Positions 1 to 64,000 of a stretch of DNA of 64,000 bases are shown here, piece by piece. The stretch is from Actinotalea sp. Marseille-Q4924 (GTDB lineage: Bacteria > Actinomycetota > Actinomycetes > Actinomycetales > Cellulomonadaceae), in NCBI RefSeq assembly GCF_916618755.1, contig NZ_CAKAKB010000002.1, positions 124,001 to 188,000 on the forward strand, written 5' to 3'. Position 1 is the stretch's first letter, and each line of letters begins with the position of its first letter. The notes under the pieces are model-generated. The model saw only the letters and a list, made by a program, of their open reading frames with translations. It was not told where the DNA came from and did no database searches. The position numbers and the translations under genes were made by a program.

Positions 1-641
1 ACGCGGGCCGGGCCGCGACGACGAAGGACAGCGGGTCCGGCTTCGGCGCCGCCGGGACGCTCCTGCGCATCCAGGGTGTGCAGGTCGTCATGCTGCTGAC
101 CTTCACCCGGCTCTGGATCCCGGCCGTGTGGTCGGCCTTCTTCCCGCTCTACCTCGTGAGCGAGGGCCTCTCGCCGGCGCTCGCGGGCTCCGTCCTGTCG
201 TTCATGGGCGTCGCGGCGAGCGTGACCTCGCTGCTGACCGGTCGTATCGCGGCGCTGGGCGGCCCGATCGGTGTCACCGCGTTCTCGCTGCTCGTGTCGC
301 TGCTCGGGGTCGGGCTCTCCGGGGTGTGGGCATCGGTCCCGCTCGCGTACGTCGTCGCGGCCCTCGTCGGCTTCGGCCAGGGGCTGAGCCTGCCGATGCT
401 CATCACTCTCACCAGCCAGGCGGTGCCCGCCGAGGTGCGGAGCCTTGCCCTCGGGCTGCGCTCCGGTGTGAACCAGGCAGCCGCGACGCTCGCGCCCGTC
501 ATCGTCGGCCCGCTCATCGGTGCCACCGGCGCCGGCGTCGGGTTCCCCGTGGCCGCCGTCATCGGGGGGCTGTTCATCGCCGGTGCCCTGGCCAGGGGTC
601 GGGGAGCGGTCGTGGAGGACGCGGAGAGGCCCGCGACCTGA
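1..641 (+). CDS. MFS transporter, C-terminal part (5' end outside window)
   Basis: The reading frame is open from the first bases (codons begin at base 3) to a TGA at 639-641, so the start lies upstream of the window. The visible ~212 residues are dominated by hydrophobic helices separated by short basic loops (about six membrane segments), as in the second half of a major facilitator carrier. A Gly-rich helix (VGFGQGLSLPM) followed by a loop with LALGLRSGVNQ resembles the helix 10-11 region of MFS drug or metabolite exporters. The substrate is not evident. It lies at the edge of the cupin/isochorismatase island and may belong to it, which is inference only. The internal ATG at 78 is not the real start, because the hydrophobic core continues upstream of it. 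Confidence 0.85.
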   Translation, partial: AGRAATTKDSGSGFGAAGTLLRIQGVQVVMLLTFTRLWIPAVWSAFFPLYLVSEGLSPALAGSVLSFMGVAASVTSLLTGRIAALGGPIGVTAFSLLVSLLGVGLSGVWASVPLAYVVAALVGFGQGLSLPMLITLTSQAVPAEVRSLALGLRSGVNQAAATLAPVIVGPLIGATGAGVGFPVAAVIGGLFIAGALARGRGAVVEDAERPAT

Positions 642-723
642 CCGCCGGGAGGAGCCGGCGGCCGGTCGCGGGCCCGTCGAGCGGCCCGGGAGCGACGACG
701 CGGAGACGCACGTCCCCGGGCCG

Positions 724-1392
724 TCAGGCCCAGCTGTCCCAGACGGCGCCGCAGTCGCCGCACTCCACGAGGATCGGTGTGGCGCCCCGCGCGTCGGGCT
801 CGGAGCGGCTGATCTCGAACGCGGCCGCGGAGCCGCACTCCGGGCAGCTCTCGCCCTGGACCGCCCTGTGCCCGGCTTCGACGGGCGTCTCGGCCACCTC
901 GACCCGGTAGGAGACGCCGAAGACGACGACGCCGCCCCCGCTCTGGTCCAGCACCGCCTGGACGTCGCTGTCCGTGGTGGGGTTGAGGTCGCCGTCCTGC
1001 ACGGCGACGATCACGTGCGGTGCGTCTGCGAACTCCTGCGACATGCGGGCAGCCGTGAGCGCTGCGACGTCGCCGTCCGCGTTGGCCAGGACGTGCCCCG
1101 GCACCGGCTGCGTGAGCGTCCCGGTGGGCACCGCGTCGGCCGGCAGCGCGTCCCACACGATGGCCCGCAGGCCGCGTCCGGCGTTCGCCGGGTCGACGGG
1201 GCGGAACGGCAGATCCGGCGGGACGACCTCGTGCCCGTGCCCGTGCGCGTGGCCGTGGCCGGTCCCGTGGTCGTGCCCGTGGCCGTCGTCGTGCCCTGGG
1301 TGTTCGCCACGGCCGGGCAGGGGCCCGCGGGTCTCGATGTGCGCTCCCGCCGGGGGCCGGACCGGCTCGTGCTCGTGCTCGTGATGGTCCAC
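724..1392 (-). CDS. His-rich protein with C-terminal zinc ribbon, function unknown
   Basis: This 222-residue soluble protein has no recognised family. Residues ~1-57 are extremely His/Asp/Gly-rich (alternating GH dipeptides after MDHHEHEHE), as in metal-storage or metal-delivery tails such as those of HypB, UreE or CobW-type proteins. The middle (~60-175) is an ordinary mixed alpha/beta region. The C-terminus has a four-Cys zinc ribbon: CPEC at ~184 and CGDC at ~213. It lies 105 bases downstream of, and on the same strand as, a cupin that also begins with a GH repeat, so the two may share a transcript and a metal. A role in loading or sensing Fe/Ni/Zn for the cupin is inference. There is no signal peptide, so it is probably cytoplasmic. 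Confidence 0.75.
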   Translation of the reverse strand: MDHHEHEHEPVRPPAGAHIETRGPLPGRGEHPGHDDGHGHDHGTGHGHAHGHGHEVVPPDLPFRPVDPANAGRGLRAIVWDALPADAVPTGTLTQPVPGHVLANADGDVAALTAARMSQEFADAPHVIVAVQDGDLNPTTDSDVQAVLDQSGGGVVVFGVSYRVEVAETPVEAGHRAVQGESCPECGSAAAFEISRSEPDARGATPILVECGDCGAVWDSWA

Positions 1393-1497
1393 CGTCGCTC
1401 CTTCGTTGGGCGGCGTCCGGGGGCGGACGCGGCCAGGCGGGGTTCGGACACGGCGGTGCCCCGCGACGCCGGGGCGTGCGGGGCACCGCCGTCGTGG

Positions 1498-2133
1498 TCA
1501 GTCCGCGCGGGTGATGAAGCCCTCGGGACCGAACCGCACGCCGTCCTCCGGGTTGATGCTGTAGTGCGAGTACGGCGAGAACTTCTTCGCCGCGATCTCC
1601 TTCTCGACCTCCTCCATCGGCATGTGGATGCCGGCCTCGACCTTCCGGTCCAGCCCCAGCCAGTCCAGCATGCGCTTGTTGGTGATGCCCATGTAGAGAA
1701 CCGGGCCGTCACCGGAGTTCACGTGCGTGTGCCACTGCATCGTGGGGATGAAGAGGAAGTCGCCCTGCTCCCAGGGGTACCGCTCGCCCTGCACCTCGCT
1801 GTGGCCGACACCCTTGATGATGTAGATCGCGGCCTCGTTGTGGTGCTTGTGCAGACGGGTCTGCTGCCCCGGGGCGAGCTCGGAGATGTGCAGCTGGATG
1901 GAGCGGAGCGGCAGGTCGACGTCGCGTGCCGGGTGGCGCCGGTCGCGGTCGGAGTACAGGTCGAGGTGCGGCTGGCGGTGGATGATCGTCTTCGCCTCGA
2001 GCGGCCGCACCTCCTCCTCGTGGTAGTGCAGCTTGCCCGTGCGGCGCGGGCCCGTCGGGTCTCCGCCGGGTGCGTGCGGGTCGTGCTCCTCGTGCCCGTG
2101 CCCGTGGCCGTGGCCGTGGTCGTGGTCCGCCAT
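1498..2133 (-). CDS. Cupin-domain protein with His-rich N-terminal tail
   Basis: A 211-residue single-domain cupin. The ATG at 2133 is chosen because AGGAG sits 6-7 bases upstream and everything further upstream is the antisense shadow of the MFS gene. The first ~17 residues are a GH repeat. Cupin motif 1 reads HKHHNEAAIYIIKG and motif 2 GDFLFIPTMQWHTHVN, giving the usual His/His/Glu/His metal set. It is clearly related to the cupin at 10390-10926: both have EA-IYI--GVGHS and a P----WH-H-N second motif. Single-domain cupins of this look include gentisate-dioxygenase-like oxygenases and isomerases, but the reaction here cannot be read from sequence. It is divergent from the MFS gene at 2341, and the shared 207-bp region carries an operator-like palindrome. 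Confidence 0.85.
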   Translation of the reverse strand: MADHDHGHGHGHGHEEHDPHAPGGDPTGPRRTGKLHYHEEEVRPLEAKTIIHRQPHLDLYSDRDRRHPARDVDLPLRSIQLHISELAPGQQTRLHKHHNEAAIYIIKGVGHSEVQGERYPWEQGDFLFIPTMQWHTHVNSGDGPVLYMGITNKRMLDWLGLDRKVEAGIHMPMEEVEKEIAAKKFSPYSHYSINPEDGVRFGPEGFITRAD

Positions 2134-2288
2134 GAAGACTCCTGTCGCCGAGGGTCCGCCCGGTTGGGGACCCGGTGGTGCGATCGACGTCGGCCGGCAC
2201 GGGCTGCAGGCGGTCACGGAGATCGCGGGCGGTCCCGGGCGCGCGACGTCGGGCGTGCGGGAGCCCAGCCCATCGCATCGGTGCCGGA

Positions 2289-2316
2289 CTGTCAAGGATT
2301 CTGGATACATTATCGA
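2289..2316 (+). promoter_or_regulatory. Promoter with G[T/G]AT-N5-AT[A/C]C operator over the -10 box
   Basis: A -35-like CTGTCA (2289-2294) and a -10-like TATCGA (2311-2316) are separated by 16 bases. The 13-mer GGATACATTATCG (2303-2315) overlaps the -10; its core GATA-CAT-TATC is a perfect palindrome. The -10 begins at position 9 of the 13-mer, exactly as in the promoters at 10274 and 15274. This is the most divergent copy of the motif. It would control the MFS gene at 2341, about 25 bases downstream. Confidence 0.5.
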
Positions 2317-2340
2317 GACCAGCCTGAACAGGAGGTCGAG

Positions 2341-3618
2341 GTGGCGCCACGGACCGGTTCCGACGCGCAGGGTGACCCCGACGCGGGCCGCCCCCGGGGG
2401 GCGTGGCGGTTGCTGGGCAACCGTCGCTTCGCTGCGTACTGGCTCGGGGGCCTGGTCTCCGGACCGGGGACGTGGTTGCACAACGTCACCGCCTCCGTCC
2501 TCGTGCTCGAGCTGACGGGCTCGCCGTTCATGGTCGGCGTCGTCAACTTCGCGACCTTCATCCCGCTCCTCCTCTTCAGCCTGCCGGCCGGCGTGCTCGG
2601 CGACCGGGTGGACCGCCGTCTGGTCGTCGGCGTGGCCTGCACGGTCGCGGGGGCGACCGCCGGGACGCTCGCCTGGGTCGCCGCCGCCGAGCGACTCAGC
2701 GCGGGTCTGCTGATCGGGTTCTGCTTCCTCCTCGGCACGGCGCAGGCCGTCAACAAGCCGGCGCACGGCGCGCTGCTCCCCACACTGGTGAGCCGTGCCG
2801 AGCTGCCGCGGGCCACCGCGCTCAACGTCCTGCAGTTCCAGTTCGGACAGGTCGCCGGACCGGGGCTGGCGTCGCTGCTGCTGCTCGTCGGGACACCGGC
2901 GCAGGCATTCGCCCTCAACGCCGTCAGCTTCCTCGGTCCCGTGGTGTCGATGGCCTTCGTCGGCCCCCGGCGGCGGCGTGGAGGGAGCACGGACGCCGCG
3001 GCCCCGCCGACGGCGCGAGCGCCCGCTCGGGCGCCGTCGATCAGCGAGGGCCTGCGGGTCATCATGGACAGCCCCGTCATGCCGGCGATGGTCCTCGCCG
3101 TCGTCCTGACGAACGGCGCGGTCGAGGCGTTGCGCACGCTCGCACCCACGATCGCCGCCGGGAGAGCGCTGCCCGAGGCGGCGGGGGTGATCATCATGGG
3201 CTACAGCGTGGGCGCGCTCCTCGGCCTCGTCGGGTTCGGCACGGTGGAGCGCCGCCTGGCGCCGGCCTGGCTGCTCCCGACGGCCTTCGCCCTGCAGGTG
3301 GTGGGGCTCGTCGGTGTCGCGGCGGCGCCGTCGCTCGCCGCTACCGTCGTCGCGGCCGCCCCGATCGGGCTGGGCTTCGCCCTGAGCACGCCGCTCCTCA
3401 GTGCGGGGCTGCAGACGCTGGCGCGGGAGGACCATCGCAGTCGCGTCATGGCGGTCTTCTCCATGGCGCACCTCGGCATGCGCCCGTTCTTCGCGCTGGC
3501 CGCCGGCGGTCTGGCGACGGTCTCCGGGGCTCCGCCGACCCTGCTCGCCTTCGCGGTGCTCGCCCTGGCCGCCGCGGTCTACACGCGCCGTCGGCGGCTC
3601 CAGCGGCCGCCCGACTGA
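2341..3618 (+). CDS. MFS transporter, EntS/MFS_3-like
   Basis: A 425-residue carrier with about 12 membrane segments. The GTG at 2341 is chosen because AGGAGG lies 5 bases upstream (2330-2335) and upstream reading is shadow. The N-terminus (RRFAAYWLGGLVSGPGTWLHN) and the motif GVLGDRVDRR after helix 2 match the DUF894/EntS branch of the major facilitator superfamily, which includes siderophore and drug exporters. A hydrophilic Arg/Ala/Pro linker at ~residues 205-235 separates the two six-helix halves. It is transcribed from the operator-bearing promoter just upstream and is followed by the amidohydrolase gene, so it may move the island's substrate or product, which is inference. Confidence 0.85.
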   Translation: MAPRTGSDAQGDPDAGRPRGAWRLLGNRRFAAYWLGGLVSGPGTWLHNVTASVLVLELTGSPFMVGVVNFATFIPLLLFSLPAGVLGDRVDRRLVVGVACTVAGATAGTLAWVAAAERLSAGLLIGFCFLLGTAQAVNKPAHGALLPTLVSRAELPRATALNVLQFQFGQVAGPGLASLLLLVGTPAQAFALNAVSFLGPVVSMAFVGPRRRRGGSTDAAAPPTARAPARAPSISEGLRVIMDSPVMPAMVLAVVLTNGAVEALRTLAPTIAAGRALPEAAGVIIMGYSVGALLGLVGFGTVERRLAPAWLLPTAFALQVVGLVGVAAAPSLAATVVAAAPIGLGFALSTPLLSAGLQTLAREDHRSRVMAVFSMAHLGMRPFFALAAGGLATVSGAPPTLLAFAVLALAAAVYTRRRRLQRPPD

Positions 3619-3703
3619 CGTGGGCCTCCGCGGTCGCGGGCACCTGTGAGGTGGAGCCCGGCCATCACTCCGGCGTCCCCGTGGACAGGAGCGCTCGGGC
3701 CGG

Positions 3704-3732
3704 TTGCCGCTGGATACGAAATCCAGAATACT
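3704..3732 (+). promoter_or_regulatory. Promoter with overlapping operator palindromes
   Basis: TTGCCG (3704-3709) and AATACT (3727-3732) form a -35/-10 pair with a 17-base spacer. GGATACGAAATCC (3712-3724) is a G[T/G]AT-N5-AT[A/C]C palindrome in the spacer. A second, overlapping 13-mer (AAATCCAGAATAC, 3719-3731) places the -10 at its position 9, as in the other copies. This pair would drive the isochorismatase-like gene at 3786. Confidence 0.55.
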
Positions 3733-3785
3733 GCGAGCACACGACCGCCGCCGGCGATCACCTCCCGACGAAGCGAGGTCACGGC

Positions 3786-4514
3786 ATGCAGCAGCGCGTG
3801 TGGGACGCCTTCCTCACCGAGCAGGACAAGGCACACCTCGCGGCAGCAGGGACGAAGGGCACGTACGGCTTCGGCCGCAAGGCCGCGGTCCTCTCCGTCG
3901 ACAACTACCGCAAGGCCATCGGCGACGAGCCGCTGCCCCTCCTGGAGTCCGTCAGGACGTGGCCCGGCAGCACCGGCCTGGCGGGGTGGGAGGCGCTGGA
4001 ACGGACGCGACCCGTCCTCGCGGCAGCGCGGGCGAACGGGGTGCCCGTCATCCACGTGACCGCGCTCGACAAGGACGAGGCCGGGATGCCGGGCTGGGGC
4101 GCCCGCCTGGGCGGCCGGCACGACTCGCGGCCGCGGACGCCGGAGGAGCTGGACCGGCACCGCAGGCGACTGGACATCGTGGAGCAGGCGGCACCCGAGC
4201 CGGGTGAGGTGGTCCTGCGCAAGACGGGACCCAGCGCCTTCTTCGGCACGCCGTTGGCCGCCCACCTCATCGGGGAGGGGATCGACACCCTCATCGTCGT
4301 CGGCGAGAGCGTCAGCGGCTGCGTCCGCGCGACCGTCGTCGACGGCTGCAGCCTGCGCCTGCACATGATCGTGGTGGAGGACTGCGTCTACGACCGGCAC
4401 GAGGCGTCGCGTGCCATCAACCTCTTCGACATGGACCAGAAGTACGCCGACGTCCTCGACTCGGCCCACGTCATCGCCTGGCTCGAGGGCCCGCGCCCCG
4501 TCGCTCCGGACTGA
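3786..4514 (+). CDS. Isochorismatase-family cysteine hydrolase (N-carbamoylsarcosine/maleamate amidohydrolase-like)
   Basis: A 242-residue cytoplasmic hydrolase of the isochorismatase-like fold. The catalytic triad is visible: Asp39 (VLSVDNY), Lys146 (VVLRKTGPSAFFGT) and Cys179 (ESVSGCVRATVVD). Cys followed by VRATVVDG is the pattern of the amidase branch (N-carbamoylsarcosine, maleamate or nicotinamide-type amide hydrolysis) and not of true isochorismatases, which lack this Cys. The ATG at 3786 has GAGG upstream and follows its own promoter. Setting beside cupins and carboxylate transporters suggests it removes an amide nitrogen from a ring-cleavage or carbamoyl intermediate; the substrate is not determined. 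Confidence 0.85.
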   Translation: MQQRVWDAFLTEQDKAHLAAAGTKGTYGFGRKAAVLSVDNYRKAIGDEPLPLLESVRTWPGSTGLAGWEALERTRPVLAAARANGVPVIHVTALDKDEAGMPGWGARLGGRHDSRPRTPEELDRHRRRLDIVEQAAPEPGEVVLRKTGPSAFFGTPLAAHLIGEGIDTLIVVGESVSGCVRATVVDGCSLRLHMIVVEDCVYDRHEASRAINLFDMDQKYADVLDSAHVIAWLEGPRPVAPD

Positions 4515-4552
4515 GGCGGAGCCGGCCCCACACGCCGGGCCGCTTCCTTGAC

Positions 4553-4566
4553 GTGATGCAGATCAC
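4553..4566. promoter_or_regulatory. CRP/GlxR-like palindrome upstream of the ABC operon
   Basis: GTGATGCAGATCAC is a perfect inverted repeat (GTGA-N6-TCAC), the core of cAMP-receptor (CRP/GlxR) sites. It lies ~45 bases upstream of the expected start of transcription from the weak operator-bearing promoter at 4570-4598, a usual position for an activator. The rest of 4515-4830 (316 bases) holds a weak GC hairpin at 4523-4542 that could end the previous transcript and a ~230-base leader with no ORF I would support. Confidence 0.4.
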
Positions 4567-4569
4567 CCC

Positions 4570-4598
4570 TTACGTTCACGATCTGAATACGAAATACG
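4570..4598 (+). promoter_or_regulatory. Weak promoter with operator palindrome before the ABC operon
   Basis: GAATACGAAATAC (4585-4597) reads GTATTTCGTATTC on the other strand and is one mismatch from GTAT-N5-ATAC. By the spacing rule of the other sites the -10 would be AATACG (4593-4598) and the -35 TTACGT (4570-4575), both poor, which would fit a requirement for the CRP-like site at 4553. The operon starts at 4831, so the leader is about 225 bases. Confidence 0.4.
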
Positions 4599-4830
4599 GG
4601 ATGTGTTCGAAGGTTTCGACCGAGAGCGCATCTCACACGGTCTCCGCTGAGCCCGGGTCGAGTCCTGGCAGCGCACCGCGGCGCATCGCGCCGCCTCCCG
4701 GTCGACGACGACCGGTCACCCCGTTCAGCCCCGCTCGTCGGCCCGTCCGACGCGCATCAGCCCGACGGTTCCCCCGCGGTGTCAACGGCGACTCCGCACC
4801 TCGGGCACAGCACGAAGGAGCCCGCACCTC

Positions 4831-5988
4831 ATGTCCCTGCACCGCGACCGTCACCGCTCAGCGGTTCTCGCCGCCTCTGCCGGTGGTCTCCTGATCCTGG
4901 TCACCGCCTGCGCCTCGCCGACGGAGAGCACGCCGGACCCGGCCGCTGAGGGTGGGGGCGGAGGCGACGTCTGCGCCGAGAGCGCCGCCGTCGACCTGGC
5001 CGAGCGGGCCGGATCCCTCGAGGGGTCCGAGCGGGAGGACCTCCTGCTGGAGGAGGCGGTCGCCGCCCGCGACGGCGCCGTCGACTTCTACACCGAGATC
5101 AACGACCCGCAGGTCATCGTCGACGCCTTCGAGGAGAAGTACGGCGACCTGACGGTCAACGTGTACCGCGCCGGCAGCGAGCAGATCCGCCAGCGCGTGC
5201 TCGAGGAGTCCGACGCCCGCTTCTCCGGCGCTGACCTCATCGAGATGGACACGCTGGAGATGGCCATCCTCGACGAGAACGCGCTGCTCGCCCCGGCCGC
5301 CTCCCCGCTCGTGGAGGAGCTCTCGGAGGCGGCTCGGTTCGACAACTACATCGGTGACCGGCTCAGCTACATCGTCCCCGGCTGGAACACGAACGCCGTC
5401 TCCCCGGAGCAGGTGCCGCAGTCGCTGGAGGACTACGCCACGTTCGACGCGGGCAAGCTCGCGCTCGAGGGCAGCGACGTCTTCTGGTTCGCCGGGATGG
5501 TCATGCACATGGAGTCCGAGGGCAAGACCCGCGAGGAGGCCGTGCAGGTGTTCAAGGACCTGGCCGCGAACGCCGACATCACGTCGGGCCACACCACCAC
5601 CACCGAGCTCGTCGTGGCGGGGCAGTACGCCATCGCCCCCAACCACTACGTCCACCGCCTGCTCGAGCTGCAGGGCAAGGGCGCGCCGATCGCGTGGGAC
5701 CCGGTGAACATCCCGGTCGTCGCCGAGATCACGGCCACCTCGGTGCACTGCCTGTCGGACAACCCCGCCGCGGCCATGCTCCTGCAGGACTTCATCCTCA
5801 GCGCCGACGGCGGCCAGCAGATCTTCATCGACGAGGGCCGGACGCCGGCCAACGAGTCCATGGCCCAGGAGACGCTCGGAGGCGTCGACATCGACCCGCT
5901 GGTGGTCGACGTCGCGGACGTGGCGGACAACTACGCCGAGTGGGCGGAGCTGTGGGACGAGGTCGTCCGCGGCGGTAACGCGGCATGA
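4831..5988 (+). CDS. ABC transporter substrate-binding lipoprotein (FbpA/PotD-like)
   Basis: A 385-residue extracellular solute-binding protein. The N-terminus has Arg/His charges, a hydrophobic core and the lipobox LVTAC (Cys ~27), followed by a Ser/Thr/Pro/Gly linker, so it is lipid-anchored outside the membrane. The mature part follows the family-1 pattern of FbpA/PotD/AfuA: AVDFYTEIND near the start, DLIEMDTLEMAIL at the first crossover and a C-terminal region (QQIFIDEGRTPAN) as in iron(III) and phosphonate or polyamine binders. The ligand cannot be fixed from sequence. The permease start codon overlaps its stop (ATGA), so the three genes form an operon. Confidence 0.88.
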   Translation: MSLHRDRHRSAVLAASAGGLLILVTACASPTESTPDPAAEGGGGGDVCAESAAVDLAERAGSLEGSEREDLLLEEAVAARDGAVDFYTEINDPQVIVDAFEEKYGDLTVNVYRAGSEQIRQRVLEESDARFSGADLIEMDTLEMAILDENALLAPAASPLVEELSEAARFDNYIGDRLSYIVPGWNTNAVSPEQVPQSLEDYATFDAGKLALEGSDVFWFAGMVMHMESEGKTREEAVQVFKDLAANADITSGHTTTTELVVAGQYAIAPNHYVHRLLELQGKGAPIAWDPVNIPVVAEITATSVHCLSDNPAAAMLLQDFILSADGGQQIFIDEGRTPANESMAQETLGGVDIDPLVVDVADVADNYAEWAELWDEVVRGGNAA

Positions 5989-7727
5989 CGGCCCTGGTCA
6001 ACGCACCGAACGCCGTCGTCGGCGACGCGGCCGCCCCCGTGGCGCCGCGTCGCCGGCGGCCCACCGCCACCGGCGTCATCGGGGTCGTGGCCCTCGTGGT
6101 CGTCGGCTACCTGGTGCTGTCCCCGCTGTTCTACCTGGTCTGGCGGGGCCTGACGACAGGTGAGGGCTTCAGCTTCGCGAACATCGTCGCGGCGTACAGC
6201 GTCTCGGGCACGCCGGAGATGGTCGGGAACTCGTTCGTCTTCGCGTTCGGCTCCGCGGCGGTGAGCGTGATCAGCGGGACGGCGCTGGCCTTCTTCTGCA
6301 CCCGGACGAACGCGCCGCTCAAGCCGTTGCTCTACGCGGCGTCGATCGTGCCGCTGATCGTGCCCGGCATCCTGTTCACCATCTCGTGGGTGTTCCTGCT
6401 CAGCAAGGACATCGGCCTCATCAACGGTCTGCTGCGCCAGGTCGGGCTCGGCTTCCTGCAGGTCGACGCGTTCTCGCTGCTCGGCATGATCCTCATCGAC
6501 GGCATGCACCAGGCGCCGCTGGTCTTCCTGCTCATGTTCGCGGCGTTCCGCGCCACGGATCCCGCGCTCGAGGAGTCCTCCCTCATGAGCGGGGCCACCG
6601 TGCCGCAGACGCTGCGGCGGGTGACGATCCCGCTCGTCCGACCGGCGCTCTTCGGGGCCATCCTCATCAGCGTCGTGCGTGGGCTCGAGTCCTTCGAGAC
6701 GCCCGCGGTGCTGGGGATCCCCGCGGACGTCTGGGTGTTCACGTCCCGGATCTTCCACGCGCTGGGCAGCTATCCCGTGCGATACGACATCGCGTCGATC
6801 TACTCCATCACACTGCTGATCCTGACCGTGGCGGGCCTGCTGTTCGTGCAGCGAGTCAACCGTCGTGGCGAGCGCTTCGCGACCATCTCGGGCAAGGGCT
6901 TCCGGCCCCGGCCGATGGACCTGGGCGCGTGGCGCTGGCCGGTGTCGATCCTCTTCGCCCTGTACTTCCTCACGGTCGTGGTGCTGCCGCTGGCGATGCT
7001 GGTGTGGATGTCGCTCCTGCCGTACTACCAGCAGCCGACGAGCGCCGCCGCGTGGGGCACGGTCAGCCTCGACAACTACGCCCGCATCCTGACGATGCCC
7101 GGCATCGTGCAGTCCATCCAGAACTCGAGCCTGCTCGCGGTGGGCAGCGCGACGGCGGTCATGCTGCTCATGAGCGTCGTGGCGTGGCTCTCCCTGAAGT
7201 CCGGGTTCCGGGGGCGCCGGTACTTCGACACGCTCGCGAGCGTGCCGCTCGCCGTCCCCGGGCTGGTGCTCGGCGTGGCCCTGATCTTCATCTACCTGCG
7301 CTCGCCCCTGCCGATCTACGGGACGCTGTTCATCCTGTTCATCGCCTACGTGACCCGGTACATGCCCTTCGGCATGCGGTACGCGAGCGCCTCCCTGACG
7401 CAGATCAGCTCCGAGCTCGAGGACTCGGCGCACATGTCCGGCGCCACCTGGTTCGACACGTTCCGCCGGGTCGTGATCCCGCTGATGATGCCCGGGATCG
7501 TCGCGGGCTGGGTCTACGTGATGATCGTGTCCATCCGCGAGCTGTCGAGCTCGATCCTTCTCTACTCCCACGGCTCCCGGGTCCTCTCGGTGTCCATCTG
7601 GGAGCTGTGGGAGAACGGCGAGACCGGGGTGCTGGCGGCGCTCGGCGTCGTCATGGTCGTCGCTCTCATGATCCTCGTCGCCATCGCCTACAAGGTCGGC
7701 GCGCGCATCGGCGTGCGCGACACCTGA
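5985..7727 (+). CDS. ABC transporter permease, fused two-domain (FbpB-like)
   Basis: A 580-residue membrane protein with about 12 segments, equal to two tandem binding-protein-dependent permease domains. Each half carries its EAA loop that docks the ATPase: EESSLMSGATVPQTLRRV at ~196 and EDSAHMSGATWFDTFRRV at ~479, both followed by IPL. Double-length permeases of this kind belong to FbpB/AfuB-type importers (iron(III), thiamine, phosphonate and related ligands). It overlaps the binding-protein gene by 4 bases and is followed 16 bases later by the ATPase. Confidence 0.9.
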   Translation: MTALVNAPNAVVGDAAAPVAPRRRRPTATGVIGVVALVVVGYLVLSPLFYLVWRGLTTGEGFSFANIVAAYSVSGTPEMVGNSFVFAFGSAAVSVISGTALAFFCTRTNAPLKPLLYAASIVPLIVPGILFTISWVFLLSKDIGLINGLLRQVGLGFLQVDAFSLLGMILIDGMHQAPLVFLLMFAAFRATDPALEESSLMSGATVPQTLRRVTIPLVRPALFGAILISVVRGLESFETPAVLGIPADVWVFTSRIFHALGSYPVRYDIASIYSITLLILTVAGLLFVQRVNRRGERFATISGKGFRPRPMDLGAWRWPVSILFALYFLTVVVLPLAMLVWMSLLPYYQQPTSAAAWGTVSLDNYARILTMPGIVQSIQNSSLLAVGSATAVMLLMSVVAWLSLKSGFRGRRYFDTLASVPLAVPGLVLGVALIFIYLRSPLPIYGTLFILFIAYVTRYMPFGMRYASASLTQISSELEDSAHMSGATWFDTFRRVVIPLMMPGIVAGWVYVMIVSIRELSSSILLYSHGSRVLSVSIWELWENGETGVLAALGVVMVVALMILVAIAYKVGARIGVRDT

Positions 7728-7743
7728 CAGAAGGAGCCCACGC

Positions 7744-8871
7744 ATGCTGCGTGTCGAGAACCTCGCCAAGGCCTTCCACGACGAGTCGCGGTCGGGGCGC
7801 GTCTTCGCCGTGGACCACATCGACCTCCAGGTCGACGAGGGGGAGTTCTTCACCCTCCTGGGCCCGTCGGGCTGCGGCAAGACCACCACCCTGCGGTGCA
7901 TCGCCGGGCTGGAGAGCCCCGACGCGGGCGAGATCGTCGTCGACGACCGCGTCATGTACTCCGGGACCCGCAAGGTCGCCGTGCCGGCGAACGACCGCAA
8001 CCTCGGCATGGTGTTCCAGAGCTACGCGATCTGGCCGCACATGAACGTGTTCGACAACGTGGCGTTCCCGCTGCGAGTGGGCAAGCGACGCAGGACGTCG
8101 AAGGCGGAGGTCACCGAGCGCGTCGAGCGAGCACTGGCGGTCGTCGAGCTCGACCAGCTCGCGGGTCGGTTCGCGACGAAGCTCTCGGGTGGCCAGCAGC
8201 AGCGGCTCGCGCTCGCACGTGCCCTGGTCATCGAGCCGGCGCTGCTGCTGCTCGACGAGCCGCTGTCGAACCTCGACGCGAAGCTGCGCGAGTCGCTCCG
8301 CTTCGAGCTCAAGCGCCTCCAGCGCGAGCAGGGCATCACGACCGTCTACGTGACGCACGACCAGTCCGAGGCGCTGTCGATGTCGAACAAGGTCGCCGTC
8401 ATGCACGACGGCAAGGTCAGCCAGGTCGGGGACCCGTTCGAGATCTACCTGCACCCGGCCAACGCGTTCGTCGCGGACTTCGTCGGCACCACCAACTTCA
8501 TCGAGGGTGTCGTCGAGCACCGCGACGGGGAGGCCTGGCGGGTCCGCACGCCCGACGGCCACGTGATGGTGGGCAAGGTGGTGGACACGGAGCCCGGGGA
8601 CCGCTGCATGGTCAGCATCCGGCCCGAGCACATCGAGGTCAGCCCCGGGGCCGGGATCGGTCTGAACACCTTCGCGGGCGAGATCCGGACCCGGCTCTTC
8701 ACCGGTGAGGCGATGATGTACCAGGTGCAGCTCGGCTCGGCGCAGCTCAGCTGCCGGACCCCCGCGGCGCTGCGCTACCCGTCGGGCACGCCGGTCAGCG
8801 TCCACCTGCCGACGCGGCACGCGATCGCGCTGCCGTGGACCCAGGACCGCGCCATGGCTGCGGCCTCATGA
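7744..8871 (+). CDS. ABC transporter ATP-binding protein (FbpC/PotA-like)
   Basis: A 375-residue ATPase. Walker A is GPSGCGKTT at ~40, the signature LSGGQQQRLALARAL at ~149, Walker B LLLLDEPLSNLD and the switch VYVTHD. After ~240 residues comes a TOBE-like regulatory domain, typical of FbpC/PotA/MalK ATPases that energise family-1 importers. AAGGAG lies 9 bases before the ATG. It completes the importer with the two preceding genes. No frameshift or missing motif is seen. Confidence 0.92.
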   Translation: MLRVENLAKAFHDESRSGRVFAVDHIDLQVDEGEFFTLLGPSGCGKTTTLRCIAGLESPDAGEIVVDDRVMYSGTRKVAVPANDRNLGMVFQSYAIWPHMNVFDNVAFPLRVGKRRRTSKAEVTERVERALAVVELDQLAGRFATKLSGGQQQRLALARALVIEPALLLLDEPLSNLDAKLRESLRFELKRLQREQGITTVYVTHDQSEALSMSNKVAVMHDGKVSQVGDPFEIYLHPANAFVADFVGTTNFIEGVVEHRDGEAWRVRTPDGHVMVGKVVDTEPGDRCMVSIRPEHIEVSPGAGIGLNTFAGEIRTRLFTGEAMMYQVQLGSAQLSCRTPAALRYPSGTPVSVHLPTRHAIALPWTQDRAMAAAS

Positions 8872-8944
8872 GGTCTGTGCCCCAGCACTGACCCAGCAGC
8901 GCGTCGTCGTGCGCTGTCCGCTCCAGGCAGGTGAGGAGGTGAGG

Positions 8945-10219
8945 GTGAGCGTCCGGAACCGGCTCACAGCCCTGCGCACGCGGATGTTCCGCTCGTTCTC
9001 GCAGCGCAACTACCGCACCTACTTCGCCGGGCACAGCGTCTCCGTCGCGGGGACGTGGATGCAGCGGATCGGTCAGGACTGGCTGCTCCTGGAGCTGACC
9101 GGGAGCCCGCTCGTGCTGGGGATCTCCCTGTTCTGCCAGTTCCTGCCGGTGCTCCTGCTCAGCGCCTGGGGCGGGGTCCTCGTCGACCGGACCGACACGC
9201 GGCGGCTCCTCATGGTCACGCAGGCCCTGCAGGCCGCGCTCGCGGCGACGCTCGCCGTGGTGACGCTCACCGGGGTCGTCACGGTGATGTGGGTCTACGT
9301 GCTCGCCGTCGGCCTCGGCGTGGTGAGCGCGGTGGACGTCCCCGCTCGCCAGACGTTCGTCTCGGAGCTCGTCGACGACGCGGACATCGTCAACGCCCAG
9401 GCCCTGACGGGCGTCATGCACAACCTCGGCCGCCTCCTCGGCCCCGCCGTGGCCGGCGTCCTCATCCTCCTCGTCGGCGTCGGCGTGACCTTCGTCGTCA
9501 ACGCCGTCTCGTTCGTGGCGGTGCTCGTGAGCCTCACCGCGATCGACGTCGGGCGGCTCCACGCCGTGCCGGTCCAGCCGCGCGGGCGCGGCCAGCTGCG
9601 CGAGGGGGTCTCCTACGTGTGGCGGACGCCGGAGCTCCGGGCGACGCTGCTCATCGTCGCGATCGTCTCCTTGCTCGGGCAGAACTTCCGCGTGGTGTTC
9701 CCCGTGCTGGCGTCGGAGACGTTCGACGGCGACGCCGGTACGTACGGCGTCATCACCTCCGCGCTCGGCATCGGCGCGGTCCTCGGGTCGTTCGCCAGCG
9801 CGGCCGCCACCCGTGCCGACTCGTGGCGGTTCCTGTGGACGTGCGTCGGCTTCGGTGCGGCCAACCTCCTCGTCGCGGTCAGCCCGACGCTCGGGATGGC
9901 GCTCGTCGCCGTCGCGCTGCTCGGCGTCACCAACCTCATGCTCAACGTGCTGGGTCGGGCCATCCTCCTGGTGAACACGGTCCCGCAGATGCGCGGACGT
10001 GTGATCGCCCTCCACTCGACGGTGTTCCTCGGCGCGACACCGTTCGGCGGCGTGGCGGTCGGTGCGCTGGTGGAGGTCGGCGGCGCCCGATCGGGGCTGG
10101 TTCTCGCCGCGGTCTCCGCGGTCGTCGTGGCGGCGGCCGCGTTCCCGGCCCTGCGGCGGGTCCGTGCCGCGCGGGAGGAGGCGCCGCGAGCGGTGGCGGC
10201 TGGAGAGACGCCGGCATGA
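8945..10219 (+). CDS. MFS transporter, EntS/MFS_3-like
   Basis: A 424-residue carrier with about 12 membrane segments. GTG 8945 is favoured because GGAGGT sits 4 bases upstream; an in-frame GTG at 8939 overlaps that ribosome site. The start (RSFSQRNYRTYFAGHSVSVAGTWMQ), the loop GVLVDRTDTRRLL and DVPARQTFVSELV are classic for the DUF894/EntS-like MFS branch. It is similar in type to the carrier at 2341 but not a recent duplicate. The substrate is unknown; it lies between the ABC importer and the second cupin, so it may belong to the same regulon. Confidence 0.87.
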   Translation: MSVRNRLTALRTRMFRSFSQRNYRTYFAGHSVSVAGTWMQRIGQDWLLLELTGSPLVLGISLFCQFLPVLLLSAWGGVLVDRTDTRRLLMVTQALQAALAATLAVVTLTGVVTVMWVYVLAVGLGVVSAVDVPARQTFVSELVDDADIVNAQALTGVMHNLGRLLGPAVAGVLILLVGVGVTFVVNAVSFVAVLVSLTAIDVGRLHAVPVQPRGRGQLREGVSYVWRTPELRATLLIVAIVSLLGQNFRVVFPVLASETFDGDAGTYGVITSALGIGAVLGSFASAAATRADSWRFLWTCVGFGAANLLVAVSPTLGMALVAVALLGVTNLMLNVLGRAILLVNTVPQMRGRVIALHSTVFLGATPFGGVAVGALVEVGGARSGLVLAAVSAVVVAAAAFPALRRVRAAREEAPRAVAAGETPA

Positions 10220-10228
10220 CCTTCGCAG

Positions 10229-10254
10229 CCCAGGCGTGAACCAAACGGCCTGGG
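10229..10254. terminator. Weak hairpin, possible terminator
   Basis: CCCAGGC and GCCTGGG form a 7-bp stem with a 12-base loop 10 bases after the MFS stop and just upstream of the next promoter. There is no T-run. Confidence 0.3.
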
Positions 10255-10273
10255 TCCTCAGGCTCCGGAGACC

Positions 10274-10301
10274 TTGACCCGTAGATTGTATTCAGTATCA
10301 T
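10274..10301 (+). promoter_or_regulatory. Strong promoter with G[T/G]AT-N5-AT[A/C]C operator over the -10 box
   Basis: TTGACC (10274-10279), a 16-base spacer and TATCAT (10296-10301) form a good vegetative promoter. GTATTCAGTATCA (10288-10300) overlaps the -10. The arrangement is base-for-base parallel to the promoter at 15274. The cupin ATG at 10390 lies ~80 bases downstream; an in-frame ATG at 10306 falls at the predicted transcription start and is unlikely to be used. Confidence 0.65.
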
Positions 10302-10389
10302 CAACATGTTGGTAAGCACGCGACCCCGTCGGCGTCGAGGGCGACGCCACGCCTCGTCGGGCGCGGCCGAGTGGAAAGAGGACCAACCC

Positions 10390-10926
10390 ATGACAGACCT
10401 GACCCCCGTTGTGAAGGGCGCACCGGACATCTCCGAGGTCGAGAAGCGGGACCAGCCGCTGAGCACGGCCTACAACAGCGAGATGGGCCCGCGCGAGTCC
10501 TGGAACAAGAAGAACCCGCCGACCGAGGCGGTCATCATCAAGAACCTCAAGACGACGGAGCTCACGCCCCGCGAGTACCGCAACACGAAGGCGCGCTTCT
10601 ACCGCCTCGGCCACGACGTCCGCCTGCAGCCGCACCTGAGCGAGCTGCCCCCGCTGGGCGCCTCGGTCAACCACCGCCACACCACCGAGGCGGTCATCTA
10701 CATCGTCTCCGGCGTCGGGCACTCCGTCATCAGCTGGGACGGCGAGAACGAGCACCGGATCGACTGGGAAGAGGGCGACATGTTCAGCTTCCCGGTCTGG
10801 ATGTGGCACCAGCACTTCAACGACAGCGAGACGGAGTCCTGCCGCTACCTGGCCATCCAGGACACCTTCGCGATCAAGGCGCTCGGACTGCACGCGATCG
10901 AGCGGTTCCCCGAGAACAAGGCCTGA
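10390..10926 (+). CDS. Cupin-domain protein, relative of the 1498-2133 cupin
   Basis: A 178-residue single-domain cupin. The ATG at 10390 has AAAGAGG 7 bases upstream and follows a clear promoter. Motif 1 is NHRHTTEAVIYIVSG and motif 2 GDMFSFPVWMWHQHFN, supplying His, His, Glu and His for a metal. A Trp-rich second motif and EAVIYIVSGVGHS show kinship to the first cupin, but the His-rich tail is absent. Such proteins are often annotated as gentisate-dioxygenase-like; a single small cupin could equally be an isomerase or a binding subunit. It is probably co-transcribed with tctC 42 bases later, linking it to carboxylate uptake. Confidence 0.87.
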   Translation: MTDLTPVVKGAPDISEVEKRDQPLSTAYNSEMGPRESWNKKNPPTEAVIIKNLKTTELTPREYRNTKARFYRLGHDVRLQPHLSELPPLGASVNHRHTTEAVIYIVSGVGHSVISWDGENEHRIDWEEGDMFSFPVWMWHQHFNDSETESCRYLAIQDTFAIKALGLHAIERFPENKA

Positions 10927-10968
10927 CACCCACCCACTGGTCCGCACTGCGATCGAAGCGAGGACGGC

Positions 10969-12054
10969 ATGCGTACACACAACACCAGGCGGCGAGCCCT
11001 CATGGGCGTCACCGCTGCTGCAGCGGCGATGACGCTCGCGGCATGCACATCCGGTGACGGGGGCGGACTGGGGGACGAGCCGGAGGAGACTGCGGCAGGG
11101 GGCGGTGAGACTGCGGCGCCCACGGAGGAGGCCGACGCCTGCGCCGCCCTCGACGGCGAGACGGTCACCATGGTCGTGCCGTACAACCCCGGCGGAGGCT
11201 TCGACACGTTCGTCCGGACCCTTGAGCCGCACCTCGAGGAGCAGCTTGAGGGCGTCCAGGTGAACGTCGAGAACCGGCCCGGTGGCGGCGGGCTCGTCGG
11301 AGCCAACTCGGTGTTCCAGAGCAGCCCGGACGACCTGACGATCGGGCTGATCAACTACCCGGGTGCGGTGTTCGCCGAGATCACCGAGCAGGAGGGTGCG
11401 ACCTTCGACAACTCCGAGTGGACCGTCCTCGGACGGCTGGCGGCCCTGCCGCCTCTCGTATACACGGGGGCTGACACCGGGCTGACCGACTTCGAATCCA
11501 TCCTCTCGGCCGAGGAGCCGGTCACGTTCGGCATCGGCGGCGTCGGCTCCGACGCCTACTACGTCGCCGTCGTGCTCTCGGAGGTCTTCGGCTTCCCGAA
11601 CGAGATCATCGGTGGGTACCCCGGTAGCTCCGAGGCCGACGCGGCGCTCATCGTCGGCGAGGTCGACGCGTCGATCAACTCCGGTGCCGTCGCGGTGCAG
11701 ACGGTGGAGAACTCCGGCGCCAACCCCGTCGTCGCTGTGAGCACCGAGCCTCTCGCCGAGCTTCCAGACGTGCCCCTGATCACCGACTTCGACTCGGACC
11801 AGCCGGACGTCCTCTCGGCGCTCGCCTCCATGTCGGACCTCGAGCGCATCGTCGTCGGCCCGCCCGGCATGGACGAGGGGGTCACGGAGTGCCTCGCCGG
11901 CGCGATCTACGCGGCCGCGACGGAGACCTCTTACGGCGAGGAGATGGAGGCCGCCGGGTCCCCGGCGGACCCGCTGCCGCGCGAGGAGACCGTGCAGCTG
12001 CTCGAGGAGGTCACCGGCTCCCTGGACGCGCTGCGCGAGCTGCTCCAGAGCTGA
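10969..12054 (+). CDS. tctC: Tripartite tricarboxylate transporter substrate-binding protein
   Basis: A 361-residue secreted lipoprotein. A twin-arginine-like start (TRRRALMG), a hydrophobic core and the lipobox LAAC at ~26 are followed by an acidic Gly/Glu linker. The mature part has the TctC/Bug hallmarks: VTMVVPYNPGGGFDT, VENRPGGGGLVGAN and FGIGGVGSDAYY. The family captures di/tricarboxylates and other organic acids for the TctAB membrane pair, found here at 15419-17517. The gene order is split: a GMC oxidoreductase and an aldehyde dehydrogenase lie between tctC and tctA, suggesting these enzymes act on the imported compound. A terminator follows at 12063. Confidence 0.92.
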   Translation: MRTHNTRRRALMGVTAAAAAMTLAACTSGDGGGLGDEPEETAAGGGETAAPTEEADACAALDGETVTMVVPYNPGGGFDTFVRTLEPHLEEQLEGVQVNVENRPGGGGLVGANSVFQSSPDDLTIGLINYPGAVFAEITEQEGATFDNSEWTVLGRLAALPPLVYTGADTGLTDFESILSAEEPVTFGIGGVGSDAYYVAVVLSEVFGFPNEIIGGYPGSSEADAALIVGEVDASINSGAVAVQTVENSGANPVVAVSTEPLAELPDVPLITDFDSDQPDVLSALASMSDLERIVVGPPGMDEGVTECLAGAIYAAATETSYGEEMEAAGSPADPLPREETVQLLEEVTGSLDALRELLQS

Positions 12055-12062
12055 GGGCCCAC

Positions 12063-12102
12063 CGAGGGGTGCGGGGGTCGAACGCGACCCTCGCACCCCT
12101 CG
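12063..12102. terminator. Rho-independent-type hairpin after tctC
   Basis: An 18-bp stem (one G-T wobble) with loop AACG, 8 bases after the tctC stop. There is no strong T-run, as is usual in actinobacteria. Confidence 0.7.
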
Positions 12103-12163
12103 TCGCGCCGGGTGATGGCGTCCCGGGGCGTGCAGCAGGTGTCCGTACGGAAGGAGGAGGACG

Positions 12164-13672
12164 GTGCACCAGTCGTACGACGTGATCGTCGTGGGCGGAG
12201 GGTCGGCGGGGTGCGCCGCTGCGGCGCGCCTCTCACAGGACGCTGGCTGTCGTGTCCTCCTCCTGGAGGCGGGTCCGGACCCGTCGCCGCTGCCCGACGT
12301 GGTCGCCCTGACGTCGATGCAGCACCAGCTGCACGAGTCGCCGTACGTGCTGCACTACCCGACGCCGCGACCGGACGGCAGCGAGATGTCGTCCCTCTCG
12401 GGCCGGATCATGGGTGGCGGCTCGTCGGTCAACCAGGCGTCCGTGGTGCGACCCCCGCGTGCGGACATGGACCTCTGGGCCGCGCTCGGCAACGATGCGT
12501 GGTCGTACGACGCCGTCCTCCCGGTCATGCGGCGCATCGAGGCGGACCAGGACTACCCGGACAGCCCCTTCCACGGTGCGGACGGGCCGCTGTACGTCAA
12601 GCGGCCATGGACGCTCGACATGCCGGCATCGGAGCCGCTCGCGGCCCTCGTCGAGCGTGCCCTCGGCATGGGGCTGCCGGCGTGCCCGGACATCAACGGC
12701 CCCGAGCCGCTGGGTGTGTGCCCGTCCCCCTATTCGATCAAGGAAGGCCAGCGGCAGTCGAGCACGGTCGCCTACCTCGACCCGGCCCGTGGGCGGGCCA
12801 ACCTGACCGTTGTCGCGGAGGCGCCCGTGCACCGCCTCACGCTCGAGGGCGGTCGCGTCACAGGGGTCGTCCACGCGAAGAACGGCCGCGAGCACGTGGT
12901 CGCCGGCGACCGCGTCGTCCTGTGTGCCGGTGTCTTCCACTCGCCGCAGATCCTGCAGCTCTCGGGCGTCGGGCCCGAGGCCGAGCTGCGGCGGATCGGG
13001 ATCCCGACCGCCCACGCCCTGGAGGGCGTGGGCGGGAACTACCAGGACCACCCCGTGGTCCAGATGACCTTCGCCGGGGGGTTGTCACGGCAGCCGTTCG
13101 ACTGGATGGCGACCCGGCTGAAGCTCCTCGTCAAGAGTGATCCCGGACTCGCGGCGGGCGACCTTCACCTCATGCTCGGGCCGCCGCAGCCGGGGCCGGA
13201 CGGGGCGCCGCTCGTCTCCATGACCGTGCGTCTGCTGCAGCAGCGCAACCGTGGTCGCGTCCGGCTCGCCTCGGACGACCCGAGGGCCCTGCCCCACGTG
13301 GATGCGCGGTTGCTGCTGGACCCCGGTGACGTGGCGGCGGTGCGGGCAGGTATGGGCTTCGTGCACGAGCTGACGCAGCACCCCAGCCTGGCCCCCTTCG
13401 TGGGAGCGCCGGTCGAGCCGACGTCACCGGTGGCGTGGACGCAGCACGCCGTCGGCACGTACGACACCTACCACCACGGGGTCGGCACCTGCATGATGGG
13501 CCAGGGCTCCGACCCCCTGGCCGTCGTCGACCAGCACCTCCGGGTCCACGGGATCGAGAACCTCTGGGTCGGTGACGCGTCGATCATGCCCACCATCACC
13601 CGCGCCAGCACGAACTTCACCGCGGTGATCATCGGGGAGCGAGTGGCCGAGTTCGTCGAGGCCGCCGCATGA
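12164..13672 (+). CDS. GMC-family FAD-dependent oxidoreductase (alcohol/choline dehydrogenase-like)
   Basis: A 502-residue flavoprotein. The GTG at 12164 follows AAGGAGGAGG. The ADP-binding fold is at the N-terminus (DVIVVGGGSAGCAAAARL, with LLLEAG at ~35), the second GMC signature occurs at FHSPQILQLSGVGP (~260), and the C-terminus has YHHGVGTCMMG and NLWVGDASIMP plus TRASTNFTA, supplying the active-site His/Asn pair. GMC enzymes oxidise alcohols to aldehydes. Here the next gene is an aldehyde dehydrogenase, so the pair probably converts an alcohol group to a carboxylate. The substrate is not evident. Confidence 0.9.
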   Translation: MHQSYDVIVVGGGSAGCAAAARLSQDAGCRVLLLEAGPDPSPLPDVVALTSMQHQLHESPYVLHYPTPRPDGSEMSSLSGRIMGGGSSVNQASVVRPPRADMDLWAALGNDAWSYDAVLPVMRRIEADQDYPDSPFHGADGPLYVKRPWTLDMPASEPLAALVERALGMGLPACPDINGPEPLGVCPSPYSIKEGQRQSSTVAYLDPARGRANLTVVAEAPVHRLTLEGGRVTGVVHAKNGREHVVAGDRVVLCAGVFHSPQILQLSGVGPEAELRRIGIPTAHALEGVGGNYQDHPVVQMTFAGGLSRQPFDWMATRLKLLVKSDPGLAAGDLHLMLGPPQPGPDGAPLVSMTVRLLQQRNRGRVRLASDDPRALPHVDARLLLDPGDVAAVRAGMGFVHELTQHPSLAPFVGAPVEPTSPVAWTQHAVGTYDTYHHGVGTCMMGQGSDPLAVVDQHLRVHGIENLWVGDASIMPTITRASTNFTAVIIGERVAEFVEAAA

Positions 13673-13775
13673 TCTCGCGACGTTGCCGGCGTGCCGGCCG
13701 CGGCAAACCACGCGGGTGGACGGCCCGAACGCACCGAAGGCGACGAAGGCGACAGGGAGAAGGGATGGTGGAGTG

Positions 13776-15239
13776 ATGCTGGTGCCGTCCGAGGTGATCG
13801 GCAGGCTTGCCGACGCCCGCATGCTCATCGGAGGAGAGTGGCGGTCGAGCAGCAGTGGGGCGGTGCTCCCGAGCGTCGACCCTTCGACCGAGAAGGAGAT
13901 CGCGCGGATCCCCGACGCGACGGACGCCGATGTCGACGACGCGGTCCACGCCGCCCACGACGCGCTCGCCGCGTGGCGGGCGATGTCGCCGTCCCAGCGT
14001 GGTGATCGTGTCCGGCGGCTCGCCGACGTGCTCGAGCGACACGAGGACGAGCTGGCGATGATCGACTCCGTCGACTCGGGCAACCCGTTGACCGCCATGC
14101 GCGACGACGTGCGAGGTGGTGTCCGCGAGCTGCGGCTCTTCGCCGGTCTCGTCTCCGAGATCAAGGGCTCATCGGTGCTGGACGGAGCGGACCGGTTCTC
14201 GTACGAGCTCCGTGAGCCGTACGGCGTGGTCGGTCGGATCGTGGCGTTCAACCACCCTCTGAAGTTCGCAGCAGGGAAGACGGCCGCGGCTCTCGTGGCG
14301 GGGAACACCGTCGTCGTCAAGCCGTCGGAGCACACCTCGCTGTCGGCGATCCGCCTCGGCCAGCTCGCCGAGGGCATCCTGCCGCCGGGCGTGTTCAACG
14401 TGGTGACGGGGCGCGGCCCTGGAGCCGGTGCGGCGATCGCCGCCCACCCGGCAGTCCCGCGGGTCGCCTTCACCGGGGGCGTGCCGGCCGGGCGGGCCGT
14501 CCTGCGCGCCGGTGCCGAGACCATCAAGCACGTGACGCTGGAGCTCGGCGGGAAGAACCCGATGATCGTCTTCCCGGACGCCGACCCGAGGCGGGCGGCT
14601 GCGGCGGCGGTCAAGGGCATGAACTTCGCGCGCTCGCAGGGTCAGTCGTGCCAGTCCAACTCACGGGTGTTCGTACACAGGGACATCAGCGCCGCGTTCA
14701 CGGCGGAGGTCGTGGCCCTCGTTGAGCGGTTCACCGTCGGTGACCCTCTCGAGCCGGGGACGGACCTTGGCCCCCTCACCTACCGGGAGCACTACGAGAG
14801 GGTCATGGGTTACGTCGACGTGGGCCGCCGGGAAGGGGCGACGCTCCTCGCCGGCGGCGAGCGGGTGGCCCGTCCGGGCTTCTTCGTCCCGCCCACGGTC
14901 TTCGGCGACGTGGACCCGGGCATGACGATCGCACGGGAGGAGATCTTCGGGCCCGTCCTGTCACTCATCACATGGGACGACGAGGAGGCCGTGGTCGCCC
15001 AGGCGAACGACACCTCCTTCGGTCTCACGGCCAACATCTGGACCGGGGACCTCGTGAACGCCCACAGAACCGCTCATCGCATCCAGGCGGGGTATGTGTG
15101 GATCAACGGGTCCGGCCGCCGTGTACCCGGCACGCCGTTCGGTGGGTACAAGCAGAGCGGGCTCGGCAAGGAGAGCAGCCTCGAGGAGATCCTCTCCTAC
15201 TGCCAGCACAAGGTCATCGCCGTGAGTCTTCAGGACTGA
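13776..15239 (+). CDS. Aldehyde dehydrogenase (NAD(P)-dependent)
   Basis: A 487-residue enzyme of the ALDH superfamily, full length. Conserved elements are the cofactor region (VGRIVAFNHPL with the oxyanion Asn, VVKPSEHTS), the general base ELGGKNPMIVF (~258), catalytic Cys in SQGQSCQSN (~291), and EEIFGPVLS near 390. ATG 13776 is chosen; GTG 13773 immediately before is also possible. It follows the GMC oxidoreductase by ~100 bases and precedes the tctAB promoter. Role: oxidation of the aldehyde released by the GMC enzyme, by inference from adjacency. Confidence 0.9.
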   Translation: MLVPSEVIGRLADARMLIGGEWRSSSSGAVLPSVDPSTEKEIARIPDATDADVDDAVHAAHDALAAWRAMSPSQRGDRVRRLADVLERHEDELAMIDSVDSGNPLTAMRDDVRGGVRELRLFAGLVSEIKGSSVLDGADRFSYELREPYGVVGRIVAFNHPLKFAAGKTAAALVAGNTVVVKPSEHTSLSAIRLGQLAEGILPPGVFNVVTGRGPGAGAAIAAHPAVPRVAFTGGVPAGRAVLRAGAETIKHVTLELGGKNPMIVFPDADPRRAAAAAVKGMNFARSQGQSCQSNSRVFVHRDISAAFTAEVVALVERFTVGDPLEPGTDLGPLTYREHYERVMGYVDVGRREGATLLAGGERVARPGFFVPPTVFGDVDPGMTIAREEIFGPVLSLITWDDEEAVVAQANDTSFGLTANIWTGDLVNAHRTAHRIQAGYVWINGSGRRVPGTPFGGYKQSGLGKESSLEEILSYCQHKVIAVSLQD

Positions 15240-15273
15240 GGCCGGAGGATCGGACCGCAAGCCCCGCGAGCCG

Positions 15274-15301
15274 TTGACCAGCAAAGTGTATTTAGTATAC
15301 T
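15274..15301 (+). promoter_or_regulatory. Strong promoter with near-perfect operator palindrome, tctAB
   Basis: TTGACC (15274-15279), a 16-base spacer and TATACT (15296-15301) make a near-consensus promoter. GTATTTAGTATAC (15288-15300) is GTAT-N5-ATAC and covers most of the -10, so a bound protein would block RNA polymerase. Layout and several flanking bases match the promoter at 10274. Confidence 0.72.
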
Positions 15302-15418
15302 CAGGGCGCCGGAGGATGTGACGCCTGTCACCACCTCGGCACGACGACGGCGTCGCTGCTCCTTCGGGCCAACCCCGGCTGCGGATGACGCCGCTCCTCA
15401 TCCACCTGGAGTCGCTCG

Positions 15419-16969
15419 ATGGGTCAGTCGGTTCTCGACGGGTTGCTGCTGCTGCTGCAGCCGGTGTCGCTGCTGTACCTCACCGTGGGCATGGCCATCG
15501 GTCTGGTCATCGGCTTCCTGCCCGGCCTGGGGGGTCTGGCCACCCTGGCCCTCCTCACGCCACTGATCATCGGCATGGACCCGGCCCAGGGCCTCGCGTT
15601 CATCCTCGGCGCGTACGGTGCCGTGTCCTTCGGTGGTTCGATCACCGCGATCCTGTTCGGCGTCCCCGGTACCGGGGAGCAGGTCGTGACGACCTTCGAC
15701 GGCTACCCCATGGCCCGCCAGGGTCGCGCCGGCCGGGCGCTCGGCGTCTCGGCGGCCGCGAGCGCCTTCGGCGGGCTGTTCGGCGTCGTCGTCCTCATCC
15801 TCGCCATCCCCATCGCCCTGCAGCTCATGACCTACATCCGGTCGCCCGAGGTCTTCATGCTCGGGATCCTCGGCATCCTCGTCATCGGGATCAGCGACGC
15901 GGACACGCGGCTCAAGGGCGTCATATCCGGCGTGCTGGGCCTCATGCTCTCGTTCATCGGCCTGGACCCGATCACCGGCATCAGCCGGATGACGTTCGGC
16001 AACCTCGAACTCATGGACGGCCTGAGCATCACCGCGATCACCATGGGCCTGTTCGCGGTCTCCGAGATGTACGCGATCTACACCCGAGGCGTCGCCATCG
16101 CGGGGAACGCACCCGCCTCCCGGTCGAAGGAGAGGGGTTCCCGGGTCGTCGACGGCGTCATGGACGGGGTGCGCAACTGGCGGACCGTGCTGCAGAGCGG
16201 CTCGATCGGCGCGGTCTCCGGGGTCGTCCCCGGCGTCGGGGGGACCCTCGGCATGTTCGGCGCCTACGCCCTGGCGAAGCGGTCCTCGAAGGACCCGGAG
16301 TCCTTCGGCAAGGGCAACCCCGTCGGCGTCCTGGCCCCCGAGGCGGCCAACAACGCGAAGGAGGGAGGCTCGTTCGTCCCGACGCTGTCCTTCGGCATCC
16401 CGGGGTCCTCCGGCATGGCCCTCGTGATCGTGATCCTGCTGATCCTGGGATTCGTACCGGGCCCTGACATGATCAACAACCACCTGGACATCGTGTTCCT
16501 CATCGCCTGGGTCATGGCCCTGAGCAACATCCTCTGCAGCGTCATGGGCCTCGCGCTCGCCCCTACCCTCGCGAAGCTCGCGTTCGTGCGTCCCCAGCTG
16601 CTGGCGCCGGCCCTCATCGCGATCGCCCTCCTGGGCAGCTTCATCGACTCCCGGATGCCCCTGGGCATCGTCGTCGCACTGATCTTCGGCGTCGTCGGCT
16701 ATATCTTCAAGGCGACCGGCTACTCCGCGGCCGGTGTGACCCTCGGGTTCGTCCTCGGGCCGCTCATCGACCAGAACCTCGGTCTCTCGCTGCAGGTCTT
16801 CGGGCCGTCGTTCCTGCTGCGCCCGATCCCGATCGTCCTCATCGTCCTCGTCGTCCTCGTGGCCGTCTGGCCGAAGGTCAAGGACGCCGTCCGCCGCCGC
16901 CGCAGCGGGTCGACCTCCGGTGGCGCCGGGACCGACAGGCCCAGCGTGAGCCGGGAGGTGACGCGATGA
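15419..16969 (+). CDS. tctA: Tripartite tricarboxylate transporter large membrane subunit
   Basis: A 516-residue membrane protein with about 12 segments. The family signature is clear: GFLPGLGGLATLALLTPL near residue 40, then GAYGAVSFGGSITAILFGVPG and GYPMARQGRAGRALG. A second Gly-rich copy occurs at GVVPGVGGTLGMFGAYALA (~260), as expected for TctA. GGAG lies 7 bases before ATG 15419. It overlaps tctB by 4 bases (ATGA). Together with TctC (10969) it forms a secondary, proton/sodium-driven carboxylate importer. Confidence 0.93.
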   Translation: MGQSVLDGLLLLLQPVSLLYLTVGMAIGLVIGFLPGLGGLATLALLTPLIIGMDPAQGLAFILGAYGAVSFGGSITAILFGVPGTGEQVVTTFDGYPMARQGRAGRALGVSAAASAFGGLFGVVVLILAIPIALQLMTYIRSPEVFMLGILGILVIGISDADTRLKGVISGVLGLMLSFIGLDPITGISRMTFGNLELMDGLSITAITMGLFAVSEMYAIYTRGVAIAGNAPASRSKERGSRVVDGVMDGVRNWRTVLQSGSIGAVSGVVPGVGGTLGMFGAYALAKRSSKDPESFGKGNPVGVLAPEAANNAKEGGSFVPTLSFGIPGSSGMALVIVILLILGFVPGPDMINNHLDIVFLIAWVMALSNILCSVMGLALAPTLAKLAFVRPQLLAPALIAIALLGSFIDSRMPLGIVVALIFGVVGYIFKATGYSAAGVTLGFVLGPLIDQNLGLSLQVFGPSFLLRPIPIVLIVLVVLVAVWPKVKDAVRRRRSGSTSGGAGTDRPSVSREVTR

Positions 16970-17517
16970 GCGAGAAGCGCTTCCAGATCGGTCTGACGGT
17001 GGTCCTGCTAGCGGGGACCGCCTGGTACGCCGTGCAGATGGCCTCGTACCCGGCGAACGCCGGCCGGGTGCCGCTCATCGCCGCGCTGATCATGGCTGCG
17101 GTGCTGCTCGTCCAGCTCGTGGTCCAGGTGAGGGCGGCCCCGGCACCCCAGCCGGTCCTCGCACCGACCCCCCCCAGTGCCGTCGAGGTGCCCGCCGGTG
17201 GCGACCCGTTGGCCGCCGCGGAGCGCCTCGTCCACGAGGTGGAGGAGGCGACCTCGGGCTTCGACGCGCTCCTGGCGCTGGACGGGCGGCGGGGTCGACG
17301 CCTCCTCACGATCGTCGTCTTCAGCGTCCTGTACTACTTCGTCGCGCTCCTGGTCGGGTTCGTCATCAGCACCGGGGTGCTCATCACCGGGTTCATGCTC
17401 ATCGCCCGGGAGCGCGCGTGGATCGCCGTGGTCAGCGGCCTCCTCAGCTCGGCCGCGGTGTACGCCCTGGTCGTCCTCGTGCTCAACATGCCCGCGCTCG
17501 ACGGCTACCTGTTCTGA
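16966..17517 (+). CDS. tctB: Tripartite tricarboxylate transporter small membrane subunit
   Basis: A 183-residue protein with four predicted membrane segments: one near the N-terminus, one at ~40-53 and two at ~118-180. A long hydrophilic Pro/Ala/Glu loop (~55-110) lies between the pairs, longer than in many TctB proteins. TctB sequences are poorly conserved; the call rests on size, topology and 4-base overlap with tctA. No terminator is obvious after it. Confidence 0.85.
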   Translation: MSEKRFQIGLTVVLLAGTAWYAVQMASYPANAGRVPLIAALIMAAVLLVQLVVQVRAAPAPQPVLAPTPPSAVEVPAGGDPLAAAERLVHEVEEATSGFDALLALDGRRGRRLLTIVVFSVLYYFVALLVGFVISTGVLITGFMLIARERAWIAVVSGLLSSAAVYALVVLVLNMPALDGYLF

Positions 17518-17606
17518 CCGCCGGTCCCACCCCAGCTCGATCGGGACGGTGAGCCCGCCGCCTCGTGCCTCGTCCGGTCCCACCCTCCCCACGTCCAGGA
17601 GACCTC

Positions 17607-18068
17607 ATGCCCGCCCTTTCACCCGGATCGCCCGCCCCCGCCCTTGATCTGCCTGCGCTCGGCGGTGGTCGCGCGACGCTGACCCCCGGCCGGCGGGCGA
17701 TCGTGTACTTCTACCCGAAGGCCATGACGGGCGGCTGCACGACCGAGGCGTGCGACTTCCAGGAGTCCCTGGCGTCGTTGGAGGGCCACGGCTACGACGT
17801 CGTAGGCGTGTCGCCGGACGGCATGGAGGCGCTGGAGCAGTTCGCCCAGGAGCAGGGCCTCACGTTCACGCTGGCATCGGACCCGGGTGCCGTCACCGCG
17901 CGCGAGTGGGGGGCGTTCGGCGAGAAGGTCAAGGACGGCGTCGTGACCGAGGGGCTCATCCGCTCGACCGTCGTCGTCGACGAGGACGGCACGGTGCTCG
18001 AGGCGATGTACGGCGTCGACGCCGCCGGGCACGTGGCCCAGGTCCGGGAGCGGCTCGGGATCGGCTGA
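17607..18068 (+). CDS. bcp: Thioredoxin-dependent peroxiredoxin, Bcp/PrxQ type
   Basis: A 153-residue cytoplasmic peroxidase reducing H2O2 and organic hydroperoxides. The start ATG 17607 follows AGGAG by 6 bases. The active site is YFYPKAMTGGCTTEACDF (~32-49): peroxidatic Cys and resolving Cys are separated by four residues, the atypical 2-Cys arrangement of PrxQ. The usual Pro/Thr positions near the Cys read AMTGGC, a small variation. The MFS gene starts 2 bases after its stop, so they are translationally coupled, although a functional link is unclear. Confidence 0.9.
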   Translation: MPALSPGSPAPALDLPALGGGRATLTPGRRAIVYFYPKAMTGGCTTEACDFQESLASLEGHGYDVVGVSPDGMEALEQFAQEQGLTFTLASDPGAVTAREWGAFGEKVKDGVVTEGLIRSTVVVDEDGTVLEAMYGVDAAGHVAQVRERLGIG

Positions 18069-18070
18069 GC

Positions 18071-19297
18071 GTGGCCCGGCCGGGTCTCTCGGGGACTCCG
18101 GGGACGCGGGCGCCCGACGGCGTCCGGCGCCGCGTCGTCCTCGTCGCGTGCGTCGGGACGGCGATCGCGGTCAGCGGCGTCCAGGGCATCGCCCCCGCCC
18201 TGCCGGCGCTGCAGGCGCACTACGGCCTCTCTGCGGCCCAGGTGTCCCTGCTGACGAGCCTGTACCTGCTGCCGAGCGTCGCCTCGGCCTTCCTCTCCGG
18301 CGTGCTCGCCGACCGTGTGGGGACCCGGCCGGTGTTCGCCGGCGCCCTCGCGGTGTTCGGGCTGTGCGGCCTGGCCGTGGTGATCACGTCGCCCGCGCTC
18401 GGTCCGCTGCTGGCCCTCCGTGCGGCGCAGGGAGCGGCGTTCGGCGCCGTGCTCGCGCTGTCCGTGGTCATCATCGGTGCCGTGGCTCGGAACGGACCCA
18501 CCGCGGCGCGGGCCCAGGGGCGGCGCACGATGTCGATGGCGGTCGCCGAGGCGGCGCTCCCGCCCGTCGCGGGCCTGCTGGTGGCCGTCTCCTGGTCGGC
18601 GCCGTTCGTCCTGCAGGCGCTCGCGGTGCCGGTGGCCGCCTGGGCGTGGCGCGTGGTACCCGACGCCCTCGAGCAGGGTCGACGTCGTGCCGGCGCCGGG
18701 CTGCGGGCGGTGCTCGCGGAGCCTGCGGTCGGCGCGGTCCAGGTCCTCGGGATCGTCCGGTTCCTGGGCAAGTTCGCGATCCTGACCTACCTCCCGGTGC
18801 TCGCGGCGGACCGCCTCGGCATGTCGTCGGCCGTCATCGGCCTGTGGCTGGGCGTGTCCGCCGCCCTCGGTGCGTTGGCCGCGTGGCAGGCCGAGGTGCT
18901 CGCCCGGCGCTGGTCGACGTCGGGGCTCGTCGCGGCGGGGCTCGTCGCGATGACCGTGGTGCTGCTGGCCATCGGGACCGGCGGCGTGCTCGCCCTCGCA
19001 CCGCTCGTCGTGGCCGGCCTGCTGCTGCACGGTCTCCAGGACGGCGTCGACGGCGTGTCCCACAACGTCCTCGTGACCGAGCTCGCCCCCGCTGCCGCGC
19101 GCGGCGCGTACGTCGGGCTCGCGGCGACGACGCGGAACCTCGGCAAGTTCGCCGCGCCCCTCGTGCTCGGCGGCTTGACCCTCGTGCTCCCCGTCGCGCA
19201 GGGCTTCCTCGTGATGGCCGTGCTCGGGGCGACGGCTGCGCCCGCAGCCCGGCGCGTGGCCCGGGCGCGCACGCTGCGAGCCGCCGCAGGAGGCTAG
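18071..19297 (+). CDS. MFS transporter (DHA1-like)
   Basis: A 408-residue carrier with about 12 membrane segments. GTG 18071 lies 2 bases after the bcp stop. Features include ALPALQAHYGLSAAQVSLLTSLYLLP in helix 1-2 (general DHA1-type drug:H+ antiporter look), the motif GVLADRVGTRP after helix 2 and RAAQGAAFGAVLALS in helix 4. The substrate is unknown. Its TAG stop shares the palindrome CTAG with the TAG stop of the convergent ABC ATPase gene, so no spacer or terminator separates the two convergent genes. Confidence 0.87.
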   Translation: MARPGLSGTPGTRAPDGVRRRVVLVACVGTAIAVSGVQGIAPALPALQAHYGLSAAQVSLLTSLYLLPSVASAFLSGVLADRVGTRPVFAGALAVFGLCGLAVVITSPALGPLLALRAAQGAAFGAVLALSVVIIGAVARNGPTAARAQGRRTMSMAVAEAALPPVAGLLVAVSWSAPFVLQALAVPVAAWAWRVVPDALEQGRRRAGAGLRAVLAEPAVGAVQVLGIVRFLGKFAILTYLPVLAADRLGMSSAVIGLWLGVSAALGALAAWQAEVLARRWSTSGLVAAGLVAMTVVLLAIGTGGVLALAPLVVAGLLLHGLQDGVDGVSHNVLVTELAPAAARGAYVGLAATTRNLGKFAAPLVLGGLTLVLPVAQGFLVMAVLGATAAPAARRVARARTLRAAAGG

Positions 19298-20088
19298 GGC
19301 ATCCGGAAGGACAGCACAGGTGCGCCGTCCTCGCCCTCGAGCACGGAGCTGCGCACGCCGTAGACCCGGTCCACGACCTCGGGCACGAGCACCTCGCCGA
19401 CCGCACCCGCCGCCGCGACCTTCCCGTGGGACAGCAGCACGACGCTGTCGCAGTAGGTCGCGGCGAGATTGAGGTCGTGGATCGCGACGACCGCCGTGAG
19501 GCCGCCTTCGGCGGCCCGGCGGACGAGCCCCAGGACGGCGAGCTGTGCCTGGATGTCCAGGTGGTTGGTCGGCTCGTCGAGAAGGAGCAGCTCGGGCTCC
19601 TGCGCCAGGCCACGGCCCAGGTGCGCCCGCTGGCGCTCGCCGCCGGAGAGGGTCGTGAGGCTGCGATCCTGCATCTCGGCGAGGCCGACGGCGTGGAGCG
19701 CGGACTGCACGGCGAGCTCGTCGTCGACGGTGCGGGACGCGGTCAGCCCGAGGCGTGACCGGTGCGGGATGCGCCCCAGAGCGACGACGTCGCGGACCGT
19801 GAGCTCCAGCTCGGTGTGCGCGTCCTGCTCGACGAAGGCGACCCGGCGGGCGCGGTCGCGCGGGCGTAGCGCGTGCAGGTCGTCGCCGCGCCAGGTGACC
19901 TCGCCCGTCGGGCCGCCCGAGCCGAGCACAGAGCCCACCCCCGCGACGAATCGCAGCAGGGTGGACTTCCCGGACCCGTTCGGCCCGAGCAGCCCCACGA
20001 GGCGTCCCTCACCCGCCTCGAGCGAGACGCCGTCGAGCACCGCCCGGTCACCGACGCGCCAGCGGACGTCCCGCACCGCGAGGCTCAC
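19294..20088 (-). CDS. ABC transporter ATP-binding protein, proposed F420-0/Fo import cassette
   Basis: A 264-residue FecE/BtuD-type ATPase. GTG 20088 overlaps the permease stop (GTGA). Motifs: Walker A GLLGPNGSGKST (~35), signature TLSGGERQRAHLGRGL (~140), Walker B LLLLDEPTNHLD, and switch VAIHDLN. With the next two genes it forms a binding-protein/permease/ATPase trio of the siderophore/B12 class. A small actinobacterial clade of such cassettes has been proposed to import F420-0 because it sits with F420 genes; here cofD and cofC lie 3-5 kb away. Assignment to that clade is from context, not a profile search. Confidence 0.85.
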   Translation of the reverse strand: MSLAVRDVRWRVGDRAVLDGVSLEAGEGRLVGLLGPNGSGKSTLLRFVAGVGSVLGSGGPTGEVTWRGDDLHALRPRDRARRVAFVEQDAHTELELTVRDVVALGRIPHRSRLGLTASRTVDDELAVQSALHAVGLAEMQDRSLTTLSGGERQRAHLGRGLAQEPELLLLDEPTNHLDIQAQLAVLGLVRRAAEGGLTAVVAIHDLNLAATYCDSVVLLSHGKVAAAGAVGEVLVPEVVDRVYGVRSSVLEGEDGAPVLSFRMP

Positions 20089-21227
20089 GACGCGCTCCGC
20101 CGCCGCCACAGGATCCAGGCGAAGACCGGCGCGCCGACGAGCGCGGTCAGGATGCCGACCGGGAGCTCGCGCGGCTCGAAGACCGTGCGGGCCGCGGTGT
20201 CGGCCCAGACGAGGAACGAGGCACCGATGAGGCCGGTGAGAGGCAGCAGGAGGCGGTGCCGTGCCCCGACGATCATGCGTGTCGCGTGCGGCAGCACGAG
20301 GCCGATGAACCCGATCGCCCCGCTCACGGCCACGAGCGCGCCGGTCAGCAGCGCCACGCCGGTGAGCAGGAGCCAGCGCACGCGCCGCACGTCGATCCCG
20401 AGCGAGGCGGCGGTCGTGTCGCCGAAGGCGAAGGCGTCGAGCGTGGTCGCGGCGAGCACCAGCAGACCCCCGACGACGAGCACCGCGGGCACCGCGATCC
20501 CCACGCTGTCCCACGTCGCCGCGCCGAGCGAGCCCATGAGCCAGCTGAGGATCTCGCGGTAGGAGTCGCCGTCGGCCGACCAGAAGATGGCGAAGGAGGT
20601 CGCAGCCGCAGCCGCCTGCGAGACCGCGAGGCCGGCCAGCACCGTGCGCGTGGGCGTGATCGCCCCCATCGACCCCGCGAGCGCCAGGGCCAGCGCGAGC
20701 GCCACGAGCGCCCCGGCGAACGCCGCGAGCGGCAGGGCGATCGTCAGACCCAGCACGATGACGCCGACGGCGCCCAGCGATGCTCCCGAGGACAGGCCGA
20801 GCAGGTACGGGTCCGCCAGGGGGTTCCGCGTGAGGCTCTGCATGACCGCGCCGGCGATCGCCAGACCCGCGCCGACGGCGGCCGCGGTGAGGACGCGCGG
20901 CAGCCGCAGGTCCCACACGATCGAGTCGCGGATCTCCGTCAGCGGCGCGGTGCCGACGCCCAGGTGCGCCCCGATCGACCGCCACACCTCCACGGGCCCG
21001 ATCTGCGCCGGCCCCACCGTCACGGCGAGGACCACGGACGCCACCAGGGCTCCCGAGGCGAGCAGCACGAGGACGCCGCCGGGGACGCGGGGCCGCGCCG
21101 GCGGCGCTGCCGGTGCCGGGATCGTCCGCCCCGGCGTCGGCACGACCCGGGTGCCCACCCGCGTGCCGGCGTGACGCTCCGTCCCGGCGCGGCCGGCCGC
21201 GGCAGCCCGCTCCAGGGTGTCGCTCAC
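20085..21227 (-). CDS. ABC transporter permease (FecCD family), proposed F420-0/Fo import cassette
   Basis: A 380-residue membrane protein with 9-10 segments. GTG 21227 overlaps the binding-protein stop (GTGA). The first ~45 residues are a hydrophilic Thr/Pro/Arg stretch before helix 1, longer than in BtuC/FecC. Family motifs are visible: LRLPRVLTAAAVGAGLAIAG after the first periplasmic loop, NPLADPYLLGLSSGASLGAV, and near the C-terminus SGAIGFIGLVLPHATRMIVG, the ATPase-contact region. It works with the ATPase and lipoprotein on either side. Confidence 0.88.
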   Translation of the reverse strand: MSDTLERAAAAGRAGTERHAGTRVGTRVVPTPGRTIPAPAAPPARPRVPGGVLVLLASGALVASVVLAVTVGPAQIGPVEVWRSIGAHLGVGTAPLTEIRDSIVWDLRLPRVLTAAAVGAGLAIAGAVMQSLTRNPLADPYLLGLSSGASLGAVGVIVLGLTIALPLAAFAGALVALALALALAGSMGAITPTRTVLAGLAVSQAAAAATSFAIFWSADGDSYREILSWLMGSLGAATWDSVGIAVPAVLVVGGLLVLAATTLDAFAFGDTTAASLGIDVRRVRWLLLTGVALLTGALVAVSGAIGFIGLVLPHATRMIVGARHRLLLPLTGLIGASFLVWADTAARTVFEPRELPVGILTALVGAPVFAWILWRRRSAS

Positions 21228-22294
21228 GGTGCGACCTCGATCTCCGCGAGGTCCCTGACGAGCTGGGCCACCGCGTCCACGTTCCGCACCCCGGCCTCGG
21301 TCGACGCGAACGGGACGACGACGTACCGGCTCTCGCGCACGGCGGCCAGGCGGGAGGCGGTCGGGTTGGCCTCGAGCAGGGCGATCTTCTGCTCGGCGGT
21401 GTTCCAGGCGGCGTCGACGAGCACGATGACCTCCGGGTCGGCGTCGGCGACCTGCTCCCACCCGAAGGACGTCCACGTGTCCTCCACGTCGCTCGCGACG
21501 TTCTCCAGGCCGGCAGCCGACATGATCATCTGCGGGGCGCCGATGCCCGCGCCGACGTAGGGCACGTCGGTCCCGGAGGAGTACCACAGGGCGCGCAGGC
21601 CCCGGTCGTCCGGCTCGATGGCCGCCAGCGCCGCCTCCTGCTCGGCGACCAGGTCGGCCGCCGCCTTCGGCACGCCGAGGATCTCGCCGGCCTCGATGAT
21701 GTCGGCGAAGACGCTGTCGAACGTGAGCGGGTCCGGCATGTAGCCCGGGGCCTTGCACGCGGCCGGGGCGACGTACGTGGTGACCCCGACGTCCTCGAGC
21801 TCGGACCGCTCGCCCGCACCGTCAGCGGAGAAGTTGCTCTCCCACCCTGCGAAGACCAGGTCGGGCTCGAGGGCGAGGACGGCCTCGCGTCCCGGGGCTG
21901 CGTCGGCGATCACCGGCACGTCCGCGGCGGCGTCCGCGTACCGCTCCGGGACCTCCCCGTCGAGGAACGCGGTGCCGACGACACGGTCCGCCAGGCCGAG
22001 GGCGAGCATGAGCTCGAAGGTGCTCGACTTGATCGTCACCACGCGCTCCGGGGGGCTCTCGACGGTGGTCGCGAAGCCGCAGTTGTCGAGCTCGACGGGG
22101 GTGAAGGCGGCGTCGTCGTCGGTGGCGGTCGCTGCCGCCGAGGTCTCGGCGGCGGGGGCAGGAGCCTCCGACCCTGGCGACGCCGCCGTGCCCCCGCACG
22201 CGGCGAGGAGCAGGGTCGCGCCCGCGAGGGCTGCTGGCGCGACACGCCTCCGACGGCGGGGGACGTTCAGGGCGGTGGAGCGGGCTGTGGGCAT
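21224..22294 (-). CDS. ABC transporter substrate-binding lipoprotein, proposed F420-0/Fo import cassette
   Basis: A 356-residue periplasmic-binding-protein-2 type (BtuF/FepB fold) lipoprotein. An Arg-rich start, a hydrophobic helix and lipobox LAAC (Cys ~33) are followed by an Ala/Pro/Glu linker. PERVVTIKSSTFELMLALGLADRVVG and LEPDLVFAGWESNF are the expected first-lobe motifs; Trp/Phe-rich stretches (TWTSFGWEQV) could stack on an aromatic ligand such as a deazaflavin, which is inference. It is first in the operon, with a GGATATAGTATTT operator-like site ~120 bases upstream. Confidence 0.85.
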   Translation of the reverse strand: MPTARSTALNVPRRRRRVAPAALAGATLLLAACGGTAASPGSEAPAPAAETSAAATATDDDAAFTPVELDNCGFATTVESPPERVVTIKSSTFELMLALGLADRVVGTAFLDGEVPERYADAAADVPVIADAAPGREAVLALEPDLVFAGWESNFSADGAGERSELEDVGVTTYVAPAACKAPGYMPDPLTFDSVFADIIEAGEILGVPKAAADLVAEQEAALAAIEPDDRGLRALWYSSGTDVPYVGAGIGAPQMIMSAAGLENVASDVEDTWTSFGWEQVADADPEVIVLVDAAWNTAEQKIALLEANPTASRLAAVRESRYVVVPFASTEAGVRNVDAVAQLVRDLAEIEVAP

Positions 22295-22623
22295 GGAGAC
22301 TCCATGGCAGGCAGGAAGAGGGACACGATGTTCCCTGGCGCACAGCTCGCACCGGGTGCTCTACCGCTCCAACGCCGGAGCCGGCTCCGCAGGCCACAGC
22401 TCGGCACGCGGTTCTCAAATACTATATCCAAACGAGCGGATCAGGAAGTGCGTCGTCCGGTGTCCTGATCGATCCGGACCACCGTAGGCGCGCGGCGACC
22501 CAGCGCGCGACTCGCCGGGAAGCGGCCGGTCCACGGTCGCGCTGACGCCGGATGTTGCGTGCGGCCGGGCACACCGATGCAGCGCTCTGGTGCCGCCCCC
22601 CTGGCCCCGAAGCGCGGGGATCG
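22295..22623 (-). promoter_or_regulatory. 329-base region with operator-like palindrome upstream of the ABC cassette
   Basis: On the minus strand GGATATAGTATTT (22417-22429) matches the island's G[T/G]AT-N5-AT[A/C]C motif with its last two bases changed. TATTTG or the overlapping TATAGT could be the -10, with a poor -35 (CTGATC). The remaining sequence toward the universal stress gene shows no ORF, terminator or RNA motif that I can support. Confidence 0.35.
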
Positions 22624-23022
22624 TCAGCTCTCGGTCGCCTTGACGGCCAGCACGGGGCAGTGCGCCTCCAGCAGGATGCGCTGGGCGTTCGAGCCGAACA
22701 GCAGCTTCCCGGTGGGGGAGCGCCGGCGGAGCCCGATGACGATCATGTCGGCGTCGAGCTCGCGCGCCGCGTCGAGGACGTTCTGTCCCGGGTCGCCGGG
22801 TCGCAGCTCGCGCCGGAGCGTGTAGGGCACGCCCGCCTCCGCCAGACGCGCGTCGAGCTCCACGGCGCCGTCGTCGTAGAGCCGGTTCGACTCGAGCGGC
22901 GCCTCGCCGCGGGCTGCGTTGAGGACGACGAGCTCGCCGCCGTGGGCGCGCGCCTCCTCCAGGGCCCGATCGAGGGCTGCCTCGCCCTGCGGCGTGGGGA
23001 TGTACGCGACGACGATGCGCAT
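22624..23022 (-). CDS. Universal stress protein (UspA family)
   Basis: A 132-residue single-domain USP. ATG 23022 has GAGGAG 6 bases upstream. The N-terminal strand MRIVVAYIPTPQGEAALDRAL and the C-terminal nucleotide-binding stretch (IGLRRRSPTGKLLFGSNAQ, then HCPVLAV) match the ATP-binding G-2X-G-9X-G-S/T class. It lies between the ABC cassette and cofD, transcribed away from cofD. A perfect 13-bp palindrome (23083-23095) lies between the two starts. Confidence 0.9.
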   Translation of the reverse strand: MRIVVAYIPTPQGEAALDRALEEARAHGGELVVLNAARGEAPLESNRLYDDGAVELDARLAEAGVPYTLRRELRPGDPGQNVLDAARELDADMIVIGLRRRSPTGKLLFGSNAQRILLEAHCPVLAVKATES

Positions 23023-23082
23023 GGCCTCTCCTCGTGACGGCGTGGGCCCTTGTTCGGCGGAACGGCCAGTAGGCCACGCTTT

Positions 23083-23095
23083 GTATCCAAGATAC
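23083..23095. promoter_or_regulatory. Perfect GTATC-CAA-GATAC palindrome between usp and cofD
   Basis: GTATCCAAGATAC fits GTAT-N5-ATAC exactly and lies 34 bases before the cofD start and 61 bases before the divergent stress-protein start. No convincing -35 lies at the spacing seen in the other copies, so use as the same operator is less certain. Confidence 0.4.
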
Positions 23096-23128
23096 CGAAC
23101 GCAGGGTGCCCGGCGATACGCTGGGCGC

Positions 23129-24100
23129 GTGACATCACGGGTGACCCTCATGGCAGGTGGCGTCGGGGGCGCCCGGCTCGCCGACGGGCTCGCCCGCGCA
23201 CACCGCACCACCGTGGGCGATGACCCCGGGGTGCCGCCCGACCTCACCGCCGTCGTCAACACCGGCGACGACGCAGAGATCCACGGGCTGTGGATCAGCC
23301 CCGACCTCGACACCGTCATGTACACGCTCGCCGGCCTCGAGAACCGGACCCAGGGCTGGGGTCTGGAGGGTGAGACCTTCACGGTCCACGAGGCGATGGG
23401 CGCGCTGGGCGTCGACACGTGGTTCCTCCTCGGCGACCGCGACCTCGCCACGCACGTCGCCCGGACAGCAGCGCGCCGCACCGGCGAACCGCTCTCGACG
23501 ACGACGGCGCGCCTCGCTGCGGCACTCGGCGTGCCGGCCCGGCTGCTGCCCGTCACGGACGACCGGCTCGCGACGGTCGTCGACACCCCGGACGGGACGC
23601 TGGACTTTCAGGACTACTTCGTCCGCCGCCGGCACGCCGACCCGGTCCGTGGCGTCCGGTTCGAGGGGGCCGAGGTCGCCCGGCCCGCGCCCGGGGTGCT
23701 CGATGCGCTGCGCGACGCGGACGTGCTCGTCGTGGCGCCGTCCAACCCGGTGCTCAGCATCGCGCCGCTCCTGTCGGTCCCCGGTGTACGCCAGGCACTC
23801 GAGAGCCGCTCGGCGCCGTGCGTCGCCGTCAGCCCGATCATCGGCGGTCGGGCTCTCAAGGGGCCGGCCGCAGAGGTGCTCACGGCGCTGGGCCACGAAC
23901 CGAGCGCACGCGGGGTGGCGCGGATGTACGCCGGCCTGGTCGACGTCCTCGTCGTCGACCACGCGGACGCCGCCCAGCGCGCGGACATCGAGGACCTCGG
24001 GATGCGCGTCGTCGTGACGGACGCCGTCATGCGTGATCGTCCCGACCGGGCGCGGCTCGCGCGCGAGGTGCTCGCCGCCGTTCAGGAGCTGCGGTCGTGA
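23129..24100 (+). CDS. cofD: 2-phospho-L-lactate/PEP transferase CofD (FbiA), coenzyme F420 biosynthesis
   Basis: A 323-residue cytoplasmic enzyme that joins the phosphoenolpyruvyl or lactyl moiety of an activated GDP/GTP intermediate to the deazaflavin Fo. GTG 23129 is chosen because the family begins almost directly with the GGVGGAR motif, seen here at residues ~9-15. Other family marks: VVNTGDDAEIHGLWISPDLDT, FQDYFVRR (~155) and APSNPVLSI, then SPIIGGRALKGPA (~235). No residue of these motifs is missing. cofC follows 70 bases downstream on the same strand. Confidence 0.93.
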   Translation: MTSRVTLMAGGVGGARLADGLARAHRTTVGDDPGVPPDLTAVVNTGDDAEIHGLWISPDLDTVMYTLAGLENRTQGWGLEGETFTVHEAMGALGVDTWFLLGDRDLATHVARTAARRTGEPLSTTTARLAAALGVPARLLPVTDDRLATVVDTPDGTLDFQDYFVRRRHADPVRGVRFEGAEVARPAPGVLDALRDADVLVVAPSNPVLSIAPLLSVPGVRQALESRSAPCVAVSPIIGGRALKGPAAEVLTALGHEPSARGVARMYAGLVDVLVVDHADAAQRADIEDLGMRVVVTDAVMRDRPDRARLAREVLAAVQELRS

Positions 24101-24170
24101 GCGGCTCCGCCGTCCTCGCGCGGCTGGACGACCGCGCACCCGCCGGGTCACGTCGCACCACCGGCGCGCT

Positions 24171-24812
24171 GTGACGCTCCCGACGACCGTCGCCGTCGTC
24201 CCGCTCCGGGGCCCGGGCGGCAAGACGCGCCTGGAGGCGGATCTCGACGCGGACGCGCGGGAGGAGCTCGTGATCGCTCTCGCCCGCCGCGTCCTCGACG
24301 CCCTCACGAGCGCTCCCGAGGTCGCCGGCGTCGTCGTCGTGACCACGGATCCGGAGCACGCGTCCGCCGTCGTCGGTGACCGGGACGTCGAGGTGCTTCC
24401 TCAGCCCTCCGAGGTCCGCGGGCTCAACCCCGCCGTGGCGCTGGGACGCGCCCGCGCGAGGGCCCGTGGCGCGGACCGCACGCTCGTGGTGCACGCCGAC
24501 CTGCCCCTGCTGGCGGCCGCGGACGTCGCGGCGCTCGCGGTGCCCGTCGCCGCCGTCGTGATCGCGCCGGACGTCGCCGGCACGGGCACCAATGCCCTCG
24601 TGCTGGACGAGCGGCGGGCGGACGGGTTCGCGTCGTGCTTCGGACCGGGCTCGCGACACCTCCACGAGGCCGAGGCGAGGCGTCTCGACCTCGACGTCCT
24701 CGTCGTCGAGCGGCGGGGCACCGCGCACGACCTCGACACCCCCGCCGACTGGGACGCGCTGACCGAGCCCGAGCGGGCCGCCCTGACCCGGAGCCGACCC
24801 CTCCGCCGCTGA
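24171..24812 (+). CDS. cofC: 2-phospho-L-lactate/PEP guanylyltransferase CofC (FbiD)
   Basis: A 213-residue nucleotidyltransferase making the GDP-activated phospholactate or phosphoenolpyruvate used by CofD. GTG 24171 gives the normal start (TVAVVPLRGPGGKTRLE). Motifs: VHADLPLLAAADV (~103), the catalytic-region DVAGTGTNALVL, FGPGSRHLHEAEA (~163) and DLDTPADWDAL at the end. Compared with many CofC proteins the first loop is Gly-rich (GPGGKTRL in place of a KPLxxAKSRL type), but the basic Lys/Arg are kept. With cofD this supplies the middle steps of F420 synthesis; Fo synthase (fbiC) and the glutamate ligase are not in the window. Confidence 0.9.
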   Translation: MTLPTTVAVVPLRGPGGKTRLEADLDADAREELVIALARRVLDALTSAPEVAGVVVVTTDPEHASAVVGDRDVEVLPQPSEVRGLNPAVALGRARARARGADRTLVVHADLPLLAAADVAALAVPVAAVVIAPDVAGTGTNALVLDERRADGFASCFGPGSRHLHEAEARRLDLDVLVVERRGTAHDLDTPADWDALTEPERAALTRSRPLRR

Positions 24813-24841
24813 GGAGGGTCCCCGGCCGTCGCGAGGCAGGG

Positions 24842-25459
24842 TCACCACCCGCCGCGGTGCACGACCTCCTCCACCGGCCGCCGACGGCGCCGCCCGCCCG
24901 AGCCGCGCACGGCCTGGTCGGCCGCCGGGTGCCCGATCGCGATCGCGCCCACCGGCTCGTGGTCGTCCGGCACGCCGAACTCCGCCCGCAGGGCCGCCAC
25001 CCGCGACGCCGGGACACCGAAGAAGCACGCCCCGAGGCCCTCGTCGACGGCGGTGAGCAGCATGAGCAGTGACGCCATGCCCGCATCGACGTACCAGTAC
25101 GGCACGGCCCAGCGCTCGCGAGGTTCCTGCGGCTCGCCGCCGCGGGCCTTGTCCGGCTCGGCGTAGCGCTCCCGGTACGCGGACTCCCGGGCGAGCGGGA
25201 CCACGACGACGGGCGCGCGCCGCATGCCGAGCAGCCAGCGGTCCGGCGCCGCGGCGCGAGAGGGTGGGGTGGTCGCCGCCCAGAACCGAGCGACGTCGTC
25301 GGGCGCGTCGAGCACGAGGAACGCCCAGCCCTGGCTGAACCCCGCGCTCGGCGCCCGGACGGCGTGCTCGAGCACGCGGTCGACCGCCTCGCGTGGCACC
25401 GGGTCCTCGGTGAAGGACCGAACCATCCGGCGGCGGACGACGACCTCGCGCAGCTCCAT
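24842..25459 (-). CDS. Nitroreductase-family FMN oxidoreductase
   Basis: A 205-residue FMN-binding protein. The start is ATG 25459. The N-terminal RRRMVRSFTEDPVP followed by APSAGFSQGWAFLVL is the flavin-binding signature, and PYWYVDAGMASLLMLLTAVDEGLGACFFG supplies the second contact. The C-terminus is Arg-rich. It is convergent with cofC, only 29 bases away. The C-terminal half of FbiB in mycobacteria is a nitroreductase-fold domain that reduces dehydro-F420-0; this stand-alone protein could do the same job or be an unrelated nitroreductase. The location favours the first idea only weakly. Confidence 0.85.
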   Translation of the reverse strand: MELREVVVRRRMVRSFTEDPVPREAVDRVLEHAVRAPSAGFSQGWAFLVLDAPDDVARFWAATTPPSRAAAPDRWLLGMRRAPVVVVPLARESAYRERYAEPDKARGGEPQEPRERWAVPYWYVDAGMASLLMLLTAVDEGLGACFFGVPASRVAALRAEFGVPDDHEPVGAIAIGHPAADQAVRGSGGRRRRRPVEEVVHRGGW

Positions 25460-25532
25460 GGCCCGATCCTCCCGCGCCGCCGGGCGGCACCGGGCGGCAC
25501 CGGCGGCGCGGGAGAGGTCGGGGCGTGCGGCG

Positions 25533-26438
25533 CTACTCGACCGTCACCGTCCGGCTGTCGGTCATGGGTTCCCCGGCCGCGCCGTCGGACGGGTCGTCCT
25601 CGGTGATGACGATCGTCCAGGTGCCCGGCTCGAGCTCGACGTCGAACGAGTACGGGGCGAAGGTCTGGCCCTCGGCAGTCATCGTGAAGCCGGTCTGGAC
25701 CTCGGCCCCGGAGTCGTCGAGCACCGACCACGGCAGGTTCGCCTCGAACACGGCGGCCTCACCGGTGACCGTGACGGGCGACGTGACGGTCGCGCCCTCC
25801 GCGGGCTCGTCGATCTGCACGAGCAGGCGCACGTCGATCGCCTCCTCGCGCATCACGGGGCCGTCCCACGTCACCGCACCCCACAGCTCGCCGGCCGGCT
25901 CGCCCTCGATGGTCAGGGCCACGCCTGCGCCGTCGTCGTCGGCGGTGTCCGTCACCGTCCACACGAGCTGCTGGATCATCAGCGCCGCGCCCTCGGAGCC
26001 GATGTTCGCGGTCCGCGCCTCCTCGCTGAGGTCGACGGTGAAGAGCCCGGCCTCCTCGGTCACGGAGAGCACCTCGGTCCCGGGGGCCCAGCTGGTGCTG
26101 TAGTCGGGGTCCTCGGCCCCGGAGATCATCGCCTCGACGGCGGCGACGAGCGGGTCGTCCCCGGCCACGTCGCGCGTCTCGCGGGCGAGCCGGAGGCCGG
26201 TGCGCGTGTCGACGAGGTAGTAGGCGGTGACGGTCTGCTCGGCCGTGGCCGTCTCGGTCGGCTCGGGCTCCGTCGTCGGTGTCGGTGTCGGTGTCGGCTC
26301 GCTGGGCTCGGCGCTCGGGCTCGGCTCCGTCGTCGGCGCCGGCGTCGCGGCCGGATCCTCGTCCAGGGTCCCGCAGCCGGCGAGCACGACGGCGAGCGTC
26401 GCGGTCACGGCGGCGACCGTGGTCCTCCGGTGGTTCAT
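25533..26438 (-). CDS. Secreted lipoprotein with GerMN and Gmad2 domains
   Basis: A 301-residue lipoprotein. Signal peptide and lipobox VLAGC (Cys ~22) are followed by a Thr/Pro/Glu-rich wall-spanning linker (~25-68). Residues ~70-195 (VTAYYLVDTRTGLRLARE ... GLFTVDLSEEAR) resemble a GerMN domain, and ~210-301 (IDEPAEGATVTSPVTVTGEA ... GTWTIVITEDD) a Gmad2 immunoglobulin-like domain. This two-domain architecture is widespread in non-sporulating actinobacteria and its role is not known. ATG 26438 is chosen; longer frames upstream are shadow. The DNA of the linker holds a short GTGTCG repeat (~26275-26297). Confidence 0.85.
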   Translation of the reverse strand: MNHRRTTVAAVTATLAVVLAGCGTLDEDPAATPAPTTEPSPSAEPSEPTPTPTPTTEPEPTETATAEQTVTAYYLVDTRTGLRLARETRDVAGDDPLVAAVEAMISGAEDPDYSTSWAPGTEVLSVTEEAGLFTVDLSEEARTANIGSEGAALMIQQLVWTVTDTADDDGAGVALTIEGEPAGELWGAVTWDGPVMREEAIDVRLLVQIDEPAEGATVTSPVTVTGEAAVFEANLPWSVLDDSGAEVQTGFTMTAEGQTFAPYSFDVELEPGTWTIVITEDDPSDGAAGEPMTDSRTVTVE

Positions 26439-26629
26439 GGTGCCCCTCCGCCCGGGGCGCCGCGCCCCGGCCGGTCCGGCACGGCGGCGTCCCTGCGACC
26501 AGTCTGGCACCGGGTGCGCGGCTCGGACGGGAGATCGTGCACGACGCTCCGACGTGCAGGTCTGCCGCTCGGCAGCCGCGTGGGGGAGTAGGGTCTTGGC
26601 GACGAGAGAGCGTTCTCCGGAGGTGTCCT

Positions 26630-27721
26630 GTGGTCGTCGCGCTGCCCGGTCTGCCTTCTGTCGAGCGGCTCCCCGTGGCATGCCACTGGGTCGACGACGG
26701 CGACCTGTCCACCCTGCGCCTGGACAACGGCGAGCTCTCGATCGTCCTGCTGCCGGGCGTCGGTGGCCGGCTCATGTCGCTGCGGGCACGGGAGCGCGGC
26801 GCGCGGGCCACGGCCGCCGACGAGCTGCTGTGGCGCAACCCCGAGTACCTCGACGCAGACCTGCGACCCGTGCGACCGCGCAGCACGTGGGCGCCGCTCG
26901 ACGGCGGCATGGGGAGCTGGGCGAACCTGGGCGGGTCCAAGACGTGGCCGGCGCCGCAGGGCTGGTCGGGCCCGGACGAGTGGCCGGGGCCGCCCGACGC
27001 GGTCCTCGACGCCGGCCGCTGGTCGACGCGCGTCTCCGTGGTCGGCGACGCCGTCGCCGTCACGCTCACGAGCCCTGAGGACAGGCGGACCGGTCTGCGG
27101 GTGGAGCGTGCCTTCTGGCTCGCCTCCGCGGGCACGCTGCTGCGCCAGCGCACCACCTTCACGAACGTCTCGGCGACCACCGTCCGGTGGGCGCCGTGGG
27201 AGGTGTGCCAGGTCGACACCGCGACCGGTGCCGGGCTGCCGCTGGAGGAGGCCCGGGTCGAGGTGGACGTCGAGGCGGACGTCGAGGCAGGCCGTCCGCA
27301 CGCCGGCCAGCCCGCCACAGCCCCGCTGGAGATCGTCCAGCTGGTCGGTCGCGTCGAGGCGCAGGGCCCGGTCGCCGGCGCCTGGCGTCTCCCGATCGCC
27401 GACGTCGTGGGCAAGCTCGGCTTCACCGACGCGTCCGGCCGCCTGGCGTACCTGAGGCCCGACGGCGCCGCCCTCGAGCTCCTCTTCAGCCCCGTGCGGG
27501 GCGCGACGTACCCCGACGGCGGCGCGCGCGCCGAGCTGTGGTTCCAGTGCCCGCAGCCCGAGCCGCTCGACGGCCCCGGGAGCCTGCACCCCACCGCGCA
27601 CCTCGTCGAGCTCGAGGTGCTGGCGCCGCTGGTGCCGATCGCCGCAGGCGCCTCGGTGACGCAGGAGCTGCTGTGGAGCGTGACGCCGGCGGATCCGCGG
27701 AGAGCCCGACCCAGCCCCTGA
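26630..27721 (+). CDS. DUF4380-like / aldose-epimerase-fold protein
   Basis: A 363-residue protein. GTG 26630 follows CCGGAGG by 7 bases. The start (STLRLDNGELSIVLLPGVGGRLMSLR) and LLWRNPEYLD resemble the first strands of galactose-mutarotase-fold proteins, and KTWPAPQGW with EVCQVDTATG fits the DUF4380 group of predicted carbohydrate-binding proteins. The usual epimerase His/Glu pair is not clearly present, so it may not be an epimerase. There is no signal peptide. It is divergent from the lipoprotein and convergent with gdx. Confidence 0.7.
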   Translation: MVVALPGLPSVERLPVACHWVDDGDLSTLRLDNGELSIVLLPGVGGRLMSLRARERGARATAADELLWRNPEYLDADLRPVRPRSTWAPLDGGMGSWANLGGSKTWPAPQGWSGPDEWPGPPDAVLDAGRWSTRVSVVGDAVAVTLTSPEDRRTGLRVERAFWLASAGTLLRQRTTFTNVSATTVRWAPWEVCQVDTATGAGLPLEEARVEVDVEADVEAGRPHAGQPATAPLEIVQLVGRVEAQGPVAGAWRLPIADVVGKLGFTDASGRLAYLRPDGAALELLFSPVRGATYPDGGARAELWFQCPQPEPLDGPGSLHPTAHLVELEVLAPLVPIAAGASVTQELLWSVTPADPRRARPSP

Positions 27722-27811
27722 CGCCGGCTGCCTTGTCGCCACCGGCGACCTCGTCGCGACCGGTGTCGCCCGCGGTCGGCCCGGTCCGGCTGCGCGGCGC
27801 CGGTGGCCCGC

Positions 27812-28126
27812 TCAGGAGATGACCTTGAGCCCGACGACGCAGCCGACGATGCCCAGGATGAGCAGGAGCCTGACGAAGGACAGCGGCTCTGCGCCGGTCC
27901 ACGCCGCCCAGGCGACCGTCAGGACGGCCCCGATGCCCACCCACACGACGTAGGACGTGCCGGTCGGCAGCTCGCGCATGGCGTACGCCAGGCCGGCCAT
28001 GCTCGCGACGAGCGCGACGGCGAACGTGATGGTCGGGCCCGGGCGGCTGAAGCCCTCCGAGCGGCCGAGCGCGGTGGCCCAGACGGCCTCGAGGACTCCC
28101 GACGCGACCAGGACGATCCATGACAT
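27812..28126 (-). CDS. gdx: SMR-family guanidinium exporter (Gdx/SugE)
   Basis: A 104-residue, four-helix small multidrug resistance protein. ATG 28126 is fixed by size, AGGGAG 6 bases upstream and the riboswitch directly before it. The essential Glu is in the first helix (VLEAVWATALGRSEGFSRP), and LPTGTSYVVWVGIGAVLT matches the Gdx/SugE subtype more than the polyspecific EmrE type. Gdx proteins export guanidinium in exchange for protons as antiparallel dimers. The guanidine-III riboswitch upstream supports this subtype assignment independently. Confidence 0.92.
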   Translation of the reverse strand: MSWIVLVASGVLEAVWATALGRSEGFSRPGPTITFAVALVASMAGLAYAMRELPTGTSYVVWVGIGAVLTVAWAAWTGAEPLSFVRLLLILGIVGCVVGLKVIS

Positions 28127-28138
28127 GACGGTCTCCCT

Positions 28139-28181
28139 GGTGCCGTCTTTGCGCTGACCGGGTACGGCACCCCTCGTCCGG
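28139..28181 (-). promoter_or_regulatory. Guanidine-III (mini-ykkC) riboswitch
   Basis: On the minus strand the 43 bases run CCGGACGAGG, then GGTGCCGTACCCGGTCAG, a short CGCAA bridge and AGACGGCACC. The conserved CCGGACGAGG, GCCGTACCCGGTCAG and AAGACGGC blocks agree with the Thermobifida fusca guanidine-III aptamer as I remember it. The helix GGTGCCGT/ACGGCACC differs from that RNA by a compensating change, keeping the pairing. It ends 3 bases before the AGGGAG ribosome site, so ligand-dependent folding can directly control access of ribosomes to gdx. Confidence 0.9.
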
Positions 28182-28286
28182 GACCCCGACGGGGGCCACC
28201 TGCTGAGCCTCTCAACGACGCACCCCGCACTCAAGCGGTGGTGCGGTGAGCCTCCTCACCGGGGCGATCCGGCACCCGCCGGACGG

Positions 28287-28331
28287 AACGTGGAGGGTTC
28301 CCCGCGTGCGGCGCGGGGAACCCTCCACGTT
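28287..28331. repeat. Perfect 20-bp inverted repeat (strong hairpin) between divergent genes
   Basis: The arms 28287-28306 and 28312-28331 are exactly complementary, with loop TGCGG. It lies between the gdx leader (minus) and the LacI-gene promoter (plus), i.e. upstream of both genes, where a terminator is not expected for either. It could block read-through from upstream antisense transcripts, insulate the two promoters, or be a remnant of a convergent arrangement. There is no T-run. Confidence 0.8.
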
Positions 28332-28357
28332 GAGCGTGGCGACCCGCTGAGCCTCCA

Positions 28358-28396
28358 CTTGACCGGTCAAGATGGTTCGGTACTGTACCGGTACAG
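28358..28396 (+). promoter_or_regulatory. Promoter with two LacI-type operators
   Basis: CTTGACCGGTCAAG (28358-28371) and CTGTACCGGTACAG (28383-28396) are perfect 14-bp palindromes with the central CG typical of LacI-family sites. TTGACC (28359-28364), a 16-base gap and TACTGT (28381-28386) are a plausible promoter, so one operator covers the -35 and the other the -10/start region. Autorepression by the LacI protein at 28502 is the simplest reading. Confidence 0.65.
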
Positions 28397-28501
28397 GAGT
28401 CGTGCGGACCCGTGGCAGGCCGTCGACCGTCGGGAGGCGCCCGTCGGTGCCTAGGGCCGGCCACGACAGATGCGGGCCATGACACACCACGAGGGAGGGC
28501 C

Positions 28502-29638
28502 ATGCGGAAGGTGACGCTGCAGACCGTCGCCGACGTCGTCGGTGTCAGCCGCATGACCGTCTCCAACGCCTTCTCGCGACCGGACCAGCTCTCCACCGAG
28601 CTCCGGGCGCGCATCCTCGCCGCGGCCGCGGACCTCGGCTACGTCGGTCCCGACCCCGCGGCCCGAGGGCTCGCGCGCGGGGCCGTCGGGGCCGTCGGGC
28701 TTCTCACGCAGTCGCTGCGGCACACCTTCTCGGACGAGATCTCGACCCGCTTCATGGGCGCGATCGCGCGCGAGCTGGCACCCACGGGCCTCGCCCTGAC
28801 GCTGCTGCCGACGCCCGACCCCTCGGATGCGACGCCGGCATGGGACGTCGCCGTCGACGGGGCGATCGTCTACTCGTGCCTGCCCGGGTCCCCGGCGATC
28901 GAGCTGCTCCGGCGGCGGCGGGTCCCGCTCGTCCACGTCGACCAGCCGCCGACGGACGACGCGCCCGCCGTGAACGTCGACGACCGCGCCGGGGCGCGCG
29001 CCGCCGCGCAGCACCTGCTCGACCTCGGGCACCGCCGGATCGGCATCGTGACGGTCGGCCTCGGCGAGGTGGCAGGCGTCGAGACCAGGTCCCCTGCCGA
29101 CCTGCTCGCGGCGACCGCGTCGACGGCGGCGCACGCACCGCACCAGCGCCTGCTGGGCTGGCTGGACGCGCTCGCCGCGGCGGGGGCCGCGCCGACCGTC
29201 GCCCGCCAGCCGGACAACTACGTCGAGACCGACGCGGGGGCCCGCGCCCTGCTGACCGGCCTGACCACCCCCGCCGACGACGCCGCCGCCGGGCCGCGCC
29301 CGACCGCGATCCTCTGCTTCTCCGACGCCATCGCGGAGGGCACCGTCCGCGCCGCACGCGAGCTCGGGCTGCGCGTCCCGCAGGACGTGTCCGTCGTCGG
29401 CTTCGACGACAACGCCCTCGCGGGCTGGACCGACCCGCCGCTGACCACCGTACGGCAGGACGTCGACGCGAAGGGACGCGCCGCCGTCGGTGCCCTGCTC
29501 GAGGCGATCGGCGCGCGCCGCGCCGGCGCCGCCCCGACCCTGGAGGCACCGATCCCCTCCGCCGCGCACGTCCTGCTCCCCACCGAGCTCGTCGTGCGCG
29601 GCAGCACGGCACCCCCGCCGCAGCCCGCCCCGGACTGA
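28502..29638 (+). CDS. LacI-family transcriptional regulator
   Basis: A 378-residue repressor. ATG 28502 follows GGGAGGG. The N-terminal helix-turn-helix and hinge are complete (TLQTVADVVGVSRMTVSNAF, then ARGLARG), followed by a full two-lobe sugar-binding domain ending ISVVGFDD-like (DVSVVGFDDNALAGWTDPP) and LPTELVVRG. Inserts around residues 200-225 (ETRSPADLLAATAS) and ~258 make it ~35 residues longer than usual. The alpha-glucosidase gene follows 47 bases later, so it most likely controls alpha-glucoside use and its own synthesis through the twin operators. Confidence 0.92.
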   Translation: MRKVTLQTVADVVGVSRMTVSNAFSRPDQLSTELRARILAAAADLGYVGPDPAARGLARGAVGAVGLLTQSLRHTFSDEISTRFMGAIARELAPTGLALTLLPTPDPSDATPAWDVAVDGAIVYSCLPGSPAIELLRRRRVPLVHVDQPPTDDAPAVNVDDRAGARAAAQHLLDLGHRRIGIVTVGLGEVAGVETRSPADLLAATASTAAHAPHQRLLGWLDALAAAGAAPTVARQPDNYVETDAGARALLTGLTTPADDAAAGPRPTAILCFSDAIAEGTVRAARELGLRVPQDVSVVGFDDNALAGWTDPPLTTVRQDVDAKGRAAVGALLEAIGARRAGAAPTLEAPIPSAAHVLLPTELVVRGSTAPPPQPAPD

Positions 29639-29685
29639 CCGGCGCCTCCATCCCACGACCGATGCCCACCACCGAAGGGACCCCC

Positions 29686-31347
29686 GTGACGGACAAGCAC
29701 GTCGACACCCCGACCCACCCCGACGCCGACTGGTGGCGCCAGGCCGTCGTCTACCAGGTCTACCCGCGCACGTTCGCGGACGCCGACGGCGACGGCCTGG
29801 GTGACATCAAGGGCGTCACCTCGCGCCTGGACCACCTCCAGGGCCTCGGCGTCGACGCGGTGTGGCTCAGCCCCTTCTACCCTTCCGCCCTGGCCGACGG
29901 CGGCTACGACGTCGACGACTACCGCGACGTCGACCCCCGCCTGGGCACGCTCGCGGACGTCGACGAGATGATCCACGAGGCCCACCAGCGCGACATCCGG
30001 GTCATCGTCGACATCGTCCCGAACCACAGCTCGGACCGGCACGCCTGGTTCGTCGAGGCCCTCGCCGCGGAGCCCGGCTCGCCGGCGCGCGAGCGGTACG
30101 TGTTCCGCGACGGCAGGGGCCCGGACGGCTCCGAGCCGCCGACGGACTGGATGTCGCACTTCGGTGGCCCCGCGTGGACCCGCGTCCCGGACGGCCAGTG
30201 GTACCTGCACCTGTTCACGCGCGAGCAGCCGGACTTCAACTGGGACAACCGCGAGGTCCGCGACGACTTCCTGCGCACGCTGCGCTTCTGGTCCGACCGT
30301 GGCGTCGACGGCTTCCGCGTGGACGTCGCGCACGCCCTGGCCAAGGACCTGTCGGACCCGCTGCGCGACCTCGGCGGCCGGCACCCCGACGCGCTGACCG
30401 AGCTGCCCATGGACGGCAGCCACCCGTACTTCGACCGCGAGGAGGTCCACGAGATCTTCCGCGAGTGGCGCGAGGTGCTGGACGAGTACGACCCGCCGCG
30501 CAGCGCCGTCGCGGAGGCCTGGGTGGCCAACAGCCGCCGCGTCCTCTACGCCCGCCCGGACGAGCTGGGCCAGGCGTTCAACTTCGAGCTCGTGCGCGCG
30601 GCGTGGGGCGCGCCGCAGTGGCACGTCGTCGTCGACGAGTCCCTCTCGGCCGCCCAGGTCGCGGGCGCCTCGGCGACGTGGGTGCTGTCCAACCACGACG
30701 TCGTCCGGCACGCCTCCCGGTTCGCCCTGCCCGCCGGCACCGATCTCAACGCGTGGCTGCTCAGCGGCGGCACGGACCCCGAGCCCGACCGCGAGCGCGG
30801 CCTGCGCCGTGCCCGGGCGGCGACGCTGTTCATGCTGTCCCTCCCGGGTTCGGCCTACCTGTACCAGGGCGAGGAGCTGGGCCTCCCGGAGGTCGCGGAC
30901 CTGGCTCCGGAGGACCTCCAGGACCCGATCTGGGAGCGCACCGAGCACCGCGAGAAGGGGCGCGACGGCTGCCGCGTCCCGCTGCCGTGGGAGAAGGACG
31001 GCCCGTCGTTCGGCTTCGGCGCGTCCGACCGGCCGACCCTTCCGCAGCCGGAGTGGTTCGGCGACCTCTCGGTCCAGGCGCAGGACGGCGTCGAGGGCTC
31101 GACGCTCGAGCTCTACCGCGACGCGCTGCGCCTGCGCCGCGAGCTGCAGGGCGACGAGTCCCTGCAGTGGCTCCAGGACGGCGAGCCGACGAGGACCCTG
31201 CACCTGCGCCGCTCGACCGGCTGGGAGTGCCTCACGAACTTCTCCGACGCGCCCGTGCCGCTGCCGGCCGGCGAGGTGCTGCTCGCGAGCGGTCCGCTGA
31301 CCGACGGTGAGCTGCCCGGCGAGACGTCGGTCTGGCTGCGCCGCTGA
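29686..31347 (+). CDS. Alpha-glucosidase / oligo-1,6-glucosidase (GH13)
   Basis: A 553-residue cytoplasmic GH13 enzyme hydrolysing alpha-glucosides. GTG 29686 is preferred over ATG 29662 because AAGGGA lies 5 bases upstream of it. Conserved GH13 regions are present in order: DIVPNHSSDRH (region I), DGFRVDVAHAL with the nucleophile Asp (II), AVAEAWV with the acid/base Glu (III) and LSNHDVVRHASR with the transition-state Asp (IV). No signal peptide is present, so substrates must be imported. It is co-oriented with the LacI regulator and ends at a strong terminator. Confidence 0.92.
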   Translation: MTDKHVDTPTHPDADWWRQAVVYQVYPRTFADADGDGLGDIKGVTSRLDHLQGLGVDAVWLSPFYPSALADGGYDVDDYRDVDPRLGTLADVDEMIHEAHQRDIRVIVDIVPNHSSDRHAWFVEALAAEPGSPARERYVFRDGRGPDGSEPPTDWMSHFGGPAWTRVPDGQWYLHLFTREQPDFNWDNREVRDDFLRTLRFWSDRGVDGFRVDVAHALAKDLSDPLRDLGGRHPDALTELPMDGSHPYFDREEVHEIFREWREVLDEYDPPRSAVAEAWVANSRRVLYARPDELGQAFNFELVRAAWGAPQWHVVVDESLSAAQVAGASATWVLSNHDVVRHASRFALPAGTDLNAWLLSGGTDPEPDRERGLRRARAATLFMLSLPGSAYLYQGEELGLPEVADLAPEDLQDPIWERTEHREKGRDGCRVPLPWEKDGPSFGFGASDRPTLPQPEWFGDLSVQAQDGVEGSTLELYRDALRLRRELQGDESLQWLQDGEPTRTLHLRRSTGWECLTNFSDAPVPLPAGEVLLASGPLTDGELPGETSVWLRR

Positions 31348-31372
31348 CCCCAGGTCGGGGCGCTGACGGCTG

Positions 31373-31421
31373 ACAACGGGGAAGGTCTGTGGCGCATCAC
31401 GCCACAGACCTTCCCCGTTGT
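31373..31421. terminator. Perfect 22-bp bidirectional terminator hairpin
   Basis: Arms 31373-31394 and 31400-31421 pair without mismatch; the loop is CATCA. It sits between the convergent alpha-glucosidase and Sua5 genes and ends in CCGTTGTGCTCG without a long T-run. It can serve both strands. Confidence 0.85.
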
Positions 31422-31456
31422 GCTCGGGACGCTCGGGGCGCTCGGGGCGCTCGGGG

Positions 31457-32926
31457 TCAGGGGGCGAGGGGCGTGCCGACGACGCCGCGGCGCTGGAGGG
31501 CGCGGGTGTCGGCGGCCAGGGCGTCGTCCGCCGAGAGGTGGAACCGGCCCCGTCCGGTGTCGTGGAGCGCGAGCGCCAGCTCGACGCGGCCGACCGGGAT
31601 GCCGAGGTTGGCGTCCGAGGCCTCCAGCGCCACCAGCGCCCACCCCGGACCGCCGGTCAGGCGGAGGCCGGTGTGGATCGCCCGATCGCCGCGGACGGCG
31701 GGCAGGACCTCCGGCGGGTAGGCGGACGAGGCCCACGCGCCGAGCAGCAGGACGGGGACCGCCTCCGCGGTCGCGCGCCACGCACGGAGCTCCTCCACCG
31801 CGCCGGCCGTGTCCGGCGGCCCCTCGTCCGCGCAGGGACCGACGAGGAGGACCGCGCGCAGCGCGTGCGGGTCGACGCCCTGCGCCCGGCCGAGCCGGTC
31901 GTGGACCGCCTCCCACCCGTGCCGCGCGGGAGGACGCTCGACGACGGCGACGTCGCACCCGAGGCGGTCGATCTCCGCCAACCGGCCGTACAGCGCCCGG
32001 CCGTAGGCGGCGGGCTCGGCGGGCAGCGTGAGCGTCTCCGCCCCGTGGAGGCCGATGTCGCCGTCCCCGTCGCCGGCCACCCGCAGGACGGCGACGCGCC
32101 GTCCCGCCTCCCGCTCCCCGGCGACGGCGGCGTCGAGCGCGTCGGCGTCGACCACCCGGACGGGCGTCGTCGGGGCGTAGTGCGAGGGGAGACGACCGGG
32201 TGTCCGCGGCGCGCCGGTGCCCTCCCGGGTCGGCACCGCGTCGAGCACCTCGGCGAGCTCGTCCGTGCCGATGCCGCCGGGCCGCAGCAGGCGGGGGCGG
32301 TCGCCGCTGAGGTCGACGATCGTGGACTCCAGGCCGACCTCGCAGTCGCCGCCCTCGAGGATCGTCCCCACGACGTCGCCCAGCTCCGCGACGACCCGCT
32401 CGCGCGTCGTCGGGCTCACGCGGCCGAACCGGTTCGCCGACGGCGCCGCGACGCCGCCGCCGAACGCCTCCAGGAGCGCGTGCGCGACGGGGTGACGGGG
32501 GACGCGGACGCCGATGGTGTCCTGCCCGCCCGTCACCGCGGTGGGGACGCGGGGGTGCCGGCGCAGGATCAGCGTGAGCGGCCCCGGCCAGAACCGGTCC
32601 GCCAGGCGTCGCGCGACCTCTGGCACGTCCACCGCCCAGTCGTCGAGCTGAGCCGCGCTCGCGAGATGGACGATGAGCGGGTGGTCGGCGGGTCGGCCCT
32701 TCGCGGCGAAGACCCTCGCGACAGCGGCCGGGTCCGCGGCGTCGGCACCCAGGCCGTAGACCGTCTCGGTCGGGAACGCGACGAGCTCACCGCGCCGCAG
32801 CGCGGCGACGGCGGCGGCGACCTGCGCCTCGGTCGCGCGGTCGGACGGTGCGGGTCCGGCGGCCGGGTGCTGATCCGTGGCTGCGCCGGTGGCGCCGGCG
32901 GCGCGGGGTGCGGGCGTCTCGGGCAT
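31457..32926 (-). CDS. sua5: L-threonylcarbamoyladenylate synthase (Sua5/TsaC) with unusual C-terminal extension
   Basis: A 489-residue protein. Residues ~30-230 are the YrdC/TsaC domain, which makes threonylcarbamoyl-AMP for the t6A modification of tRNA: RGELVAFPTETVYGLGADA, FAAKGRPADHPLIVHL and APSANRFGRVSPTT. The linker APRTPGRLPSHYAPTTPVRVV and ~110 following residues are the Sua5 domain, ending near RPPARHGWEAVHDRLGRA (~350). A further ~135 residues (from LRAVLLVGPCADEG to the end) are not part of Sua5 proteins I know; Sua5 usually ends at ~330-350. The frame is uninterrupted, so this looks like a genuine added domain of unknown function. Confidence 0.88.
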   Translation of the reverse strand: MPETPAPRAAGATGAATDQHPAAGPAPSDRATEAQVAAAVAALRRGELVAFPTETVYGLGADAADPAAVARVFAAKGRPADHPLIVHLASAAQLDDWAVDVPEVARRLADRFWPGPLTLILRRHPRVPTAVTGGQDTIGVRVPRHPVAHALLEAFGGGVAAPSANRFGRVSPTTRERVVAELGDVVGTILEGGDCEVGLESTIVDLSGDRPRLLRPGGIGTDELAEVLDAVPTREGTGAPRTPGRLPSHYAPTTPVRVVDADALDAAVAGEREAGRRVAVLRVAGDGDGDIGLHGAETLTLPAEPAAYGRALYGRLAEIDRLGCDVAVVERPPARHGWEAVHDRLGRAQGVDPHALRAVLLVGPCADEGPPDTAGAVEELRAWRATAEAVPVLLLGAWASSAYPPEVLPAVRGDRAIHTGLRLTGGPGWALVALEASDANLGIPVGRVELALALHDTGRGRFHLSADDALAADTRALQRRGVVGTPLAP

Positions 32927-32978
32927 GGTGCCTCCAGTGTCCCAGCCGCCCGCCGGGGACTGCGCCGTCGCGCGACCA

Positions 32979-33009
32979 TGAGCCGTCCGGCGGCCTCTGA
33001 GCCGTCCGG
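32979..33009. repeat. 12-bp direct repeat in the sua5/M15 peptidase divergent region
   Basis: TGAGCCGTCCGG occurs at 32979-32990 and 32998-33009, a 19-base period (nearly two DNA turns), as for paired protein sites. The remaining 285-base divergent region has CGGGTGAATC (33020-33029) and TCCGATAT (33047-33054) but no complete RNA motif or certain promoter. Confidence 0.5.
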
Positions 33010-33211
33010 GGGACGCCCATCGGGTGAATCACGCACCGCGTACGTGTCCGATATGCGGCTAAAGGGGGAAGGGACCTCAAGGGCCTGGTGTTCGCGGTCG
33101 ATGGATGTGAGGGTGGACTCGCCGAGGACGGACAGCGGCGGTCGACGGGGACCGCAGCACCGGGAGCGGGGTGACCGGGTGGTCCGGGCGGCGCACGACG
33201 TGAGGGGCACG

Positions 33212-34714
33212 ATGAGCCAGGTCAGGACACGCGGAGGCGCGTCGAGCGCGCGTTCGCTCGCCCGTCGGTTGGGCCTTCCGGCCGCCCGCGGTGCAGCAGT
33301 GGGCGCCCTCGCGGCGACGGTCATGCTCAGCGGTGGCGCGACGGCCTCGGCCGCCGGCGCGATCCCCGGTGGGTCGGTCGTCCCGGACGGCCGGACGATC
33401 GGCGACGCCGGTGCGGCGATGCCCGCGGCGCAGCTGCTCGAGGCCCGCGCGGACGAGTGGTCCCGTGCTCGGCTGGACGACGCGGTCGCGGTCGGCCGGG
33501 CGGCGCTCGCGGCCGCGGACGCCTCGAGCGCCCTCGTCACGCAGGCCTCGCGCGAGGTGTCTGTCGCCTCGGCCGGCAGCACGCCCGCCCCGGTCGTCGG
33601 GTTCGAGGAGTCCGTCGACGCCCTGCGCGCCCTCCTCCGCACCCACGAGGGCACCACCGTGACCCAGCGGGCCGGGGGCGCGTCCCTCGTGCTCCCCGAC
33701 TCGGTCACACCCCCGCCGGCGCTGACGGTGTCGGAGCGCCTCGCCGTGGCCGAAGAGGTCGCGGCGCTCGCGGCCGACGTCTTCCGCGTCGCCCTCGAGG
33801 TCGAGGCGACCGCGACGGCGACGACCGGACCCGGCCTGCCCGGCCTCGACGCGCCGCCGCTGCAGCTGACCCGGCCCCGGCCGCTCGAGGCACTCGCGGT
33901 GCCGCCGCCGGCGCCGCCGGCCGCGCAGCCCGCCCCGACCGAGCCCGGTGCGGTCGACCCCGCTGCGGCGGCCGGCACGACGGACCTGGCCCAGACCGAC
34001 GTGACGGCGCCGCAGGCCGCCGCCCCCGCAGCACCGCCCGAGGCGCCCGCTGCGCCGGCCGAGCCGGGTGCCGCTCCCGCGGCCCCGGAGGCCCCGGCGG
34101 CCCCGGCGGAGCCCGCTGCACCGGACGCCCTGCCGGTGGAGGTCGCCGACGGGCTCGCCGACCTCGAGGCGGCGGTGGCCGCGGCGAGCGGCGCGGTGTC
34201 GACCGAGCTGACGACCCTGGAGGCCATGCCCGTGCTGCCCAGCGCGCTGGCTGCCTCCCGCGTCGTGCAGTGGGAGTCCTTCCTCCCCGCGTCCCTGTCG
34301 ACGCTCGGGATGGAGAACGGCCGCATCCCCACGGCCCTCCTGTGCGCGCCGGCCTTCGCTCCCGACTTCCTGCTGCGCTGCGACGCGGCCGCGGCCCTCG
34401 AGGCGGTCAACGAGGCGTACACGGCGGAGTTCGGCGAGGACCTCGTCGTCAGCAGCGGGTACCGGACCTTCGAGGAGCAGGCCTCCCTCAAGGCGACCAA
34501 GGGCTGGCTGGCCGCCCCGGCCGGTCGGTCGAACCACGGCCTCGGCATCGCCGTGGACCTCGGCGGCTTCGGTGGCCTCGGCCAGTTCGACTCCCCGCGG
34601 TACCGGTGGATGCTCGAGAACGGCGAGGAGTTCGGCTGGGTGCACCCGGAGGCCATGCGCCCCGGTGGCAGCGGCCCGCCCGAGCCGTGGCACTTCGAGT
34701 TCGGGACGGAGTGA
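33212..34714 (+). CDS. Secreted D-alanyl-D-alanine carboxypeptidase-like M15 (VanY) peptidase
   Basis: A 500-residue exported protein. An Arg-rich start plus a hydrophobic helix ending ASAAGA (~48) is a signal peptide. Residues ~55-225 are Ala-rich and probably helical. ~230-320 is an Ala/Pro/Glu low-complexity linker, likely spanning the wall. The C-terminal ~130 residues are the zinc peptidase: LVVSSGYRTFEEQ, SNHGLGIAVDLG (His ~442, Asp ~449) and PWHFEF (His ~493), which are the metal ligands and active site of VanY/DacB-type enzymes. It should trim peptidoglycan stem peptides. It ends at a shared terminator. Confidence 0.9.
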   Translation: MSQVRTRGGASSARSLARRLGLPAARGAAVGALAATVMLSGGATASAAGAIPGGSVVPDGRTIGDAGAAMPAAQLLEARADEWSRARLDDAVAVGRAALAAADASSALVTQASREVSVASAGSTPAPVVGFEESVDALRALLRTHEGTTVTQRAGGASLVLPDSVTPPPALTVSERLAVAEEVAALAADVFRVALEVEATATATTGPGLPGLDAPPLQLTRPRPLEALAVPPPAPPAAQPAPTEPGAVDPAAAAGTTDLAQTDVTAPQAAAPAAPPEAPAAPAEPGAAPAAPEAPAAPAEPAAPDALPVEVADGLADLEAAVAAASGAVSTELTTLEAMPVLPSALAASRVVQWESFLPASLSTLGMENGRIPTALLCAPAFAPDFLLRCDAAAALEAVNEAYTAEFGEDLVVSSGYRTFEEQASLKATKGWLAAPAGRSNHGLGIAVDLGGFGGLGQFDSPRYRWMLENGEEFGWVHPEAMRPGGSGPPEPWHFEFGTE

Positions 34715-34735
34715 CCGACCGGACCGGCACGTCGT

Positions 34736-34767
34736 GGGAGACCGTCACCCCAGGGTGACGGTCTCCC
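34736..34767. terminator. Bidirectional terminator overlapping the 3' end of cbiX
   Basis: GGGAGACCGTCACC (34736-34749) pairs with GGTGACGGTCTCCC (34754-34767); the loop is CCAG. The stem includes the last codons of the convergent cbiX gene and lies 21 bases after the M15 peptidase stop, so it can end both transcripts. Confidence 0.8.
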
Positions 34768-35599
34768 GCTGCGTGTGGCCTGCGTCGTCGTCCGCCCGCA
34801 CCGAGCACCCGCCCAGGACGGGGCAGCGCCGGCCGGGCAGGCACGCGCCGGCCGCCGCCGCCGCCGCGCAGTCGTAGCGGTCCAGCACCACGTCGACGAG
34901 CCGCTCGTCCGGGGCCAGCGGCGCGGTCACGACGTCGGCGCCCGCCCGCAGGACACGGTTCTGGAAGAAGCCCGGCGCGAGCAGGTAGGACGCGACGACG
35001 ACGCGCCCGCCCCGCGCCCCGCGGTCCTGCCCCAGGTCGGCCCGCGCCGCGGCCACCGCCTCGGGGACGGTCGGCGTCGCCGCCGAGCCGTACCCGACGG
35101 TGACGGGCCCGTGCGGCCACAGCCGGCGCAGCGCGTCCGCGACCGCCTCGACCGCGGCCGACGAGCGGGGGTCGCTCGACCCGGCCGCGGCCAGGACGAC
35201 GGCGTCGCCCGGACGGGTGCCCGCCTCGTGGAGCCGGTCGGCGAGCACGGCGACGACCCGCTCGTCCGGTCCGAGCGTCCCGGACGCGACCGCGCCGGGG
35301 ACGCCCGCGACCGCGCGCGCGACGTCGACGTGCGTGTGGAAGCCGGCGGAGAGCAGCAGCGGGACGACGACGGCGCCCGCCCCGGCACCCGCGTCGCCGC
35401 CCGCGGCGCTGGTGTCCCGGTCGATGACCGCGTCCGCCACGACGTCCGCGACCTCCGGCTGCTGCACGTCGACGAACGCCTCGCGGACGTCGAGGTGCGG
35501 GCGTCGCCGCCGCACGCCGTCGAGGATCGCCGCGATCGCCGCCCGACCGGCGGCGTCGTCGGTGCCGTGCGAGCAGCCGACGAGGACCGGCCCGGTCAT
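34745..35599 (-). CDS. cbiX: Sirohydrochlorin chelatase-like protein (CbiX/SirB)
   Basis: A 284-residue protein with two related halves. The first begins PVLVGCSHGTDDAAGRAA with the catalytic His of CbiX and continues to VVVPLLLSAGFHTHVDVARAV, giving the second His pair. The second half begins AVVLAAAGSSDPRSSAAV and has VVVASYLLAPGFFQNRV. The C-terminus has a Cys cluster (CAAAAAAGACLPGRRCPVLGGC) that could bind metal or an iron-sulfur centre. As last gene of the nitrite reductase operon it probably inserts iron into sirohydrochlorin to make siroheme. Its start overlaps the hemD-like stop by 4 bases. Confidence 0.88.
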   Translation of the reverse strand: MTGPVLVGCSHGTDDAAGRAAIAAILDGVRRRRPHLDVREAFVDVQQPEVADVVADAVIDRDTSAAGGDAGAGAGAVVVPLLLSAGFHTHVDVARAVAGVPGAVASGTLGPDERVVAVLADRLHEAGTRPGDAVVLAAAGSSDPRSSAAVEAVADALRRLWPHGPVTVGYGSAATPTVPEAVAAARADLGQDRGARGGRVVVASYLLAPGFFQNRVLRAGADVVTAPLAPDERLVDVVLDRYDCAAAAAAGACLPGRRCPVLGGCSVRADDDAGHTQRETVTLG

Positions 35600-36756
35600 C
35601 CCCGCACCTCCGCGAGCTCGAGCCGGTAGCCGCGCTTGACCACCGTGCGGACGAGGTCCCGGCCGACGGCGTCCCGGAGCCGCGCCACGGCGACCTCCGC
35701 GGTGTGCGGGTCGCTGGAGTCCCCCGGCAGCACCTCCAGCACCTCGCGGCGCGTCACCACGCCGCCGGGACGCGCCGCGAGGAGGCGCAGCACGGCCAGG
35801 CCCGACGGCGACAGCGGCAGGACGTCCCCGTCGAGGACGGCCGCGCCGCGGTGGACCTGCAGCGGCCCGGCGACCGTGTCCAGCGTCGTCAGGCCGCCGA
35901 AGTGCCCGACGAGGGCACGCACGAGCGAGCCCAGTCGGCCGCGGTCGGGCACCAGCGGCTCGACGCCCCGGTCCCGCAGCGGTCTCGCGGTCACCGGTCC
36001 GACCGCTGCCGCGAGGGTGCAGCCGTGCTGCAGCCGCGCCAGGACGGCCTCACCCACCCCGGCGCGCTCGCCGGCCTCGAGCCACGCGGCGGCGCCCGGG
36101 GCGGAGGTGAACACCACGGCGTCCACCTCGCCGTCGGCGGTCGCCCGCGCCGACGCGGCGACCGCGGCCGGGTCGCGCGGCGGGCCCCACCGGTAGACGA
36201 CGAGGCTGTGGACGTCGGCGCCGGCGGCGCGGAACGCCTCGTCGAGCCCGTCCGCACCGGCGCCGTGGTGCTGGACGGCGATGCGCAGCCCGCCGACGCC
36301 GTCCGCGAGCAGGGCCTCGGCGATCTCCGCGGACGTCTCGGACTCCGCGACCCAGTCCGCCCGCAGGCCGGCGGCCTGAAGGGCACCCCGCGCCTTGGGC
36401 CCGCGCGCGACGAGCCGGGCGTCGCGCAGCACGTCGAGCAGCCGGTCCGCGACGCCGTGCGCGTCGGCCGCCTCGACCCAGCCACGGAAGCCGATGCCCG
36501 TCGTGACGACGACGACGTCCGGGGGCGTGGCGAGCAGCTCCAGGGTCGCGCGCATGAGCTCGGCGTCGTCCGTGTGCGGGACCATGCTCAGCGACGGCGC
36601 GTGGCGCACGACCGCCCCGCGGCGCTCCAGGGCCGCCGACAGCTCCGCCGACCGGCGCTCGGCCGTGACGAGCACGACGCACCCCGCCATGCTCTGCGCG
36701 AGCGTGGGTGCGTCGTGCGCGGCCTCGACCGCTCCGTCCGCGGGCGCGGCGCTCAC
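35596..36756 (-). CDS. Uroporphyrinogen-III synthase-like protein with C-terminal winged helix (NnaR-like regulator)
   Basis: A 386-residue fusion. GTG 36756 overlaps the cysG stop. Residues ~25-275 are a HemD fold (VVLVTAERRSAELSAALERRGA; VVVTTGIGFRGWVEAA; VDAVVFTSAPGAAAWL). Residues ~285-386 are an OmpR/PhoB-type DNA-binding domain (LSPSGLAVLRLLAARPGGVVTRREVLEVL, then HTAEVAVARLRDAVG and VVKRGYRLEL). This architecture is that of NnaR, which in Streptomyces acts with GlnR to activate nitrite reductase genes. Its place inside the nir operon supports a regulatory role; retained HemD activity is uncertain. Confidence 0.88.
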   Translation of the reverse strand: MSAAPADGAVEAAHDAPTLAQSMAGCVVLVTAERRSAELSAALERRGAVVRHAPSLSMVPHTDDAELMRATLELLATPPDVVVVTTGIGFRGWVEAADAHGVADRLLDVLRDARLVARGPKARGALQAAGLRADWVAESETSAEIAEALLADGVGGLRIAVQHHGAGADGLDEAFRAAGADVHSLVVYRWGPPRDPAAVAASARATADGEVDAVVFTSAPGAAAWLEAGERAGVGEAVLARLQHGCTLAAAVGPVTARPLRDRGVEPLVPDRGRLGSLVRALVGHFGGLTTLDTVAGPLQVHRGAAVLDGDVLPLSPSGLAVLRLLAARPGGVVTRREVLEVLPGDSSDPHTAEVAVARLRDAVGRDLVRTVVKRGYRLELAEVRG

Positions 36757-38021
36757 GGGCCCGCCACGACGGCCGGGTCGACGACGCCGTGGAGCGCCGT
36801 CGTGCCGCACGCGGTCCCGAGCAGACCCTCGGCGGCGACGGCGCCCATGACGACGATCGCCGGTGCGCGGACGCCGGCCGCCCGCGCCCGCTCGGCGACC
36901 GCGTGCAGGGGTGCCCGCGTGGTCCGCTGCCGGTCCGTCGTGCCGTTCTCGACGACCGCGACCGGCGTCGTCGGGTCGGCGCCGTGGGCGATCGCCTCGG
37001 CGGCCATGGACCCCAGGGCGGCGACCCCCATGAGGACGACGACGGTCGCCGAGCCGTCACGGAGGGCGGTGCGCGCCGCGTCGTCGAGCCCGTCGTGGCC
37101 GTTGACGACGTGAACGGCGGCGACCGTCCCGCGGTGCGTCAGCGGGATGCCGGCGGCGGCCGGCACCGCGAGGGCGCTGCTGATGCCGGGCACCACCTCG
37201 ACGGGCACGCCCGCGCTGCGGCACGCGAGCACCTCCTCGCCGCCGCGGCCGTACACGAACGGGTCGCCGCCCTTGAGCCGGACGACCACGAGCCCGCGCC
37301 GGGCCCGGTCCACGAGGATCCGGTTGATCTCCTCCTGCGGCACGGGGTGGTGGTCCGGGCGCTTGCCGACGTCGACGACCTCGACGTCCGGGGGCAGCTC
37401 GGCGAGGACCGACCGCGGTCCGAGCCGGTCGGTGACGACCACTTCGGCCTCGGCGAGCGCACGCCGCCCGCGCAGCGTGAGCAGGTCCGTCGCGCCGGGC
37501 CCGCCGCCCACGAGCACCACGCGCCCCGCCCCGCCGCGTCGCGCCCGGCGTCGCCGCCGGAGGTCCGCGCCGCCCGACCGCAGGTGCTCCGCGAGGGCGT
37601 CCCGGACGCCGGCGGTCCGGGCCGGGTCCGGCTCCCCGCCCGAGACGACCCCGACGAGGAGGTCGCCGTGCGTCGCGGTCGCGGGGGTGCGCGCGGAGCC
37701 GCGGCGGACGTCGCCGGCCGTCACGCACCACACCTGCCGGTCGTGCGCCCACCCGGCGACGGCCTCGTCCACGGCAGGGTCTCCCGTGGCGCACTGCACG
37801 AGCCACGCACCCGCGACGTCGTCGGCGGCGACCTCGCGGGCGTCCCAGGCGACGGCGCCGCGGGACGCGAGCGAGGCCAGCTCCGGGCACAGCGCCGGGG
37901 CGACGACGCGGACGACGGCGCCGTCGACGAGCAGCGCCTGCGTGCGCCGCGCCGCCACCGGACCGCCGCCGACGACGAGCACGTCCCGGCCGGCGAGCTC
38001 GATGCCCAGCAACGTGGTCAT
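36753..38021 (-). CDS. cysG: Siroheme synthase: precorrin-2 dehydrogenase fused to uroporphyrinogen-III methyltransferase
   Basis: A 422-residue bifunctional enzyme. ATG 38021 overlaps the nirD stop (ATGA). Residues ~1-165 are the NAD-binding precorrin-2 oxidase (LLGIELAGRDVLVVGGGPVAARR; GDLLVGVVSGGEPDPA). Residues ~175-422 are the SAM-dependent methyltransferase: VVLVGGGPGATDLLTLRGRRAL, VVRLKGGDPFVYGRGGEEV and VVPGISSALAVPAAAGIPLTHRG. The small dimerisation part of classical CysG is shortened, and iron insertion is probably done by the CbiX homologue two genes on. The product, siroheme, is the NirB cofactor. Confidence 0.92.
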   Translation of the reverse strand: MTTLLGIELAGRDVLVVGGGPVAARRTQALLVDGAVVRVVAPALCPELASLASRGAVAWDAREVAADDVAGAWLVQCATGDPAVDEAVAGWAHDRQVWCVTAGDVRRGSARTPATATHGDLLVGVVSGGEPDPARTAGVRDALAEHLRSGGADLRRRRRARRGGAGRVVLVGGGPGATDLLTLRGRRALAEAEVVVTDRLGPRSVLAELPPDVEVVDVGKRPDHHPVPQEEINRILVDRARRGLVVVRLKGGDPFVYGRGGEEVLACRSAGVPVEVVPGISSALAVPAAAGIPLTHRGTVAAVHVVNGHDGLDDAARTALRDGSATVVVLMGVAALGSMAAEAIAHGADPTTPVAVVENGTTDRQRTTRAPLHAVAERARAAGVRAPAIVVMGAVAAEGLLGTACGTTALHGVVDPAVVAGP

Positions 38022-38497
38022 CGCGCACCCCCCGCGGGTGCGGGACGTGCCCCGGGTGGCCCCTCGACGGGCGGGTCCGGCGTCGCGGCCACGAGCACGA
38101 CGCCGTTCTCGAGCCGGACGCGCCAGGTCCGCAGGTGCCGCGGCTCGCGGCCGACCGGCTCCAGGCACCGACCGGTGCGCAGGTCGAACACCTGCTTGAG
38201 CAGCGGCGACGCGACGGTGGGCGACGCACCGCGGCTGCCCACGATGCCGCGGGACAGGACGTGCGCGTCCATGAACGGGTCGAGCTGCTGGACGGCCAGC
38301 ACCTCCTCGGCGCCCGCGTCGGACGACGCCGCGGGTCCCCTGCCGAGGAGCCGGAACAGCGCGACCTGCTCGCCGGCGACGAGGGCCGCGGCCCCGCGCT
38401 CGGGCACGAGGTCGTCCAGGCGGCAGACGGCGACCCACGCGGCCGACGTGCCGACCCGGTCGGCCGGGGTCGTCATGGTCGGGCTCTCGACGGTCAT
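38018..38497 (-). CDS. nirD: Nitrite reductase [NAD(P)H] small subunit
   Basis: A 159-residue protein of the Rieske-fold NirD family. The diagnostic stretches are VAVCRLDDLVPERGAAALVAGEQVALFRL and FMDAHVLSRGIVGSRGA, then SPLLKQVFDLRTGRCLE; as in other NirD proteins the Rieske Cys/His cluster ligands are absent. ATG 38497 overlaps the nirB stop. An Ala/Gly insert (~56-63) and a Pro-rich tail make it longer than E. coli NirD. It pairs with NirB to reduce nitrite to ammonium in the cytoplasm. Confidence 0.92.
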   Translation of the reverse strand: MTVESPTMTTPADRVGTSAAWVAVCRLDDLVPERGAAALVAGEQVALFRLLGRGPAASSDAGAEEVLAVQQLDPFMDAHVLSRGIVGSRGASPTVASPLLKQVFDLRTGRCLEPVGREPRHLRTWRVRLENGVVLVAATPDPPVEGPPGARPAPAGGAR

Positions 38498-41205
38498 GCG
38501 CGCACCTCCAGGGCGGGGCCCGCGACGAGCACGGGACCGGTGGGCACCTCGTCGGGACGGACCGCGTCGACCGGGACGGCGAGGCCGGCGGCCCGCTCCG
38601 CGGCGGTGGCCGGGCGGCGCTGACCGCGCTCCGTGACGTAGGCGAGGCTCGGGTCGGGGGTCGTCGGCGCGTTGACGAACGACGCGAACCGGCGCAGCTT
38701 CTCCGGGTCGTCGAGGGTGGCGCGCCACTCGTCCTCGTAGCGGTCCACGTGCGCGGCCATCGCGGCGTCGAGCTCGGCCGCGATGCCGAGGCTGTCCTCG
38801 AGGACGACGGCCCGCACGCCCGCCAGACCGCCCTCGACCTCCTCGATCCACGGTGCGGTGCGCTGGAGCCGGTCGGCGGTGCGGATGTAGTACATGAGGA
38901 ACCGGTCGACGGTCCGCACGAGCGTCTCGGTGTCGAGGTCCTCGGCGAGGAGCTGGGCGTGTCGGGGCGTGAAGCCGCCGTTGCCGCCGACGTAGACGTT
39001 CCAGCCGTGGTCGGTGGCGATGATCCCGACGTCCTTGGCGCGCGCCTCCGCGCACTCGCGGGCGCATCCGGAGACGCCGAGCTTGAACTTGTGCGGCGCG
39101 CGCAGCCCTCGGTACCGCAGCTCGAGCGCGACGGCGAGCGACGTGGAGTCCTGCACGCCGTACCGGCACCACGTCTGCCCGACGCACGACTTCACCGTCC
39201 GCAACGACTTGCCGTACGCGTGCCCGGACTCGAACCCGGCGTCGACCAGCCGCCGCCAGATGAGCGGGAGCTGCTCGAGGCGCGCCCCGAACATGTCGAC
39301 GCGCTGGCCGCCGGTGATCTTCGTGTACAGCCCGAAGTCCTTGGCGACCTGGCCGACCGTGATGAGCCCCTCGGGCGTCACCTCGCCGCCGGGCATGCGG
39401 GGGACGACCGAGTAGGTCCCGTCCTTCTGCAGGTTCGCCATGACGTGGTCGTTGGTGTCCTGCAGGGTGGCGCGGTCGCCGTCGAGGACGTGGCCGTCGT
39501 CGAGCGAGGAGAGGACCGAGGCGACGACCGGCTTGCAGATGTCGCACCCGCGCGCCCCGGCGGGCAGGCCGGGCGCGCCGTGCTGGGCGAGGATCTCGCT
39601 GAAGGTCCGCAGCCCGGTGACGCGAACGACGTCGAAGAGCTGCCGCCGCGAGAGCGCGAAGTGCTCGCACAGCGTCGTGCTCACCGTGATGCCGGCCTTC
39701 TCCAGCTCGGTGCCGACGACCTTCTTGACCAGCGGCAGGCACGAGCCGCAGGACGTGCCGGCCTTCGTGCACGCCTTGACCGCGGCCAGGTCGGTGCAGC
39801 CGCCGTCGGTGACGGCGTGCCGGATGGTGCCGGCGGTGATGTTGTTGCACGAGCAGACGGCGGCGTCGTCGGGCAGGTCGACCGAGCCGCGGCTGCGGCC
39901 GGACGCGCCCTCGGGGAGGAGGTACGTGGAAGGGTCGCCGGTGAGCTCGCGGCCGACCATGGGCCGCAGGGCCGCGTACGCCGAGGCGTCGCCCACGAGG
40001 ACGCCGCCGAGGAGCGTCCGGGCGTCGTCGGAGAGGACGAGCTTGGTGTAGACGCCGGCCACCGGGTCGGAGTGGACGAGCTCGAGCGCGCCGGGGGTGG
40101 TGCCGAACGCGTCACCGAAGCTCGCGACGTCCACGCCGGCGAGCTTGAGCTTCGTCGCCGTGTCGGCGCCGGGGAACTCGGCGGCGCCGCCGAGGAGCCG
40201 GTCCACGACCACCTCGGCCATCGCGTACCCCGGCGCCACGAGGCCGATGCAGCCCCCGTCGATGCACGCCACCTCGCCGGCGGCCCAGACGTGCGGGTCG
40301 GGCGTCCGGCACGCCGCGTCGACGACGACGCCGCCGCGCGGCCCGACGGGCAGGCCGGCCGCGCGGGCCAGCTCGTCGCGCGGCTGGACGCCCGCCGCGA
40401 CGACGACGACGTCGACGTCCAGGCGCCCGCCGTCGGCGAAGTCGAGCCGGCCGACCGTGCCGCGCCGGTTCGCGCGGAGGCGGGTGGTGGCCGTGTCGAC
40501 CCGCACCGCGACGCCGAGGGACTGGATGAGCCGCCGCAGCGCCTCCCCGCCGCCGAGGTCGACCTGCGCGGACATGAGGTGCGTGCCGAACTGGATGACC
40601 GTCGACTGCGCGCCGAGGGCCTGCAGCGCCCCGGCGGCCTCGAGCCCGAGCAGCCCGCCACCGATGACGGCGCCGCGCACGGGGCGGTCCCAGCGGGACG
40701 CCTGCTCCTCGACCCACCCGCGCAGGGCGGCGACGTCGTCGATGGTGCGGTAGACGAAGACCCCCGGCAGGTCGGTGCCCTCGATCGGCGGGACGAACGC
40801 CCGGGAACCGGTGGCGAGGACGAGCTCGTCGTAGGCCCAGGTGCGGCCGTCGGCGAGGGTGACGACCCGGGCGGCCCGGTCGACCGCGGTGACGGTCGCG
40901 TCGCGGACGAGCGTGACGAGCGGGTCGCTCCACAGCGCCGGGTCGCCGAGCGAGAGGTCCTCCGGGTCGCGCCCGGAGAAGTAGGAGGTGAGCGCGACGC
41001 GGTCGTAGGGGGCGCGGGGCTCCTCGGCGAGCACGGTGACGTGCCAGGCGCCGCCGGCGTCGCGGTCCCGCAGCGCCTCGACGAGCCGCTGGGCGACCAT
41101 GCCGCCGCCGACGACGACGAGGCGGGGTGCGTCGCGCGCAGGTGTCGGGCCGGCGTCGGGGTCGCGGGCGGGTTCGGCGTCGGGGACGTGCGGCTCGGGT
41201 GACAT
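38494..41205 (-). CDS. nirB: Nitrite reductase [NAD(P)H] large subunit
   Basis: A 903-residue assimilatory nitrite reductase. ATG 41205 has GAGGAG 7 bases upstream. In order: an FAD/NAD(P)H module (LVVVGGGMVAQRLVEAL at ~33 and GAVIGGGLLGLEAAGALQ), a BFD-like [2Fe-2S] region (CSCNNITAGTIRHAV ... SCGSCLP), a second Cys pair (GCDICKP), then the siroheme/[4Fe-4S] domain with CVGQTWC and GCARECAE supplying the four cluster Cys. The domain set is complete. It reduces nitrite to ammonium with NAD(P)H and is the first gene of a five-gene operon. Confidence 0.94.
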   Translation of the reverse strand: MSPEPHVPDAEPARDPDAGPTPARDAPRLVVVGGGMVAQRLVEALRDRDAGGAWHVTVLAEEPRAPYDRVALTSYFSGRDPEDLSLGDPALWSDPLVTLVRDATVTAVDRAARVVTLADGRTWAYDELVLATGSRAFVPPIEGTDLPGVFVYRTIDDVAALRGWVEEQASRWDRPVRGAVIGGGLLGLEAAGALQALGAQSTVIQFGTHLMSAQVDLGGGEALRRLIQSLGVAVRVDTATTRLRANRRGTVGRLDFADGGRLDVDVVVVAAGVQPRDELARAAGLPVGPRGGVVVDAACRTPDPHVWAAGEVACIDGGCIGLVAPGYAMAEVVVDRLLGGAAEFPGADTATKLKLAGVDVASFGDAFGTTPGALELVHSDPVAGVYTKLVLSDDARTLLGGVLVGDASAYAALRPMVGRELTGDPSTYLLPEGASGRSRGSVDLPDDAAVCSCNNITAGTIRHAVTDGGCTDLAAVKACTKAGTSCGSCLPLVKKVVGTELEKAGITVSTTLCEHFALSRRQLFDVVRVTGLRTFSEILAQHGAPGLPAGARGCDICKPVVASVLSSLDDGHVLDGDRATLQDTNDHVMANLQKDGTYSVVPRMPGGEVTPEGLITVGQVAKDFGLYTKITGGQRVDMFGARLEQLPLIWRRLVDAGFESGHAYGKSLRTVKSCVGQTWCRYGVQDSTSLAVALELRYRGLRAPHKFKLGVSGCARECAEARAKDVGIIATDHGWNVYVGGNGGFTPRHAQLLAEDLDTETLVRTVDRFLMYYIRTADRLQRTAPWIEEVEGGLAGVRAVVLEDSLGIAAELDAAMAAHVDRYEDEWRATLDDPEKLRRFASFVNAPTTPDPSLAYVTERGQRRPATAAERAAGLAVPVDAVRPDEVPTGPVLVAGPALEVRA

Positions 41206-41274
41206 GCGCGCTCCTCGTGCTGGCCGGTCCGGCACCCCCTGCTGCGGGGCCAGGACGCCGACGGTAGGCAGCGC

Positions 41275-41317
41275 ATGTTTCCCCGGGCGTCGCCGTCGTG
41301 TTTCCTGCGGGAAACAC
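41275..41317 (-). promoter_or_regulatory. GlnR-like nitrogen control box upstream of nirB
   Basis: GTGTTTCC-TGCG-GGAAACAC (41298-41317) is a perfect inverted repeat containing GTTTC-N6-GAAAC, near the GlnR consensus gTnAC-N6-GaAAC. A second GAAAC on the minus strand (41277-41281) lies one helical-phase repeat further (23 bases against an expected 22). It sits 70-110 bases upstream of the nirB start, where nitrogen-starvation activation by GlnR would be expected. The fit is not exact. Confidence 0.5.
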
Positions 41318-41373
41318 CTCACGCACAGGCGGGCCCGGGCCGGTGTGAGCCGCCGGGCCGCGGGAGCGCGGGC

Positions 41374-42219
41374 TCAGGGGCCCGGCACGTGCTCCTTGAG
41401 GGCGTACCCGAGGGCCGTGTCGCCCTCGACGAGGAGCCGCGACGCCGCGACCGGCACCCGTCCGAGCACCACGCGCAGGACGGTGGAGTCGTCGCCGCGC
41501 AGGGTCACCGAGGGACCGTCGGACCGATGCGGCGCGTCGTCCGGCCCGGGCCGCCGCAGCGGGTCCACCGGGTGCCAGGTCGTCCCGTCATAGGTGCCGC
41601 CGAGCACGACGGCGTCCCCGACCAGCCGGATGCTGGTGCCGTGCGGCACGGGGGTGCCGAGCGAGGCGAGCACGGGCCAGAAGTGCTGCACGAACCGTGC
41701 GCACGGCGCGACGGCGCGCGGGTCGAGCGGTGGTTCGGCCCCGTCGGGCGTGAGCGCCGCGCGCAGGTCGTCGGCGTGCACCGTCGCCTCCATGACGAAG
41801 GTGTCGAGTGCCACCGGGAGCGGGACGTCCCCGTAGGGCATCGGCAGCACGGGCGACGCCCCCCGTGCCACGGCGGCCGCGACCGTGTCGAAGGCGGCCG
41901 CGAGCTCCGCCCGGCTGCGGTGCCACGCGAGGTCGAGCGGGTGGCCCGTGAGCCCGTCGGTCGCGCGTCCCGCGGCCCGCACGCCGTGCCGCTGCGCCTC
42001 GCCCACCACCGCCAGGCGCAGCGCCTCGGCCTCCATGCTCATGCCCCACGCCGTGTGGCGGACGAGGTCCTCCACGGACCAGCCGGCGAGCCGGGTCGCC
42101 GTCGCCGGTGCGGTGCGCCCGGCGCTCGTCACCGCGACGGCGAACGCGTCCCACGCGGTGAGGGACAGCTCCTTGGCGCCTGTCACCGTCAGACCCGTCC
42201 CCGCCGGTCCGCCGCTCAT
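41374..42219 (-). CDS. Mycothiol-dependent maleylpyruvate isomerase-family (DinB-like) protein
   Basis: A 281-residue cytoplasmic protein. ATG 42219 overlaps the cyclase stop (ATGA) and has GAGGAGG 5 bases upstream. The N-terminal ~160 residues are a four-helix MDMPI/DinB-type domain with metal-site His residues in TRLAGWSVEDLVRHTAWGM, LDLAWHRSRAEL and FVMEATVHADDLRAAL. A C-terminal ~90-residue alpha/beta domain (SIRLVGDAVVLGG ... SVTLRGDDSTVLRVVLG) is typical of the family. Members use mycothiol in transferase or isomerase reactions; the substrate here is unknown. Confidence 0.85.
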   Translation of the reverse strand: MSGGPAGTGLTVTGAKELSLTAWDAFAVAVTSAGRTAPATATRLAGWSVEDLVRHTAWGMSMEAEALRLAVVGEAQRHGVRAAGRATDGLTGHPLDLAWHRSRAELAAAFDTVAAAVARGASPVLPMPYGDVPLPVALDTFVMEATVHADDLRAALTPDGAEPPLDPRAVAPCARFVQHFWPVLASLGTPVPHGTSIRLVGDAVVLGGTYDGTTWHPVDPLRRPGPDDAPHRSDGPSVTLRGDDSTVLRVVLGRVPVAASRLLVEGDTALGYALKEHVPGP

Positions 42220-45200
42220 CCGACCTCCTCCACCAGGTTCCCGAGCCCCTCGTCGGCGCCGTCGCTGGCCACCCCGTGCGCGGCCTCTGCCGCACCCAGG
42301 ACCCGCAGAGCCTCCGCCATGCCCAGCCTCGCGGCGTCCGCCTGCGCCCGCACGACGACGCCGCGGGCCTCCTCGTCGCGCCCCGCGCGCTGCAGCGCGG
42401 TCGCCAGCCAGGTGCGGGACCAGACCGCCGCCGCGGGCGCCGGCAGGGCGTCGTCCTCGGCCACGGCCCGGGTGAGCAGGGCCGTCGCGGCCGCCACGTC
42501 GCCGGTCGCCAGGTGGCACAGCGCGAGCGGCGCGGTCGCGGACCCCAGGCAGACCGCGCCGGCGCCGAGGACGACCCGGTGGCCGTCCCAGGGCTCGAGC
42601 GCGTCGCGGAGACGAGCGGCCGCCGCGGCGTCGTCGAGGAGGAAGGCAGCCTGCGCCAGGTAGCTGAGCACCGCCGACCGCGACAGGTCGTGCGGCACCT
42701 GGCTGAGCTGCTCGTCGTGCACGTCGAGGTGGACCTGCGCCTCGGCGCGCCGTCCGAGACGGGCCAGCGCCAGTGCCGGCCCGAACGCCCAGCGGACGGG
42801 GGCCTCGGCGCGCCGCGTCGCCAGCACGGGCAGCAGGTCCTCCAGGCCGCCGGTGTCCAGTGCCAGCTGGAGGCGCTGGACCGTCCAGACCAGCTCCGCG
42901 GACGCGTACCGCGCGCGGTGGGCCTCCGTCCGGAACGTCTCGGCGAGGGCGGCCGCCTCGGCGAAGCGCGCGTCGAGGAGCGCGCGCATCCCGCGCCACA
43001 TCGGCGGGTACCACCGGTGCAGCGGGCGGGCGAGGAGCTCGACCGTCCCCGTGGCGACGGCGAGCACGGCGTCGGCGCCGGCGAGGTCGCCGGACTCGAT
43101 GAGGTCGAGCAGGTGCAGGCGTGCGACGTCGAGCCGCAGCTCGAGGTCCTCGGGCCCGACGTCGGGGGCGTCGGCGCCCCCCACGGCCTCGAAGGCGCGC
43201 CGTCCGTCGCGGAGGCGCTCGGCGAGCTGGTCCGGGGCGTCCTGGGTGATGCGCAGGGCGAGCAGGGCGCGGGCGAGCGGCGCGTGGGGCAGGCCGGCCG
43301 TACCGCCGTCGGCCGCCGAGCGGTGCGGCAGGCGGTCGACCAGCTCGACGGCCCGGCGGCAGGCCTCCTGGGCGCCGCGGGTGTCGCCGGTGAAGTGCAG
43401 CGCCCGTCCGAGCAGCGAGAGCACCTGGCTGCGGCCGACCGCGTCGTCCGCAGGGACCAGCCGCTCGGCCGCGCGCAGCAGCTGGACGGAGCGGTCGTCG
43501 CGCGGCAGCCGGCTGGCGAAGATCGTCTCCTCGTACCCGACGGCGGCGGTGACGAGACCGGCGTCGTCGTCGCGGGCCAGGGCCTGCTCCGCGCCGGCCC
43601 CGAACGCCTCCAGGGCGAGGGCGAGGTCCCCGGAGCGGCGCAGCGCCTCGGCGAGGTCCAGGCGGCGGGTCAGCCGCTCGGCGCCCGTGCCGGCGGGCAG
43701 CGCGAGCGCGTGCGCCAGCAGCGACGCGGCCCGCTGGGGAGCGCTGACCATCGACGCCGCGGCGGCGCTCGCGAGCAGGGCCGCCGCGTCCCGCGCGAGG
43801 TCCACCGCCGTCGTGCCGTCGTCGAGCCCGGCGCTCGTGGCGGGCAGGACGTCGTGGGCGAGTGCGAGGTGGGTGCCGGCGAGCTCGGTGCCCAGCGCCG
43901 TGGGCAGCCCCTGGATCCAGCGGGCGAAGCGGACGTGGAGCTCCGCCCGGCGGTGCCGGCCGATCGAGCCGTACGCGGTGTCCCGGAGCAGCGCGTGGCG
44001 GTAGGTGTACGACGCGGCGCCGACGGCGTGCTCGTGCGGGCCCACGAGGAGGCCCACCCGGGTGAGCTCGTCGAGGGGCCGGGTCGCGTCCGCCACCCCG
44101 AGTGCGGGCAGGGCGCCGACGGGGAACGTCGTCCCCGGCACCGAGCCGTGCTCGACGACGGCGCGCACCGGGTCGGGCAGGGCGTCGAGCTGGCCCTGGT
44201 AGATCGCCTGCACGGTCGTCGGCAGGGCGGGGGCGCCGGCGGCGTCACCGGTGAAGCGCCACCCGCCGGGGTCGGTGCGGCGCAGCAGACCCGTCTGGAT
44301 CCACGAGCGCACGAGCTCCTCGACGAAGAGCGGGTTCCCGCCCGACGCCACGACCACCGCGTCGAGCAGCCCCTCGGGCAGGACCCCGGGGCCCAGGTAG
44401 GCCACGACGAGCTCGCGGGCGGCCTGCGCCGCGAGGGGCTCGAGCGCGAGGACGGCGACGTGCGGGGAGCCGGCCAGCGCGTCCGCGCCGAGCGGCCCCG
44501 GCCGGGCGGTGAGGACGACCCGGCGGCGCGACCCGACGGCGGGGTGCTCGAGCGCGTGGTGGAGGAACGCCTTGAGGTCGGCACCGGCGAGGTGGAGGTC
44601 CTCCACCACCCAGACGGCGTGCGGGGCGGCGGCGTCGAGCGCGGACGTCCAGGCCTCGTAGAGCTCGGCCGGTGTCGCGTCGAGGGGGTCGCCGTCGACG
44701 ACCGCCCGGACGAGCTCGGCGACCCGGCGGGCGTGGGCCGGGTCCTCCTCGGTGAGCGCCGCGGTGAAGGCGTCCGCCACCCGGGCGGCGTCGTCGGGGT
44801 GGTCGGCGCCGCCGGTCGCCCTCGATGCCGTCCATGCCGCGAGCAGCAGGTCCGCGACCACGTCGTACCCGCGACCCGGGGCCAGGCCCACACGGACCGT
44901 CCAGCAGGGCCGGCCCTGCGCCTGGAGCCGCTCGGCGAGCTCGGTGACCAGGCGCGTCTTGCCCGTCCCGGGTGGTGCGAGCACGAGCGCGGCGCGGGCG
45001 TCGCCGGCCGGGTCGCCGCCGGCCGGCTCGAGGAGGTCCAGGAGGCGGGCCATCTCGTCCTCGCGGCCGAGGAGCGGCGCCGTCAGCCCGTGCCGGCGCA
45101 GGCCGTGCCTGTGGGAGCCCAGCCGGCGGCCGTCCTGCCGGTGGGCGCCCTGCCGGTCGGCCCCGGCGAGCCAGGTCGGGACCGGCGCGGCCTTGCCCTT

Positions 45201-45704
45201 GAGGTGCCGCTCGCCGGCCGGGACGAGCTCGACGTCGTCCTCGACCGCCAGCGCCGTGTGCGGGCCGACGAGGACCTGACCGGGCTCCGCGCCGGCCTGG
45301 AGCCGCGCGGCCGTGTTGACGGTGTCGCCGGTGACGCGCCAGCCGGCGCCCAGCCGCGTCACGACGACGACGCCCGTGTCCACGCCGACCCGGACGCTGA
45401 GCGCGCCCGCCATGCCGAGCTCCTGGCCGAGCCGGTCGACAGCCTCGACGAGGCCGCGCCCCGCGCGTACGGCCCGCAAGGCGTCGTCGTCGGCGGCCCG
45501 GGTCGTGCCGAAGGTGGCCATGACCGCGTCGCCGATGAACTTCTCCACGAGGCCGCCCTCGGCCGCCACCGCCTGCTCGGCGAGCGAGAAGTACGCCTCC
45601 TGGACGCGCGCGACGTCCTCCGGGTCGAGGCGCTCGGACAGGCCGGTGAAGTCCGCGAGGTCGGCGAACAGGACCGTGACGACGCGCCGGTCGACGGAGG
45701 GCAC
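42216..45704 (-). CDS. Class III adenylyl cyclase fused to AAA ATPase and TPR region
   Basis: A 1162-residue multidomain signalling protein. Residues ~5-180 are a class III cyclase: metal Asp in VLFADLADFTGLSERL and GDAVMATFG, Lys in EKFIGD, and WRVTGDTVNTAARLQ with the catalytic Asn/Arg, so it should make cAMP. Residues ~210-560 are an AAA_16/STAND ATPase (LLGREDEMARLLDLL; Walker A LAPPGTGKTRLV; acidic VVEDLHLAGADLKAF). The last ~550 residues are Ala/Leu/Arg-rich helical repeats, probably TPRs. There is no membrane segment. A cyclic-nucleotide-binding gene starts 89 bases away, divergently. Confidence 0.9.
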   Translation of the reverse strand: MPSVDRRVVTVLFADLADFTGLSERLDPEDVARVQEAYFSLAEQAVAAEGGLVEKFIGDAVMATFGTTRAADDDALRAVRAGRGLVEAVDRLGQELGMAGALSVRVGVDTGVVVVTRLGAGWRVTGDTVNTAARLQAGAEPGQVLVGPHTALAVEDDVELVPAGERHLKGKAAPVPTWLAGADRQGAHRQDGRRLGSHRHGLRRHGLTAPLLGREDEMARLLDLLEPAGGDPAGDARAALVLAPPGTGKTRLVTELAERLQAQGRPCWTVRVGLAPGRGYDVVADLLLAAWTASRATGGADHPDDAARVADAFTAALTEEDPAHARRVAELVRAVVDGDPLDATPAELYEAWTSALDAAAPHAVWVVEDLHLAGADLKAFLHHALEHPAVGSRRRVVLTARPGPLGADALAGSPHVAVLALEPLAAQAARELVVAYLGPGVLPEGLLDAVVVASGGNPLFVEELVRSWIQTGLLRRTDPGGWRFTGDAAGAPALPTTVQAIYQGQLDALPDPVRAVVEHGSVPGTTFPVGALPALGVADATRPLDELTRVGLLVGPHEHAVGAASYTYRHALLRDTAYGSIGRHRRAELHVRFARWIQGLPTALGTELAGTHLALAHDVLPATSAGLDDGTTAVDLARDAAALLASAAAASMVSAPQRAASLLAHALALPAGTGAERLTRRLDLAEALRRSGDLALALEAFGAGAEQALARDDDAGLVTAAVGYEETIFASRLPRDDRSVQLLRAAERLVPADDAVGRSQVLSLLGRALHFTGDTRGAQEACRRAVELVDRLPHRSAADGGTAGLPHAPLARALLALRITQDAPDQLAERLRDGRRAFEAVGGADAPDVGPEDLELRLDVARLHLLDLIESGDLAGADAVLAVATGTVELLARPLHRWYPPMWRGMRALLDARFAEAAALAETFRTEAHRARYASAELVWTVQRLQLALDTGGLEDLLPVLATRRAEAPVRWAFGPALALARLGRRAEAQVHLDVHDEQLSQVPHDLSRSAVLSYLAQAAFLLDDAAAAARLRDALEPWDGHRVVLGAGAVCLGSATAPLALCHLATGDVAAATALLTRAVAEDDALPAPAAAVWSRTWLATALQRAGRDEEARGVVVRAQADAARLGMAEALRVLGAAEAAHGVASDGADEGLGNLVEEVG

Positions 45705-45792
45705 GTCGGGAGGCTAGACCTCTGCGCGCCGTACTAGCGTGCGCCGTGAGGGTGGTTCGGCCGGAATCACCCCCTGGCCTGCGGGGGCGACG

Positions 45793-46794
45793 GTGCCGTC
45801 GATCACGTCCGTGTCCTGGATCCCGTCCGAGCTCGTCACGGGCGTGCTCCGCGTGCCCTTCGACCTCGGCCTGACCCACTACGACGACCCGCCGCCGGAC
45901 CGGATCGCGCCGGGGGACCTGGCGACGCTGCGCCGCGCCGGACGGTTCCGGTTCGTGAACCGCGTCGAGGCGTCCGCGCGCGTCGAGGACGGTCGCGTCG
46001 TCGGCGTGGACCTCGGCGAGGACTGCGGCGGGACGATCGGGCTGACCAACCTCCTCGGGGGCGCGGTGCGCTTCCCGGCGGTCGCCATGCCGGACCTGCG
46101 GACGGTCGAGGTGGCCGACGACGGCGCGCGCGCGGTCGTGCGGCAGACGGCGGGCGGGCGGGCGCCGTTGCCGGCGCCGCGGCTGGTCAACGGGCGGCCA
46201 CGCCTCGTCGCGCCGCTGGTCTGGACGACCCTGGAGCTGGAGCTCCGAGCGGACGGCACGTCCGCGGCGTCCGTGACCGGTGCGAGCGCGTTCCCGCGGC
46301 ACTGGGTCTACGACGACGAGGGCGCGCTCGTGGAGAAGGTGGCCACGACCGGCTTCGACGCGTGGCTGCACACGATGGAGGCGACGGCGACGCCCTGGCG
46401 CGGCCAGGACGCGTCCGCCGTCGTCACGCCCGTCGAGACCGAGCTCGAGCGGCGGCTGTCCCGCCAGGTCATGGGCGAGCTCAAGGCGCAGCGGCGCGTG
46501 CGCAGCCTCGAGGCCGGTGAGGAGCTGTTCCGGCAGGGCGACGCCGGCTCGGACGTCGCGCTGCTGCTGGACGGCGTCGTCGAGGTGGTGCGTGACGGCC
46601 GGTTCCTCGTCGAGATCGGGCCCGGCGCGGTGCTGGGGGAGCGGGCGCTGCTGGAGGGCGCCCGGACGGCGACGGTGCGGGCGGTGACGCCGCTGACGGT
46701 CGCGCTCGTGGACGGCAGCACGCTCGCCCGCGAGGACCTCGAGGTGCTGGTCACGGGGCACCGCCGGGAGGACGAGGCGCCCGAGGGTCGGTGA
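45793..46794 (+). CDS. Cyclic-nucleotide-binding domain protein with uncharacterised N-terminal domain
   Basis: A 333-residue protein; GTG 45793 is the likely start but an upstream ATG (45739) is open. Residues ~1-205 are an unrecognised domain (SWIPSELVTGVLRVPFDLGLTHYD ... FPRHWVYDDEGALVEKVA). Residues ~210-320 are a cNMP-binding beta-roll: RRVRSLEAGEELFRQGDAGSDV and LVEIGPGAVLGERALLEGARTATVRA, in which the phosphate-binding cassette GERALLEGARTATV keeps the Glu and Arg that contact cAMP. It lacks a helix-turn-helix. Divergence from the cyclase gene suggests it reads the cAMP made there; this is inference. Confidence 0.85.
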   Translation: MPSITSVSWIPSELVTGVLRVPFDLGLTHYDDPPPDRIAPGDLATLRRAGRFRFVNRVEASARVEDGRVVGVDLGEDCGGTIGLTNLLGGAVRFPAVAMPDLRTVEVADDGARAVVRQTAGGRAPLPAPRLVNGRPRLVAPLVWTTLELELRADGTSAASVTGASAFPRHWVYDDEGALVEKVATTGFDAWLHTMEATATPWRGQDASAVVTPVETELERRLSRQVMGELKAQRRVRSLEAGEELFRQGDAGSDVALLLDGVVEVVRDGRFLVEIGPGAVLGERALLEGARTATVRAVTPLTVALVDGSTLAREDLEVLVTGHRREDEAPEGR

Positions 46795-46834
46795 GCACCG
46801 CGGGACGAGCCGCCGTGTCGGCGAGACTGGCGCG

Positions 46835-48141
46835 ATGAGCCCGTCGTCCGTGCGCCCCCTCGTCCACCTCGCCCCGCGTGCCGGCTGGGTCAACGACCCG
46901 CTGGGGCTGACATGGCACGACGGGCGCTACCACCTGTTCTTCCAGCACGTGCCCGACAGCACCGACTGGCAGCTGCACTGCCACTGGGGGCACGCCACGA
47001 GCGACGACCTCCTGCACTGGGACGAGCACGAGCCGGTGCTCCTGCCGGGCGACGGCGACGACGGGGTGTGGTCCGGCAGCATCGCCGTCCCGCAGGACGG
47101 CGGCCCGGCCGCGCTGTTCTACACGAGCGTGTCCCAGGAGGCCGGGCTGGGCATCGGCCGCAACCGCGTGGCGCGGCCGGTGGACGACACGTGGTCGCGG
47201 TGGGAGAAGGGGCCGGTGGTGGCCGACCTGCCGCCGGAGTTCGCCCCGGAGGACGTCGAGGCGTACCGCGACCGTGGGTCGTCCGCGAGGGCGACGCGTG
47301 GTGGATGGTCGTCGGCGGCGGGCTGCGGGACGAGCGCGGGGGGACGGCCACCGCGTGGGTGTACCGCTCGACGGACCTGGAGGCGTGGGCCTACCACGGG
47401 CTCCTCACGACCCGGCACACCACCCAGACGGACGGGGAGTGGAGCGGCCCGGCCTGGGAGTGCCCCCAGCTGTTCCCCCTCGACGGGCGGTGGGTGCTCA
47501 CCCTCTCCGCGTGGGAGCCGGACCACCCGCACCACGCGGTCTACGCGGTCGGGGACTTCACCGACGGCCGGTTCACCGCGCAGCGGTGGTCCCGGCTGAC
47601 GTTCGGCCCGTCGTACTACGCCGGGTCGGCGTTCGCCGACCGGGAGGGTCGCCGCGGGCTGATCCACTGGATGCGGCAGGTCGCCGGCGACGGCTGGGCC
47701 GGCGCGCACAGCGTCCCGCACCTGCTCCGGCTGGAGGGCGACGCCGTGGTCTGCGAGCCGCACCCGGCGGTCGCCGCCGCACGCACCGGTGCGCTCGGAG
47801 AGGCGACGGACGGGCACGACGTCGCGGCGCCGTCGTCGGCGGTGGACGTCGAGTGGGACGCGGGTGAGCGGTCGGCGCTGCGGGTCGCGGCGGACGACGA
47901 CCGCGACGCGGTCGTCCCGGTCGTCGTGCTGGAGGCCGACGGCGGGCTGCTCGTGGCGCGCCTGGGCGACGAGCGGTGGGAGATGCCGCGGGGCACCGGC
48001 CCGGTGCGCGTGGTCGTCGACGGGCCGACGTGCGAGGTGTTCACCACGGCGGGCGTCATGGGCCTCGCCGTCGCCGCCGGCCCGGCGCTGCGGGTCGCGG
48101 TGGAGGGCGACGGCGGGGCGCGGGTGTTCGGCCTCTCCTGA
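46835..48141 (+). pseudogene. GH32 beta-fructosidase (sucrose-6-phosphate hydrolase-like), one-base frameshift
   Basis: Two overlapping frames together encode one ~435-residue GH32 enzyme. Frame 1 (from ATG 46835) has the nucleophile region WVNDPLGLTWHDGRYHLFFQ and runs to YRD. At ~47272 the reading must move to a second frame continuing PWVVREGDAWWMVVGGG, then GPAWECPQLF (acid/base Glu) and the C-terminal beta-sandwich up to the stop at 48141. The break lies exactly inside the RDP motif (CGCGACCGTGGG): one extra C would restore RDPWVV. Everything else is intact, so this is either a very recent inactivation or a sequencing error in a C run. Confidence 0.88.
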
Positions 48142-48171
48142 GAGCAACGGCGCCTCGCCGGGCTGCGCGCG

Positions 48172-48200
48172 TTGACGGTAAACCTGAAATCTGTTTCACT
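48172..48200 (+). promoter_or_regulatory. Promoter with TGAAA-N4-TTTCA palindrome before the Mn riboswitch
   Basis: TTGACG (48172-48177), 17 bases and TTCACT (48195-48200) are a plausible promoter. TGAAATCTGTTTCA (48185-48198) is a perfect inverted repeat across the spacer and -10, where a repressor could bind. Confidence 0.45.
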
Positions 48201-48227
48201 ACTCCGGTTGCAGCCATGAGCTGCGCT

Positions 48228-48339
48228 GGAGGGGAGTATCCCGCCGCGCGGACGTCGTCACCACAGCCCGTCGGATGCGGGCTCGGCGCCGCGGGCCGCC
48301 TGGGTCCTGTCGGGACCGGGAGGTCGGGAGAGACCTCCG
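48228..48339 (+). promoter_or_regulatory. yybP-ykoY manganese riboswitch
   Basis: The 5' block GGAGGGGAGTATCCCG, the central CGTCGTCACCACAG and the 3' block GTCGGGAGAGACCTCCGG follow the order and spacing of the Mn(II)-sensing yybP-ykoY RNA, whose GGGGAGTA and GAGAGACC loops bind the metal. The helix of GGGACCGGGAGGTC-type sequence closes near 48339, 10 bases before the ribosome site. This RNA class commonly controls TerC/Alx and other Mn exporters, as here. Confidence 0.87.
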
Positions 48340-48361
48340 GTCATCGACCGGAAGGGTCCTT

Positions 48362-49450
48362 GTGGACGTCTCCCTGTGGGTCTGGTTCGCCGTGCTCGGC
48401 GCCATCCTCGTCATGCTCGCCGTCGACCTCGTCGCGCACCGGCAGGCGCACGTCATCGCGGTACGCGAGGCCGCGATCTGGTCGGCCGTCTGGGTCGCCC
48501 TCGGTGTGGCGTTCGGCGCGATCGTCTGGCAGGTCTGGGGTTCCGAGGCCGGCCAGCAGTACTTCGCCGGCTACCTGATCGAGAAGTCGCTCGCCGTCGA
48601 CAACGTCTTCGTCTGGGCGATCATCTTCACCTACTTCGCGGTGCCGAGGGAGTACCAGCACCGCGTCCTGTTCCTCGGCGTGCTGGGCGCCCTGGTCTTC
48701 CGCGGCGCGTTCATCGCGGCGGGGTCAGTGCTCATCGCGAGCTTCGGCTGGATCCTCTACCTGTTCGCCGCGTTCCTGCTGTGGACCGGCTACCGGATGA
48801 TCCGGCAGCGCAACGAGCACCTCGACCCCGAGAAGTCGCGTGCGCTGCGGCTCTTCCGCCGCTGGGTGCCCATGACCGACGCGTACCACGGGCAGCGCTT
48901 CCTCGTCCGCAAGGCGGGTGTCGTCGTCGCCACGCCGCTGCTCGCGGTGCTCGTGCTCGTCGAGGTGACGGACATCGTCTTCGCCGTCGACTCGATCCCG
49001 GCGATCTTCGCGGTGACGAGCGAGCCCTTCCTCGTCTTCACCGCCAACGCCTTCGCGATCCTCGGCCTGCGGGCGATGTACTTCCTGCTCGCGGACCTCA
49101 TCCACCGGTTCGTGTACCTGAAGATCGGCCTGGCGCTGGTCCTCATCTGGGTCGGCATCAAGATGATGCTCAAGATCGACCTCTTCTACATCCCGACGAC
49201 GGTGTCCCTGGCCGTCGTGGCCACGATCATCGGCGTCTCGATCGTCGCGAGCCTGCGGGCGACGCGGGGTCAGGGCCGCAAGGCCCTCGAGGCGCCGACG
49301 ACGCCCCCGTTCCGGCTGGCGACGGAGGAGGAGATGGCTGCGGTGGAGCCGGTGTGGCGGCGCCGGGGCCGCGAGACCGACCGCGGTCGGGACGACGACG
49401 CCGCCGGCGGCGGCGGCGCGGGGCGCGTACCGGTCCGCTCGAGCAGCTGA
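48362..49450 (+). CDS. TerC/Alx-family integral membrane protein (probable Mn(II) exporter)
   Basis: A 362-residue membrane protein with about 9 segments. GTG 48362 follows GGAAGGG by 5 bases and the riboswitch. Family motifs: YLIEKSLAVDNVFVWAIIF (~69) and VLVEVTDIVFAVDSIPAIFA (~200), whose Asp/Glu residues are the proposed metal path, plus TANAFAILGLRAMYFLL. The C-terminal ~50 residues are hydrophilic and Arg/Gly-rich. Alx/TerC proteins export manganese or load it into secreted enzymes; control by a Mn riboswitch supports that role. Confidence 0.93.
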   Translation: MDVSLWVWFAVLGAILVMLAVDLVAHRQAHVIAVREAAIWSAVWVALGVAFGAIVWQVWGSEAGQQYFAGYLIEKSLAVDNVFVWAIIFTYFAVPREYQHRVLFLGVLGALVFRGAFIAAGSVLIASFGWILYLFAAFLLWTGYRMIRQRNEHLDPEKSRALRLFRRWVPMTDAYHGQRFLVRKAGVVVATPLLAVLVLVEVTDIVFAVDSIPAIFAVTSEPFLVFTANAFAILGLRAMYFLLADLIHRFVYLKIGLALVLIWVGIKMMLKIDLFYIPTTVSLAVVATIIGVSIVASLRATRGQGRKALEAPTTPPFRLATEEEMAAVEPVWRRRGRETDRGRDDDAAGGGGAGRVPVRSSS

Positions 49451-49466
49451 CCCGACGCGACGGGGA

Positions 49467-49498
49467 GGGCCCCGCGGACCTGGTGGTCCGCGGGGCCC
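49467..49498. terminator. Terminator hairpin after the TerC gene
   Basis: GGGCCCCGCGGACC pairs perfectly with GGTCCGCGGGGCCC around a TGGT loop, 17 bases after the stop. Confidence 0.8.
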
Positions 49499-49638
49499 GG
49501 TCGTGTCCGGCGGAGGTGCCAGCCGGGATGGGCCTGTCTGATCCGCCTGGTTGGCCTGCCCGCCGGGCCGGGAGCGCCGTCGTCGACGTAGCGTGGGCGG
49601 TGCCGAGTGCAGCGGCCCGACGGCGGAGGAGAGGTGCG

Positions 49639-50169
49639 ATGGAGGTCTCCGACGTCCTGGTGGACGCGTTCGGCCGGGTGAACGAGGTGGTCCACGGCGT
49701 CCTCGCCGACGTCGACGAAGCCCTGCTCACGACGACGCCCGGTGGCACGGACGGCACCGTGAACTCGGTGGCCTGGCTCGTGTGGCACCTCACGCGCGTC
49801 CAGGACGACCACGTCGCCGACGCGTTCGGTGGCGAGCAGGTGTGGGTCGCGGGCGGGTGGGCGCAGCGGCTCGGGCTGCCGCTGCCCGTGGCCGACACGG
49901 GGTACGGGCACGGCCCCGAGGAGGTGGCGGCCGTCGTCGCCCCGGTTGCGCTGCTGCTGGGCTACCACGACGCGGTGCACGCCCAGACGCTGCGGCACCT
50001 GCGCGGCGTCGACGCCGCGGCGCTCGACCGCGTCGTCGACCGGGCGTGGGACCCGCCCGTGACGCTGGGCGTCCGTCTCGTCAGCGTGGTCGCCGACGAC
50101 CTGCAGCACGCCGGCCAGGCGGCGTACGTCCGAGGTCTGCTGGAGCAGGGGTACGCCGGCCCCGAGTGA
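49639..50169 (+). CDS. DinB/DUF664-family protein (mycothiol transferase-like)
   Basis: A 176-residue four-helix protein. ATG 49639 follows GGAGAGG. Putative metal-site His residues are in NSVAWLVWHLTRVQDDHVAD (~50), LLGYHDAVHAQTLRHL (~112) and VADDLQHAGQAAYVRGL near the end, the three-His arrangement of DinB-like mycothiol transferases in actinobacteria. It has its own short upstream region after the TerC terminator. The substrate is unknown. Confidence 0.87.
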   Translation: MEVSDVLVDAFGRVNEVVHGVLADVDEALLTTTPGGTDGTVNSVAWLVWHLTRVQDDHVADAFGGEQVWVAGGWAQRLGLPLPVADTGYGHGPEEVAAVVAPVALLLGYHDAVHAQTLRHLRGVDAAALDRVVDRAWDPPVTLGVRLVSVVADDLQHAGQAAYVRGLLEQGYAGPE

Positions 50170-50303
50170 GCGGCTCGACAGGGGAGCGCCCCCAGGGCGC
50201 GCTGCGGCGTCGTCGTCGGCCCGGCGGAATATCGCGGAGGGCTGGCGCCTTCACACCGTCAGATGGTTGAATGTTGTACCAACGGAGCGACGGGAGTGCC
50301 CTC

Positions 50304-51443
50304 ATGCAGTTCGGAGTCTTCTCGGTCGGCGACATCACGCGCGACCCCACCACCGGCCGGATCCCGACCGAGCACGAGCGCATCCAGGCGATGGTCGCCA
50401 TCGCGAGGAAGACGGAGGAGGTCGGCCTCGACGTCTTCGCGTCCGGGCAGCACCACAACCCGCCCTTCGTGACCTCGGCGCCGACGACGCTCCTGGCGTA
50501 CGTCGCTGCGCAGACCGAGCGGATCGTCCTGAGCACGGCCACGACGCTCATCACGACGACGGACCCCGTGCGCATCGCCGAGGACTACGCGATGCTCCAG
50601 CACCTGTCCGGCGGGCGCGTCGACCTCATGATGGGCCGCGGCAACACCGGGCCCGTGTACCCGTGGTTCGGCCAGGACATCCGCAACGGCGTCCCGCTGG
50701 CCGTCGAGAACTACGCGTTGCTGCACCGGCTGTGGCGCGAGGACGTCGTCAGCTGGGAGGGCCGGTTCCGGACCCCGCTGCAGTCCTTCACCTCCACGCC
50801 GCGGCCGCTGGACGGCGTGGCGCCGTTCGTGTGGCACGGGTCGATCCGCACCCCCGAGATCGCCGAGCAGGCCGCCTACTACGGCGACGGCTTCTTCCAC
50901 AACAACATCTTCTGGCCCATCCACCACACCCGGCAGATGGTCCGGCTGTACCGCCAGCGCTTCGAGCACTACGGGCACGGCAGCGCCGACCAGGCGATCG
51001 TCGGGCTGGGCGGCCAGGTGTTCATGCGGCCGAACAGCCAGGACGCGGTGCGCGAGTTCCGGCCCTACTTCGACGTCGCGCCGGTGTACGGCCACGGGCC
51101 GTCGCTGGAGGAGTTCACCGAGATGACGCCGCTGACCGTGGGCAGCCCGCAGCAGGTCATCGACCGGTACGCGGCCATGCGCGACGAGGTCGGGGACTAC
51201 CAGCGCCAGCTCTTCCTCATCGACCACGCCGGCCTGCCGCTGGAGGTCGTCCTCGAGCAGATCGAGATCCTCGGCACCGAGGTCGTGCCGGTGCTGCGTC
51301 GCGAGCTGGCCGTCGGCCGTCCGGCGCACGTCCCTGACGCACCGACGCACGCGTCGCTCGTCGCGGAGGCGGGCGGCCCGCGGGACGTCACGGTGTACGC
51401 CGTCGACGGCGTCACCGGTCGCCGGGCGGAGGCCGTCGCGTGA
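50304..51443 (+). CDS. Luciferase-like flavin-dependent monooxygenase (CE1758-type)
   Basis: A 379-residue LLM-class protein. ATG 50304 has GGGAG 8 bases upstream; the frame upstream is open but lacks a ribosome site. It has a TIM-barrel pattern with EEVGLDVFASGQHHNPPF (~36), TTLITTTDPVRIAEDYAMLQHLSGGRVDLMMGRG (the central flavin-binding stretch) and a C-terminal EQIEILGTEVVPVLRRE. Its stop overlaps the start of a flavin reductase. LLM proteins with an adjacent dedicated FMN reductase are known as a CE1758/CE1759-type pair; the oxidised substrate is not known. Confidence 0.87.
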   Translation: MQFGVFSVGDITRDPTTGRIPTEHERIQAMVAIARKTEEVGLDVFASGQHHNPPFVTSAPTTLLAYVAAQTERIVLSTATTLITTTDPVRIAEDYAMLQHLSGGRVDLMMGRGNTGPVYPWFGQDIRNGVPLAVENYALLHRLWREDVVSWEGRFRTPLQSFTSTPRPLDGVAPFVWHGSIRTPEIAEQAAYYGDGFFHNNIFWPIHHTRQMVRLYRQRFEHYGHGSADQAIVGLGGQVFMRPNSQDAVREFRPYFDVAPVYGHGPSLEEFTEMTPLTVGSPQQVIDRYAAMRDEVGDYQRQLFLIDHAGLPLEVVLEQIEILGTEVVPVLRRELAVGRPAHVPDAPTHASLVAEAGGPRDVTVYAVDGVTGRRAEAVA

Positions 51444-52114
51444 GCATCGCGGGCGAGGTCCGGACGCTCGCGGTCGTCTCCGGCGGTCTGCGGCAGCCGT
51501 CGACGACGCGCCTGCTCGCCGACCGCCTCTCCGAGGCGACCGTGCGAGCGCTCGGTGAGCAGGGGATCACGACGCGGGTCGAGCTCGTGGAGCTGCGGGA
51601 GCACGCGCACGACCTGACCAACATGCTGCTCACCGGGTTCGCGGTGCCGAAGCTGCAGGAGGCCCTGGACGCCGTCGTCGGGGCGGACGGCCTCATCGCC
51701 GTCAGCCCGATCTTCAGCGGCTCGTACAACGGGCTGTTCAAGACCTTCTTCGACGTCATGGAGGCCGGGTCGCTGGCCGGGATGCCGACGCTGCTGGGCG
51801 CGACCGCCGGGACCGCCCGGCACTCGCTGGCGCTGGACCACGCCCTGCGTCCGCTGTTCGTCTACCACCGCGCCGTCGTCGTGCCCACGGGCGTGTTCGG
51901 CGCGACGGAGGACTTCGGGGCGTCGTCGGGCGCCTCGGGTGGCGCGGGCGCCTCCACTGCTCGAGCCGACGACGGCACGCCCGCCGTCGCCGTGCGGGTC
52001 GACCGGGCGGCGCGTGAGCTGGCGCCGCTGATGGCGGCGCGGACGCCCCGCGAGCACCGCGACCCGTTCGCCGACCCGACCCCGTTCGAGCGGTTGCTGG
52101 CCGGCGGCGCCTGA
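51440..52114 (+). CDS. NADPH-dependent FMN reductase partner (CE1759-type)
   Basis: A 224-residue flavodoxin-fold reductase. GTG 51440 overlaps the monooxygenase stop (GTGA). LAVVSGGLRQPSTTRLLADRL is the phosphate-binding loop, DGLIAVSPIFSGSYNGLFKTFFDVM the flavin loop and LLGATAGTARHSLALDHALRPLF the third strand region. A Gly/Ser/Ala-rich insert (ASSGASGGAGAST, ~166-178) is unlike the rest and may be a flexible linker. It should deliver reduced FMN to the monooxygenase encoded just before it. Confidence 0.88.
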   Translation: MSIAGEVRTLAVVSGGLRQPSTTRLLADRLSEATVRALGEQGITTRVELVELREHAHDLTNMLLTGFAVPKLQEALDAVVGADGLIAVSPIFSGSYNGLFKTFFDVMEAGSLAGMPTLLGATAGTARHSLALDHALRPLFVYHRAVVVPTGVFGATEDFGASSGASGGAGASTARADDGTPAVAVRVDRAARELAPLMAARTPREHRDPFADPTPFERLLAGGA

Positions 52115-52260
52115 CGCGCACCCGGTGCGTCCGTGCTGCGCATCGGCCCTTGGTCCCTGGTGAGCGCTCGGGCGCCGGTGGACGGTGGGGTCGGCAGCAC
52201 GGACGCGCCGGCCTGGGCGCACCGGCACACACGGTCAGGGGCGCACATGGGACAGCGGAC

Positions 52261-52800
52261 GTGAGCCGGCTCGTCATCGGGCTCGGGTGCCGGGGGTGCG
52301 GGGACGACGGCGTAGGACCCGCCGTCGCCGGCGCGGTGGAGGAGCTGCGGCTCCCCGGCGTCCACGTGGCGGCCGTGGAGGACCCGGCCGGCCTCGTGCC
52401 GCTGTGGGGGACGGCGGACGTCGCCGTCGTCGTCGACGCCATCGCCGCCGGCGGGCCACCGGGGTCGATCACCGTGCTCGACCTCACCGACGGTGCCCTG
52501 AGCGGGGTCGGTCCCGGGGTGCCGGACGGTGCCTGGATGCGCGGCGGCGTCGGTCGGTACGCGTTCGGGCTCGCGGCTGCGGTGCAGCTGGGGCGGGCCC
52601 TGCACCGGCTGCCGGGACGGCTGGTGCTCGTCGGCGTCGAGGGCACCGCCTTCGCACGTCGGGAGGGCCTCAGCGCCGCCGTCGCGGCCGCCGTCGGGCC
52701 GGCGGCGCGAGCCGTCGCGGGCCTCGTCTCGCTGCAGACGGCCCTGCAGACCGCCGGCAGTGGCGGCGGCCTGCGGCCGGAGCACCTCGAAGGGTGGTGA
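52261..52800 (+). CDS. Hydrogenase maturation protease-like (HycI/HybD fold), orphan
   Basis: A 179-residue protein. GTG 52261 gives the normal start: RLVIGLGCRGCGDDGVGPAVA is the GxGN----DDGxG-type motif, and VAVVVDAIAAGGPPGSI carries the metal-binding Asp (~60). The His expected in the SxH-type motif before the Leu/Ala helix is not seen (the region reads GGVGRYAFGLAAAVQ), so nickel recognition may be altered. These proteases clip the C-terminus of [NiFe]-hydrogenase large subunits, but no hydrogenase genes lie in the window. The ribosome site is weak. Confidence 0.75.
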   Translation: MSRLVIGLGCRGCGDDGVGPAVAGAVEELRLPGVHVAAVEDPAGLVPLWGTADVAVVVDAIAAGGPPGSITVLDLTDGALSGVGPGVPDGAWMRGGVGRYAFGLAAAVQLGRALHRLPGRLVLVGVEGTAFARREGLSAAVAAAVGPAARAVAGLVSLQTALQTAGSGGGLRPEHLEGW

Positions 52801-52936
52801 GGCGCCGTCCAGGCGCCGCCGTCTGCCATCGGCAGGCCCGTCGTGCCGCGCACCTCCGGGATGCCGGGGGAGCGGTCCTGTGGTTCCGTTCTGTGACCCG
52901 GGCGACCGGCGCAGTGGAGGCGGTGCGGAGGTGGGC

Positions 52937-53611
52937 GTGGGGGCGACGGAGCGAGCGGAGCCACGGCTCCGGCCCGCCCGGCTCGTCGGCGCGACCTCCC
53001 GGCCCACGGTCAAGGACGTCGCGGCGCTCGCGGGTGTCTCACGGTCGGCGGCGTCGCGGGCGCTGAGCGGGACGGGGTACGTCGGTCAGGAGTCCCGGCG
53101 GCGCGTCCTGGAGGCCGCGGCCGAGCTGGGCTACGTGCCGCACATGAGCGCGCGGTACCTCAAGGACCGGGTGAGCCGGTGCGTCGGCGTGCTCACCCTG
53201 GACGTCCGGCGGCCCGAGGACGCCGCCGTCGTCGCGGGGGTGTGTGCCGCCGCGCGCGAGAGCGGGCTCGCCACGATGGTCGCGGACCTCGCCGGGCGGC
53301 CGCTCGACGCCCTGGAGGCGCTGCGTGACTTCGTCGCGTTCGGCGTCGCGGGCTCGGTGCTGTGCCCCGTCTCGGTCGAGCCCGTCGCCTACCTGTCGGG
53401 GTACGCCGTACCGGTCGTCGAGGTCGGGCGTCAGTTCGCGCCGGGCCGCTGCGACGCCGTCGTCGCCGGTGGGGAGCGCCGCGCGACGGGCCTGCTGGTG
53501 GACCCGGACGAGGCGGTCGCCATGGGGCGGGAGGCGGTGGCGCTGCTCCTGCGACGGTTCGAGGAGCCCGCGCGGCCGGTCGAGGTGGTCGGGATGGGCG
53601 CTGGGGCATGA
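52937..53611 (+). CDS. Shortened LacI-family regulator (lacks most of the second effector-domain lobe)
   Basis: A 224-residue protein; GTG 52937 is taken because GGAG lies 6 bases upstream (GTG 52931 also possible). Residues ~22-75 are a complete LacI helix-turn-helix and hinge (TVKDVAALAGVSRSAASRAL ... MSARYLKDR). ~78-165 match the first sugar-binding lobe (CVGVLTLDVRRPEDAAVVAG ... VPVVEVGRQFAPGRCDAVV). The text then passes directly to the family's C-terminal segment (DPDEAVAMGREAVALLLRRFEEPARPVEVV). About 110 residues usually between these parts are absent, without a frameshift. It may bind DNA without normal effector control. Confidence 0.8.
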   Translation: MGATERAEPRLRPARLVGATSRPTVKDVAALAGVSRSAASRALSGTGYVGQESRRRVLEAAAELGYVPHMSARYLKDRVSRCVGVLTLDVRRPEDAAVVAGVCAAARESGLATMVADLAGRPLDALEALRDFVAFGVAGSVLCPVSVEPVAYLSGYAVPVVEVGRQFAPGRCDAVVAGGERRATGLLVDPDEAVAMGREAVALLLRRFEEPARPVEVVGMGAGA

Positions 53612-53756
53612 GGGTCTGACGGTTCGGGGAAGTCGAGCCTGTCGTGAGTGGGGCGGGCCCGCGGCGGGAGCGCCACGGCCCGCGGGGCCGCGCCCCTCAG
53701 GTCGCTGGGCGCTACGTCGGATCGGTGGATCCCTGCTCCGTGTCGGTGCCGGGGCC

Positions 53757-53777
53757 TAGAGTCGAACACATGTTCGA
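53757..53777 (+). promoter_or_regulatory. SOS (LexA) box and -10 element overlapping a leaderless start
   Basis: TCGAACACATGTTCGA (53762-53777) is a perfect actinobacterial SOS box, and the ATG at 53770 lies inside it. TAGAGT (53757-53762) is a good -10, placing the transcription start at about the A of that ATG. LexA binding would cover both start sites. Confidence 0.78.
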
Positions 53778-55569
53778 CAGCGGGGGGCGCGGGCGCCGGG
53801 CGGCGCATGACGGCGGCGTGCCCGAGTGGGCGTTCTCGGGCTCGGTCCGGCTCGCCGCAGCCGCTGACCGATCCGGTGCGGCCGAGGTCGGTCGCGTGGG
53901 CCGTGACCTTGCGGGGCTCCGCGGCGGGCCGCTGCTCGTCCGCGCCCTGGCGGACCTCCTGGGGGTCGTGCCCACCCGGTCAGGGTCATCATCGAGATCG
54001 ACCGAGCGTGCCGCGACGGACGGAACCATCGGCGGCGCGGCCGGTCCGGACAGGGAAGCGATGGGGAGCCGGACGCGCCGAGGCGAGGCGGACCGCCTGG
54101 ACGAGGCGGCCTGGCTGGACGAGGCCGACCGGCTGGACGAGGCGGTCCGCCTGGGGGAGCCGGACTGGACGCGCCTGGACGAGGTCGACGCCGGCTCGCT
54201 GGTCGAGGTCGTCGCGGCCTTCGAGCGGGTGGCCTCCTGGGCCCGCGCGGGTGCCGCGCGTGCAGCGGCCCTGCTGACGGAGCGACCCGAGGTCCGGCCG
54301 CAGTGGCCGGCTGCCGCGGGCGTCGTCGCCGAGCAGTGCACCGCGTCCACCGACCTGTCCCTCCGGCTGGGGGTGACCCGTCATGCTGCCCGCACCCTCT
54401 ACGAGGTAGGGAGGGCGCTCAGCGGACCGCTGCAGGACACCGGCGCCGCCCTGGAGGCCGGCGACATCGACTGGGAGAAGGCCTGCTCCCTGGCCGAGCT
54501 CCTCCGGGATGCTCCGCTGCCCGTCGCGGTCGACGTCCAGGCGGCGGTCCTGCCGCTGGCGGGGGCGCTGACCCGCCCCCAGCTCGCACGGGCCGCTCAG
54601 CGGGCGCTGCAGCGCGCCGACCACCGCGACGCCGCGGAGCGACATGCCCGGGCGCGCGCCCGTCGGCGGGTGGGCCGTCCGCGCGTGCTGCCCGACGGCA
54701 TGGCGGCCATGACGGCGATCCTCCCGGCGGAGGCTGCCGTCCGGCTCGATGCGTGCCTGCAGGCGGCTGCCGTCTCCGCCCGGCGCGACGGCGACGGGCG
54801 GACGACCGACCAGCTGCGCGCGGATGCGCTGGACACGCTGGCGCGTGCCGCCTGGGGCGCGGGATGGATCGGTGCTCCGCCCCTGAGCGACGTTCCCGCG
54901 ACCGAGGCGCCTCCGACCGACGTGCCCGAGGCGCGCGCGGGCGCCACCGCCGGTGCGCACCGATCCGCGATCCCGTGGTCCGGTGGTGTCGGAGCGCCGA
55001 TGCGTCTGGCGCAGAACGCCGGCCGCGGCACCCTCATCTCGGTGACCGTGGGCTTCGGCACCCTGCTCGGGCTCGACGACCGTCCGGGTGAGCTGGCCGG
55101 GTACGGCCCCATCGGTGCGGACGTCGCGCGCATGCTCGCCACGGAGGGCACGTGGCGGAGGCTGGTGGTCGACGAACCCACCGGCGCGTTGCTCGACGTC
55201 GACCGGCGGAGGTACCGCCCACCGGCCGGGATCGTCGACCATGTCCGCCTGCGGAACAGGACCTGTGTGTTCCCGACGTGCTCGGTCCCCGCCGCCTCGT
55301 GCCAGATCGACCACACCGTGCCGTTCCCGCACGGGCCGACCGCGGCCGACAACCTCGGTCCGCTCTGCACGAGCCACCACCAGATGAAGACCCATGCGGG
55401 GTACCACCTGGAGCAGCCGCGCCCCGGATCCTTCGTGGTGCGCACCGCGATGGGCCACGTCTACCTCCAGGAGCCGGAGCGGCAGGTCGGCGTGCCCGCT
55501 CCGGACGACGCGTCGCCCTGCTGGGACGACGACCCGACCGGCGATGAGGGCGGGGAGCCGCCGTTCTGA
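53770..55569 (+). CDS. DUF222/13E12-type HNH endonuclease, SOS-controlled
   Basis: A 599-residue protein. ATG 53770 is chosen over GTG 53644 because a -10 hexamer and SOS box place transcription there, implying leaderless translation. Residues ~140-370 are the DUF222 helical region (WAAL-type: VVAAFERVASWARAGAARAAALL; DIDWEKACSLAELL). The C-terminal HNH module is CVFPTCSVPAASCQIDH then GPTAADNLGPLCTSHHQMKTH (~498-540), with Cys pairs and catalytic His. A charged repeat LDEA (~108-131) is specific to this copy. Family function is unknown; DNA-damage induction fits a nuclease role. Confidence 0.88.
   Translation: MFDSGGRGRRAAHDGGVPEWAFSGSVRLAAAADRSGAAEVGRVGRDLAGLRGGPLLVRALADLLGVVPTRSGSSSRSTERAATDGTIGGAAGPDREAMGSRTRRGEADRLDEAAWLDEADRLDEAVRLGEPDWTRLDEVDAGSLVEVVAAFERVASWARAGAARAAALLTERPEVRPQWPAAAGVVAEQCTASTDLSLRLGVTRHAARTLYEVGRALSGPLQDTGAALEAGDIDWEKACSLAELLRDAPLPVAVDVQAAVLPLAGALTRPQLARAAQRALQRADHRDAAERHARARARRRVGRPRVLPDGMAAMTAILPAEAAVRLDACLQAAAVSARRDGDGRTTDQLRADALDTLARAAWGAGWIGAPPLSDVPATEAPPTDVPEARAGATAGAHRSAIPWSGGVGAPMRLAQNAGRGTLISVTVGFGTLLGLDDRPGELAGYGPIGADVARMLATEGTWRRLVVDEPTGALLDVDRRRYRPPAGIVDHVRLRNRTCVFPTCSVPAASCQIDHTVPFPHGPTAADNLGPLCTSHHQMKTHAGYHLEQPRPGSFVVRTAMGHVYLQEPERQVGVPAPDDASPCWDDDPTGDEGGEPPF
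54091..54162 (+). repeat. Four 18-bp tandem repeats inside the HNH gene
   Basis: Units of the form GACCGCCTGGACGAGGCG at 54091, 54109, 54127 and 54145 encode DRLDEA, AWLDEA, DRLDEA and VRLGEP, a short amphipathic helix repeat. In-frame expansion by slippage is likely. Confidence 0.75.
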
Positions 55570-55577
55570 CTGGCTGT

Positions 55578-55592
55578 GCCCCTTGAGGGGGC
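55578..55592. terminator. Small GC hairpin between convergent genes
   Basis: GCCCC-TTGAG-GGGGC lies 9 bases after the HNH stop and 21 bases before the end of the convergent hydrolase gene. It is short but well placed. Confidence 0.4.
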
Positions 55593-55612
55593 GACCGTCG
55601 GCCCCGTCGGCA

Positions 55613-56251
55613 CTACCGGCGGCGTTCGACCCCTGCGAGCCACGATGCGATGCCTGCCATGACGCCAGGGTCGGCGACCAGGTCGGAGTGGCCCAGGTCC
55701 GGGAACTCCACCAGGTCGGCGCCGTAGTGCTGCGCCACCTGTCGCCCTCGCGGCGGTCCGCTCCGGCCCGCCACCACGAGCAGGGGGCAGGTGACCGAGG
55801 GGACCGAGATGCCCCGCTTCCGCTCGTCGAAGGCGAGCAGGGACTCCGGGCGGTGCCGCGTTCCGGGTGCCACCGGGCCGTACGCGGACTCGGCGTCGTA
55901 GGTGCCCGAGCGCAGGGCCCGACGGGGATCTCCACCCGTCAGCTCCACGGGCAGGCTGGGCTCGATGACGACCAAGGCGGCCACCATCGTGGACCGCTGC
56001 GCGGCCATCAGCGCCACCAGACCACCCATGCTCCAGCCGCAGACGACGGAAGGGCGGTCAGCGACCTCGCCGAGCACGCGGTCGACGTAGTCGCTCATCC
56101 GGGCCTGCGCGACGTCGAGTCCCTCCTGCAGGTCCGGGACGCGCACGTCGTAGCCGGGGAAGGCGCCCGGCCAGCCGTCGAACACCCATGGCCCGCTGGT
56201 CGCCCCGTGGACCAGGACGAGCCGCTCACGCTCACCCCGTGACTCGGTCAT
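55613..56251 (-). CDS. Alpha/beta hydrolase
   Basis: A 212-residue alpha/beta-hydrolase-fold protein. LVLVHGATSGPWVFDGW is the oxyanion region, CGWSMGGLVAL contains the nucleophile Ser (~73), and PLLVVAGRSGPPRGRQVAQHYGADLVEFPDLGHSDLV supplies the late strand and the catalytic His (~189). A short lid region (~97-135) separates them. It is compact and has no signal peptide. The substrate (ester, lactone or thioester) cannot be told. It is on the same strand as the aldehyde dehydrogenase, 84 bases downstream of it. Confidence 0.85.
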   Translation of the reverse strand: MTESRGERERLVLVHGATSGPWVFDGWPGAFPGYDVRVPDLQEGLDVAQARMSDYVDRVLGEVADRPSVVCGWSMGGLVALMAAQRSTMVAALVVIEPSLPVELTGGDPRRALRSGTYDAESAYGPVAPGTRHRPESLLAFDERKRGISVPSVTCPLLVVAGRSGPPRGRQVAQHYGADLVEFPDLGHSDLVADPGVMAGIASWLAGVERRR

Positions 56252-56335
56252 CGAGCTCCTCCGGTCGTCGGCAGATCCGTCGCCGTCCAGCCTGCCCCCG
56301 CCGGCTCACCGGTCAGGGACGGCGACTGAGCGACC

Positions 56336-57862
56336 TCAGGGCCGCCGGGGCTCCGGTGCAGCCTCGAGGTGGACCGCCTTCAGGACGGTCATCGCGGCCA
56401 GGAGGTCGGGGCCGTACCCCGCGCCCGCCCCGCTGTCGCGCCGCGGGTCGGCCGAGCCGCCCGGGGCCCCACCGAACACGGCGTTGACCTTCACGGTGCC
56501 GACCTCCAGCTCGTCGGCCGCCCGCAGGGCCCGGCCCATGTCCGGCGTGAGGACCGTCGCGGCGAGCCCGTACCGACCCGACCCGGCGAGGGCGAGCCCC
56601 TCGTCGAACGTCGACACGCGCCGCACCGCCGCCACGGGACCGAACGTCTCCTCGGTCATGAGCTGGACGTCGTCCGGGCAGCCGTCCAGGACGGTCGGCG
56701 GGTACCAGGCCCCCTCGCGAGGGAGCGGCTCGCCGCCCGTCACGCACCGCGCACCCGCGGCGACCGCCTTGCGGACGTGCCGGTCGACCACGGCGAGCTG
56801 CTCGTCGTCGACCATCGGCCCCAGGTCGCTGGCGTCGTCCGACGGGTCGGCCACGGTCATGGCCTCCGCGATCCGCACGAGCTCCGCCACGACGGCGTCG
56901 GCGACCTCCTCGTGGACGTACACGCGCTCCACCGAGGTGCACAGCTGCCCGGAGTTCGTGAACGCCCCGATCGCGATCTGCTCCGCCGCCCACCGTGCGT
57001 CGACGCCTCGGTCGACCAGGATCGGGTCCTTGCCCCCGTTCTCCAGGAGCACCCGGCCGCCCCGGGCGCCGGCGGTCGCGGCGATCCGCCGCCCGGTCGC
57101 CGAGGAGCCGACCTGCGCCACGAGCGCCACCCGCTCGTCCGCGACCAGCGCCGCACCGGTCTCGCCGTCCCCGTTGACCACGTCGAGCACTCCGGCCGGC
57201 AGGGCCTCGGCGATGATCCGCGCCATCCGCCACCCCGGCACCGCGCTGCGCTCGGACGGCTTGTGCACCACGGTGTTGCCCGTCACCAGTGCCGCCGCGA
57301 TGAGCCCGGCCGCCGCCGGGAACGGGTCGTTCCAGGGTGTCACGACCGCGACCACGCCGTGCGGCTCCCGCCGCACCACGTCCACCGCCGACGACGCCCC
57401 GGCCAGCGTCCGACCCGTCGCACCCAGACCCGTGGTCGCCGCCTCCTCCAGCAGGGACGCGGCGACCTGCGCCGACTCCACCGACTGCCGCAGCAGGCGT
57501 CCGGTGGTCGCCGTCAGGGACGCGCCGAGCTCCGGCGCGGCCTCGGCCACCGCCGCGGCCGCCGCCTTGAGCGCTGCCGCGCGCTCGGCCGGCGGGGTGC
57601 GCCGCCACGCCGCACGCGCCTCCCACGCCGCCGTCACCGCGCGGTCCACCTCGTCGGCCGTGGCCGCGACGACGACGGCGCCCGCGCTGCCGTCGCGCGG
57701 GTCGCGACGGTCCACGGTCCGCTCGCCCGCCGCGACGACGGCGTGCCCGCCGATCCAGTGCTCTGCCAGCCGCTCGGTGCCCCCGCCGGCAGGGTGGTCC
57801 GCCATCGAGCTGTCCCGCGCGGTGTCCACGGCGCCGTGCGGCGTGCTGCTCGTCTGCGTCAT
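56336..57862 (-). CDS. Aldehyde dehydrogenase superfamily protein
   Basis: A 508-residue ALDH, full length with a ~30-residue hydrophilic N-terminal addition. VVAVVTPWNDPFPAAAG includes the oxyanion Asn, SGQLCTSVERVYVH the catalytic Cys (~316), and EETFGPVAAV the late cofactor Glu. The general-base motif, usually ELGGK, reads LLENGGKDP, keeping the Glu but with Asn after it. It is similar to, but not a close copy of, the ALDH at 13776. The start is ATG 57862. Probably co-transcribed with the downstream alpha/beta hydrolase. Confidence 0.87.
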   Translation of the reverse strand: MTQTSSTPHGAVDTARDSSMADHPAGGGTERLAEHWIGGHAVVAAGERTVDRRDPRDGSAGAVVVAATADEVDRAVTAAWEARAAWRRTPPAERAAALKAAAAAVAEAAPELGASLTATTGRLLRQSVESAQVAASLLEEAATTGLGATGRTLAGASSAVDVVRREPHGVVAVVTPWNDPFPAAAGLIAAALVTGNTVVHKPSERSAVPGWRMARIIAEALPAGVLDVVNGDGETGAALVADERVALVAQVGSSATGRRIAATAGARGGRVLLENGGKDPILVDRGVDARWAAEQIAIGAFTNSGQLCTSVERVYVHEEVADAVVAELVRIAEAMTVADPSDDASDLGPMVDDEQLAVVDRHVRKAVAAGARCVTGGEPLPREGAWYPPTVLDGCPDDVQLMTEETFGPVAAVRRVSTFDEGLALAGSGRYGLAATVLTPDMGRALRAADELEVGTVKVNAVFGGAPGGSADPRRDSGAGAGYGPDLLAAMTVLKAVHLEAAPEPRRP

Positions 57863-58198
57863 CGGGAGCGTCTCCTTCGTGCGGGCCGCGGGGACGGCCC
57901 TCGGTGGTGTCGGTGGTCAGCCGGTCGGTGGTCAGCCGGTCGGTGTCAGCCGGTCGGCGGTCGAGCTCCTGGGCGCCGTCGGGCGCTGCCACCGCACGCG
58001 CGCGCCCCGACCTGCTGCTGCGTCCGAGACCATCACGGCGCGGCCGCGTCGGCATCCCGAACGCAGCTCGGCACCCAGGCGACGCGCCGGGGATGTGGTC
58101 TCGGAACCACTTCAAGATGCGATCTAGGCGCACCCGCCCGATCGTGGCCCGGTCGGGCAGACGCTCGACGCTCCGAGGAGAAGGGGACTCCGCGACCC
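57863..58198. other. 336-base divergent region with a 15-bp tandem repeat
   Basis: GGTGGTCAGCCGGTC occurs at 57912-57926 and 57927-57941, and once more with one base missing at 57942-57955. The part next to the carbamoyltransferase gene holds its ribosome site region (GAGGAGAAGGGG, 58175-58186) but no clear vegetative promoter. I see no ORF or structured RNA here. Confidence 0.6.
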
Positions 58199-59881
58199 AT
58201 GCGTGTGCTGGGCGTCAACGCCATCTACCACGACCCTTCCGCCGCCCTGGTGGTCGACGGCACGGTCGTCGCGGCTGCGGAGGAGGAGCGCTTCTCGCGC
58301 CGCAAGAAGGGCAAGCGTCCCGTCCCGTTCGCCGCTTGGGAGCTCCCTGAGCTGTCGATGCGGTGGGTGCTCGACCAGGCCGGGCTGAAGCCGCAGGACC
58401 TCGACGCCGTGGCGTACTCGTTCGACCCCGCGCTGTCGAAGCCGGCCGAGGAGCTCGGCCTCCACGACCCGTGGGACCACCTGCGGATCATGTACGCGCA
58501 GCGCGCCCCCGGCTTCCTCGCCGCTGCGCTGCCCGGGCTGGACCAGTCGCGCGTCCGCTACGTCCCGCACCACGTCGCCCACGCGGCCTCGGCAGCCCTC
58601 GCGTCCCCGCACCGCCGCAGCAGCGTCCTCGTCCTCGACGGCCGGGGCGAGCGCGCCTCGCACCTGGCCGGTCGCTACGAGGACGGCCGCCTCGAGGTCC
58701 TCTTCCAGCAGGAGCTGCCGCACTCCCTCGGCCTCGTGTACGAGTCCCTCACCGAGCACCTCGGCTTCCTGCGCTCCAGCGACGAGTACAAGGTCATGGC
58801 GCTCGCCTCCTACGGCAAACCCCGCTTCCTCGAGGAGCTGCGGGAGATCATCCGCCCCACCGGCGACGGCGGCTTCCTCGCGGAGGCACCCGACTGGTCC
58901 CGCTGGGCCCCGCCCCGCGCGGCCGACGCGACCCTCAGCGAGGAGTCGTGGCGCGGTCCCCACGCCGACCTCGCCTGCTCGGTCCAGCAGCGCCTCGAGG
59001 AGGTGCTCGTCGAGCTCGCCCGCTGGGTCCACGAGCAGACGGGCGACTCGGTCCTCACGATGGCCGGCGGCACCGCCCTCAACTGCGTGGCGAACTCCCG
59101 GATCTGGCGCGAGACCGCGTTCGAGGACGTCTGGGTCCAGCCGGCCGCGGGGGACGCCGGTACGAGCCTCGGCGCCGCGCTGCAGGTCTCCGCCGACGGC
59201 GGCGAGGTGCCCGAGCCGATGCCCGGCGCCGACCTCGGGCGCGAGTGGTCCGACGACGAGCTCGCCGCGTGGCTGCGCAGCGCCGCGGTGCCGTTCACCA
59301 CCCCGGAGGACCTCGGCGGCGAGGTCGCGGACGTCCTGGCCCGCAACGGGGTCATCGCGTGGTTCGACGGCCGCAGCGAGTTCGGCCCCCGGGCCCTCGG
59401 CCACAGGTCGCTCCTCGCGCACCCGGGCCACCCGGAGAACCTCGAGCACCTCAACGTCGTCAAGGGCCGCGAGCAGTTCCGCCCCGTGGCTCCCATGGTC
59501 CTGCTCGAGCACGCCGCCGAGATCTTCAGCGACGGTCCCATCCCGAGCGAGTACATGCTCTTCGTCCACACCGTCGACCCGGCCTGGCGCGACCGCATCC
59601 CCGCCGCCGTCCACGTCGACGGCACCGCCCGCATCCAGACCGTCGACCCGGCACGCCAGCGCCGCCTCGGGGCGACGCTCGAGGCCTTCCGTGCACGGAC
59701 CGGCCTGCCCGTCGTCATCAACACGAGCCTCAACACCGCCGGGCGTCCCATGGTCGACGACCCGCGGGACGCCCTGGAGCTGTTCGGGTCCGCACCGGTG
59801 GACGCCCTCGTCCTCGGGCCCCACCTCGTCCGGCGCTCCGCGCTGTTCGCGGGAGGGGGCGAGCGGGGGGGCGAGCGATGA
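58199..59881 (+). CDS. Carbamoyltransferase (NodU/CmcH/TobZ family)
   Basis: A 560-residue enzyme that transfers a carbamoyl group from carbamoyl phosphate, through carbamoyl-adenylate, to a hydroxyl of a sugar or antibiotic. VLGVNAIYHDPSAALVVDG and AAAEEERFSRRKKGKRPVP open the Kae1-like domain; HHVAHAASAALASP (~122) holds metal-binding His residues, followed by VLDGRGERAS and SDEYKVMALASYG. The C-terminal domain has EFGPRALGHRSLLAHP and NTSLNTAGRPMVDDP. ATG 58199 is chosen by the conserved MRVLGVN start. It begins a five-gene run with 4-base overlaps, so it probably decorates the glycan made there. Confidence 0.92.
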   Translation: MRVLGVNAIYHDPSAALVVDGTVVAAAEEERFSRRKKGKRPVPFAAWELPELSMRWVLDQAGLKPQDLDAVAYSFDPALSKPAEELGLHDPWDHLRIMYAQRAPGFLAAALPGLDQSRVRYVPHHVAHAASAALASPHRRSSVLVLDGRGERASHLAGRYEDGRLEVLFQQELPHSLGLVYESLTEHLGFLRSSDEYKVMALASYGKPRFLEELREIIRPTGDGGFLAEAPDWSRWAPPRAADATLSEESWRGPHADLACSVQQRLEEVLVELARWVHEQTGDSVLTMAGGTALNCVANSRIWRETAFEDVWVQPAAGDAGTSLGAALQVSADGGEVPEPMPGADLGREWSDDELAAWLRSAAVPFTTPEDLGGEVADVLARNGVIAWFDGRSEFGPRALGHRSLLAHPGHPENLEHLNVVKGREQFRPVAPMVLLEHAAEIFSDGPIPSEYMLFVHTVDPAWRDRIPAAVHVDGTARIQTVDPARQRRLGATLEAFRARTGLPVVINTSLNTAGRPMVDDPRDALELFGSAPVDALVLGPHLVRRSALFAGGGERGGER

Positions 59882-61539
59882 CGACCGCCCCGCGCCACCG
59901 GGCCACGGCTCCCACGCCGGCCCGGGTCGCCGTCGTGCTGCCCTCGATCGGGCGACCCTCCCTCGGCGTGACGCTCCGCAGCCTCGCCGGTCAGGAGGTG
60001 ACGTCCGCCGCACCCGCGCCCGAGGTCGTCGTCGTCGCCGACGACCGGCGCCTCGACCTCGACGGCGATCCGGCGACCTGGCCCGCGCCGCTCGACGTGG
60101 CGTCCCTCGTGCCCGGGGCGCCGTGGCCCGTCGTCGTCGTCCGCACCGGGGGGCGGGGCCCGGCGGCCGCCCGCAACGCCGGGTGGCGCGCGGCGACGGC
60201 GCCCTGGGTGGCGTTCGTCGACGACGACGTCGTCCTGCCCGCAGGCTGGCTCCAGGGCCTCGCGCGAGACCTCGCCGCGGCCGGCCCGGATGTCGGCGCC
60301 GTGCAGGGCCGGCTCGAGGTCCCCCTGCCGGCGCACCGCCGACCCACCGACTGGGAGCGCAGCACCCGCGGCCTGGAGGACGCCCGCTGGGCGACCGCCG
60401 ACATGGCCTACCGGCGCGAGGCGCTCGAGGCCGTCCACGGTTTCGACGAGCGCTTCCCGCGCGCCTACCGCGAGGACGCCGACCTCGCGCTGCGCGTGCG
60501 GGGCGCCGGCTGGCGGCTCGAGCGCGGCGACCGGGTGACCACCCACCCGGTGCGCCCGGCCGACGACGCCGTGAGCGTCCGCGTCCAGGCGGGGACCGCC
60601 GACGACGCCCTCATGCGCGCCCTGCACGGGCCCCGCTGGCGCGAGATCGCGGAGACCGGTCGCGGCCGGCTCCCGTGGCACGTCGCGACGGTCGGCGCCG
60701 CGGCGCTCGCCGCCGGGGGCGGGCTGCTGCGTCGCCGCTCCCTGGCCGCCGCCGGCGCGACGGCGTGGCTCGCACTCTTCGCCGAATTCGCGCGCGTCCG
60801 CCTGCAGCCGGGGCCGCGCCCGGGGGAGGAGGGCTGGTCCGAGGAGTGGCGCCGCATGCTCCTCACCAGCGCGCAGATCCCCTTCGCCGCCGTGCGGCAC
60901 CGGGTCGTGGGCACGCTCGCGCACGGCGGGGTGCTGGGCCGACCGGCCACTGCGCCCCCGTGGCCGCTGCCCGTCGCCGCGGTCCTCTTCGACCGGGACG
61001 GCACCCTCGTGCACGACGTCCCGTACAACGGCGACCCGGACCAGGTGCGGGTCGTCGACGGCGCCCGCGAGGTGCTCGACGCGCTGCGTACCCGGGGCGT
61101 CCGGGTCGGCGTCGTGACGAACCAGTCCGGCATCGCCCGCGGGATCGTGACCGCGGAGCAGGTGGCCGCCGTCAACGCGCGCATCGAGGCCGAGCTCGGC
61201 CCCTTCGACACGTGGCAGCAGTGCCCGCACGGGCCCGAGGACGCGTGCGCGTGCCGCAAGCCCGGCCCCGTCATGGTGCTGCGCGCCGCGGCCGAGCTGG
61301 GCCTGCTCCCGGCGCAGTGCGCCGTCGTCGGCGACATCGGGGCGGACATGGGTGCCGCCGCGTCCGCCGGCGCGTGCGCGGTCCTCGTGCCCACCCCGGT
61401 GACCCGCGAGGCCGAGGTCGCGGAGGCTCCCCTCGTCGCGGCCGGCCTCGCCGAGGCCGTGGAGCTCCTCGGCCTGGGCGCCGAGGGGGACGTCCCGCGC
61501 GCCGGCGCGCCGGTCGAGCCGGGGGAGGTCGCGGCGTGA
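59878..61539 (+). CDS. Fusion: GT2 glycosyltransferase + GmhB-like HAD phosphatase
   Basis: A 553-residue two-domain protein. Residues ~15-235 are an A-type GT2 transferase: VVLPSIGRPSLGVTLRSLAGQ, RGPAAARNAGWRAA, FVDDDVVLP (nucleotide/metal DxD, ~118) and YREDADLALRVRGAGW (catalytic Glu-Asp). After two hydrophobic stretches (~270-305), residues ~370-520 are a HAD-IIIA phosphatase: LFDRDGTLVHDVPYNGDP, VGVVTNQSGIARG and the zinc loop CPHGPEDACACRKPGP that marks GmhB heptose-bisphosphate phosphatases. ATG 59878 overlaps the previous stop. The fusion suggests heptose precursor supply coupled to glycan assembly. Confidence 0.9.
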   Translation: MTTAPRHRATAPTPARVAVVLPSIGRPSLGVTLRSLAGQEVTSAAPAPEVVVVADDRRLDLDGDPATWPAPLDVASLVPGAPWPVVVVRTGGRGPAAARNAGWRAATAPWVAFVDDDVVLPAGWLQGLARDLAAAGPDVGAVQGRLEVPLPAHRRPTDWERSTRGLEDARWATADMAYRREALEAVHGFDERFPRAYREDADLALRVRGAGWRLERGDRVTTHPVRPADDAVSVRVQAGTADDALMRALHGPRWREIAETGRGRLPWHVATVGAAALAAGGGLLRRRSLAAAGATAWLALFAEFARVRLQPGPRPGEEGWSEEWRRMLLTSAQIPFAAVRHRVVGTLAHGGVLGRPATAPPWPLPVAAVLFDRDGTLVHDVPYNGDPDQVRVVDGAREVLDALRTRGVRVGVVTNQSGIARGIVTAEQVAAVNARIEAELGPFDTWQQCPHGPEDACACRKPGPVMVLRAAAELGLLPAQCAVVGDIGADMGAAASAGACAVLVPTPVTREAEVAEAPLVAAGLAEAVELLGLGAEGDVPRAGAPVEPGEVAA

Positions 61540-62684
61540 GCGGCCGGAGGCAGGGCGCAGGCGAGCGCGTCCTCGTCGTCCGCCTCGACAGCGACGGCGA
61601 CGTCCTGCTCGCCGGTCCCGCCGTGCGGGCGCTCGCGGCCGACGACGGCGTGGCGCAGGTCGACCTGCTCGTCTCCCCGGCGGGCCGGCACGCCGCCGAG
61701 CTCCTGCCCGGCGTCGGCGAGGTCCTCGCCTTCGCGGCGCCCTGGTCCGGCTCCCGCCCCCCGCCGGTGGACGCCGCGGCGGTGCAGGCGCTCGTCGCGG
61801 ACCTCGCCGAGCGGGCGTACGACCGCTGCCTCGTGCTCACCTCGTTCCACCAGAGCCCGCTGCCCATGGCGCTGCTGGCCCGGCTCGCCGGCGTGCCGTT
61901 CGTCGCAGGGACCAGCGAGGACTACCCCGGCGCGCTGCTCGACGTGCGGCACCGGCGTCCGCACGGCCTGCACGAGGTCGAGGCCGCGCTGGACCTGGTC
62001 CGGGCGACGGGCGTCGCGGTGGCGTCCGGCACGCACCCGCTCGCGGTGCGCGGACCGCTGCCCGACGTCGCAGCGCTCGTCGGCACCGGTGCGGTGGCCG
62101 GCCCCGACGGCCACCCGGGGAGCGGACGCCCGTACGTCGTCCTGCACCCCGGGGCGTCGGTGCCGTCGCGCGCGCTCTCGGGACAGCACGCGGCCGCGAT
62201 CGCGCGGGCCCTCGCCGACGCCGGGCACGGGGTCGTCGTCACGGGCGGCCCGGGCGAGACCGGGCTGACCGCGGCGGTGGTGGCTGCGGCGACGCAGGCT
62301 GGTCCCGCCGCGACGCGGACGCCGCCCGTCGTGGACCTCGGCGGCCGCACGACGTTCGCGGAGCTGGCGGCCGTGCTGGCGGGCGCGTCGTGCGTCGTCG
62401 TCGGCAACACCGGGCCGGCCCACCTCGCGGCCGCCGTCGGCACGCCCGTCGTCTCGCTCTTCTCGCCCGTCGTCCCCGCCGACCGCTGGGCGCCCTGGGG
62501 CGTCCCGACCGTCCTGCTCGGCGACCAGGCCGCGCCGTGCCGCGACACCCGGGCGCGCGAGTGCCCGGTCGCGGGCCACCCGTGCCTGACGTCGGTGGCG
62601 CCGTCGGAGGTGGTCGACGCCGTCGCCGCGCTCACCGGGCGCCCCGCCGGCGTCGCCGACGTGGTCGTGGAGGCGGGCGCATGA
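61536..62684 (+). CDS. Glycosyltransferase family 9 (heptosyltransferase-like)
   Basis: A 382-residue GT-B enzyme. GTG 61536 overlaps the previous stop (GTGA). RVLVVRLDSDGDVLLAGPAVRAL is the N-terminal GT9 signature (acceptor loop, usually LGDLLL), VLHPGASVPSRALSG the inter-domain stretch, and VVVGNTGPAHLAAAVGTPVVSLFSP the ADP-sugar site. A Cys-rich tail (CRDTRARECPVAGHPCLT) as in many heptosyltransferases follows. In Gram-negatives this family adds ADP-heptose to LPS; in this Gram-positive the acceptor must be different and is unknown. Confidence 0.9.
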   Translation: MSGRRQGAGERVLVVRLDSDGDVLLAGPAVRALAADDGVAQVDLLVSPAGRHAAELLPGVGEVLAFAAPWSGSRPPPVDAAAVQALVADLAERAYDRCLVLTSFHQSPLPMALLARLAGVPFVAGTSEDYPGALLDVRHRRPHGLHEVEAALDLVRATGVAVASGTHPLAVRGPLPDVAALVGTGAVAGPDGHPGSGRPYVVLHPGASVPSRALSGQHAAAIARALADAGHGVVVTGGPGETGLTAAVVAAATQAGPAATRTPPVVDLGGRTTFAELAAVLAGASCVVVGNTGPAHLAAAVGTPVVSLFSPVVPADRWAPWGVPTVLLGDQAAPCRDTRARECPVAGHPCLTSVAPSEVVDAVAALTGRPAGVADVVVEAGA

Positions 62685-63739
62685 GGGTCCTCGTGTGGCA
62701 CGTCCACGGCTCCTGGACGACGTCGTTCGTCCAGGGGACCGACGAGTACCTGCTGCCGGTCGTCCCCGACCGCGGGCCGGAGGGCCGCGGTCGCGCCCGG
62801 ACCTGGGACTGGCCGGCCAACGCTCGGGAGGTGACGCCCGAGCAGCTGCGGGACGAGGAGGTCGACGTCGTCGTCCTCCAGCGGCCCGAGGACCTCGAGC
62901 TCGCCGAGCGGTGGACCGGCCGACGCCCGGGCGTGGACCTGCCGGCCGTCTACGTCGAGCACAACGCGCCCCCGGAGCACGCCGCCCGGACCCGCCACCC
63001 GCTCGCCGACCGGCGGGACGTCCCCGTCGCGCACGTCACGGCGTTCAACCGGCTCATGTGGGACTGCGGCATCGCGCCGACCACGGTGGTCGACCACGGC
63101 ATCGTCGACCCCGGCCACCGGTGGACGGGCGAGCGGGAGCGGCTCGGGGTCGTCGTCAACGAGCCGATCCGCCGGTGGCGCGTCGCGGGGACCGACATCG
63201 TCCTCGACGTCGCGACCCGGCTGCCGGTCGACGTCTACGGCATGGGGATGGCCGCTCTCGAGGAGGCCGCGCAGCGCTGGGGCAGCGAGCCGGGGGACCG
63301 TGACGGGCCCGGTGCCGCGGGGGGCGAGCGGCGGGAGACCTCCGGTCGCCGTGCCGGTCACGGACGGCGACCGGGACCGGACCTCGTCACGCACGACGAC
63401 GTCCCCCAGGCCGCCATGCACGACCTCCTCGCGCGGGACCGCGCCTACCTGCACCCGTACCGCTGGACGAGCCTCGGCCTGTCGCTGCTCGAGGCGATGG
63501 CCCTGGGCCTGCCGGTCCTCGCGCTGTCGACGACGGAGGCCCCCGAGGCGGTCCCGCCGACGGCCGGCGTCGTCACCAACGACGTCGACGCGCTCGTCGC
63601 CGCCGGACGCCGGTGGGTCCGCGACCCCGACGAGGCGCGCGAGCGCGGCCTCGCCGCCCGCGAGCACGTCCTCGCCCACTACGGCCTGGAGCGCTTCCTC
63701 GCCGACTGGCAGTCCCTGCTGAAGGAGGTCACGCGATGA
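62681..63739 (+). CDS. Glycosyltransferase (GT-B/GT4-like)
   Basis: A 352-residue transferase. ATG 62681 overlaps the previous stop. MRVLVWHVHGSWTTSFVQGTDEYLLPV opens the N-terminal half, VYVEHNAPPEHAA (~88) resembles the acceptor-side loop, and YRWTSLGLSLLEAMALGLPVLALSTTEAPEAV is the donor-sugar region with the conserved Glu of GT4-type enzymes. A Gly/Arg-rich insert (~207-235) between the lobes has much higher charge than the rest. The donor sugar is unknown; it is part of the carbamoyl-heptose operon. Confidence 0.87.
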   Translation: MRVLVWHVHGSWTTSFVQGTDEYLLPVVPDRGPEGRGRARTWDWPANAREVTPEQLRDEEVDVVVLQRPEDLELAERWTGRRPGVDLPAVYVEHNAPPEHAARTRHPLADRRDVPVAHVTAFNRLMWDCGIAPTTVVDHGIVDPGHRWTGERERLGVVVNEPIRRWRVAGTDIVLDVATRLPVDVYGMGMAALEEAAQRWGSEPGDRDGPGAAGGERRETSGRRAGHGRRPGPDLVTHDDVPQAAMHDLLARDRAYLHPYRWTSLGLSLLEAMALGLPVLALSTTEAPEAVPPTAGVVTNDVDALVAAGRRWVRDPDEARERGLAAREHVLAHYGLERFLADWQSLLKEVTR

Positions 63740-64000
63740 GGATCGCCCTCGTCTCCGAGCACGCGAGCCCGCTGGCAACCCTCGGCGGGGTCGACGCCGG
63801 AGGTCAGAACGTCCACGTCGCGGCCCTCGCCGGCGAGCTCGCCGCCCGTGGCCACGACGTAAGCGTCTACACCCGCCGCGACGACGCGGACCTGCCCGAG
63901 CGGGTCACCATGCCCGGTGGCGTCGTGGTCGTGCACGTCCCCGCGGGACCCGCCGACCACGTCCCCAAGGACGACCTCCTGCCCTGGATGGCCGACTTCG
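63736..64000 (+). CDS. GT4-type glycosyltransferase, 3' end outside window
   Basis: Only the first ~88 residues are present. MRIALVSEHASPLATLGGVDAGGQNVHVAALAGELAARGHDVSVYTRR is the N-terminal pattern of GT4 glycosyltransferases (MshA, sucrose synthase, mannosyltransferase types), with the GGxxxHVxxLA loop. ATG 63736 overlaps the preceding stop and has GAAGGAGG upstream. It continues the glycan operon beyond the right edge. Confidence 0.88.
   Translation, partial: MRIALVSEHASPLATLGGVDAGGQNVHVAALAGELAARGHDVSVYTRRDDADLPERVTMPGGVVVVHVPAGPADHVPKDDLLPWMADF

Follow-up and report, generated by a model that had tools for sequence, protein, structure and literature searches.

A 7-bp-phased palindromic promoter tag in a gene island of Actinotalea sp. 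Marseille-Q4924, probably the operator of a local FCD-type GntR regulon

The stretch of DNA analyzed here (64,000 nucleotides, "the window") belongs to the G+C-rich genome of Actinotalea sp. Marseille-Q4924. The genes and the candidate operators discussed are listed in Table 1. The membrane parts of the tripartite tricarboxylate carrier were assigned from their translation as read and from their position; the NCBIfam search of 15419..17517 returned no family. The window overlaps a 56-kb gene island in which we counted 15 promoters with the same palindromic tag. Among the tagged genes is that of the F420-reducing dehydrogenase FGD (TIGR03554, 483.2 bits with a cut-off of 420), which has a site at C2:91038 upstream of its likely start.

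Table 1. Genes and candidate operators. Positions are those of the window unless preceded by C2; "." stands for no strand.
Feature	Position	Strand	Evidence and remarks
Cupin with His-rich N-terminus (CupA)	1501..2133	-	Pfam Cupin_2, 59.6 bits
Candidate operator array, heptads GGATTCT GGATACA TTATCGA	2296..2315	.	18.3 + 12.3 bits, held-out matrix
MFS transporter	2341..3618	+	Pfam MFS_3
Candidate operator array, two overlapping 13-mers	3712..3731	.	11.6 + 17.4 bits; upstream of isochorismatase-family gene
Isochorismatase-family hydrolase	3786..4514	+	Pfam PF00857, 94.3 bits
Candidate operator site	4585..4597	.	14.6 bits; upstream of putative ABC importer operon
ABC importer: substrate-binding protein, fused permease, ATPase	4831..8871	+	Pfam on substrate-binding protein
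Candidate operator array	10281..10300	.	14.0 + 14.4 bits; upstream of cupin/TctC/GMC/ALDH genes
Cupin (CupB)	10390..10926	+	Pfam Cupin_2
TctC receptor, tripartite tricarboxylate carrier	10969..12054	+	Pfam PF03401
GMC oxidoreductase	12164..13672	+	Pfam GMC_oxred_N/C
Aldehyde dehydrogenase	13683..15239	+	Pfam Aldedh, 504.7 bits
Candidate operator site GTATTTAGTATAC	15288..15300	.	21.7 bits; upstream of TctA
TctA + TctB, carrier membrane parts	15419..17517	+	Translation as read; beside TctC
F420-0 ABC transporter substrate-binding protein	21224..22294	-	TIGR03868, 465.6 bits, cut-off 392.4
Candidate operator site	22417..22429	.	16.1 bits, held-out matrix; upstream of F420-0 ABC transporter substrate-binding protein gene (-)
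Candidate operator site GTATCCAAGATAC	23083..23095	.	21.3 bits, held-out matrix; 33 bp before FbiA/CofD start codon
FbiA/CofD, F420 biosynthesis	23129..24100	+	Pfam CofD, 167.4 bits; GTG start read from sequence
FCD-type GntR regulator, 238 aa	C2:106399-107115		Between molybdenum hydroxylase and F420-type oxidoreductase genes

A preliminary description of the window had pointed to a 13-bp palindrome at seven places. A palindrome-like 13-mer is indeed present at all of them, and the registers of the first two need correction. The best copy at the first place, in the array between the cupin and MFS genes, is 2296-2308 (GGATTCTGGATAC) rather than 2303-2315, and at the second place two 13-mers overlap, 3712-3724 and 3719-3731, of which 3719-3731 is the stronger. 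The places 22417 and 23083, which had been named only as candidates, match the other window sites in quality, and the one at 23083 is identical to a site at C2:123361. Two further window places, 45811 (12.4 bits) and 38883 (9.6 bits), were left out, each being an isolated, unphased match at a long distance from the cluster.

According to both own and foreign sites, the tag is an array of NNAT heptads in a 7-bp phase. The palindrome GTATCC-W-GGATAC (GTATCCWGGATAC) corresponds to two adjacent heptads, and some promoters have three or four. In the flanks of the own sites, 6 of 30 views have AT at the 7-bp-phased place, versus 0-3 at the other offsets examined; in foreign flanks, counted with one copy of the site in the 127-base C67/C208 overlap left out, the corresponding values are 10 of 32 and 0-5.

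The sites are concentrated in the island. All four exact GTATN5ATAC places of the genome lie inside a span of 56,058 bp, or 1.5% of its length, whose left end is 33 kb before the window. So do 10 of the 21 places with at most one mismatch and 11 of the 29 RKATN5ATMY places. The 11 near-exact and 18 RKATN5ATMY places outside the span were not counted as regulon members. The binomial p-values are 5.6e-8 (exact) and 2.2e-13 (near-exact) for a span that was itself picked from the hits. Under random placement with any interval of 56,058 bp allowed, the three counts were matched in 2, 0 and 0 of 200,000 trials, respectively. A held-out matrix based on eight sites to the left of the window gave eight matches of at least 13 bits in positions 1-24000 of the window, versus 0.27 expected from dinucleotide shuffles (at most 2 in 60 shuffles); across 12 control stretches, which cover 240 kb of this genome, the top score was 10.9 bits. 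Since two of the eight sites came from a matrix to which window sites had contributed, we repeated the scan with only the six left-hand places that match the plain pattern. All seven noted places then scored 13.4-21.9 bits, and the controls (240 kb) did not exceed 11.5 bits. Thus equally many matches at random positions of the genome, which would have spoken against the tag, were not found: the matches are clustered and the controls are weaker. On the strength of the controls, the shuffles and the random placement we reject chance or AT-richness as the origin of the 13-mers.

The relation of the tag to the core promoters is less uniform than had been described. The -10 box was said to start at position 9 of the 13-mer in each island copy, and in a mechanical search this holds for only three of the 15 sites (3719, 10288 and 15288). 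At the remaining 12 the best -10-like hexamer is elsewhere, poor, or was not found by this search, which rules out a fixed -10 overlap as a general rule. The shared TTGACC-N16-TAT at 10274 and 15274 is borne out by the sequence and by the promoter search: the array at 10281..10300 sits on the promoter-like TTGACC-N16-TATCAT and the site at 15288..15300 on the promoter-like TTGACC-N16-TATACT. The promoter scan also gave a promoter-like TTGCCG (3704)-N17-AATACT at the array 3712..3731. At these best-defined promoters (-35 boxes at 10274, 15274 and 3704) the site overlaps the -10 box.

The preliminary description supposed a repressor encoded outside the window, and a GntR/FCD gene does lie 17 kb to the left, inside the site-bearing span. 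Its product has a GntR winged helix-turn-helix at the N-terminus (PF00392, 57.0 bits, cut-off 27) and an FCD domain at the C-terminus (PF07729, 55.6 bits, cut-off 24.3). Among solved structures it has 12 general GntR relatives (best E 3e-19). The island also encodes an FecCD-type permease and an ECF ATPase. A Pfam scan of 40 other ORFs, a part of those in the island and the window, detected no transcription-factor DNA-binding domain. The promoter of the regulator gene itself has only a half-site, its best 13-mer scoring 7.6 bits; these scores are equalled in 13 of 194 other windows for the 13-mer and in 12 of 194 for the half-site.

The half-site was found upstream of most of the homologous regulator genes examined, and the half-site ranks upstream of 12 FCD genes give a combined Fisher p = 2.9e-6. 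Upstream of individual regulator genes we found a weak 13-mer (L041), half-sites (L070, L083), a variant palindrome (L084-L087) and an 18.7-bit site (L089). The variant, TTGGAT-N3-ATCCAA with at most one mismatch, occurs in four homologues within 140 bp before the matched start, a count made in the same upstream regions from which the variant was derived. With two mismatches it also occurs in L086 and L091 at places other than the FCD gene, and once in 560 kb of controls. As for the 13-mer, the copies in L084-L087 are weak or fall within coding sequence. Matches of 15.3 and 17.1 bits in FCD coding sequence (L085 8808, L086 8112) encode the helix-turn-helix peptide GVSRIP and were not counted. 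Neither the 13-mer nor the palindromic variant is present at the regulator gene in three of the nine loci L083-L091 (L088, L090 and L091; regulators 35-41% identical).

A comparison of upstream regions in relatives, suggested earlier as a check, showed 13-mers conserved before orthologues in other families. In G200, which belongs to another family of the same order, an F420 ligase, an FCD regulator, an FGD-like gene, the F420-0 importer and the hydrolase operon occur together with four arrays, three of which peak at 16-19 bits and one at 13. The earlier suggestion that F420 genes belong to the set agrees with the sites at FbiA and the F420-0 importer, and with a three-site array of G200 between the importer gene and the conserved catabolic operon. 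In G898 a 75%-identical CupA gene neighbors an FCD regulator and a site of 14.9 bits, and an 84%-identical CupB gene has a 16.4-bit site upstream. In G1166 sites are found at the hydrolase and at its own FCD gene. On contig C67 of G896 a triple array lies just upstream of a 43%-identical MFS gene; locus L062 of this genome, which proved to be part of a second contig of the island, was excluded from the controls.

Conservation of the tag also reaches what very probably is another order. A Sphaerisporangium MAG encodes a 58%-identical regulator together with orthologues of CoxL (77%), LLM3 (80%), the hydrolase (71%) and the ABC importer (71%; 54-71% over the importer orthologues of its island). 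Before the hydrolase gene and a further luciferase-like gene there are sites of 17-19 bits. In this MAG as a whole, GTATN5ATAC with at most one mismatch is not enriched (228 places versus 216 for the reversed pattern). CupB matched only its own genome among 150 genomes of the family (own included), and the regulator matched only its own in 396 genomes of the order (E <= 1e-40) and 396 of the phylum (E <= 1e-35). A species-wide scan for relatives with exact short peptide patterns found one relative. A plasmid search gave 49 records, all below 60% identity and mostly from Rhizobium, Agrobacterium and Sinorhizobium.

GTAT...ATAC had been taken for an established GntR operator. The FadR-subfamily consensus differs: in PMC4494728 it is GTM-N0-1-KAC, with GT and AC 2-3 nt apart, whereas in the tag this gap is 9 nt. 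Besides, unlike in that consensus, AT is the most conserved element here and the period is 7 bp. Common to these systems, as described in PMC4494728, are the winged helix-turn-helix with an FCD domain and palindromic AT-rich intergenic sites. Extra half-sites 7-12 nt from the main palindrome are also described there (PMC4494728), and the AT center of the third heptad of the tag, about 10.5 nt from the palindrome center, falls within this range. NanR, a FadR-subfamily GntR protein with the direct-repeat operator TGGTATAW (PMC4494728), resembles our case in protein class and in having an operator in which short repeats around a TAT core follow each other in tandem; it differs from the 7-bp period found here, at which adjacent heptads also form an inverted repeat, and its targets are unrelated.

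We consider it likely that the tag serves as operator for a single local regulon controlled by the island FCD-type GntR protein. The protein could also bind the same sites as an activator, or activate some promoters and repress others. Only three of the 15 sites lie on the -10 box at the place named earlier, and several are away from recognizable core promoters; therefore occlusion is not obvious everywhere. However, FCD regulators are mostly repressors, and at the best-defined promoters the site overlaps the -10 box, so that activation is unlikely. It is highly improbable that the 13-mers are merely AT-rich -10 regions of island promoters, palindromic by chance. Three sites do coincide with good -10 boxes, and the control stretches of the genome have 71-76% G+C; therefore AT-rich words mark promoters in it. 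Nevertheless, no comparable word was found in 240 kb of control DNA with promoters of its own, 12 of the 15 sites are off the -10 box at the fixed place, and neither the 7-bp phasing nor the conservation in other genomes is expected from such a reading. Given the held-out and control scans, it is unlikely, the exception being an island-specific sigma factor.

Another regulator encoded elsewhere, e.g., an IclR, a TetR or a second FCD protein, might bind the array and leave only its neighbors to the island FCD protein. The array departs from the canonical FadR-subfamily operator, and for IclR regulators binding to three-box sites is predicted (PMC8222616). NpdR, an IclR-family regulator, is listed for 2,4,6-trinitrophenol (picrate) use in Rhodococcus opacus (PMC8222616), a pathway with F420-dependent reductases (PMC8498797). 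Our case would share with it one regulator for a catabolic pathway with such reductases; the protein family and the operator (GTTCMRYATMRTGAWS) of NpdR are different, and the pathway genes here are a molybdenum hydroxylase, a dihydroorotase-like amidohydrolase and isochorismatases. The genome also has six further FCD genes. Yet the one at C2:80176 lies some 10 kb beyond the site-bearing span, the 40 ORFs scanned contain no IclR or TetR domain, an FCD gene accompanies the sites in G896, G898, G1166 and G200, and the half-site stands upstream of most homologous FCD genes. We find control by another regulator quite improbable.

For the island FCD protein we propose the following mode of action. 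The protein would bind NNAT heptads spaced by 7 bp and, in the absence of the pathway substrate or an intermediate, would sit on or beside the core promoters and repress them. This substrate or intermediate, acting as the ligand, would release it from the operators, and release would jointly induce uptake, catabolic enzymes and cofactor supply. The predicted targets in F420 supply are FGD, FbiA and the F420-0 importer; XdhC, MoaA and a MobA-like gene are less certain targets in molybdenum-cofactor supply. More tentatively, we suggest a dedicated F420-supply switch, i.e., an FCD-GntR protein whose 7-bp heptad-array operator would couple the induction of a mobile pathway to that of FbiA, F420-0 import, FGD and molybdenum-cofactor genes. 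The molybdenum hydroxylase, an F420H2-dependent reductase and the dihydroorotase-like amidohydrolase of this pathway might together carry out hydroxylation, reduction and ring opening of an N-heterocycle. Such a route would be the aerobic counterpart of the reductive one by which anaerobes degrade nicotinate. We hold this version to be possible rather than probable.

In the literature searched we came across no transcriptional regulator for the biosynthesis or the uptake of F420, and nothing matching such a pathway or such an operator. The words "regulon", "repressor" and "transcriptional regulator" are absent from a 228,000-character F420 review. A phrase match for regulation of F420 biosynthesis gave no records, and GntR with F420 gave nothing related, within the text that these searches cover. 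If the proposed regulon is real, F420 supply would have a named regulator, whose operator would be defined and whose list of targets would be short; therefore F420 demand could be tested with deletion mutants and transcriptomics. The ligand would give a hint of the substrate of the pathway, and the array is a concrete case of how FCD proteins may use extra half-sites.

The 13-bp palindrome-like sequence (GTATCC-W-GGATAC) was counted at 15 sites or arrays, eight of them to the left of the window (C2:124001-188000) and seven inside it (see the table). The preliminary description had reported 13-mers at these seven places, and all of them are present. According to longest-ORF gene calls, 12 of the 15 sites are intergenic; by these rough calls the intergenic share of the span is about 7%. 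The three sites that fall in 5' extensions of ORFs precede later start codons that agree better with family matches. A MobA-like gene directly precedes the XdhC site, MoaA is divergent to the F420-reducing dehydrogenase gene (FGD), and MoeA is nearby. These three genes may respond together with the regulon, which is a guess about operon extents.

Sites and arrays of the 13-bp sequence (contig C2 and window positions)
C2 position	Window position	Remark
91038		in 5' extension of FGD ORF
100152
102086
107255
114752		in 5' extension of XdhC ORF
116093
123185
123361
126296	2296	best register 2296-2308
127719	3719	two overlapping 13-mers, at 3712 and 3719
128585	4585
134288	10288
139288	15288
146417	22417
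147083	23083	in 5' extension of FbiA (F420 biosynthesis) ORF

The matches are concentrated in one span, C2:91038-147095, which is 1.54% of the genome (3,643,543 bases), and control stretches are weaker. All four exact genome copies of GTATNNNNNATAC lie there, as do 10 of the 21 places with at most one mismatch and 11 of the 29 places matching RKATNNNNNATMY. The binomial tails are 5.6e-8, 2.2e-13 and 3.1e-13, respectively, for a span picked from the hits. When any interval of the same length was allowed in 200,000 random placements, 4/4 was reached twice, and 10/21 and 11/29 were never reached.

To limit circularity, a matrix was built from the eight left-hand sites and the window was then scanned with it. 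This gave eleven matches of at least 11 bits at the seven named places, with phased neighbours counted in, and the maximum in twelve 20-kb stretches elsewhere in the genome was 10.9 bits. Window positions 1-24000 contain 8 matches at 13 bits vs a mean of 0.27 in dinucleotide shuffles. The one further match, GTGTCCTGGATCC at 45811-45823 (12.4 bits), is distant from the cluster and probably due to chance. With a second matrix seeded only by the six left-hand places from a plain pattern search, the seven places scored 13.4-21.9 bits, position 45811 scored 12.8, and controls did not exceed 11.5. TTGACC was indeed found at 10274 and 15274, with TAT 16 bases further on in each. The suggestion that the -10 box starts at position 9 of every 13-mer was too general: 3 of the 15 sites agree with it.

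After symmetrising, the matrix has the form G-T/G-A-T-C/A/T-C-A/T-G-G/T/A-A-T-A/C-C. Both AT pairs are invariant across the 15 sites, partly because most sites were found with patterns requiring AT. A third AT stands at the 7-bp-phased place in 6 of 30 flank views (0-3 at other offsets from 13 to 39). Among 16 foreign cores from seven loci or regions, chosen only by a score of at least 15 bits, it is seen in 10 of 32 views vs 0-5 elsewhere. Clear triple heptads are GTATCCA GAATCCA TGATCCA (L089, a locus with a related regulator) and GTATCCT GGATATT GTATTCA (L071, from the Sphaerisporangium MAG). GKATMCA heptads can be read as direct repeats and, in pairs, as a palindrome, so judged by sequence the protein may use either symmetry.

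The FCD/GntR gene expected left of the window was located at C2:106399-107115, inside the span, between a molybdenum hydroxylase and an F420-type oxidoreductase. It encodes 238 amino acids with GntR and FCD domains and is the sole transcription factor among the ORFs scanned: the 40 others, which cover the window and island apart from the ECF ATPase, the FecCD-type permease and further ORFs, have no transcription-factor DNA-binding domain. The genome has seven FCD genes, another being at C2:80176, outside the span. The promoter of the candidate gene itself contains a half-site only. When the half-site ranks for the regions before 12 FCD genes were combined, p was 2.9e-6 (6.1e-6 without our own genome); nine of these genes rank within the top 9% of windows and three show no enrichment. 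Where we would expect the first metal-binding His in the FCD domain, all 12 aligned proteins (loci L027:2399-3115, L041, L070 and L083-L091) apparently have Tyr, and the usual metal site may therefore not be used in this subfamily.

Comparison of upstream regions showed that sites precede orthologous genes in four other genomes (G896, G898, G1166 and G200). A pattern-based scan that covered 84,980 species found a single close relative of the regulator (58% identical). It is in the Sphaerisporangium MAG G896, which we take to belong to another order because the genomes sampled from the two orders do not overlap. On the contig with its regulator gene are genes for isochorismatase, cupin, ABC importer, hydrolase (71%), amidohydrolase (71%), CoxG, CoxM, luciferase-like enzyme (80%) and CoxL (77%). 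Sites stand before the isochorismatase, cupin and hydrolase genes (16-19 bits) and before another luciferase-like gene (17 bits). A second contig ends with the 127 bases that open the first (an exact overlap of the L071 end with the L092 start, contigs C67 and C208). The two therefore probably adjoin, which would make the island about 60 kb long and give it two FCD paralogues. The second contig has amidohydrolase 3 (51%), ALDH (53%), ABC (39-51%), a second FCD gene (36%) and an MFS gene (43%), whose start is directly preceded by a triple array. Over the whole MAG a coarse pattern was not enriched (228 vs 216); a stricter one gave 72 vs 15, with a reversed control that differs in composition.

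An FCD protein was found at E <= 1e-30 in 10 of 297 genomes of that order, including the MAG. Among the nine new loci, whose regulators are 35-41% identical, G898 has both cupins (CupA 75%, CupB 84%) with upstream matches of 14.9 and 16.4 bits, respectively, and in G1166 sites precede the hydrolase and FCD genes. A variant palindrome, TTGGAT-N3-ATCCAA, precedes the FCD gene at four of the nine (L084-L087), whereas at three (L088, L090, L091) neither it nor the 13-mer is there. These upstream regions were where the variant was first seen, and it was counted afterwards; 2-mismatch matches elsewhere number two (L086, L091) plus one in 560 kb of controls.

A luciferase-like query (E <= 1e-110, 386 genomes of the phylum) found, besides our own genome, only G200, from another family of the same order. 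In G200 the FCD gene (35%) has an F420 ligase gene before it and an array after it, with an FGD-like gene (57%) close by. The F420-0 importer gene (67%) is separated from the hydrolase operon (78%) by a three-site array (12.9, 16.3 and 18.9 bits), and two further divergent genes, of which one is a dehydrogenase, have two more arrays (best 19.1 and 13.0 bits) between them. Five 20-kb control stretches gave one match of at least 10 bits, at 13.6 bits. The alpha/beta-hydrolase, amidohydrolase and luciferase-like trio (L027:12208-15581) is a compact, unnamed catabolic module whose genes stay together, with orthologues in G896, G1123, G1145, G1166 and G200; its hydrolase and luciferase-like genes are 67-80% identical, with an FCD gene adjacent or within about 8 kb.

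Neither a GntR/F420 regulon nor an operator of this kind turned up in the literature searched. GT and AC are separated by 2-3 nt in the published FadR-subfamily consensus (PMC4494728), a spacing that the non-canonical operator described here lacks. NanR, an exception in that subfamily with direct repeats TGGTATAW, is loosely similar, and extra half-sites, reported there 7-12 nt away from the centre of the site, are also seen here (PMC4494728). Among known regulators the nearest is NpdR, an IclR-family protein whose pathway uses F420-dependent reductases (PMC8222616, PMC8498797).

CupB was found in one of 150 genomes of the family and the regulator in one of 396 genomes of the order, in both cases our own, and G+C is at most 0.72 in 9 of 14 four-kb bins in the span vs 0 of 22 outside; rarity and lower G+C suggest lateral transfer. 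Two adjacent proteins (window 724-1392 and 1501-2133, both on the minus strand), one a cupin, have very His-rich stretches, and a CbiM/CbiQ cobalt/nickel-type uptake system, which has a site of its own, is encoded immediately left of the window, suggesting that a cupin step depends on a metal.

A shared, phased and conserved operator is concentrated in the island. Co-occurrence in four other genomes and the half-site ranks strongly suggest that the FCD protein would bind the array, and it is predicted to repress the promoters under ligand control. The molybdenum hydroxylase, F420-type reductases, dihydroorotase/hydantoinase-like amidohydrolase (best NCBIfam scores under the cut-off) and isochorismatase-type amidases lead us to guess, from enzyme classes, at a pathway in which an N-heterocycle would be hydroxylated, reduced and hydrolytically opened. 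Such a pathway would resemble anaerobic nicotinate breakdown.
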